From IMG/VR virus record IMGVR_UViG_3300042479_000770, positions 1 through 27,016 of that record: DNA of 27,016 nucleotides; one strand, given 5' to 3'. The stretch is from a virus. A program made the translations under genes and the position numbers. Under the pieces are notes generated by a model. That model was not told where the DNA came from and made no database searches. It was given only the letters and a program-made list of their open reading frames with translations. Positions 1 to 27,016 of this stretch are shown here, piece by piece; position 1 is the stretch's first letter; every line of letters begins with the position of its first letter.

Positions 1-191
1 GTGCATAGGGCAATTTCATATAAACCATCTTTACCTCCGTAGGTGTGTGGTCCTTGAACTATACTAGCCCCGTATCCGTTTGAGAATTGAACTATGCACT
101 GTTGTCCCATTCCCGCCGGATGTGGTTGAAAGTTCAATTCTTCGAACACTATCGTGTCTAAGTTGTTGGTTGGTCTTCTTGTTTCGTTCAT
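1..191 (-). CDS. conserved phage hypothetical protein, N-terminal part, truncated by window edge
   Basis: The minus strand is open from an ATG at 191 to base 1, giving 63 residues before the window ends; the stop lies outside. The readable part contains a compact Gly/Tyr-rich stretch (HPAGMGQQCIVQFSNGYG, then SIVQGPHTYGGKDGLYEIAL). I associate this NGYG...YGG..GLYE pattern with a small hypothetical protein common in large tailed phages, but this is from memory and no function is known to me. There is no signal peptide or membrane segment in the visible part. It follows the 54-residue gene ending at 237 with a 45-base AT-rich gap and is probably in the same transcript, which appears to begin at the promoter near 1412-1441. 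Confidence 0.7.
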   Translation of the reverse strand, partial: MNETRRPTNNLDTIVFEELNFQPHPAGMGQQCIVQFSNGYGASIVQGPHTYGGKDGLYEIALC

Positions 192-236
192 CTTTTAGTT
201 TTTTTACGAATGATTGTATTAAATAAAAATTCATAG

Positions 237-401
237 TTAAAATATTTCTTCGGCAATACCCAAACCTTCAGCTAATGCAAATAACAAAGCCGAACTTCTA
301 AGATCACCATTAAATAAGAAATAACAAGCCACAAATCTGATAACGGATTTAATAAAACTTATCCAGAAGTGACTGTTTGTTTTTGATTCTTTTTCTTGCA
401 T
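237..401 (-). CDS. small phage membrane-associated protein, 54 aa
   Basis: An ATG at 401 opens a 54-codon frame ending in TAA at 237-239. The product starts with a polar segment (MQEKESKTNS), followed by a hydrophobic/aromatic stretch (FWISFIKSVIRFVACYFLF, residues 12-30) that could be one membrane helix, and ends in an Ala/Leu-rich, acidic tail with AEGLGIAEE. It begins 12 bases after the stop of the cytosine methyltransferase, so it is probably co-transcribed with it. The frame covers nearly the whole gap between its neighbours and reads like protein rather than random AT-rich sequence. I recall similar short proteins ending in AEGLGI-EE from other phages, but I cannot assign a role. Confidence 0.65.
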   Translation of the reverse strand: MQEKESKTNSHFWISFIKSVIRFVACYFLFNGDLRSSALLFALAEGLGIAEEIF

Positions 402-413
402 ATTCTAATATAG

Positions 414-1388
414 TTAAATTTTCTCGGATTTCAAAATATTTTTAGATTGAATATAATTGTCAATAAAATTAATTCGTTGACCAATCCAATACATTACATT
501 GACAGTCATAGAGTTACCTATTGCACCTTTAACATTTGAATAACTTGGTTTTTTACCACCAATTTCAAAATCAAGATAACCATCGGGAAACCCTTGGAGT
601 CTCTCTAATTCTCTTTCTGTGAAGATTCTAATACTATTGTTATCAATCCAATAGTTAGACGTAGATACTTTACCAAACCCATCAACCAATGTAGATGCGT
701 GTGATTTTGTTACTGTACCTGCGAGTTTAATTTCTCCAAGAACATTTCTGGCGTACTCATCCCTCTTGATTCGATTCTTCTCTTTAACGCTTTCAAAACA
801 TCCTTCTTCAAATAATACGGAGAATGGGACTTTCCAATTGTTTCCACGATATCCAACAATGAAGATTCTTTTGCGTCGTTGGGGAACTCCGAAGTATTGG
901 CTGTCGAAAACCCTATAAGCGATGGAGTATTCTTCTCCTTGGACAACACCTTGTTTGTCGAGGTCTTCTGCTTTGAAGTTAGTACCTGTGAAAGAGGAGA
1001 TGATTTCACATAACGCTTTTCTGTGTTTGCTTTTAAAAACGCCTTCGACATTTTCCCAAATGAACCATCTTGGTCGTTTTTCTTTAAGAATTCTTCCATA
1101 CTCAAGGGAGAGTTGACCACGGACATCATCCATTCCTTTGTTGAGTCCTGCATCGGAAAAAGATTGACAAGGCGTTCCTCCGACCAATAGGTCGAAGCTG
1201 ATGTTTCTGTAACTTTCATGTTCGTTTAATTTTGTTAAGTCTGAAAATAATGGGGTTGTTGGATAGTGATGTGATAATACTTTTTGTGGGAAAGATGCGA
1301 AGTCACATAACCCTTCACATTTCCAATTCAATGGTGACCAAGCTACCGTAGCCGCTTCGATTCCACTACATACTGAGAAATATTTCAT
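414..1388 (-). CDS. DNA (cytosine-5-)-methyltransferase, Dcm type
   Basis: The 324-residue product has the ordered motifs of C5-cytosine DNA methyltransferases, which transfer a methyl group from S-adenosylmethionine to C5 of cytosine. Motif I is the divergent FSVCSGIEAATVAW (residues 4-17). Motif IV is GGTPCQSF (70-77), with the catalytic Cys at 74. Motif VI is WENVEGVF (111-118) and motif VIII is VPQRRKRIFIVG (168-179). The end (RELERLQGFPDGY and later GNSMTVNV) matches motifs IX-X. Length is normal for a compact phage enzyme. The ATG at 1388 lies about 23 bases after a Bacteroidota-type promoter and no restriction endonuclease is next to it, so it is best read as an orphan methylase that protects phage DNA or mimics host methylation. 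The target sequence cannot be read from the protein. Confidence 0.93.
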   Translation of the reverse strand: MKYFSVCSGIEAATVAWSPLNWKCEGLCDFASFPQKVLSHHYPTTPLFSDLTKLNEHESYRNISFDLLVGGTPCQSFSDAGLNKGMDDVRGQLSLEYGRILKEKRPRWFIWENVEGVFKSKHRKALCEIISSFTGTNFKAEDLDKQGVVQGEEYSIAYRVFDSQYFGVPQRRKRIFIVGYRGNNWKVPFSVLFEEGCFESVKEKNRIKRDEYARNVLGEIKLAGTVTKSHASTLVDGFGKVSTSNYWIDNNSIRIFTERELERLQGFPDGYLDFEIGGKKPSYSNVKGAIGNSMTVNVMYWIGQRINFIDNYIQSKNILKSEKI

Positions 1389-1411
1389 ACCTGTTTTGTT
1401 TAATGATGAAA

Positions 1412-1441
1412 CAAAGTTATGTATATTTTATGAAATACAAA
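1412..1441 (-). promoter_or_regulatory. Bacteroidota-type promoter for the cytosine methyltransferase
   Basis: On the minus strand a TTTG (1438-1441) is followed after 18 bases by TAACTTTG (1412-1419). This is an exact match to the Bacteroidota primary-sigma layout, TTTG at -33 and TAnnTTTG at -7. The expected start site is around 1405, giving a leader of roughly 17 bases before the ATG at 1388. No Shine-Dalgarno sequence is present, as is usual for these hosts. Confidence 0.65.
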
Positions 1442-1471
1442 AAAAATTTTAGAATATTTTTTAAATTATTC

Positions 1472-2884
1472 TTAAAGTATTGATAATGAGTTAGTTAGGA
1501 AGTCGTATTTTTCCTTTTTCCATTCAAGATATGTGTATTTTTTAAACCTTTGGGTTAATATGGTTATCGCATCGTTGAACAACTCTAATGTTGGTGTGTT
1601 AGCTTTACCATATGATTGTACCAAACCTCCCTTACGATATTGTAGGTTTATCCTTTTTCGTTTACATTGTAGTCCAACATAAATGTATATTGATCCGTGT
1701 GGAAATTGTTTAGACATACAGTTTTTCATATTAAACCCTTCGATTCTAAAATCCTCTTCTGTCACCAAAACTTTGGGTTTAAATAATTCCCCACCAACTA
1801 TAATATCTTCCTCAATCTCATCCATAAATTCTTTTGGTAAATCATATCTAACTTTATAACCTCGAGCGAAATGAAATTTAATTCCTGACCACATCTCCAA
1901 TAAATTATCAAATTCATTATCGTTCTTAGCTTTAAATTTTAATTCAACTCCTCTAGCTTCAAGTAACTCTCTAATTGATAATAACTTATTGACCAAATAA
2001 ACTAATGAATCTGTTTTTAAAGAATCACTCTCCCACTTATTAATAACACTAACCATACAGTTTTTTTCCGTATCATTTTTTAACATGTGTAATTTTTTGT
2101 TTGGTGCATAATCAAAACAATGTTTATCCCATTTTATTTTCTTTAAATAATCTATGTAATTGTCACCAAATAATTTACAGATATAGTTTAAAGAATCTAA
2201 CTTAATACTCTTATGGGAATTCTGTTTATTCAATTCACTAATAAGATACTTTGATTTTATTCCATAATGGTCTAATACCGATGGTAGAAATTTATAATCG
2301 TTTTTCTCTAACCATTTCTTTTTGGGGTAATCATGTTGTATATCATAATAAACACTGTCGTGTCCTTTAATACCCTTCATTTCTAAATGAAAATCAACAA
2401 CCATATCATAAAGAAAGTTTATTTCACACTCACCCTTATTAATTTTTTGAATGATAAATTCTGATTTGAAATTATCTTTGATTAAATTATAAATTAATTC
2501 TATTATTTTATTAGTTGCTCTTGAATACTTCACTCCCCAAAACCCAATTCTCTTTTCTCCCCTCTCAAAACCATTCTCAGTTAAATCTAATAATAAACTA
2601 AAGTTATTCTTTTTTTGTTTGGTGGTGGTTCTAAACATTTTCATGTCTGTTAAACCATCATTAACAATTTTATACGTTATAAAGATGTCTCCGGTTTTTT
2701 TATTTAAAACCAGTTCATGTTCAAAAAGAACTTTTTTATTTTTACCATATCTTTGGTAATCAAAATCAAATGTAGATTTGTAAACAATATCATCATCGTC
2801 ATTATATAACTTTAAATCACACGTTGATAATGATTTACTTTTCTTGTCTTTCTTCTCTTGGTTGTGTATAAATAATAAATCCAT
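1472..2884 (-). CDS. PcfJ-like protein, shorter tandem paralogue
   Basis: A 470-residue soluble, Lys/Asp/Asn-rich protein. I chose the ATG at 2884 (MDLLFIHN); a longer reading uses TTG at 2890. It is clearly paralogous to the 633-residue gene upstream (2921-4822). The middle part KKWLEKNDYKFLPSVLDHYG aligns with TEKFLKKNDRKLIASILDMF there, LFGDNYIDYL aligns with FFGDNFSKYI, and the C-terminal EEDFRIEGFNMKNC...GLVQSYG aligns with EEDYDEEGNFMHHC...GTLIQARH. That C-terminal pattern is the signature I associate with PcfJ-like proteins (Pfam PF14284), found on plasmids and phages and of unknown biochemical role. Here the HHC motif has become KNC, so a catalytic or metal function, if any, may be lost. 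The start codon lies inside a 14-bp inverted repeat. Confidence 0.65.
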   Translation of the reverse strand: MDLLFIHNQEKKDKKSKSLSTCDLKLYNDDDDIVYKSTFDFDYQRYGKNKKVLFEHELVLNKKTGDIFITYKIVNDGLTDMKMFRTTTKQKKNNFSLLLDLTENGFERGEKRIGFWGVKYSRATNKIIELIYNLIKDNFKSEFIIQKINKGECEINFLYDMVVDFHLEMKGIKGHDSVYYDIQHDYPKKKWLEKNDYKFLPSVLDHYGIKSKYLISELNKQNSHKSIKLDSLNYICKLFGDNYIDYLKKIKWDKHCFDYAPNKKLHMLKNDTEKNCMVSVINKWESDSLKTDSLVYLVNKLLSIRELLEARGVELKFKAKNDNEFDNLLEMWSGIKFHFARGYKVRYDLPKEFMDEIEEDIIVGGELFKPKVLVTEEDFRIEGFNMKNCMSKQFPHGSIYIYVGLQCKRKRINLQYRKGGLVQSYGKANTPTLELFNDAITILTQRFKKYTYLEWKKEKYDFLTNSLSIL

Positions 2885-2908
2885 ATACAAAATATATATG
2901 GATTTATT
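2874..2908. repeat. 14-bp perfect inverted repeat over a start codon
   Basis: AATAAATCCATATA (2874-2887) and TATATGGATTTATT (2895-2908) are exact reverse complements separated by 7 bases (CAAAATA). On the minus strand the 3' arm contains the ATG at 2884 and the first codons of the shorter PcfJ-like gene. The hairpin in the transcript would therefore pair the translation start with the short intergenic leader. There is no T-run after it, so it is not an intrinsic terminator. It could be a translational control hairpin or an operator for a dimeric protein. Confidence 0.75.
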
Positions 2909-2920
2909 TGAATTGTGTAG

Positions 2921-4822
2921 TTAAAATGCAGGTTCACGCCTCATATCAAATAACACATCAGATATTCGTGTTGGTTCTTTAATTTCAGGTATAATTTCTA
3001 TTCCATTAATTTTAACCGGTACCTTTTTTTTATCTAAAGAATGTAATAAACCCATTCTAGCATAGTGCTTAGTTTTTTCTTTTAGGATATTGACAGCTAA
3101 CTCAATGTCGGCAGGAGGTTGTTTATTACAAAAGTGTCTCGCTTGAATTAGAGTACCTGTTTGACAATCAAATTCACAAGTAACCCTATCTTTTTTATCT
3201 TCAGTTCTTACCGAAACAACAATCGATTTTTCTTTATCCGAATATGATGCCACACAATGGTGCATGAAATTACCTTCCTCATCATAATCCTCTTCTCGTT
3301 TTAAGATATAAGGATAGAATTCGGGATTGACCCATTCGGGATTTGACTCATCATCACTTAAATTAATCTTAACTTTAATTGGTGATTCTACATCGTTAAC
3401 CATCTTATCAACAAATTGATATTCAATAACATATCCCTTTTTAATGAATTTCATCATTTTAGATAATTCCAAATGTTCTTTATCAAAATCATCTATGTTT
3501 TTAGATTTTAAATATAAATCAGGTATGAATTTACGTAATTTATCAATCATCTTAAAATGATCATTTAAATCACCAATAAATCTATGGTTAATCAATGTCT
3601 CTTTCTTATTGGTTAATCTTTGATATCCTCGTATTTCGTTGTTTAAATTATTAATGATTTTAACGATATTTTCCTTTTCGATATTTGTTATTAGGAACTT
3701 TTCTTTTTTTAATTCTTCTGCAAATTTAAATTTAGGGTAACCAATATCAACGGTGTCTTCGTATGTTGAATTCATAAAATGTACCAAATCAATACTACCA
3801 ATATATTTTGAAAAATTATCACCAAAAAAATAACATAAACGAGATAATGCATGTATATCTATTTTAGTATTTTCGTGCATTATTTTAATTGTAATTTTAG
3901 ATTTTATTTGAAACATATCCAAAATCGAAGCGATTAATTTTCTGTCGTTTTTCTTTAAAAACTTTTCAGTGGGATAATACTTTTTAATCCATATACCGTA
4001 ATCGTTAGATACTTTAATCTTTTTCAATTCAACAAATCGTTCTAACATTAATTGACAGAACCATATACCATTAAAACTAAAATTTTGATTAAGGTTAAAT
4101 ACCTTATTGATTTCAAAAATAAAATCGGTATTATTGAATGTTTCATTATACTCTTTCAACAGAACAGAGTTATCATCCAAACATTTTCTCATGTTTAAAA
4201 TTCCACCATCTTTGAATTGCATCTCCAAAAAGTTGAAGTTGTTGGTTCTAAATGTCTTAGTTGTTTTCCTACCACTTTTATTCATACTAAGTGTGGTAAA
4301 ATTACCATTATTAACATTAAACGTTACTGACTCAACACCAGTTGATTTCTTAAAGTAAATGTTGTTAAATGCCCTATGTCTATGGTGTCGATATAGTTTA
4401 ATTGTTATTTTATCTCCGTGTCTCCTAATAGAACGTTCAATTGTGGTAACGGTCATTTCACTAAACGGGCTACCGTAATATTTCTTAATGTGTCTATCGT
4501 CCCTGGTCTCAAAATTTCTAATTGCGTAATTTATTATGGAACGTTCATTTATGCCAGGTTCACCATAGAAAAATTTTGTTTTTCTTTTTCCTACCTTTTC
4601 GGGAAATTCCGTTGTTCGACCAAAGGTCGGTCTTCTCATATCGCCAATTGTAAATTTTATAAGACTCTTAGCACTTTCAAATATTTCATCATCCCCATCA
4701 TCAAGTGAGTCTAAATCAACCCCCATTGAACTTAATGATTCTTTCTTATCAATTATTTTACAATAATCCTTGAAAACCGTAATGGTCGCATAGGTGAATT
4801 TTTGATTTATAATTTCCTCCAT
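2921..4822 (-). CDS. PcfJ-like protein, longer tandem paralogue
   Basis: A 633-residue soluble protein. The N-terminal 280 residues are rich in basic, aromatic and Asn residues, with an unusual Arg/His cluster (YRHHRHR, 144-150). The middle (287-340) is shared with the neighbouring paralogue. The C-terminal 130 residues contain REEDYDEEGNFMHHCVASY (509-527) with HHC at 521-523, then a beta-rich stretch and TGTLIQARHFCNKQP. The order EEG..MHHCV.SY, VR..., T..IQAR is the hallmark I know from PcfJ-like proteins. These occur on conjugative plasmids, mobile elements and phages, and their role is not established. It starts with ATG at 4822, 20 bases after a TATATTTG box, and is followed after 36 bases by the shorter paralogue, so the two form one transcription unit. 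Confidence 0.7.
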   Translation of the reverse strand: MEEIINQKFTYATITVFKDYCKIIDKKESLSSMGVDLDSLDDGDDEIFESAKSLIKFTIGDMRRPTFGRTTEFPEKVGKRKTKFFYGEPGINERSIINYAIRNFETRDDRHIKKYYGSPFSEMTVTTIERSIRRHGDKITIKLYRHHRHRAFNNIYFKKSTGVESVTFNVNNGNFTTLSMNKSGRKTTKTFRTNNFNFLEMQFKDGGILNMRKCLDDNSVLLKEYNETFNNTDFIFEINKVFNLNQNFSFNGIWFCQLMLERFVELKKIKVSNDYGIWIKKYYPTEKFLKKNDRKLIASILDMFQIKSKITIKIMHENTKIDIHALSRLCYFFGDNFSKYIGSIDLVHFMNSTYEDTVDIGYPKFKFAEELKKEKFLITNIEKENIVKIINNLNNEIRGYQRLTNKKETLINHRFIGDLNDHFKMIDKLRKFIPDLYLKSKNIDDFDKEHLELSKMMKFIKKGYVIEYQFVDKMVNDVESPIKVKINLSDDESNPEWVNPEFYPYILKREEDYDEEGNFMHHCVASYSDKEKSIVVSVRTEDKKDRVTCEFDCQTGTLIQARHFCNKQPPADIELAVNILKEKTKHYARMGLLHSLDKKKVPVKINGIEIIPEIKEPTRISDVLFDMRREPAF

Positions 4823-4841
4823 TGTCTAATAGTTTATAGGA

Positions 4842-4849
4842 CAAATATA
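4842..4849 (-). promoter_or_regulatory. candidate Bacteroidota -7 box for the PcfJ-like pair
   Basis: TATATTTG on the minus strand matches the TAnnTTTG -7 consensus exactly and lies 20 bases upstream of the ATG at 4822. I do not see a TTTG at the expected -33 distance, so this is weaker than the promoter at 1412-1441. Confidence 0.4.
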
Positions 4850-4892
4850 CAAAAAATATTTAGAAAATACTTATTAATATAAAATATATATT

Positions 4893-5021
4893 ATGGCGAA
4901 AGCAAAAGGTACGTCGTCTTCAATAAAGAAGACTTTCGGAAAAAGAAAAAAAGGTGTTTATAAGAAAAGTTACGGTCCTAAGGCCCAAAAACCCAAAAAA
5001 TACCAAGGACAAGGTCGTTAA
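4893..5021 (+). CDS. very basic 42-aa phage protein
   Basis: An ATG at 4893 opens a 42-codon frame ending at TAA 5019-5021. The product (beginning MAKAKGTSSSIKKTFGKRKKG and ending KKYQGQGR) has 14 Lys and three Arg and no acidic residue, so it must bind nucleic acid or another polyanion. Comparable tiny Lys/Arg/Gly proteins occur in many Bacteroidota phages and could help condense DNA or be packaged in the capsid; that is inference. It is on the plus strand between minus-strand genes, and its last four bases overlap the end of the convergent thymidylate synthase gene. The upstream sequence is purely AT and contains TATAAAATATATA, which resembles other late-promoter-like sites in this window. 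Confidence 0.7.
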   Translation: MAKAKGTSSSIKKTFGKRKKGVYKKSYGPKAQKPKKYQGQGR

Positions 5022-5031
5022 TTACTTAACG
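5016..5031. terminator. small hairpin at convergent gene ends
   Basis: CGTTAA-TTAC-TTAACG forms a perfect 6-bp stem with a 4-base loop exactly where the basic-protein gene and the thymidylate synthase gene end (5018-5021). There is no strong U-tract on either side, so it is a weak candidate for a shared terminator or 3'-end stabiliser. Confidence 0.3.
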
Positions 5032-6202
5032 GAGCTTTTATGGTTGGATGACATTCGTACCCTTCAATAATGAATTGGTGTGGATAACTATTTCTTATAA
5101 ATTTATCGAAAGTTTCCATGTGGTGTTCGAAATGTGTCAGGGGTATTGGACTGAACTTTAATACGGGTAAGTTTTTAAATGGTTCTCTATTAATTTGTTC
5201 TTTGGCATGTTCTAAATGATTAGAATACAAATGAACATCTCCTAAGTTACCAATTAAATCTTCTGGTACCATATTAACTTCCATTCCTAATATTTCCAAT
5301 AATAACCCATAAGAGGCAATATTGAAGGGTAAACCTAAGAATGTGTCAACAGATCTTTGATTCCACATTAATGATATTGCTCGTTTAGGTATCTTATAAG
5401 ATTCTAATTCTTCACTTAATCCGCCACCAAAAGGAACGATGTCATCAACCATTGATTGGAACTTTTCTTCTCCTACTTTTTTCTTTAATAAAACCCACAT
5501 CTCTTCACCTGTTAACTTCCTTGTGTAAACTTGAAATCCGTAATGACAAGGAGGAAGTACCATATGGTCTAACTCACTTACATTCCAAGCACTAACCATT
5601 AATCTTCTACTATCAGGATTCGTTTTAAGTTCATTGATTAGGTTTGTGATTTGGTCTACATCTCGATAAGGTGAACCATCATCATTGTTATATATTTCCC
5701 AATCTCTCCATTGTTTACCATAGATTGGTCCTAACTCACCCCATATTTTTGCAAACTCTACATCCGATTTTATCCTTCCAATAAATTCTTCTTTTGTTGG
5801 TATTCTAGCAAACCATTTACCATTCTCATCTGTGCCATCAATTAGGAGACCATCATAAATCATATCATCTAAATCACCCACTGCACTTTTTTGCCAAATA
5901 GAATCTACTTTATTTACAAAGTTTTTATAAGCATCACCATCCCAAATATGACAATCATAATCCAATAAGAATTTGATATTGGTCTCACCTCTTAAGAACC
6001 ATAATAGTTCGGCAACCATAACATTCCACGCCATCTTTTTTGTTGTAAGTAGTGGGAATCCCTGTGCCATTCTATGACGTATTTGTCTACCAAATACTGA
6101 AATGGTTCCAGTACCTGTTCTGTCCGTTTTTACGACTCCATTATCTAAAATATCTTGTAATAAATCTTGATATCTTTTATCTAATCTATTCATGTTTACC
6201 AT
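5018..6202 (-). CDS. thyA: thymidylate synthase (ThyA family) with two insertions
   Basis: The 394-residue enzyme converts dUMP to dTMP using methylene-tetrahydrofolate. Core motifs are intact: NDRTGTGT-like VKTDRTGTGT (24-33), LGPIYGKQWR (157-166), DSRRLMVSAWNV (197-208), catalytic Cys219 in LPPCHYGFQ, and LPFNIASYGL (291-300). Asn294 at the pyrimidine-specificity position indicates dUMP rather than dCMP, so it is a synthase and not a hydroxymethylase. It is about 130 residues longer than E. coli ThyA. The extra sequence sits at about 90-155 (between IWDGD and LGPIYG) and about 227-275 (between FQVY and MWNQRS). The frame is continuous, so these are protein insertions and not introns. ATG at 6202 overlaps the previous stop (ATGGTAA); ATG at 6193 is an alternative. 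Confidence 0.95.
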   Translation of the reverse strand: MVNMNRLDKRYQDLLQDILDNGVVKTDRTGTGTISVFGRQIRHRMAQGFPLLTTKKMAWNVMVAELLWFLRGETNIKFLLDYDCHIWDGDAYKNFVNKVDSIWQKSAVGDLDDMIYDGLLIDGTDENGKWFARIPTKEEFIGRIKSDVEFAKIWGELGPIYGKQWRDWEIYNNDDGSPYRDVDQITNLINELKTNPDSRRLMVSAWNVSELDHMVLPPCHYGFQVYTRKLTGEEMWVLLKKKVGEEKFQSMVDDIVPFGGGLSEELESYKIPKRAISLMWNQRSVDTFLGLPFNIASYGLLLEILGMEVNMVPEDLIGNLGDVHLYSNHLEHAKEQINREPFKNLPVLKFSPIPLTHFEHHMETFDKFIRNSYPHQFIIEGYECHPTIKAPLSN

Positions 6203-6570
6203 TTTGGTGTCTCCAACCTTTTTATATTTTCTTGTTCGTCTTGTCTGGTGAAATTTTCTTTATGAGATAGAATTCGGTGAAACTCTCTATATGCGTGTGG
6301 TTGATAATTTTTTAAATAATCAAGACCATATTCATATTCAAATAAAATATCTTCATATCTTCTTTCTTTAGAATCAAATCCATCTGATTGCATTTTCAAA
6401 TCCATTTGTAATTCGTTAATTACGTTTTGTAACGAATCTTCCTTACATATGTTTGTTGTCACAACGGGCGTTGGTTTATCATTAAAATACATTAATGAAA
6501 CAAATACCCCAAGTAGGGAAACGATTGCCCCAAATGTTAATACACTTGTATCTTTATTTTCCATGTTCAT
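6196..6570 (-). CDS. single-pass membrane protein with coiled-coil-like tail
   Basis: A 124-residue product with one N-terminal hydrophobic helix (SVLTFGAIVSLLGVFVSLMYF, about 9-29), preceded by a short charged N-terminus and followed by a long polar, Glu/Lys/Gln-rich region likely to be helical. The topology would place most of the protein on one side of the inner membrane. It overlaps the preceding gene by 17 bases and thymidylate synthase by 7 bases, so it belongs to the tightly packed minus-strand operon 5018-7409. The layout (one anchor plus coiled coil) resembles inner-membrane spanins, but no lysis gene is adjacent and the similarity is only architectural. ATG at 6564 is an equally possible start. 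Confidence 0.6.
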   Translation of the reverse strand: MNMENKDTSVLTFGAIVSLLGVFVSLMYFNDKPTPVVTTNICKEDSLQNVINELQMDLKMQSDGFDSKERRYEDILFEYEYGLDYLKNYQPHAYREFHRILSHKENFTRQDEQENIKRLETPKW

Positions 6571-6754
6571 ATGTTTCTTGTATTTGAATCCCTATCATAT
6601 ATGTTAACCATCTAACCGTCAATCCCCAAGATGGTGATGTTACACCTGTCTCAAGAAACTCTGTTTTATTATAAAAGAAAACAATTGTTGGAATTAAAAA
6701 CCAATGATGTTTCTTCTTATAGATAAAAAAATCTTTATAATATTTCTTTTTCAT
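6554..6754 (-). CDS. small hypothetical protein, 66 aa
   Basis: Starting at ATG 6754, the 66-residue product has a very basic N-terminus (MKKKYYKDFFIYKKKHHW), a short hydrophobic stretch (FLIPTIVFFY), and a C-terminal part with SWGLTVRWLTYMIGIQIQ. It is probably membrane associated. A longer reading from 6802 would overlap the upstream gene by 68 bases and adds only a Lys/Ile-rich leader, so I prefer the short one, which overlaps by 20 bases. It is flanked by other small membrane proteins in the same direction. No function can be assigned. Confidence 0.55.
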   Translation of the reverse strand: MKKKYYKDFFIYKKKHHWFLIPTIVFFYNKTEFLETGVTSPSWGLTVRWLTYMIGIQIQETYEHGK

Positions 6755-7043
6755 CTTCCTTTTTATTAAACAATGAATAAATTTTAGAACGATAATTTTC
6801 ATACTGAGTCATTGCAATCCATTTACCAATGACACTACCTAAAATGTAAAAAATGATTCCGTAAAAATCACCTTTAAACATACCATCTAATGAATAATAC
6901 GCCGAACCTAAAGCCATTAAATTTATGAAAACACTATTGAATAACAACGATTTAAGTTTATTTTCATATGTATATTTTATCTCCAACACTTTGAAGATAT
7001 TGAACATAATTTGAAAGAATAAAATTAGTAAGTAATTTTTCAT
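6735..7043 (-). CDS. small multi-pass membrane protein, 102 aa
   Basis: The 102-residue product has at least three hydrophobic segments: about 3-20 (NYLLILFFQIMFNIFKVL), about 33-52 (LLFNSVFINLMALGSAYYSL) and about 60-78 (FYGIIFYILGSVIGKWIAM). A charged cytoplasmic-type tail ends in NKKEDEKEIL. The ATG at 7043 overlaps the stop of the preceding gene as TAATG, indicating translational coupling. The combination of a short loop with YYSLDGMF and a late GKWIAM is reminiscent of small phage membrane proteins of unknown role. Possible jobs include membrane remodelling or superinfection exclusion, but nothing in the sequence decides between them. Confidence 0.6.
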   Translation of the reverse strand: MKNYLLILFFQIMFNIFKVLEIKYTYENKLKSLLFNSVFINLMALGSAYYSLDGMFKGDFYGIIFYILGSVIGKWIAMTQYENYRSKIYSLFNKKEDEKEIL

Positions 7044-7219
7044 TATTTTTTGGGCTTTCTAAAATAATCCAGTACGATGTTGAGGGACCCTAAACTAATT
7101 ATTCCCCATCCAAAATACTTCACTAACTCGGGGTCCGCACCTTTAAGTCCATACTTCTGAACTAGTATACCCGTTAATATCATCATTATATAGATGATTT
7201 CTTTAATCTTTATTTTCAT
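7043..7219 (-). CDS. small two-helix membrane protein, 58 aa
   Basis: An ATG at 7219 opens 58 codons ending in TAA at 7043-7045. The product has two hydrophobic segments, about 8-20 (IIYIMMILTGILV) and about 35-52 (KYFGWGIISLGSLNIVLD), joined by a charged turn (GLKGADPEL), and ends DYFRKPKK, suggesting a hairpin in the membrane. Its start lies inside the end of the upstream gene (17-base overlap) and its stop shares bases with the next start (TAATG). The exact fit at both ends is the main support that it is real. Confidence 0.6.
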   Translation of the reverse strand: MKIKIKEIIYIMMILTGILVQKYGLKGADPELVKYFGWGIISLGSLNIVLDYFRKPKK

Positions 7220-7409
7220 TTTCTTTTAATTTATTTAAACATTTATATAACGTATTGGCTTCCATTAAGTTAAACATTCTATTTTGATTACAGAAATCTA
7301 ATGCCTTTCCTATTATTGTCAATGCAGATTCTTTATCAATATCGTATACGAATTGGTCGAACTCATCTATGTTGTCAAATTCAATTAAACCTCCGAATAT
7401 TCTTTCCAT
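7203..7409 (-). CDS. small acidic hypothetical protein, 68 aa
   Basis: A 68-residue soluble, acidic protein (MERIFGGLIEFDNIDEFDQF...) predicted to be mostly helical, with no membrane segment. It is the first gene of the minus-strand small-gene operon that ends with thymidylate synthase. A near-perfect Bacteroidota promoter lies directly upstream, with its -7 box only four bases from the ATG. The mRNA may therefore start at or next to the start codon (leaderless). I do not recognise a family. Confidence 0.6.
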   Translation of the reverse strand: MERIFGGLIEFDNIDEFDQFVYDIDKESALTIIGKALDFCNQNRMFNLMEANTLYKCLNKLKENENKD

Positions 7410-7413
7410 GTGT

Positions 7414-7445
7414 CAAATATATAAAATTCTTTTGGTAATTCCAAA
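7414..7445 (-). promoter_or_regulatory. Bacteroidota-type promoter, possibly giving a leaderless mRNA
   Basis: On the minus strand TTTG (7442-7445), a 20-base spacer and TATATTTG (7414-7421) match the TTTG / TAnnTTTG consensus at both boxes. Only ACAC separates the -7 box from the ATG at 7409, so the transcript should begin within a few bases of the start codon. It would drive the operon 7409 to 5018. Confidence 0.65.
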
Positions 7446-7456
7446 TAATTATAGGT

Positions 7457-7822
7457 ATGTCAGTTCACATTAACAACAAAACTTTCAATGCCGAATATCT
7501 ATCCCAACCAGAGGACATAAGTCGTGGTATGATGGGTAGAAAGTCGTTAGACGGTTGTATGGTTTTTAAAATGGGAAAAGGTCATCATTCATTTTGGATG
7601 AAGAATTGTCTAATCCCACTTGATATTGTCTTTGTACTTAACAACCGTATCAATCGTATTCATTCCAATTGTCCTGTTGAAGATTCACATAGGATGACTC
7701 TACCTCGTTACACCGGTATTGGTGACCACGTAATAGAATTTCCTGCAGGAACTACTGATGGTTGGAAAGTGGGTGATCGTGTTGCAATGTATCTTGGTTC
7801 TCCTCAGAATCCTGTTCGATAG
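7457..7822 (+). CDS. DUF192 family protein
   Basis: The 121-residue product carries the DUF192 pattern: SRGMMGRKSL (22-31), a hydrophobic VFKMGKG, SFWMKNCLIPLDIVFV (46-61) with the nearly invariant FWMKN..IPLD core, then P.....Y and VIEFPAGTTDGWKVGDRV near the end. DUF192 is a compact beta domain found in many bacteria and phages; its biochemical role is not settled. There is no signal peptide, unlike many bacterial members, so it should be cytoplasmic. It is a single plus-strand gene between minus-strand units. Its last 71 bases overlap the end of the convergent methyltransferase gene, so the two cannot both be fully transcribed without forming antisense RNA. Confidence 0.88.
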   Translation: MSVHINNKTFNAEYLSQPEDISRGMMGRKSLDGCMVFKMGKGHHSFWMKNCLIPLDIVFVLNNRINRIHSNCPVEDSHRMTLPRYTGIGDHVIEFPAGTTDGWKVGDRVAMYLGSPQNPVR

Positions 7823-8465
7823 GACTATCGTATTTCACTCTTGGTTTAACCTTTTCAAACACCCAAAAATAACTGTGATATTTTCGAGCGTGTTCTTGTT
7901 TAGTCCACTTGGTACCAAAGCTATTAATACGGACGTTTGATGTGAGGATGAATAAGTCTCTCGGATAGAATCCTAATTCCTGTGCCATATTCATAACCAT
8001 AACGTGAGAAAAATGATTCTTACCTCCAGATACCGTGTCTTGACATTTAAAGACTACGTAACCACCTTTCTCACAAACTCGGTACAATTCCTTCAATGTG
8101 TTAAAATAGTGGTTTTTTAGGTGGTTATATGACTCATAACCCTCAAATCTCTTTGCTATAATCGAACTACCCTCTTTATTATCACGATAAGACTTACCAG
8201 CAATAACAAAAGGTGGGTCAAACATAATACTTTTCATCGTTCCGTCTGCAAACGACAAATTCTCTGAACTACATTCCACAACCGTATCATTAACAGGATA
8301 AATGTCGGATTTATTAATCGGTGATGGTAAATCTTTCCAAAAATTACCTTTTGAATATGTACAATCTAAATCGAATCTTTCGATATTATAGAGAAACATA
8401 ATGTTTTTAATTGCGTCGTAGTTACTGTTGTAAACACTTTTTACGGGTTTAAAGTCTTTTTCCAT
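7752..8465 (-). CDS. DNA methyltransferase of the N6-adenine / N4-cytosine class (DPPF)
   Basis: A 237-residue protein with the amino-methyltransferase catalytic motif DPPF at 83-86, preceded by a typical beta-strand (KSIMF). Earlier comes a region with FDLDCTYSKGNFW (31-43) as seen in phage-type DNA methylases. After the catalytic motif there is LKELYRVCEKGGYVVFKCQD (the strand after motif IV), and the end has the HSYFWVFEK pattern typical of this fold. It has no separate target-recognition domain and no restriction partner nearby, so it is probably an orphan methylase that modifies phage DNA. The C-terminal 24 residues (from about YDSPIEQD) are polar, look dispensable, and are encoded in the 71-bp overlap with DUF192. 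Confidence 0.82.
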   Translation of the reverse strand: MEKDFKPVKSVYNSNYDAIKNIMFLYNIERFDLDCTYSKGNFWKDLPSPINKSDIYPVNDTVVECSSENLSFADGTMKSIMFDPPFVIAGKSYRDNKEGSSIIAKRFEGYESYNHLKNHYFNTLKELYRVCEKGGYVVFKCQDTVSGGKNHFSHVMVMNMAQELGFYPRDLFILTSNVRINSFGTKWTKQEHARKYHSYFWVFEKVKPRVKYDSPIEQDSEENQDTLQHDHPLSNHQ

Positions 8466-8498
8466 TTGTTTTTTAATATTTTTTTTGTATACTTTAGT

Positions 8499-8530
8499 AA
8501 AATATAGGAAATAAAAAACAATAAACCAAA
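8499..8530 (-). promoter_or_regulatory. Bacteroidota-type promoter for the DPPF methyltransferase
   Basis: Minus-strand TTTG (8527-8530), 20-base spacer, TATATTTT (8499-8506). The -7 box differs from TAnnTTTG only in the last base. The predicted start site is near 8492, leaving about 27 bases before the ATG at 8465. Confidence 0.5.
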
Positions 8531-8546
8531 ATATTTATAAAAAAAC
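8531..8546 (+). promoter_or_regulatory. TATA-type late-promoter-like site
   Basis: ATATTTATAAAAAAAC lies 8 bases upstream of the ATG at 8554. Similar TAT(A/T)TATAAAA strings precede other plus-strand gene groups and the minus-strand genes at 22800 and 25759. The resemblance to the T4 late box TATAAATA is suggestive, but the region is so AT-rich that chance is possible. Confidence 0.3.
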
Positions 8547-8553
8547 AATCACT

Positions 8554-8718
8554 ATGGCCTGCGGATGTAAAAAAAACAACTCTAACCCACAACCTGTTCA
8601 ACCAACGAACATAACTTTAAGTGAAACAGGAACACCTGTCGTTACACAACCGGCACCCGCACCGACAACAAATCAAACGGGGGTTGATGTAATTATTGAC
8701 CGTTTAAATAATCAATAA
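8554..8718 (+). CDS. small Cys-motif, Pro/Thr-rich protein, 54 aa
   Basis: ATG at 8554, TAA at 8716-8718. The product starts MACGCKKNN with two Cys at 3 and 5, continues with a Pro/Gln/Thr-rich, probably disordered segment (about 11-41), and ends in a short amphipathic helix VDVIIDRLNNQ. The CGCKK start looks like a small metal- or redox-binding hook, and I recall similar MACGCKK starts in other Bacteroidota phage genes. It stands alone between a TATA-type site and an intrinsic terminator, so it is a monocistronic unit, which supports its reality and suggests high, separate expression. Confidence 0.65.
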   Translation: MACGCKKNNSNPQPVQPTNITLSETGTPVVTQPAPAPTTNQTGVDVIIDRLNNQ

Positions 8719-8746
8719 TATCGTTTATACTAACGATTAAATGAAG

Positions 8747-8772
8747 TATCGTCTTAATTGACGATATTTTTT
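8747..8772 (+). terminator. intrinsic terminator after the small Cys-motif gene
   Basis: TATCGTC-TTAATT-GACGATA forms a perfect 7-bp stem with a 6-base loop, followed directly by six T (8767-8772). It ends the single-gene unit 8554-8718 before the glycan block. Confidence 0.75.
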
Positions 8773-8792
8773 AATCATTTCAGTATATAAGA

Positions 8793-8805
8793 ATATATAT
8801 AAAAC
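8793..8805 (+). promoter_or_regulatory. TATA-type site at the head of the glycan block
   Basis: ATATATATAAAAC lies 3 bases before the ATG at 8809 and just downstream of a terminator, where a new promoter is expected. It shares TATATAAAA with the site before 8554. The start site would fall inside the coding sequence if this were a true -10, so it may only be a leader sequence. Confidence 0.25.
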
Positions 8806-8808
8806 AAT

Positions 8809-9006
8809 ATGAAAGTAGAAACAAAATTAACAAGTGTTAACATTTTAGATGATGTTTACAGGAAGTTTAAAATTAAATCAATTGAGGGTTCAATGAACCT
8901 ACAAAAATTAGTAAATCGTTCTTTAGATTTATATTCTAAAGATGAAAACTTTAGAAACTCAATAAACAACCATAATGGTTTAGCAACAACAGGATCCAAA
9001 TTTTAA
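8809..9006 (+). CDS. small ribbon-helix-helix-like protein, 65 aa
   Basis: The N-terminal 45 residues have the pattern of a ribbon-helix-helix DNA-binding fold: a short strand (TKLTSVNILDD), a helix (DVYRKFKIKSIEG), a turn, and a second helix (NLQKLVNRSLDLYSK). The last 20 residues are polar and probably disordered. RHH proteins of this size act as dimeric repressors or activators in phages. It is the first gene downstream of the terminator at 8747-8772 and ends one base before the first glycosyltransferase, so it may regulate or simply lead the long plus-strand operon. The fold call is from pattern only. Confidence 0.6.
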   Translation: MKVETKLTSVNILDDVYRKFKIKSIEGSMNLQKLVNRSLDLYSKDENFRNSINNHNGLATTGSKF

Positions 9007-9007
9007 T

Positions 9008-10366
9008 ATGAAGAAAAAAATATTATTACTATCTGATGATTTAAGAATGACAAGTGGTATTGCCACAATGTCGAAAGAAATTGTGATGGGTACCATTCAC
9101 AAATATGATTGGGTACAATTAGGTGCGGCAATTAAACATCCAGAGTTTGGTAAAGTTGTTGATGTTAACGACGATATTAGAACAAGGACTGGTGTTAAAG
9201 ATGCTAATTTGAAAATTATTCCATATAATGGTTATGGTGACGTTGGTATTCTTCGTAAATTAATAGATGAAGAAAAACCTGACGCCATTTTACACTTTAC
9301 TGACCCACATTATTGGCAGTGGTTGTACGATGTGGAACACGAAATAAGGCAACAAACTCCAATATTATTTTATCATATATGGGATGATTTACCAGACCCA
9401 CAATATAATAGAGATGTTTTTGAATCTTGCGATTGGTTGGGTTGTATATCTAAACAAACGTATGGTATTGTACATCGTGTTGGTAAGAGAACTGATAAAG
9501 TAACATTTAATCCATTGAAGAATTGGCAAATTAGTTATGTTCCTCATGGTATTAATCCTGATTTATTTAAACCATTGGATAGAATATCAGATGATATTAA
9601 TAATTTAATTCATGGTGATAAGAAATATGATTTTGTTTTATTCTTTAACAGTAGAAACATTAGAAGAAAGCAACCAAGTGATGTAATTTATTCATTTAGA
9701 TTGTTCTGTGATATGTTATCAAAAGAAAAGGCAGATAAATGTTTATTACTAATGCACACAAATCCTGTTGATGAAAATGGTACTGATTTACCTGCGGTAA
9801 TTGATGCCGTTTGTAAAGATTACGATGTTAAGTTCACCAATTTAAAATTGGAACAAGATAAGTTAAATGAGATTTACAATGGTGTTGATTGTACAATTAA
9901 CATTGCAAACAATGAGGGATTTGGTTTAACAACCGCAGAGAGTTTAATGGCGGGTGTACCAATCATTGTTAATGTTACTGGCGGATTACAAGACCAATGT
10001 GGATTTGATTATACTGAAGATGATTACATTAATGTAGGTACACTTCACAATAAAGAAGTACATGGCAACATAAATCATGGTGATTGGGTTGAACCTGTTT
10101 GGTCATCGGCAATTAATCTAAATGGTTCGGTACCAACACCATATATCTTCGATGATAGAGTTAATGACAATGATGTTGCAAATGCCATCATGGAAATGTA
10201 TAAAATTGGTAAGAAGAAAAGAAAAGAAAAAGGATTAAAGGGTAGAAAGTTTATGATTAACAATCTATCAAATAAAATAATGTGTGATAAAATGATTGAG
10301 GGTATCGAACAAACCTTAGAGAATTTTAAGCCGAGAAGTAAATTTAATTTATACAAGATTATATAA
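9008..10366 (+). CDS. GT4-family glycosyltransferase (GT-B fold)
   Basis: A 452-residue GT-B glycosyltransferase. The N-terminal domain begins with a strand and acceptor/donor loop (MKKKILLLSDDLRMTSGIAT). The C-terminal domain begins near YDFVLFFNSRNIRRKQPSD (207-225), with the basic residues expected to contact the nucleotide-sugar phosphate, and contains the retaining-GT motif NNEGFGLTTAESLMAGVP (301-318) with the E-x7-E pair at Glu303 and Glu311. It would transfer a sugar from an activated donor to a glycan or protein acceptor in the cytoplasm. It has no membrane helix. It is followed after one base by a second GT4 gene, suggesting the two act in sequence on one acceptor. Confidence 0.88.
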   Translation: MKKKILLLSDDLRMTSGIATMSKEIVMGTIHKYDWVQLGAAIKHPEFGKVVDVNDDIRTRTGVKDANLKIIPYNGYGDVGILRKLIDEEKPDAILHFTDPHYWQWLYDVEHEIRQQTPILFYHIWDDLPDPQYNRDVFESCDWLGCISKQTYGIVHRVGKRTDKVTFNPLKNWQISYVPHGINPDLFKPLDRISDDINNLIHGDKKYDFVLFFNSRNIRRKQPSDVIYSFRLFCDMLSKEKADKCLLLMHTNPVDENGTDLPAVIDAVCKDYDVKFTNLKLEQDKLNEIYNGVDCTINIANNEGFGLTTAESLMAGVPIIVNVTGGLQDQCGFDYTEDDYINVGTLHNKEVHGNINHGDWVEPVWSSAINLNGSVPTPYIFDDRVNDNDVANAIMEMYKIGKKKRKEKGLKGRKFMINNLSNKIMCDKMIEGIEQTLENFKPRSKFNLYKII

Positions 10367-10367
10367 T

Positions 10368-11615
10368 ATGAACAAACCATTTTTATTATTTAGGGGACCA
10401 GTTAAAACAAGAAGTGGATACGGTGCACACTCAAGAGATTTGTTACAAGCACTTTATGAAATGGATTTGTTTGAAATTAAGATTGATAGTTGTATGTGGG
10501 GTTCAACCCCGATGACAGCATTGGAAGATAATTTATTTCATAAATGGATTGAGTCTAATATTGTTAGTCAGTTAGAAAAGACACCAGACATTTACGTTCA
10601 AGTAACCGTTCCAAATGAATTCCAAAGAGTTGGTAAATTTAATATCGGAATTACTGCTGGTATTGAAACAACTATTGCACCTAAGGATTGGATTGATGGT
10701 TGTAATAGAATGGATTTAATCATTACAACGTCCACGTTTTCAAAAGATGTTTTGTTACAAACAGTTTATAATGAGAATGAACAAAACACGGGTAAGTTAA
10801 TCAAACAACACAAAATCGAAAGACAGATAGAAGTACTATTCGAAGGTGTTGATACCAAAATATACAACAACGTTTATAACAACATTGACATTGACATCAA
10901 AGAAGATTTTGCTTACTTGTTTGTTGGTCATTGGTTAAAGGGTGACACAGGTCAAGATAGAAAAGATGTTGGTATGTTGATTAGATGTTTCGCTGAAGCA
11001 TTTAAGGATGTTGAAGATAGACCCGCACTTATACTTAAAACATCATCCGCATCGTTTTCAATTAAAGAAAGAGAAAGTTTTAGAAAGAAGATAGAAGGGT
11101 TAGTGAGTGATTATAAAAATCCACCATCAATCTATTTGTTGTTTGGTGATTTAACTAATGATGAAATGAATAATTTATATAATCATCCTAAAGTTAAATC
11201 AATGGTGACGATTACAAAAGGTGAAGGGTTTGGTAGACCTTTATTAGAATTTACAATGACAGGTAAACCCGTAATCGCATCTAATTGGTCAGGACATAAG
11301 GATTTCTTACCTATGGATAAAGCAATTATGATTGGTGGTAAATTAACTGAGGTTCATGAAAGTGCAGTTGATACTTTTATATTAAAGGATTCTAAATGGT
11401 TTACCGCAAACTACAACGAAGTATCCGAAGTTTTTAAATTGGTTTACAAAGACTATGATAAGTTTTTAGAAAAGTCTATGATGTTGGGTGATGAGAATAA
11501 AGAAAAATTCTCAATGGAAAAAATGAAAGAGAAGTTTAAAGACATCATCAATCCATTCTCAATACAACCAAAAGAACAAAAACTAATTTTACCTAAATTA
11601 ACAAAAATTAAATAA
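10368..11615 (+). CDS. second GT4-family glycosyltransferase
   Basis: A 415-residue GT-B enzyme, not a recent copy of its neighbour. The start has LLFRGPVKTRSGYGAHSRDL (6-25), which corresponds to the GxGxH-type loop of GT4 enzymes. The C-terminal donor domain contains FAYLFVGHWLKGDTGQDRKD and the motif GEGFGRPLLEFTMTGKPVIA (285-304), with the E-x7-E pair at Glu286 and Glu294. It is soluble. The stop is TAA, followed after one base by the next ATG (TAATATG), a spacing repeated through this block and typical of closely coupled genes. The sugar and acceptor cannot be deduced. Confidence 0.87.
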   Translation: MNKPFLLFRGPVKTRSGYGAHSRDLLQALYEMDLFEIKIDSCMWGSTPMTALEDNLFHKWIESNIVSQLEKTPDIYVQVTVPNEFQRVGKFNIGITAGIETTIAPKDWIDGCNRMDLIITTSTFSKDVLLQTVYNENEQNTGKLIKQHKIERQIEVLFEGVDTKIYNNVYNNIDIDIKEDFAYLFVGHWLKGDTGQDRKDVGMLIRCFAEAFKDVEDRPALILKTSSASFSIKERESFRKKIEGLVSDYKNPPSIYLLFGDLTNDEMNNLYNHPKVKSMVTITKGEGFGRPLLEFTMTGKPVIASNWSGHKDFLPMDKAIMIGGKLTEVHESAVDTFILKDSKWFTANYNEVSEVFKLVYKDYDKFLEKSMMLGDENKEKFSMEKMKEKFKDIINPFSIQPKEQKLILPKLTKIK

Positions 11616-11616
11616 T

Positions 11617-11892
11617 ATGGCAAGAGGTAGAAAAAAAATAAAGGAGGAATTATTACAATCGGTTATTGATAAATTAACGGTTGACGATAAACCAAAAATT
11701 GAAACGTATATGCCCTGTGAATGGATGATTCAATTTGATAATGACGAACCTCAATTATTCACAACTGCAGATGAAACCGTAGAATCACCTGAGGTTATTA
11801 TTAGGATACAAAATACTAACGAGGGTTATATTAAGTTTACCGACCCGACATCAGGTAAAACATTTAAATTATTTGCTAGACCAAAAAAATAG
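11617..11892 (+). CDS. small beta-rich protein, first of a paralogous pair (91 aa)
   Basis: A 91-residue protein with a basic, helical N-terminus (ARGRKKIKEELLQSVIDKL) and a beta-type C-terminal part. The end aligns with the next gene: MIQFDNDEPQLFTT / CFQFGNNEPIVFAT, then IKFTDPTSGKTFKLFAR / MLFTDNDKEFKLFAR. The shared end KxFKLFAR is striking in two unrelated-length neighbours and indicates duplication of a domain of roughly 60 residues. No enzyme motif is visible. Lying between glycosyltransferases and just before a capsid-like protein, it may be a small virion or decoration protein that is an acceptor for the glycan; this is inference. Confidence 0.65.
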   Translation: MARGRKKIKEELLQSVIDKLTVDDKPKIETYMPCEWMIQFDNDEPQLFTTADETVESPEVIIRIQNTNEGYIKFTDPTSGKTFKLFARPKK

Positions 11893-11894
11893 TA

Positions 11895-12131
11895 ATGAAC
11901 TTCAAATTTTTCAAAGGTGATGAAACACCAACACTTCTTTTTCAACCACATACATTTACACCAGAGAATGTTGAGTTTTGTTTTCAGTTCGGAAACAATG
12001 AACCTATTGTATTTGCAACAGGACCAAATGAATGTTCAATTCGATTAAGTCCAACTTCAGATACCAGTATGTTGTTCACCGACAATGATAAAGAGTTTAA
12101 ATTATTTGCAAGGGAGATACAAAATGGTTAA
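11895..12131 (+). CDS. small beta-rich protein, second of a paralogous pair (78 aa)
   Basis: A 78-residue protein starting MNFKFFKGDETPTLLF. It shares the domain FxFxNxEPxxF...FTDxxxxFKLFAR with the preceding gene but has lost that gene's basic N-terminal helix. Its start NFKFFKG also matches the start of the next gene (NFKFFHG), so the three small genes are linked by shared pieces. It ends 8 bases inside the next gene (ATGGTTAA). Function unknown; structural or decoration role suspected only from context. Confidence 0.62.
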   Translation: MNFKFFKGDETPTLLFQPHTFTPENVEFCFQFGNNEPIVFATGPNECSIRLSPTSDTSMLFTDNDKEFKLFAREIQNG

Positions 12132-12372
12132 GAATTTTAAATTTTTTCACGGGGTAATTAGAAGTACGTTAACCGCAACGTGGTCAGCACAAGAACATGA
12201 GCATTATGGTATAGATGCTGAGGCGGAATTAACTAGAATGATGTCGGAAGAAATTGCCAGAGGTATTGATGAAGAAATTATTAATGTAATAACAAGAAGT
12301 ATAAACGGCGGTGGTAATCATGGTTTTGATTATTTAAACCATTGGTTAAGAATGGGGGAAAATAGAGCATGA
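12124..12372 (+). CDS. small protein resembling a segment of T4-type capsid proteins (82 aa)
   Basis: With ATG at 12124 (MVKNFKFFHG) the product is 82 residues. A longer frame from 12085 adds 13 residues but would lie deeper in the previous gene. The central part TATWSAQEHEHYGIDAEAEL followed by TRMMSEEIARGIDEEIIN has the layout I know from the gp23-type major capsid protein, where a W/Y-S/E-x-A-Q-D-L...HG-D-A-E-x-E-L...I-x-x-E-I-x-x-E-I-D-R-E helix pair occurs. The protein is far too short to be a capsid protein itself (about 500 residues). It could be a head decoration protein, a remnant, or a capsid-interacting factor. It overlaps the next start as ATGA. Confidence 0.6.
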   Translation: MVKNFKFFHGVIRSTLTATWSAQEHEHYGIDAEAELTRMMSEEIARGIDEEIINVITRSINGGGNHGFDYLNHWLRMGENRA

Positions 12373-12554
12373 AATGTGAAAGACATAGTTGGGACACGGA
12401 TGATAGAGAGTGGTGTTGGAAATGTGAGGAATTAACAATAAATGAAAATAAAAAGAAATATGAAGATAAGTTTTGCAATAACAGTTTGCAAGGAATTGGA
12501 GGAGATAAAGAGATTAGTACCTTTCTTACTGAAACACAAAAGAGTTCAGGATGA
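12369..12554 (+). CDS. possible small zinc-binding protein overlapping a glycosyltransferase
   Basis: ATG at 12369 overlaps the previous stop (ATGA), as other starts in this block do. The N-terminal 20 residues contain two metal-hook pairs, CERH and CWKC, spaced 9 residues apart (Cys3, His6, Cys16, Cys19), enough for a small zinc knuckle. The remaining 40 residues are encoded in a frame that also carries the start of the next glycosyltransferase (95-base overlap from 12460) and look like low-complexity out-of-frame sequence. So the N-terminal part is plausible as a gene and the tail is doubtful; a frameshift or a truncated former gene is possible. Confidence 0.35.
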   Translation: MKCERHSWDTDDREWCWKCEELTINENKKKYEDKFCNNSLQGIGGDKEISTFLTETQKSSG

Positions 12555-13083
12555 GATAGTGGTTCTCTATGATGAAAAGAATGGTGATAAAGAAGTTTTA
12601 GAATTCTTATTACCATATAATAAATTACCAAATGTACAAACATGGAGGTGTTTTGATTGGAACAATAACTTTGCAGATTGGAAAAATATTCTTAATGGTT
12701 ATTGTGAAGGTGATTACATTTATCAAATCGATGCTGACGAAATGATTAGTGAGTATATGGTTAAGAATTTATCAGACATATTAGAAATGAATCCAGATGT
12801 GGACTTAATATTTGTTCCAAGAATTAATACAGTTCAAGGTTTAACTGATGAACATATTAAAAAGTGGGGATGGAAAATTAACGAAAATGGATGGGTTAAC
12901 TATCCTGACGCACAAGGAAGAATCTATAAGAAAGGAATGAGTTGGTATGGTAAAGTACATGAGAGGATTCTCGGTGGTCAGAAATTTTCATCGTTACCAA
13001 CCGACGATGATGATTATTGTATACAACACCATAAGACAATAAATCGACAAGAAAAACAAAATCAATTTTATAATTCAATATGA
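12460..13083 (+). CDS. GT2-family glycosyltransferase
   Basis: With ATG at 12460 the 207-residue product begins MKISFAITVCKELEEIKRLV, the first strand and helix of a GT-A domain; ATG at 12442 adds six basic residues. The metal-binding DxD motif is in IYQIDADEM (Asp91-Ala-Asp93). GMSWYGKVHERI near the C-terminus matches the xVHE motif seen in many GT2 enzymes. At 207 residues it is a short GT2 with no membrane segment. The stop overlaps the next start (ATGA). It would add one sugar from a nucleotide donor with inversion; donor unknown. Confidence 0.85.
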   Translation: MKISFAITVCKELEEIKRLVPFLLKHKRVQDEIVVLYDEKNGDKEVLEFLLPYNKLPNVQTWRCFDWNNNFADWKNILNGYCEGDYIYQIDADEMISEYMVKNLSDILEMNPDVDLIFVPRINTVQGLTDEHIKKWGWKINENGWVNYPDAQGRIYKKGMSWYGKVHERILGGQKFSSLPTDDDDYCIQHHKTINRQEKQNQFYNSI

Positions 13084-13694
13084 AATATCAATATCCAGAA
13101 CACTTCAAGTATCCAAACGAAAGGATATTCTTTACTGACCATATAGATTTATGGGAAGAATTTTTAGGTCAGTTAAAAAACAAACCAAATATCACTTTAG
13201 AGATTGGTGCATTATATGGCGGTTCCTCTGTTTATATATTAGAAGAATATTGTAAGTTAGAAGGTTCTCATCATTACATCATGGACATCAACACCAATGA
13301 GTTTATAGAAAATAATATTGAACCATATACTGGTAAGGTAAGTTACTTACTTGGTGAATCAGCAGATGCATTTAAAGTTTTGGAACACGATGGTTTAAAT
13401 AAAGAATTCTTAGACTTAATATACATAGATGGTAACCACATGTCTAAGTATGTTTTAGAAGATGCGGTTAACGCTTTCTATTGTTTAAAAGACGGTGGGT
13501 ATCTTGTATTTGATGATTACGGTGGGGGTTGGGAACAACCTAGACATATGCAAGTTAGGACCGCAGCAGATGCGTTTATGGATGCATATGTAAATCACTT
13601 TAAAATATTACACAAAGGATACCAATTAATTTTACAAAAAACAAACTACGTTAACATAATTGAATTTAAAGAAAATTATTATAAAACATTATAA
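13080..13694 (+). CDS. class I SAM-dependent methyltransferase (Methyltransf_24-like)
   Basis: A 204-residue methyltransferase. The SAM-binding loop is TLEIGALYGGSS (39-50). A later DLIYIDGNH (112-120) and GGYLVFDDYGGGW (139-151) are typical of the family that includes cephalosporin/macrolide O-methyltransferases and many glycan-cluster methylases (Methyltransf_24/TylF-like). The Asp pair in IDGNH and FDD is consistent with a divalent metal site. It is coupled to the preceding GT2 gene by an ATGA overlap and followed by a 38-base gap containing a TATA-type site, so it closes the first sub-operon of the block. The substrate is probably a sugar hydroxyl, from context. Confidence 0.82.
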   Translation: MKYQYPEHFKYPNERIFFTDHIDLWEEFLGQLKNKPNITLEIGALYGGSSVYILEEYCKLEGSHHYIMDINTNEFIENNIEPYTGKVSYLLGESADAFKVLEHDGLNKEFLDLIYIDGNHMSKYVLEDAVNAFYCLKDGGYLVFDDYGGGWEQPRHMQVRTAADAFMDAYVNHFKILHKGYQLILQKTNYVNIIEFKENYYKTL

Positions 13695-13711
13695 AATATC
13701 AAAAAAATTAA

Positions 13712-13730
13712 CTATATTATAAAAAAAACA
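13712..13730 (+). promoter_or_regulatory. TATA-type late-promoter-like site before the aminotransferase
   Basis: CTATATTATAAAAAAAACA lies directly before the ATG at 13733, in the only gap longer than 20 bases between 9007 and 22335. It shares TATATTATAAAAA with the minus-strand site at 22811-22830. The purely AT composition makes chance matches likely. Confidence 0.3.
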
Positions 13731-13732
13731 CA

Positions 13733-14914
13733 ATGAAAAAAGAGATACCATTATTTAAGGTTTTTATGGCAGACACCGCCGCAGATAAAGTCGCCAAAGT
13801 ATTAAACAGCGGATTTATTGGTCAGGGACCTGTCGTGGATGAGTTTGAAAATACACTTAGTCAATATTTTCAACACCCTTACATTTCGACATTAAACGCA
13901 GCAACATCTGCAGAACATTTAGCGTTACATCTAATTAAGAAACCATTCAGATTTACAAAGGCAGATGGTTATGGTGTTAGAGAAAACGTATGGGACGGTA
14001 TGAAAGATGGTGATGAGGTTTTAACAACCGCATTAACCTGTACCGCAACTAACTGGCCAATACTTGCTAACAATTTCAAAATCAAATGGGTGGATATTGA
14101 CCCTAAGACTTTGAATATGGACATGGATGATTTAGAAAGAAAAATTGGTCCTAAAACAAGAGCAATTATGGTTGTCCATTGGGGTGGTTATCCTGTTGAT
14201 TTGGATAGACTTAGACAAATCCAAGAAAAGTCTTTACGTATGTACGGATTCAAACCAGCTGTCATTGAAGATTGTGCACATGCTATGGGTAGTAAGTATA
14301 AGGGTAAATTGATTGGTACACATGGTAACATCTGTACATTCTCTTTACAAGCAATTAAACATATCACATCAGTTGATGGTGGATTGTTATTCTTACCACA
14401 CGAGGAATTAAATAGAAGAGCTCGTTTATTAAGATGGTATGGTATTGATAGAGACTCACCAAGAAAAGACTTTAGATGTGAAGCAGATATCGAAGAGTGG
14501 GGTTTCAAATTCCATATGAATGATGTCAATGCAGCAATTGGAATGGAGAACTTTAAACACGTTGATGAGATTGTTGGCAAACATAAGTCAAACGCAAAAT
14601 ACTATGACGATAATTTAAAGTATGTACCAGGTTTAACTTTATTAGAAAGAAATCCTGATATGGAAAGTGCGTTTTGGATTTACTCATTGTTAGTTGAAAG
14701 AAAGGGTGACTTCATGAAATATATGAAAGAGTGTGGAATTGCAGTTTCTCAAGTTCACGAGAGAAATGATATTCATACTTGTGTTAAAGATTATCGTGCA
14801 ATGTTGCCTAACTTAGATAGAACTATCGGTAGTGTTATATCAATCCCAATTGGTTGGTGGTTAACAGAAGAAGATAGAAAGTATATTGTGGATTGTATTA
14901 AAAAGGGTTGGTAA
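13733..14914 (+). CDS. DegT/DnrJ/EryC1/StrS-family sugar aminotransferase
   Basis: A 393-residue PLP enzyme that transfers an amino group, usually from glutamate, to a keto group of a nucleotide-linked sugar. The PLP lysine is Lys209 in SLQAIKHITSVDGG, the pyridine-N aspartate is Asp180 in AVIEDCAHAMGSKYKG, and the N-terminal SGFIGQGPVVDEFE (26-39) matches the family's G-x-x-x-x-G-x-x-x-x-x-F-E start. Length and motif order are normal and no key residue is missing. This gene is the best evidence that the block makes an amino sugar. The keto sugar would have to come from a host or phage dehydratase outside the window. Its TAA overlaps the next ATG (TAATG). Confidence 0.9.
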   Translation: MKKEIPLFKVFMADTAADKVAKVLNSGFIGQGPVVDEFENTLSQYFQHPYISTLNAATSAEHLALHLIKKPFRFTKADGYGVRENVWDGMKDGDEVLTTALTCTATNWPILANNFKIKWVDIDPKTLNMDMDDLERKIGPKTRAIMVVHWGGYPVDLDRLRQIQEKSLRMYGFKPAVIEDCAHAMGSKYKGKLIGTHGNICTFSLQAIKHITSVDGGLLFLPHEELNRRARLLRWYGIDRDSPRKDFRCEADIEEWGFKFHMNDVNAAIGMENFKHVDEIVGKHKSNAKYYDDNLKYVPGLTLLERNPDMESAFWIYSLLVERKGDFMKYMKECGIAVSQVHERNDIHTCVKDYRAMLPNLDRTIGSVISIPIGWWLTEEDRKYIVDCIKKGW

Positions 14915-15879
14915 TGGAAAGAGTGGTTTACGATTCATTTTTGAAATCTGATGTAACGGAGTTTGCGTTAGGTTATGATAAAGTTAAAAACCATACTTGG
15001 TATGATAACTTAAATTACATGGTTGATTTATCTAAAAAATATTTCAATGAAGATGATTTCATTATGGACTACTCTTGTGGTACTGGAATTTTTTGTGAGA
15101 GATTATTGAAATCAATGATTGATTGTCCAAGAATTTTAATGATGGACTCCTCACCAAAATATCTAAAACTATCACATGATAAATTTGGTAGAAATTATAA
15201 ATTTCATTTTAGAGTTATCAATTACCTTAAAGATGAAGGTAGACTACAAACAATATCGGAGGTCTTAGGTAAAGAATATGAACAATTATTAGATGGTATT
15301 GTTTGTACAAATGCAATTCACCTTTATCCAACAATAGATGAGACAATTAAATCTTGGAATAAAATTTTAGTTAGGGGCGGTAAGTTATTAATTAATTCAG
15401 GTAACATCTATAACCCACTAATGGGTGAAGAAACCAAATTGATTGACCAAACGGTAAATGAGATATCCCACTTATCATATGACATTGTGAGGGAGAATCC
15501 AAAATATTCCAAATATGTTGATTTAATCAATGATTTTGACTATATTAATAAACATAACACATTAAGAGATAAATATTTTTTACCCATTAGACCCATCGAT
15601 TTTTACACAGATGAGTTAATTAAAAATGGATTTAAAATTGTAGAAGTTAAAACCATTAATGTTGACGCAAAGGTAGACGAATGGTTTGACTTCTTAAAAG
15701 TTTATCACGAAGGTATTATCGGTTGGATTGGTGGTTCTAAAAAAATCACGGGTATTGAACCAAGTGAAGATGAAATCAACGACAGAGTTGATATTATCAA
15801 ATTGGCATTAACAAAAATGTTTAATAACCAAAACGACTTTAAGGCGTGTTGGAACTATATAATTTGTGAAAAAATATGA
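14914..15879 (+). CDS. SAM-dependent methyltransferase
   Basis: A 321-residue class I methyltransferase. I use ATG 14914, which overlaps the previous stop as TAATG, instead of the TTG two codons upstream. Motif I is IMDYSCGTGIFCERLL (50-65), followed by an acidic strand end (ILMMDSSPKYL, 74-84) and, further on, the motif IV/post-motif region (YEQLLDGIVCTNAIHLY and VRGGKLLINSG). It is not similar to the smaller methyltransferase at 13080. In a glycan block it most likely methylates a sugar O or N, but a small-molecule or peptide substrate is not excluded. Confidence 0.8.
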   Translation: MERVVYDSFLKSDVTEFALGYDKVKNHTWYDNLNYMVDLSKKYFNEDDFIMDYSCGTGIFCERLLKSMIDCPRILMMDSSPKYLKLSHDKFGRNYKFHFRVINYLKDEGRLQTISEVLGKEYEQLLDGIVCTNAIHLYPTIDETIKSWNKILVRGGKLLINSGNIYNPLMGEETKLIDQTVNEISHLSYDIVRENPKYSKYVDLINDFDYINKHNTLRDKYFLPIRPIDFYTDELIKNGFKIVEVKTINVDAKVDEWFDFLKVYHEGIIGWIGGSKKITGIEPSEDEINDRVDIIKLALTKMFNNQNDFKACWNYIICEKI

Positions 15880-16445
15880 AAGTAGGTTGGAACGAGGAGA
15901 TTAAAAAAGAATTAGGATATTGTGGTAACAACGTTGTGATTGGTCATAACGTTGTTTTTACTAACCCTAAAAATGTGTTCTTAGGTGATAACGTTAGGAT
16001 TGATCCATTTTGTTTAATTACAACCGCATTGGAGGTTGGTAGTTACGCTCAAATATGTTCTCATGCGGTACTAGGTGGTGGCAACCAACATAAGATTACT
16101 TTAGGTAAATGGAATTTCATTGGGTATGGTTCCAAACTGTTCTGCGCATCGGAAGATTATAGTGGTGAGTTTGGTCCTGTAAATGAATACTGGGGTAACA
16201 ATAAAATTTTTAGAGGTGATATCACATTTAAAGATTATTCAGGAATAGCGTCTGACGTTATGGTTTTACCAGGAGTTACCTTCCCTGAAGGTTGTACCAT
16301 TGGTGCTAAAAGTTTTGTCTACTCAAAATCAGAATTAAAAGAGTGGTCGGTTTATTTAGGTAACCCATTATCTTTCCATAAAGAAAGAAATAAAGAAAAT
16401 GTTATCAACTTTTCAAACGACCCAAATTTTTTAAAGAGTAGATGA
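15876..16445 (+). CDS. left-handed beta-helix (hexapeptide) acyltransferase
   Basis: A 189-residue protein with hexapeptide-repeat sequence: NVVIGHNVVFTNPKNVFLGDNVRIDPFCLI and later GDITFKDYSGIASDVMVLPGVTFPEGCTIGAKSFVY show the I/V/L-G-x-x-x-x periodicity of the left-handed beta helix. The shape matches sugar O- or N-acyltransferases such as those that acetylate amino sugars at C4 or C3, which work as trimers with acyl-CoA or acyl-ACP. His71 (ILGGGNQH region, about 64-72) may be the catalytic base, but I am not certain of the exact residue. It overlaps both neighbours as ATGA and lies downstream of the aminotransferase and upstream of KAS III and SDR. Confidence 0.82.
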   Translation: MKVGWNEEIKKELGYCGNNVVIGHNVVFTNPKNVFLGDNVRIDPFCLITTALEVGSYAQICSHAVLGGGNQHKITLGKWNFIGYGSKLFCASEDYSGEFGPVNEYWGNNKIFRGDITFKDYSGIASDVMVLPGVTFPEGCTIGAKSFVYSKSELKEWSVYLGNPLSFHKERNKENVINFSNDPNFLKSR

Positions 16446-17185
16446 GTAAATGTTTAAAAATAATTTGTTGTTACTTCGGTAGAAGAGGTAGTCATCATAA
16501 CACACCGTCAAATATTTTTGATTTTGTTAAATTGATGATTGACAATGAATTAACAATAGATAACGGTATCAACACCGATGTGGTTTTTGTTATTAATGAA
16601 TCAAATGACCAAGAGAATAGAGACTATATGTTATCTCTTAATGGTAAAGAAACAAAAAATGGTAAATTAATAATAGAAACCAGACATAATCAAAAAGGTT
16701 CTTTTGGTGCATATTACGATATGTTTTTAAAATACAAAGATGACTATAGTCATTTCTTTTTTTGTGAGGACGATGTTTTAATTGACAGAGAACATTACAT
16801 GAAAGAATTTGTAGAATTTTGTGATAGTGGTGACGATATTGGGTTTGTTAGTTTAGCTCCTATCTATGTTGGTAGAACATATCCAAAACATTCGGGAGGA
16901 GGTTGTGGATTAACAAGTAGAGAAAAGTTTTTAAATGCAAATCCAATTGATTTTATTACGTCGTTTTTAAATGATCCAAGAAAAGATTCTATAAACGCCA
17001 CGTATGAAAAATTAACAAGATTGGAAATTGAGTTCACGAATAGGTTTGTCTTAAAGAACATGAACATATTCAATCACCCAAAATTTAGTCCATTATGTTC
17101 AAATTATTCCACACATTTTGGTCATAGAAATAACTTTAAAGAGGAATATTTGAAATTAGAATTTATATATAAAGTTGGGTTTTAA
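16442..17185 (+). CDS. GT-A-fold glycosyltransferase-like protein
   Basis: A 247-residue protein with no close family recognised, but with the outline of a GT-A enzyme: a first strand (LKIICCYFGRRGSHH), a second strand ending in an Asn-rich loop (VVFVINESN), and YSHFFFCEDDVLI (102-114), where the strand followed by Glu-Asp-Asp (109-111) is in the place of the metal-binding DxD motif. After this come GFVSLAPIY and a Gly-rich SGGGCGL. These features are typical of acceptor-glycan glycosyltransferases in polysaccharide clusters. It starts in an ATGA overlap and is followed by 14 AT-only bases before the next ATG. Confidence 0.65.
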   Translation: MSKCLKIICCYFGRRGSHHNTPSNIFDFVKLMIDNELTIDNGINTDVVFVINESNDQENRDYMLSLNGKETKNGKLIIETRHNQKGSFGAYYDMFLKYKDDYSHFFFCEDDVLIDREHYMKEFVEFCDSGDDIGFVSLAPIYVGRTYPKHSGGGCGLTSREKFLNANPIDFITSFLNDPRKDSINATYEKLTRLEIEFTNRFVLKNMNIFNHPKFSPLCSNYSTHFGHRNNFKEEYLKLEFIYKVGF

Positions 17186-17199
17186 AAATATTTATTAAT

Positions 17200-18081
17200 A
17201 TGAGAAATTTTAAACAAAATCATGAAGAAATGAACTGGCCGTGGGTGGAATCCCCTTTCTTCAATGAATTAATTAAACATCAGGAATTAACTGATGAACA
17301 AAAAGAATTGGCCATAAAACTCAACAAAGATGGTTATATCATTTTGGATTTAGGATTGACCGATGAACAAATCGAATCATTTAAAACTGAGATTGACACT
17401 TTAAATGATAGAGATACTGTCGTTACTCAAGCGGATGGATATCACTATTCAAAAGGTAAGAGAATATTTGAGGGTTGGAAAGATAGTGAGATGTTACAAT
17501 CTCTTTCTTTGAATCCTGTGGTTATGGATACGTTAAGATTACTTTACAAGAGAGAACCTTACCCATTCCAAACAATCACATTCAATTATGGTTCTAATCA
17601 ACCATTACATAGTGATTTAATTCACTTCGATTCAATGCCGCATAGATGGTTAACAGCGGTGTGGGTAGCCTTAGAAGATATGACCGACCAGAATGGTTCA
17701 TTGTTGTATGTTCCAGGTTCCCATAAACTACCCATATTTGACTTCTACGACCTTAAAGTTAAAGTTCCTGAGTATGGTAAGCAATTCGATAGTTACGCCG
17801 AATATGAGGAGTTTATTAGACAACTGGTGGAGGTACAAGAATTAGAAGTAAAACCATTAATCTGTAAGAAGGGTCAGGCTCTTGTTTGGTCGGCTAACTT
17901 AATACATGGTGGTGACATTATCAGAGACCCAAATAGTACACGTTATTCACAAGTGACTCACTACTATTACGATGATTGTGATGTTTATTATTCTCCTATG
18001 TTCTCAGAAGCATGGAAAGGTGATTTTAAAACAAAGGATTTATCGGGTAAAAATATAAGAGAATTTAAACATACAAAATAA
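17200..18081 (+). CDS. phytanoyl-CoA dioxygenase (PhyH)-like Fe(II)/2-oxoglutarate oxygenase
   Basis: The 293-residue protein has the iron-binding triad of PhyH-type oxygenases: His137 and Asp139 in PLHSDLIHF and the distal His236 in NLIHGGD, with Arg248 (STRYSQVTHYY) in the place of the 2-oxoglutarate-binding basic residue. GSLLYVPGSHKLP (166-178) between them is a recognisable PhyH stretch. The family hydroxylates or oxidises diverse small molecules, lipids and sugars. In this block it may hydroxylate an acyl chain or a sugar carbon. It ends in a TAATG overlap with KAS III, so the two genes are probably linked in function. Confidence 0.85.
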   Translation: MRNFKQNHEEMNWPWVESPFFNELIKHQELTDEQKELAIKLNKDGYIILDLGLTDEQIESFKTEIDTLNDRDTVVTQADGYHYSKGKRIFEGWKDSEMLQSLSLNPVVMDTLRLLYKREPYPFQTITFNYGSNQPLHSDLIHFDSMPHRWLTAVWVALEDMTDQNGSLLYVPGSHKLPIFDFYDLKVKVPEYGKQFDSYAEYEEFIRQLVEVQELEVKPLICKKGQALVWSANLIHGGDIIRDPNSTRYSQVTHYYYDDCDVYYSPMFSEAWKGDFKTKDLSGKNIREFKHTK

Positions 18082-19010
18082 TGAGCATAAAAATAGTAGG
18101 TATCGGTGCATATGTACCCGAAAAAGTTTTAACAAATAAGGAGATTGAAAAAATGGTCGATACTGAAGACCAGTGGATTCAAGATAATTTAGGAATTAGA
18201 GAAAGAAGAATTAGTTCCGATGACCAACTAAGTTCAGACTTGGCAGTTAAGTCAAGTATATCTGCAATTCATGATGCAAACTTAACAGTTAATGATATTG
18301 ATTTCATTATTATGGCAACATCATCACCTGACAGAATTAGTCCATCAACCGCTTGTTTATTACAAGAGAAGATTGGTGCGTTTAATGCTGCTTGTGTTGA
18401 TATTAATGCTGTTTGTCCAGGATTTCTATATGGATTACAAATTGCAAAAGGATTGTTATCTATCGGTCAATACAAAAACATATTATTGGTTGCGTCAGAA
18501 ACTTATTCTAAGTTAACTGATTGGTCAAGACGTGATTGCGTATTCTTTGGTGATGGTTCAGGTGCGGTTGTTCTACAAAGAGATGAATCAAACTATTGTG
18601 AAATTGATTTATACGCTGATGGTACAGGTAGAGAGGCTTTTACCGTTCATCATAATGAATATTTCTCAATGATAGGTAAAGAAATCTTTAAGGGTGGAAC
18701 CACTAAGTTACCGTCATCTATACAATCTTTATTAGAAAGAACTGGTGTTGATAAAAATGATATTACACATGTAGTTCCTCACCAACCAAGTATTAATATT
18801 TTAAAGAAGACCGCGGAAATATTAGATGTGGATTTTTCTAAATTTGCAACATCGATGGGTGAATATGCAAACACCGCGGGTGCATCTATTCCCATTACAC
18901 TTAACAAACTTTACGAACAAAATAAATTAAAGAAAAATGATTTATTACTCCTAACAACAATTGGGTCTGGATGGGTATGGGGTAGTGGATTAATTAAATG
19001 GACAAAATAA
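18081..19010 (+). CDS. beta-ketoacyl-ACP synthase III (FabH-like)
   Basis: A 309-residue KAS III-fold enzyme with its catalytic triad: Cys112 in VDINAVCPGFLYGLQ, His234 in VVPHQPSIN and Asn264 in YANTAGASIP. These correspond to Cys112, His244 and Asn274 of E. coli FabH. Trp32 (DQWIQDNLGIRERR) matches the CoA-binding Trp. GDGSGAVVL and TTIGSGWVWG are further family marks. It should condense acetyl-CoA, or another short acyl-CoA, with malonyl-ACP. In phage context a role in bulk fatty-acid synthesis is unlikely. Together with the adjacent SDR and the beta-helix acyltransferase, it more likely makes a short acyl group for a sugar. No acyl carrier protein is in the window. Confidence 0.9.
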   Translation: MSIKIVGIGAYVPEKVLTNKEIEKMVDTEDQWIQDNLGIRERRISSDDQLSSDLAVKSSISAIHDANLTVNDIDFIIMATSSPDRISPSTACLLQEKIGAFNAACVDINAVCPGFLYGLQIAKGLLSIGQYKNILLVASETYSKLTDWSRRDCVFFGDGSGAVVLQRDESNYCEIDLYADGTGREAFTVHHNEYFSMIGKEIFKGGTTKLPSSIQSLLERTGVDKNDITHVVPHQPSINILKKTAEILDVDFSKFATSMGEYANTAGASIPITLNKLYEQNKLKKNDLLLLTTIGSGWVWGSGLIKWTK

Positions 19011-19654
19011 TGAAAAAAATATTATTAATTGGAGGAACGGGGGGATTAGGGAATCAACTAACTAAACATTTAAGTTTAAACTATACATGTCTTTCAGTTG
19101 GTTCTAAATTATTAGACGTAACTAACGAAGAACAAGTAAAAGAATTTCTTAATGATGTGGATTATGACATTATAATTTATCTTTCGGTTAAAAATATCGA
19201 CGGATTAATTCATAAACAAACTAAGGAAACAACTGAATCTCAATTAAATGTAAATTTATTTGGGTTTTTGAATGTTCTTCGTCATTCAACTAATAAACTT
19301 AGAGAAAAATGTTTCGGTAGAATCATTTATATATCTTCAGTATTATCTAAGAAACCTATTAGAGGTACTGGTATATATTCGGCAAGTAAAGCGTTCTGTG
19401 ATAACTTAATTAAAACATATTCATTAGAGAATTCAAAATACGGAATTACATCTAACTCCATTCAATTAGGATATTTTGAGGGTGGATTAACAGATAAAGT
19501 TCCTGTAGACATTTTACAAAATGTAAAAAATAGTATATCTTTAAAAAGATTGGGTAAGGTTGCAGAAATGTCAACTTTAATCAAAACAATAATCGATACC
19601 GAATATATAAACGGTACAAACATATCAATTACTGGTGGTTATGAAAATGAATAA
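19010..19654 (+). CDS. short-chain dehydrogenase/reductase, FabG-like
   Basis: With ATG 19010 (TAATG overlap with KAS III; another ATG at 18998 lies inside it) the product has 214 residues. It has the classical SDR marks: LLIGGTGGLGNQ (5-16) for NAD(P), NVNLFGFLN (80-88) with the active-site Asn, IIYISSVLS (105-113), and the catalytic pair Tyr123 and Lys127 in IYSASKAFC. The C-terminal GTNISITGGY is the usual end of FabG-type reductases. The order KAS III followed by SDR matches the first two steps of fatty-acid elongation, making a 3-hydroxyacyl product from acetyl and malonyl units. Confidence 0.88.
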   Translation: MKKILLIGGTGGLGNQLTKHLSLNYTCLSVGSKLLDVTNEEQVKEFLNDVDYDIIIYLSVKNIDGLIHKQTKETTESQLNVNLFGFLNVLRHSTNKLREKCFGRIIYISSVLSKKPIRGTGIYSASKAFCDNLIKTYSLENSKYGITSNSIQLGYFEGGLTDKVPVDILQNVKNSISLKRLGKVAEMSTLIKTIIDTEYINGTNISITGGYENE

Positions 19655-20378
19655 ATTTTTAATTATTTTGGCATATTATGAAAGGCCAAAAATCGTACTA
19701 AACTCATTAAAATCAATTTTAGATATTTCATATCCAGAATTTGAAGTTCACTTTATCGACGATGGTTCAACAAATAGAGGAGAACCAATTGTTAGAGAGG
19801 TTTGTTCTTCAATAATTGATAAGTTTACATTTCATTATATAGATAATACTATTGAACAAAAAAAGGTACAGGGTGGTAGTATACATGGGAAGTATCTCAA
19901 TTTAGCCATTGAACAAAGCGACGCGGACCATGTTATTATTCTATGTGATGATGATGCCATTTTTCCACACTTTCTAACTAAATTGAATGTGTTTTTAAAT
20001 AAGGAAGAAAATTTAGATAAAAAATATTTCTATCATAACATGGTATTATACAATAGTTTAACGGAACCTTACACTGTTGGTGCCGAAAGAAAAGATTTAA
20101 GTTATTTTACCAATCAATGGAAAACACCAATACATTGTTCAAGTAGAGTTGACTCTTCACAAGTAACCTACTCAAGAGAGGCATTTTTTAATGATGGTTT
20201 ATCTTATCCGGCACCTCAAACATCAGGTTTAGATGCTGCAATTTATGAACAAATGTTTCAAAAATGGGGACCTTGTTATTATAGCAGTTTAATATCACAA
20301 GTAAAATCAAATAACGAAGACAATTTAATTTGGAAGGATAAAACAGATAATATGTTTATAACTAAAGACATGAAATAA
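19647..20378 (+). CDS. GT2-family glycosyltransferase
   Basis: I take ATG 19647 (MNKFLIILAYYERPK, 243 residues); GTG 19635 and ATG 19641 are alternative starts. The GT-A signature is visible: first strand and loop, VHFIDDGSTNRG (34-45), and the metal site VIILCDDDAIFPH (96-108) with Asp101-103. A further QTSGLDAAIYEQMFQKWG near the C-terminus is in the position of the acceptor-site helix. It overlaps the SDR stop by 8 bases and the next gene as TAATG. No membrane segment is present. Confidence 0.85.
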   Translation: MNKFLIILAYYERPKIVLNSLKSILDISYPEFEVHFIDDGSTNRGEPIVREVCSSIIDKFTFHYIDNTIEQKKVQGGSIHGKYLNLAIEQSDADHVIILCDDDAIFPHFLTKLNVFLNKEENLDKKYFYHNMVLYNSLTEPYTVGAERKDLSYFTNQWKTPIHCSSRVDSSQVTYSREAFFNDGLSYPAPQTSGLDAAIYEQMFQKWGPCYYSSLISQVKSNNEDNLIWKDKTDNMFITKDMK

Positions 20379-21487
20379 TGAATATAACATTCGTACTTGC
20401 AGTATATAATAAATTAGATTTAACACAGGAATGTTACAATCGTTTACGTAACATATACCCAACAGCACCTTTGGTGATTAGTAGTGGTGGTTCATATGAT
20501 GGAACCAAAGAATGGTTGGAATCATTGGAAGATAAGAACCTTTCTTTTATTCATGATGATGATAGGTTGACATTTTCTGAAACATATAATGCGGCAATCA
20601 AACTTGTTGATACTGAAAAACTTGTGTTGATTCACAACGATATGGTAATTGGTGAACAGTTTTTAGAGAACTTAGATAGATTATTAGATGAGAATCCAAA
20701 TACATTATTATCCTATACAACAATTGAACCCCCAATTTTTAGAGGTCATCAAAGAGCAGGTAAAGTATTATTAGATTTGGGTTCGGGGTTTGATAACTTT
20801 GACCAATATAATTTTAATGCTTATGTGGACCAATGGAAAGATAGTAAGAACCTATACAATGGTGCGGTGTTCTTTATGTCAGGATTTAAAAAGATGTTTG
20901 ATGATATTGGTGGGTTTGATGGTTTCAGTTTTGTACCCGCATTTTGTGAGGATGATGATTTCTTAATCCGTGCGAAACTAAAAGGTTATAATTTAAAAAC
21001 GTGTGATTCTGCAATCACCTATCATTTTGTTTCGCAGACATCAAGATTTAGTGATGATTACAAAAAAGATAGAATGTTATATGAGGTTTCATCTAACAGA
21101 AACTTTGTTAGAAAGTGGGGAGTACCAATCTCAGCATTCAATGAACTTAGGTATTGGGAAGAAGATAACTTTACTTATAAGACTTTTAATATGGGTTTAA
21201 CTACTCGTAATAGAAATAGATTAATGGAAGTAGAACCATTCTTCGATAAAATCGATTTAGGGGAGATTCCTGAGACTTATATTGAAAATGAACAAAAGAA
21301 TACACGATACGATTTAAGGTCGAAATTTACCCTTACAGATACGGTTGATGTGATGATTACGGAGGTTGATCAATTCACAGATGACGACATTAGAACTTTA
21401 CATAAAATAAGGTTATCGATACCTTACTATGAGCCTGGTGAATACCAAATAGGAAATATGATGATAGTTATTAAGAAAACTATTTAA
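20378..21487 (+). CDS. GT2-family glycosyltransferase with C-terminal extension
   Basis: A 369-residue protein. The first 260 residues are a GT2 domain: TFVLAVYNKLDLTQECYN, ISSGGSYDGTKEWL (34-47), VLIHNDMVI (83-91) with the metal-binding HND at 86-88, and DIGGFDGFSFVPAFCEDDDFLIRAK in the acceptor region with the ED..F motif. The last 100 residues form an extra domain (about 270-369) ending in acidic and beta-type sequence (VDVMITEVDQFTDDDIR), of unknown role, perhaps for acceptor or partner binding. It is coupled on both sides by TAATG. Confidence 0.86.
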   Translation: MNITFVLAVYNKLDLTQECYNRLRNIYPTAPLVISSGGSYDGTKEWLESLEDKNLSFIHDDDRLTFSETYNAAIKLVDTEKLVLIHNDMVIGEQFLENLDRLLDENPNTLLSYTTIEPPIFRGHQRAGKVLLDLGSGFDNFDQYNFNAYVDQWKDSKNLYNGAVFFMSGFKKMFDDIGGFDGFSFVPAFCEDDDFLIRAKLKGYNLKTCDSAITYHFVSQTSRFSDDYKKDRMLYEVSSNRNFVRKWGVPISAFNELRYWEEDNFTYKTFNMGLTTRNRNRLMEVEPFFDKIDLGEIPETYIENEQKNTRYDLRSKFTLTDTVDVMITEVDQFTDDDIRTLHKIRLSIPYYEPGEYQIGNMMIVIKKTI

Positions 21488-22335
21488 TGAATATACTTGT
21501 AACCGGAGGAGCTGGATTCATAGGTACCAATTTAGTTAAAAGACTTTTAAAAGATGGTCACGATGTAACATCGTTAGATAACTACTTAAGTGGTTTTAGT
21601 TCTAATCATCAAGATGGTGCAAATTATATATGTGGTGATGTTAGAAACTTATCGATATTAGATGATGTGAAATATGATGTTATATTTCATTTAGCGGCCA
21701 TCGCAAGAATACAACCATCATTCAAACATCCTGTTGAATATTTTCAAACAAATACTAATGGTACATTGAACGTGGTACAATATTGTATTAAGAATGATAT
21801 ACCACTAATTTATGGTGGGAGTAGTTCACATCATAGTGGTAAGTTTAAAAATCCATACACTTTTAGTAAAGATATTGGTGAGGAAATAGTTAAACTTTAT
21901 CAGGAACATTTTGGTTTAAAATCATCAATAACTCGTTTTTATAATGTATATGGTCCTTACCATTTAAAAGATGGTGGTTATAGTACAGTTATTGGTAGAT
22001 GGGAGAAACAATATGATGATGGTGACCCTTTAACCATATATGGTGATGGTTCTAAGAGGAGGGACTTCACACACGTTGATGATATTGTTAATGCGTTAAT
22101 TAAGATATGTGATAAACAAGTGTGGGGGCACACATTTGAATTGGGTAGAGGTCAAAATTTCTCGCTGAATGAGGTTGCTGATATGTTTAAAAAAGATAGA
22201 GTTTATATGGAAGATAAACCAGGAGAAGCTCAAGAAACTTTATGTGAAAGTACATTAGCTAGATTAATTTTAGATTGGATACCAATCGTAAATCTAAATG
22301 ATTATATAGATGAGTATAAAAAAAAGGGACTATAA
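21487..22335 (+). CDS. NAD-dependent nucleotide-sugar epimerase/dehydratase (GalE-like extended SDR)
   Basis: A 282-residue extended SDR. The dinucleotide site is LVTGGAGFIGTNL (4-16); Asp31-Asn32 (SLDNYLSG) follows the second strand as in NAD-binding GalE-type enzymes. The catalytic residues are Ser112-114 in YGGSSSHHSG, Tyr124 and Lys128 in NPYTFSKDIGEE. GDGSKRRDFTHVDDIV is a signature of nucleotide-sugar epimerases. It would convert a UDP- or dTDP-linked sugar, for example by C4 epimerisation, supplying a donor for the glycosyltransferases. It is shorter than GalE (about 338), mainly at the C-terminus. Its stop codon lies in the loop of the terminator hairpin at 22326-22341. Confidence 0.88.
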   Translation: MNILVTGGAGFIGTNLVKRLLKDGHDVTSLDNYLSGFSSNHQDGANYICGDVRNLSILDDVKYDVIFHLAAIARIQPSFKHPVEYFQTNTNGTLNVVQYCIKNDIPLIYGGSSSHHSGKFKNPYTFSKDIGEEIVKLYQEHFGLKSSITRFYNVYGPYHLKDGGYSTVIGRWEKQYDDGDPLTIYGDGSKRRDFTHVDDIVNALIKICDKQVWGHTFELGRGQNFSLNEVADMFKKDRVYMEDKPGEAQETLCESTLARLILDWIPIVNLNDYIDEYKKKGL

Positions 22336-22352
22336 AGTCCCTTTTTCTTTTT
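22318..22352. terminator. bidirectional intrinsic terminator
   Basis: A run of A (22318-22325), then GGGACT-ATAA-AGTCCC (22326-22341), then a T-rich tract (22342-22352). The 6-bp stem works in both directions, with a U-tail for each transcript. The stop codons of the epimerase gene (22333-22335) and of the convergent minus-strand gene (22330-22332) both lie in this hairpin. Confidence 0.85.
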
Positions 22353-22800
22353 TGATTAATTTAAATAAGACCTGATATTTGTCTTTCGTTTTACCCGCAT
22401 CCTTTAAATCTTCTTTGGTAATTTCAGGGTATTCGATTTCAATTTCTTGATTTAAAAGTACACCATATTCATTATCAAATTCGATGTATTGTGGGTTAAT
22501 AACTTTACCAGTTACATTACCCTCCTCATCTTTCAATTCATTATACATTTTAACTAAGACTCCACCCTTACCATCTTCTTCACCATATTTTTTGATTAAC
22601 TCATCTCTTAATGCTTCAACCTTAGTTCTCTCACCTTTAAGTTCTGTTGAGAAGTCACTCAATTCATATTTCAAAATGATTGAAAGGTTTTGTTTACTGA
22701 ATCCCTCAAACACTTGTTCTCCGGTTTGTGGTTCAATATATCCGTTTATTTCACTTTCTAATTGTAGAACATCTCCTAATTTTAATGTAATTTTTTCCAT
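22330..22800 (-). CDS. phage hypothetical protein, DUF1617-like (156 aa)
   Basis: A 156-residue acidic/basic mixed helical protein with no membrane segment. It begins MEKITLKLGDVLQLESEING. The centre has SIILKYELSDFSTELKGERTKVEALRDELIKKYG, a long amphipathic helix, followed by EYGVLLNQEIEIEYPEI. The order of a Leu-rich start, an R..ELIKKYG helix and an E..LL..E.EIE stretch resembles DUF1617-type proteins of tailed phages, which are thought to be small tail-related or assembly proteins. That comparison is from memory. It is the last gene of a minus-strand unit and ends in the bidirectional terminator. A TATA-type site lies upstream. Confidence 0.6.
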   Translation of the reverse strand: MEKITLKLGDVLQLESEINGYIEPQTGEQVFEGFSKQNLSIILKYELSDFSTELKGERTKVEALRDELIKKYGEEDGKGGVLVKMYNELKDEEGNVTGKVINPQYIEFDNEYGVLLNQEIEIEYPEITKEDLKDAGKTKDKYQVLFKLIKKEKGTL

Positions 22801-22810
22801 ATTTTTTTAA

Positions 22811-22830
22811 TTCTATTTTTATAATATATA
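22811..22830 (-). promoter_or_regulatory. TATA-type late-promoter-like site
   Basis: On the minus strand TATATATTATAAAAATAGAA lies 10 bases upstream of the ATG at 22800. It is very close to the sequence before the aminotransferase gene (TATATTATAAAAA) although the genes are unrelated and on opposite strands. This parallel is the best support for a shared promoter class. Confidence 0.35.
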
Positions 22831-22853
22831 TCTTAATTTTAAAAATGTAAAGA

Positions 22854-23861
22854 TTAAATTATCGTCAATAATGCATAAGTAATCATAATAGATATCCACA
22901 CAATTAAAGCCTTCAAGTAGGTCATAAATCCAGTGTGGAAATACTTCTGACCGATTGGTAGACATTTATGTGATGGGGATATCAAATATGCTGAATATTC
23001 CAATGTAAAGAATAATACGAAATATTGCATACCAAATACACTCGTTAATAAACTAACAATACTCGCATATTTTGCGGAAGATCCCAACATAAATGATGAT
23101 AGAAATGATATCATTGCAACAACTAGAATGTGTTCAGGTTTACTATATTGTTTAATATACCCTTCAATTACATTATAATATGAACCAACCAAGTTACCAA
23201 GAATAATAACCAACGCCACTATCCATATTAATTCCCAATCAATATACCCTAATATTTTATTCCAACTCTTAGAGTAATATACTAACCATACTGTAAATCC
23301 AGTAAAGAAACCAAAATAGTATTGGGTAAAGAATACACACATTAATATGGTTACTAAAAATGGTATAACCACCATAGTTATATTTTGCATATTAATTGGT
23401 CCATCCTTAACTTCGATATCAATCTCATCATCTTCTAATGATAAAATGTAATAGGTTACATACAAGACTGAAATTAAAAGTAATGGCCAAATATATGACA
23501 TGAATTGCATATAGGTTAAACCTAATACCGCCATTGGAATGATAACTGTTTTCTCCAATGGTGACCACAGATAATAGTGATGTGTTGCAAGATAGTCAAT
23601 GATGCCAAACTTCTTACGTTTCTTATTATCTATAGGTGCAATACTATTCAACATAGATGCTGATAACGCAACACGTCCAGGAATAGGTAAGATACCACCA
23701 AAGAGTGACACTAAAAATACCACCATTCTTTTAGACTTAACTTTTTGTTCAAGTAGTCTGAAGATGTCCATAAGGTATCCTCTTTCTTTGAGGATACCTG
23801 TTACGAACATAATGAATATTAAATAGACAAGAAACTCTTGTCCTTTGATTAGAATTGACAT
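22854..23861 (-). CDS. DUF401-like multi-pass inner-membrane permease
   Basis: A 335-residue polytopic membrane protein with about nine hydrophobic segments. Two conserved loops support the family: SLFGGILPIPGRVALSASML (53-72), like the GLLPMPGGA..SA loop of DUF401 (PF04165), and SAYLISPSHKCLPIGQKYF near the C-terminus, like its SP-H-CL..EYF loop. IDYLATHHYYLWSPLEKT in the middle is another loop in the place of the family's INYWFRHxWE. DUF401 is in the ion-transporter superfamily of carboxylate/anion permeases; substrates are unknown. It is about 60 residues shorter than usual, missing an N-terminal part. It lies two bases after the receptor gene (TAATTATG). Confidence 0.7.
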   Translation of the reverse strand: MSILIKGQEFLVYLIFIMFVTGILKERGYLMDIFRLLEQKVKSKRMVVFLVSLFGGILPIPGRVALSASMLNSIAPIDNKKRKKFGIIDYLATHHYYLWSPLEKTVIIPMAVLGLTYMQFMSYIWPLLLISVLYVTYYILSLEDDEIDIEVKDGPINMQNITMVVIPFLVTILMCVFFTQYYFGFFTGFTVWLVYYSKSWNKILGYIDWELIWIVALVIILGNLVGSYYNVIEGYIKQYSKPEHILVVAMISFLSSFMLGSSAKYASIVSLLTSVFGMQYFVLFFTLEYSAYLISPSHKCLPIGQKYFHTGFMTYLKALIVWISIMITYALLTII

Positions 23862-23863
23862 AA

Positions 23864-25636
23864 TTAAAAATTATATTTAAGGTTTAAATTAATACTTCTT
23901 GTTGGTAAATCAACTGACGATCCCCAGACTCTACTAGCATCATTAAATAAGTTATAAAACAACATTGTGTATTCTAAATTTTTATACTTTGTGGTGTATC
24001 CAACGTTCACCAATCTCACACCTTTATTGTGTAAAAATTGTCGAACATCATTTCTATCTGCAAATGATAAAGATTGATCAATTGGTTGATATCTACCTTC
24101 CACCCATAGCTTATTATAATTTAGTTTGATGTAGCCAAAATATGGTACTGTTTTATCAACTGGTTCTGTTGTTCCTGTTAATCTTTTAACACCATAAACA
24201 TATTCTGCTCTAGCATTCACACCTAGTTTAGTTCCAAACAAACTATCATTAAAATAACCTAACGTTGCGCCATTTACTGAGACACCACCAATGTTATCGG
24301 TCCTAAATACGTTTGTCGATAGTACGGTTACATTAAATGCATCATCTAATTCTTTGAAGTAAACATCAAAATATAAATTACTTCTTTTATAACCAAATCG
24401 ATATGTTTGACCTCTCTCTTGTATTAAATCCGGGTTTGGTAATTGTGTACCTCTACCATTTGTCATTGCTTGTTTAATCATCAAATAACTTGGTGCGTTT
24501 AAGCTATTGTCATAACTTGCAAATAGACCTTTGTATCCAACAATTGCTGAATATTCAAAACCATTAAATGGATCAATATCAGTTATTTGAACATTCTTTA
24601 ATCCTAAACTTGTGTAAACTTTTACTTTATAAATTTCATTAATCCAACGAATACCATGCTTTGTTGTTTTATAATCATCGTTTGATACCCCGCCAACTAA
24701 ACCATTTTCATATCTTATTTTTTCGATTGTGTTTGTTGAATATATACTAAATGAATGTGGTAATTGATATTCAAGATTTGCGGTATATGCGTCTAGGTGA
24801 CTAGCAACTTTTTTTGTCCCATCTAAAATATCTTCCGCACTATTTTGATATGCAAGATTTACACGTAGTCTGTTTAAATTCATCTCATGATTAACAAACA
24901 AATATCTTTGTAGTTCCCACGTATAAACCGCCGGTCTTTGATAACCAGAACTTCTGAAACCACCGTTCCATCTATCTGTTCTTTCTAAATCATTTGATTG
25001 TGAAAAAATTAAAGTTGTTTTTTGTGTTGAAGACCAGTTGGCTTCAGACACCAATGCTTTTTGGTTGTAAGCACTGTGTTGAAATGTACTATCTGGAGAT
25101 ATAACATTACCATAATCGATGTTGTTAAAACCAATACCAAATTTCTTACCTTTATAAGATGCTGATTGGCTAAATCCATCCGTACCACCCACATAATTTA
25201 ATCCAACATGTGATGATTGTACACCAACCTTTCTTTCGATTGTTCCACCAATATTACCACCATCTGTAATAGAAATTAACTTTGTAAATTCTAGTGGAAC
25301 CCATCCAAAATATTGATTTGGTCCAGTTCTAAATAAACCGTTATTAACCCTAATACCATTAATTGATTGGTCAACTTGATTACCAGTAAACGCACCAACA
25401 TATGGACTTAATTGTCCCGGACTTGTTTCTTGAATGCGTGCAGAGTTCAAATATACTTTCGGATTTTTTATTACTTGTTGCACCTGATAGTTGGTGCCAC
25501 CAACAACAACAACTTCTTTTAATTCTATTGAAGCTGTGTCTTTTTGAGTTGTACTGTTACCTTTTTGTCCAAATGACATAGTGGTAGTAAACAATAGTGC
25601 TAACATTAGCGATAGCATTGTGATTGTTTTTCTCAT
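23864..25636 (-). CDS. TonB-dependent receptor-like outer-membrane protein
   Basis: With ATG 25636 the 590-residue product has a clear signal peptide (MRKTITMLSLMLALLFTTTM, cleavage likely after SFG at about 23). It is followed by a TonB-box-like IELKEVVVVG (37-46), a plug-domain-like region (about 47-140, with GQLSPYVGAFTGNQVDQSIN and GIRVNN), and then alternating beta-type sequence to a C-terminal Phe (LNLNLKYNF end), the outer-membrane signature. It is short for the family (usually 700-1000) and lacks the carboxypeptidase-like domain common in Bacteroidota receptors. The longer reading from 25753 is rejected because it runs through the tRNA. A receptor of this type in a phage is unusual. 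Confidence 0.75.
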   Translation of the reverse strand: MRKTITMLSLMLALLFTTTMSFGQKGNSTTQKDTASIELKEVVVVGGTNYQVQQVIKNPKVYLNSARIQETSPGQLSPYVGAFTGNQVDQSINGIRVNNGLFRTGPNQYFGWVPLEFTKLISITDGGNIGGTIERKVGVQSSHVGLNYVGGTDGFSQSASYKGKKFGIGFNNIDYGNVISPDSTFQHSAYNQKALVSEANWSSTQKTTLIFSQSNDLERTDRWNGGFRSSGYQRPAVYTWELQRYLFVNHEMNLNRLRVNLAYQNSAEDILDGTKKVASHLDAYTANLEYQLPHSFSIYSTNTIEKIRYENGLVGGVSNDDYKTTKHGIRWINEIYKVKVYTSLGLKNVQITDIDPFNGFEYSAIVGYKGLFASYDNSLNAPSYLMIKQAMTNGRGTQLPNPDLIQERGQTYRFGYKRSNLYFDVYFKELDDAFNVTVLSTNVFRTDNIGGVSVNGATLGYFNDSLFGTKLGVNARAEYVYGVKRLTGTTEPVDKTVPYFGYIKLNYNKLWVEGRYQPIDQSLSFADRNDVRQFLHNKGVRLVNVGYTTKYKNLEYTMLFYNLFNDASRVWGSSVDLPTRSINLNLKYNF

Positions 25637-25669
25637 TTTGTTTTTGTTTAAGAAAAGTTTATAAAATTG

Positions 25670-25759
25670 CGGGGAGGAAGAGATTCGGACTCTCGATTGA
25701 ATGTTAAGTCCAATAGCAGCTTCGGAGGCTGTCGGTTTAAACCACTCACCCACCTCCCC
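25670..25759 (-). tRNA. tRNA with long variable arm (class II), anticodon CCG by position
   Basis: Acceptor stem GGGGAGG (25759-25753) pairs with CCTCCCC (25677-25671), followed by discriminator G. D-stem GGT/ACC encloses GAGTGGTTTAA. The anticodon stem CAGC/GCTG closes a 7-base loop CTCCGAA with U33 and A37 in place, putting CCG at 25725-25723; position 27-43 is an A-C mismatch. A long variable arm, ATTGGA-CTTAACA-TTCAAT, and T-stem GAGAG/CTCTT follow. No CCA is encoded. The body and G73 resemble tRNA-Ser, but the anticodon CCG would read the Arg codon CGG. It is on the same strand as, and 34 bases before, the receptor gene. Confidence 0.8.
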
Positions 25760-25760
25760 T

Positions 25761-25780
25761 TACAATATATTATAATATAA
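25761..25780 (-). promoter_or_regulatory. TATA-type site upstream of the tRNA
   Basis: TTATATTATAATATATTGTA on the minus strand directly precedes the tRNA 5' end and lies in the 43-base gap after the methyltransferase gene. It resembles the TATATTATAA element before 13733 and 22800. Whether it is a promoter or only AT-rich spacer cannot be decided by eye. Confidence 0.25.
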
Positions 25781-25802
25781 ACAAAAAATATCAGATAATC
25801 AA

Positions 25803-26468
25803 CTACCTCTCAATTAAAAATATTCCAAGACCATTCCAAAAATCATTACTATCTTCGCCGGATGTGTATAATTGTATTGAGTGTTTTATAAATAAGTTAT
25901 TATCCTCAACAAATTTTTCAAACGACCCATTATCCCAATTCCAGTCATCCATAATAAGAATTGTTTCATTGGAAAATATCGGTAACATATTTGTTAACGC
26001 AACGTACTGGTCATGAAATTTTGTTTCTCCATCATAAAAAATGATATCAACATTTGGTAATGTTTTGAAATCGAAAGTTTGATAGTCTGTTTTATAAACC
26101 GATGTCTTATCCACATTACCAAACCTTTTAACATTGCTTATAAATTCTTCTTGTGGTAATATATCAATATTATGTTTATAATAGTTGCCAATTTTTTGAC
26201 TAACTCCCTTAGGTGTTAGATTTGGTGACATAAAGTTATCAACACCTATTGAGTGGATGTCATTACCATAGATAGCAGAACAAAAAGTAGCTCCTCGAAA
26301 AACACCAATCTCAAGATATGTTGCACCATCAATATTACAAATGTTATTTAAAAAACATCTAACTTTATTACTGGTTATCCCATGAATATCTAAAATATCT
26401 TGAGTTAGTTTTGATACCTCAAGTTTACCCCATTCAATCGAGTCATCAATATGTTTAATTAAGTCCAT
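25803..26468 (-). CDS. SAM-dependent methyltransferase (Methyltransf_24-like)
   Basis: With ATG 26468 the product has 221 residues; ATG at 26492 is possible but deeper in the neighbour. The SAM loop is TYLEIGVFRGATFCSAI (50-66), followed by IHSIGVDNF (71-79). Later DIIFYDGETKFHDQY and ETILIMDDWNWDNG match the metal/acid motifs of the same family as the enzyme at 13080 (IDGNH and FDDYGGGW), although overall similarity is low. It overlaps the next upstream gene by 14 bases, so the two are co-expressed. A sugar or peptide target is likely by analogy with glycan-block members, but this is inference. Confidence 0.78.
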   Translation of the reverse strand: MDLIKHIDDSIEWGKLEVSKLTQDILDIHGITSNKVRCFLNNICNIDGATYLEIGVFRGATFCSAIYGNDIHSIGVDNFMSPNLTPKGVSQKIGNYYKHNIDILPQEEFISNVKRFGNVDKTSVYKTDYQTFDFKTLPNVDIIFYDGETKFHDQYVALTNMLPIFSNETILIMDDWNWDNGSFEKFVEDNNLFIKHSIQLYTSGEDSNDFWNGLGIFLIER

Positions 26469-27016
26469 GCGATTTCTTTTTATGGTCAGCAACGATGTCG
26501 CAATAATTACAATCCCAACATTGGAATTTACATTTCTTTATTTTATTTCTCCATCCCTTCAATTCATCATATGGTATACCGTCCAAATATGTTTCAGAGG
26601 TCTTGGAGAGTACTTCACTATTTGCAACATAGGAGTCAACAATTTCAATTGTTTCATCTAATCTATTAAAACTATCTCTACCGTGCATTTTGAATACGTC
26701 AATGTACTCCAATAATTCATCAAACTCTTCTTTAAATGGTGGTATTGTGGCCGCTTTAAAAAAGAATGCATTGATTTCTTTTTCCCATTTGTATTCACAT
26801 GTTACTTTGGATATCTCATGATGAAAATATGGTAGTTCATTAGGTTGTCTAAGGTTGTTATATGAATAGTGTTCATCCATAACTGGACATCTACCTAAAC
26901 AACCTTCATTAACAAGTAATGATAGTTTTACATATCTACCTTTCTCCTCATAATATTTTAATTGTGCCTTCTTGATGTTTTTTAATTCTTCAACATCCCT
27001 CATTAAAATCCTATCG
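26455..27016 (-). CDS. C-terminal part of a probable TIM-barrel enzyme (U32 peptidase / radical-SAM-like), truncated
   Basis: The minus-strand frame is open to the window end: the 13 bases before the ATG at 27003 continue as D-R-I-L without a stop, so the true start is outside. The visible part has KLSLLVNEGCLGRCPVMDEH, a strand ending in Asn-x-x-Cys-x-x-x-Cys-Pro...His, which is the pattern I know from the metal-binding strand of U32 peptidase-like and related TIM-barrel proteins. Further on come VFKMHGRDS, a strand-loop typical of late barrel units, and a Cys-rich end CKFQCWDCNYC. It could bind Fe-S or Zn. It is coupled to the methyltransferase by a 14-base overlap. Family assignment is tentative. 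Confidence 0.5.
   Translation of the reverse strand, partial: DRILMRDVEELKNIKKAQLKYYEEKGRYVKLSLLVNEGCLGRCPVMDEHYSYNNLRQPNELPYFHHEISKVTCEYKWEKEINAFFFKAATIPPFKEEFDELLEYIDVFKMHGRDSFNRLDETIEIVDSYVANSEVLSKTSETYLDGIPYDELKGWRNKIKKCKFQCWDCNYCDIVADHKKKSHGLN

Follow-up and report, generated by a model that had tools for sequence, protein, structure and literature searches.

In this study, we found that a stretch of viral DNA of 27,016 nucleotides (hereafter the window) probably carries part of a phage glycan pathway with an exchangeable acyl module, in which a left-handed beta-helix acyltransferase (LbH), a PhyH-type oxygenase (PhyH), a KAS III and a FabG-like SDR would act by the steps proposed below. 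The linkage of these four genes is conserved yet shuffled among viruses. The catalytic residues of KAS III, SDR and PhyH are intact, and the three genes are under purifying selection (dN/dS 0.02-0.14 in 12 comparisons, several of them with dS near saturation). The cassette is phage-borne, since it occurs on a 269-kb relative that also encodes a terminase and a capsid protein of the T4 type. Its genes in the window are listed in Table 1.

Table 1. Genes of the glycan cassette in the window, with family matches (scores in bits; cut-offs in brackets)
Feature	Position	Strand	Evidence
GT4-type glycosyltransferase, framework gene	9008..10366	+	PF20706 28.1 (26); PF00534 27.3 (26.4); phrog_2170
Second GT4-type glycosyltransferase, framework gene	10368..11615	+	phrog_2170 73; PF00534 25.7, slightly below cut-off
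82-aa protein with short T4-type major capsid protein-like segment	12124..12372	+	phrog_138 major head protein, E 4.5e-5
GT2-type glycosyltransferase, framework gene	12442..13083	+	PF00535 22.9, slightly below cut-off (23.3)
Methyltransferase (Methyltransf_24 / RMNT_CmcI)	13080..13694	+	54.6 and 30
DegT/DnrJ sugar aminotransferase (DegT)	13733..14914	+	PF01041 247
Methyltransferase	14908..15879	+	PF08241 23.6 (21.2)
Left-handed beta-helix acyltransferase, AntD-like (LbH)	15876..16445	+	PF00132 55.9
GT-A-fold glycosyltransferase	16442..17185	+	Model pLDDT 91; structural matches
PhyH-type oxygenase (PhyH)	17200..18081	+	PF05721 79.6 (22)
KAS III	18081..19010	+	PF08545 82.2 (24); PF08541 94.2 (26.6); TIGR00747 314.8 (292.1)
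FabG-like SDR, predicted 3-ketoacyl reductase	19010..19654	+	PF00106 74.0 (26.6); PF13561 73.8 (27)
GT2 glycosyltransferase	19635..20378	+	PF00535 46
GT2 glycosyltransferase	20378..21487	+	PF00535 41.8
NAD-dependent sugar epimerase/dehydratase	21487..22335	+	PF01370 159

Enzymes of the string and its neighbours

PhyH, KAS III and SDR form one coupled string, as had been predicted: all three ORFs are present and TAATG stands at both joins, the KAS III ATG at 18081 overlapping the PhyH stop and the ATG at 19010 overlapping the KAS III stop. The mechanical ORF call places the SDR start at 18998. We consider 19010 the better start, because it is implied by the Tyr123/Lys127 numbering of the original prediction and is also the start in the viral relatives L016, L022 and L023. 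Both residues are indeed there (Tyr127 and Lys131 counted from 18998) and, together with Ser114 in the latter numbering, are invariant in nine rows. The protein carries a glycine-rich GGTGGLG motif near its N terminus, belongs to the classical SDR superfamily and scores far below the curated FabG cut-off (TIGR01830 equivalog, 88.9 vs 297.75 bits); the top two of its best solved matches are acetoacetyl-CoA reductases. PhyH keeps H137-x-D139, H236 and R248 in 10/10 rows, and this HxD...H arrangement with Arg, along with a Pfam score above cut-off, marks it as a PhyH-family Fe(II)/2-oxoglutarate oxygenase, predicted to hydroxylate either the acyl chain or the sugar.

The predicted catalytic triad of KAS III, Cys112/His234/Asn264, proved invariant in seven viral KAS IIIs. 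It was found in 57 of 58 aligned KAS III sequences, the 58th (L048) ending before His and Asn, and is intact in 11/11 viral rows. At the primer gate (position 87 of E. coli FabH), the window protein has Ser87 and 11/11 viral rows have Ser, whereas housekeeping-type FabH rows have Phe (6/7) or Val (1/7). Because its gate residue differs from that of housekeeping-type FabH, KAS III may use a primer other than acetyl-CoA. The genome and viral scans for KAS III (alignment A1) demanded RDCVFFG and EAFT-HH type motifs, so that these motifs are imposed on the set; the gate position lies outside them, and L099-L103 came from a motif-free search. In the KAS III tree, which leaves out L048, L095, L096 and L097, 36 bacterial and 11 viral rows fall together, apart from seven housekeeping-type rows so labelled by lower identity (six) or by tree position alone (one), with support 100/99; the viral rows form one group (support 96/91). 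The window KAS III groups with bacterial polysaccharide-cluster KAS IIIs. Judged by its place outside the housekeeping group and by Ser, not Phe, at the gate, the window protein is assigned to a polysaccharide-cluster subtype distinct from housekeeping-type FabH.

The aminotransferase and the beta-helix acyltransferase that the original prediction placed upstream are both there, although the helix of the latter is left-handed (hexapeptide). Against solved structures, the LbH profile scored 130 bits with AntD chains and 54 bits with the next match, identity to AntD being 28-30%. An AlphaFold model of mediocre quality (pLDDT 67) matched the AntD fold at Z 14.2-14.7, with AntD entries ranked 1-7 and rmsd of the superpositions above 12 (12.4 at Z 14.7). 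AntD (PDB 3vbi-3vbp), the closest solved relative, is an N-acyltransferase that has been crystallised with dTDP-4-amino-4,6-dideoxyglucose and with 3-hydroxybutyryl-CoA, and LbH is predicted from sequence and fold to be an AntD-like N-acyltransferase acting on an amino sugar. Two active-site residues of AntD that are mutated in its PDB entries, Asp94 and Ser84, are not kept identically in LbH: by eye in the printed alignments, Asp94 aligns with Glu93 (Asp in 2/8 rows, L072 and L078) and Ser84 with Gly.

DegT belongs to the DegT/DnrJ superfamily and stays below the PseC equivalog cut-off (210.4 vs 423.5). Its closest solved relatives are 4zwv/4xau ('putative aminotransferase', presumably AtmS13) and CalS13 (4zas), with PDB scores of 416 and 382 bits vs 131 for the next. 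The GT-A-fold protein has no Pfam, PHROG or NCBIfam match; its model is structurally closest to SpsA and further transferases of the GT-A fold (Z 15.2, rmsd 2.7 over 179), and E109-D110-D111 are invariant in eight rows. For the epimerase/dehydratase, none of the best 25 NCBIfam rows reached cut-off. The 82-aa protein has an orthologue in L012 that matches the phrog_138 major head protein at E 7.6e-14, and genes at the same position in relatives match Gp23, most of them below the Pfam cut-off. This small protein may link the glycan cassette to the capsid.

The acyl module in viruses and bacteria

A survey of viral DNA gave 50 loci representing 36 SDR lineages, defined as groups by crude string similarity above 0.9 from a scan that demanded two short motifs, and gene orders among them are shuffled. 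Presence was scored at 60 bits or more for LbH and KAS III and at 100 bits or more for PhyH and GNAT. Within six genes of SDR, an acyltransferase is found in 35/36 lineages (LbH in 30 and GNAT in 5, never together at these score limits), and the contig of the single lineage without one ends there; KAS III is found in 24/36 and PhyH in 26/36. A DegT match (full, mini or weak) occurs at the locus in 33/36 lineages. The mini-DegT counts use 195-210-aa hits and a 285-aa hit in L159; since the profile included one unrelated 222-aa protein (L146), 208-222-aa hits in L146, L157 and L168 were ignored. In alignment A3, the N termini of L020, L024 and L026 include artefacts of start choice.

In 12/36 lineages, one of which (L165) lies near a contig end, the six genes on either side of SDR include no KAS III, and the KAS III-SDR pair is therefore not obligate. 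In two such loci (L143/L144) SDR is 74% identical to the window SDR, and whole-record searches, in records that are fragmentary, found no KAS III in 4 of 17 viral records. At the KAS III-less loci, SDR must therefore have another or a host-made substrate. In L016, PhyH directly abuts SDR, at the place of KAS III in the window; the 502-aa gene of this locus encodes a double glycosyltransferase. Ten neighbouring genes were scanned, seven of them from KAS III-less loci (three from L146, two from L160 and one each from L153 and L166), and no replacement acyl synthase was found among these seven. Three of the seven have no match; the others are a glycosyltransferase, a mini-DegT, a protein of the LbH type and a gene that weakly matches a nucleotidyl/phosphotransferase. 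ACP was found in 0 of 17 viral records, whose completeness is uncertain.

The KAS III subtype is rare among its bacterial relatives: at E 1e-75, 6 of the 395 genomes from their phylum have it. SDR is the ORF next to KAS III in 20 of 33 bacterial loci, counting ORFs of at least 75 aa, and lies four genes upstream in four more. Seven of 21 bacterial genomes with this subtype show one sole PP-binding match genome-wide. PhyH matches were obtained in 16/395 genomes at E 1e-20 (best 43%), and KAS III was near PhyH in one of nine loci inspected, ~7 kb off and on the opposite strand.

The phage collection gave no close relative of KAS III: 24 records match, the best identity being 42.2% over 58% of the query, or 39.1% at a coverage of at least 80%. 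Nineteen of these records are unannotated (10 Bacteriophage sp. from human faeces, 5 Listeria, 2 Staphylococcus and 2 Enterococcus) and five are annotated (3 Helicobacter and 2 Acinetobacter). Most of the matches are presumed to be either ordinary FabH or host sequence that has entered phage records. Eight records match SDR, every one below 33% identity, and none matches PhyH; MT835740, OR848703 and Acinetobacter phage MD-2021a match both KAS III and SDR. A phage with such a pathway had been expected to be unusual, which holds with a reservation: the module recurs in many viral contigs, although the phage collection gave no close relative.

Proposed pathway and alternatives

In the pathway that we propose, DegT would aminate a nucleotide-bound sugar, presumably a 4-keto sugar, while KAS III would join a short acyl-CoA primer, in the simplest case acetyl-CoA, to malonyl on the ACP of the host. 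Reduction by SDR would give a 3-hydroxyacyl thioester, most simply 3-hydroxybutyryl, which the AntD-like LbH would transfer to the amino group of the sugar. PhyH may add a further hydroxyl, on the acyl chain or the sugar and at some stage, and the methyltransferases and glycosyltransferases would complete the sugar and attach it to the virion or to the host surface. The original prediction likewise had a 3-hydroxyacyl group, made by KAS III and a ketoreductase, put on an amino sugar. This reading fits because AntD is the closest solved relative of the acyltransferase, and the same logic has been proposed or tested for two bacterial loci (PMC3927599, PMC6519341); what has to be given up is a fixed pairing of KAS III with SDR. 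Against our reading speak the lineages without KAS III, the low FabG score of SDR, the differences from AntD at Asp94 and Ser84, the mediocre LbH model, the gate residue of KAS III, the rarity of its subtype in bacterial relatives and the infrequent proximity of PhyH to KAS III in bacteria.

The lineages without KAS III, most of which keep PhyH beside SDR and LbH, could also mean that SDR is not the partner of KAS III at all, and that SDR and PhyH modify the sugar or a host-made acyl group, with KAS III as an optional enzyme that alters the chain, for example by making it two carbons longer. The abutting PhyH and SDR of L016 would suit this alternative, as would a small gate residue, which could admit a longer primer (3-hydroxybutyryl) and so lead to 3,5-dihydroxyhexanoyl, a group described in F. 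psychrophilum. We consider it unlikely, albeit deserving of some weight, given that in bacteria SDR is so often the immediate neighbour of KAS III and that the best solved matches of SDR are acetoacetyl-CoA and 3-oxoacyl reductases.

That KAS III scores above the FabH subfamily cut-off might instead indicate that the three genes are a phage copy of FabH/FabG serving host membrane lipid or fatty-acid synthesis. Such a housekeeping role is disfavoured by the KAS III tree and by the gate residue, and glycosyltransferases and sugar genes surround the string, with LbH or GNAT near SDR in all but one viral lineage; we regard it as very improbable. It is scarcely credible, too, that the cassette was taken from a host and is now functionless and in decay, for which the variable gene content speaks and nothing further, against the low dN/dS, the intact triad in every viral KAS III row and the single phage-specific group in the tree. 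The preferred reading remains the glycan pathway with its exchangeable acyl module.

Likeness to known systems

Two bacterial systems resemble the window cluster. The viosamine island of Pseudomonas syringae (PMC3927599) comprises vioA (aminotransferase), vioM, vioT, vioS (KAS III), vioB (acyltransferase), vioR (reductase) and acp; its product is Qui4N with a 3-hydroxybutyryl group, and deletion of vioR led to loss of modified viosamine. The island and the window set each cluster an aminotransferase with a methyltransferase, a glycosyltransferase, a KAS III, an acyltransferase and a ketoreductase, a likeness judged by protein family, whereas the window set is phage-borne, has a PhyH oxygenase added and showed no acp. 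By analogy, the window cluster appears to work like the viosamine-island type, but we do not file it as a member because no dedicated acyl carrier protein turned up in the 17 viral records. In the O-polysaccharide locus of F. psychrophilum (wfpC-G), 3-ketoacyl-ACP synthases, a reductase, an ACP and an acyltransferase have been proposed to provide 3,5-dihydroxyhexanoyl on Qui2NAc4N (PMC6519341), which bears out the remark in the original prediction that some Flavobacterium O-antigens carry such groups. Unlike the window, this locus has two ketosynthases and an ACP, its acyltransferase is called a pglD homologue whereas LbH is AntD-like, and the passages on this locus name no oxygenase.

Phages carry glycosyltransferases, and giant viruses make amino sugars. 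In searches of open-licence literature, judged mostly from listings, we found no phage with an acyl-chain synthesis step (condensation and reduction of the fatty-acid type) for a glycan. The eukaryotic giant virus Mimivirus has a viosamine pathway, which supplies its particle with a 4-amino sugar that is both O-methylated and N-acylated, the acyl group being N-acetyl and not a hydroxyacyl (PMC10117803); the words 'acyltransferase' and 'oxoacyl' are absent from the main text of that paper. That the module is shuffled but stays linked across 36 viral lineages suggests a diversification of sugars by large phages similar to that of O-antigens by bacteria. This is of interest for the ways in which phages hide from hosts and defences or change host surfaces. 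In a bolder version, which we hold to be doubtful, large T4-related phages would themselves make the glycan of their virions, using a conserved framework with plug-in acyl modules. Here the product would be an amino sugar that is not known from bacteria, with a polyketide-like hydroxyacyl group oxygenated again by the 2-oxoglutarate oxygenase of the phage, and the 82-aa capsid-like protein would mark the capsid as its site of use.

Flavobacterium phage vB_FspM_immuto, cultured on Flavobacterium sp. LMO8, makes the framework testable, though not the acyl module. KAS III, SDR and PhyH have no match among the 14 cassette proteins scanned or in its whole record (E 1e-5). The two GT4-type genes (GT4a, GT4b), the framework GT2 gene (GT2a), DegT and the epimerase occur in immuto in the order of the window, at 44-60% identity (47% to gp181, 44% to gp180, 49% to gp178, 57% to gp177 and 60% to gp170, respectively). 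The immuto cassette also contains a mini-DegT and, as an acyltransferase candidate, gp171, which is annotated as a pilin glycosylation protein and matches the LbH profile weakly (19 bits).

The three-gene string in phage DNA

According to the original prediction, a PhyH-family oxygenase, a beta-ketoacyl-ACP synthase III (KAS III) and a FabG-like reductase (SDR) lie in one coupled string, and this was confirmed in the 27,016-base virus record: the consecutive ORFs are present, TAATG stands at both joins (PhyH/KAS III and KAS III/SDR), and alignments with relatives show intact catalytic residues in all three enzymes. The best start of SDR is 19010, as in its relatives L016, L022, and L023. The trio genes are under strong purifying selection between relatives, with dN/dS of 0.02-0.14 over 12 comparisons, dS being near saturation in some. 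KAS III scores above the curated fabH subfamily cut-off, and SDR far under the FabG equivalog cut-off.

KAS III relatives with 92-100% identity were found in seven further viral contigs, between 11 and 269 kb long, and KAS III is identical in three of these, whose metagenome numbers differ. In the 269-kb record, where KAS III is at 15.7 kb, genes for a T4-type major capsid protein and a terminase lie at 174.6 kb and 182.4 kb; the DNA surrounding the trio is phage DNA. This capsid protein is 30-44% identical to the first of its listed matches, which come from Rhodothermus phage RM378, an uncultured phage of 484 kb, the cultured Flavobacterium phage vB_FspM_immuto (immuto) and Microcystis phage Mel-JY01. 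The phage of the window plausibly has a Bacteroidota host.

Features of the window and of compared viral loci
Location	Strand	Feature	Observation
5018-6202	-	thymidylate synthase	394 aa, longer than the 266 positions of the Pfam model, hence extra sequence
12124-12372	+	small ORF, short stretch like T4-type major head protein	phrog_138, E 4.5e-5
16442-17185		247-aa protein without any family match	predicted GT-A-fold glycosyltransferase, confident model
17200-19654		PhyH-family oxygenase, KAS III, FabG-like SDR	consecutive ORFs
22854-23861	-	DUF401/CitMHS-type permease, adjoining the barrel gene	phrog_14035 (function unknown), 279 bits
23864-25660	-	barrel gene	signal peptide; TonB-dependent outer-membrane barrel look, read from sequence
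25669-25759	-	tRNA-Arg (ccg)	overrun by the long ORF call of the barrel gene
25803-26492, 26455-27003	-	overlapping ORFs	phrog_1458 positions 302-519 and 117-295
L174:10080-10679, L160:9155-9787, L072:12981-13577		mini-DegTs of other viral contigs	~200 aa; partial Pfam profile match only; SFQ-x2-K-x4-GRGG type stretch kept

Glycan genes and their linkage to the string

The gene content around the trio is that of a glycan pathway. Its glycosyltransferases are two of GT4 type and several of GT2 type, and it further has two methyltransferases, a DegT aminotransferase, a left-handed beta-helix (LbH) acyltransferase and an epimerase/dehydratase. The nearest solved structures to the DegT enzyme are the sugar aminotransferases 4zwv/4xau, which we take to be AtmS13, and CalS13. 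For LbH, the nearest is AntD (130 bits versus 54 for the next), with a fold match of Z 14.7 from a mediocre LbH model; structure titles name dTDP-4-amino-4,6-dideoxyglucose as a ligand of crystallised AntD, and 3-hydroxybutyryl-CoA as that of entry 3vbj. Two AntD residues mutated by its authors are changed in the window LbH: Gly aligns with Ser84 and Glu93 with Asp94, the latter position being Asp in two of eight rows. Solved relatives of the oxygenase match at low scores, and the substrates they hydroxylate are varied, including phytanoyl-CoA.

An SDR profile scan of viral contigs gave 50 loci, which a crude similarity limit groups into 36 lineages. Within six genes of SDR, LbH occurs in 30 of the 36 lineages, PhyH in 26, KAS III in 24 and a GNAT acyltransferase in 5; LbH and GNAT never occur together at the score limits used, and the one lineage lacking both is cut at a contig end. 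A DegT-type aminotransferase is present in 33 lineages: 18 have a full-size enzyme, 13 a mini-DegT of ~195-285 aa and 2 a weak match. Of the three without one, two lie close to contig ends and the third is L168. Gene orders include PhyH-KAS III-SDR, KAS III-SDR-LbH-PhyH, SDR-KAS III-LbH-PhyH, LbH-KAS III-SDR-PhyH, DegT-KAS III-SDR-GNAT and PhyH-SDR-LbH. Since linkage is kept though gene order changes, the linked genes would most simply form one pathway, and the replacement of LbH by GNAT suggests that the step they share is acyl transfer. Against this reading, twelve lineages retain SDR and LbH without KAS III, and in one of them SDR is 74% identical to that of the window and directly adjoins PhyH. 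SDR thus serves some purpose without a phage KAS III, be it on a host-made 3-ketoacyl group or on another substrate.

KAS III subtype and known pathways

In a 54-row KAS III tree, the 11 viral rows form one group (96/91) and join 36 bacterial rows (94/81). Separate from these (100/99) are 7 rows of housekeeping type, so labelled from identity and tree rather than gene neighbourhoods. At the primer gate, the position of Phe87 of E. coli FabH, all 11 viral rows have Ser, the 36 bacterial rows Ala (32), Cys (2), Ser (1) or Val (1), and the housekeeping-type rows Phe (6) or Val (1). Because the gate residue differs from that of the housekeeping type, it suggests that KAS III may use a different or larger primer. 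The subtype is sparse: a search at E 1e-75 of 395 genomes from the phylum of Olleya found it in 6. In three Bacteroidota genomes, Olleya, Pedobacter, and Pontibacter, the best KAS III match is cluster-borne (48-49%) and the remaining matches are at 28-39%; the genes near KAS III in Olleya and Pontibacter encode, among others, sugar transferases, DegT enzymes and GNAT acyltransferases. Among 33 bacterial loci, 20 have SDR as the ORF next to KAS III and 4 have it four genes upstream; in one locus, which the tree places among the housekeeping type, it is two genes away, and 8 loci, some of them cut by contig ends, lack it.

The pathway likely uses a housekeeping ACP, because no ACP was found in any of the 17 viral records examined, 7 of 21 bacterial genomes with the same KAS III subtype have a single PP-binding match, and the lone match of Olleya lies ~190 kb from KAS III.

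The pathway type is known already, and the present variant recurs in many viral contigs. The viosamine island of P. syringae is described as comprising an aminotransferase, methyltransferase, transferase, KAS III, acyltransferase, reductase and ACP, its product as Qui4N with 3-hydroxybutyryl and 2-O-methyl groups on flagellin, and reductase deletion as abolishing the sugar (PMC3927599). In F. psychrophilum, an O-PS locus with ketosynthases, ACP, reductase and acyltransferase has been proposed for a 3,5-dihydroxyhexanoyl group (PMC6519341). According to one review, (R)- and (S)-3-hydroxybutanoic acid are the most abundant fatty acids among the N-substituents on bacterial surface glycans (PMC10609480), and a second covers several such substituents from marine bacteria (PMC3210612). 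Comparison argues well for the core of the original prediction, in which KAS III and a ketoreductase would make a 3-hydroxyacyl group for an amino sugar. Viral synthesis of an N-acylated amino sugar already has a precedent in Mimivirus, which is reported to make the N-acetyl viosamine of its fibrils (PMC10117803). Among the papers listed by our literature search, thin on subscription papers, none names a phage with this pathway, which is weak evidence of novelty; one of them describes FabG as a potential auxiliary gene in an Aeromonas phage (PMC11372344).

Possibly exchangeable parts and other genes

Like the window, immuto has homologues of GT4a, GT4b, GT2a, DegT and the epimerase, with order kept and 44-60% identity. 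Its acyltransferase candidate differs from that of the window: gp171 scores only 19 bits against the LbH profile and sits with a mini-DegT (gp172, 214 aa, annotated transaminase) between these framework genes. KAS III, SDR and PhyH have no match in its 14 cassette proteins, and the immuto record is not among their phage-collection matches. Because immuto has the framework without these three, the acyl module (LbH-PhyH-KAS III-SDR) looks like an exchangeable insert.

The small capsid-like ORF has an orthologue in the viral locus L012 with a stronger phrog_138 match (E 7.6e-14); its orthologues diverge rapidly with the frame kept, and the immuto gene at this position has no major head protein match. 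Such a piece within a glycan cassette is a hint, and only that, of virion glycosylation.

The barrel-like protein has no Pfam, PHROG or NCBIfam match, and the long-call start of its ORF is an artefact, because it runs into the tRNA. In the equivalent slot, the L071/L140 contig has a different barrel-like protein of 294 aa, with mainly the signal peptide in common; this is possibly an exchangeable outer-membrane slot. Beyond the tRNA, a gene seems to be split, because each of the two overlapping ORFs matches a different, consecutive part of phrog_1458.
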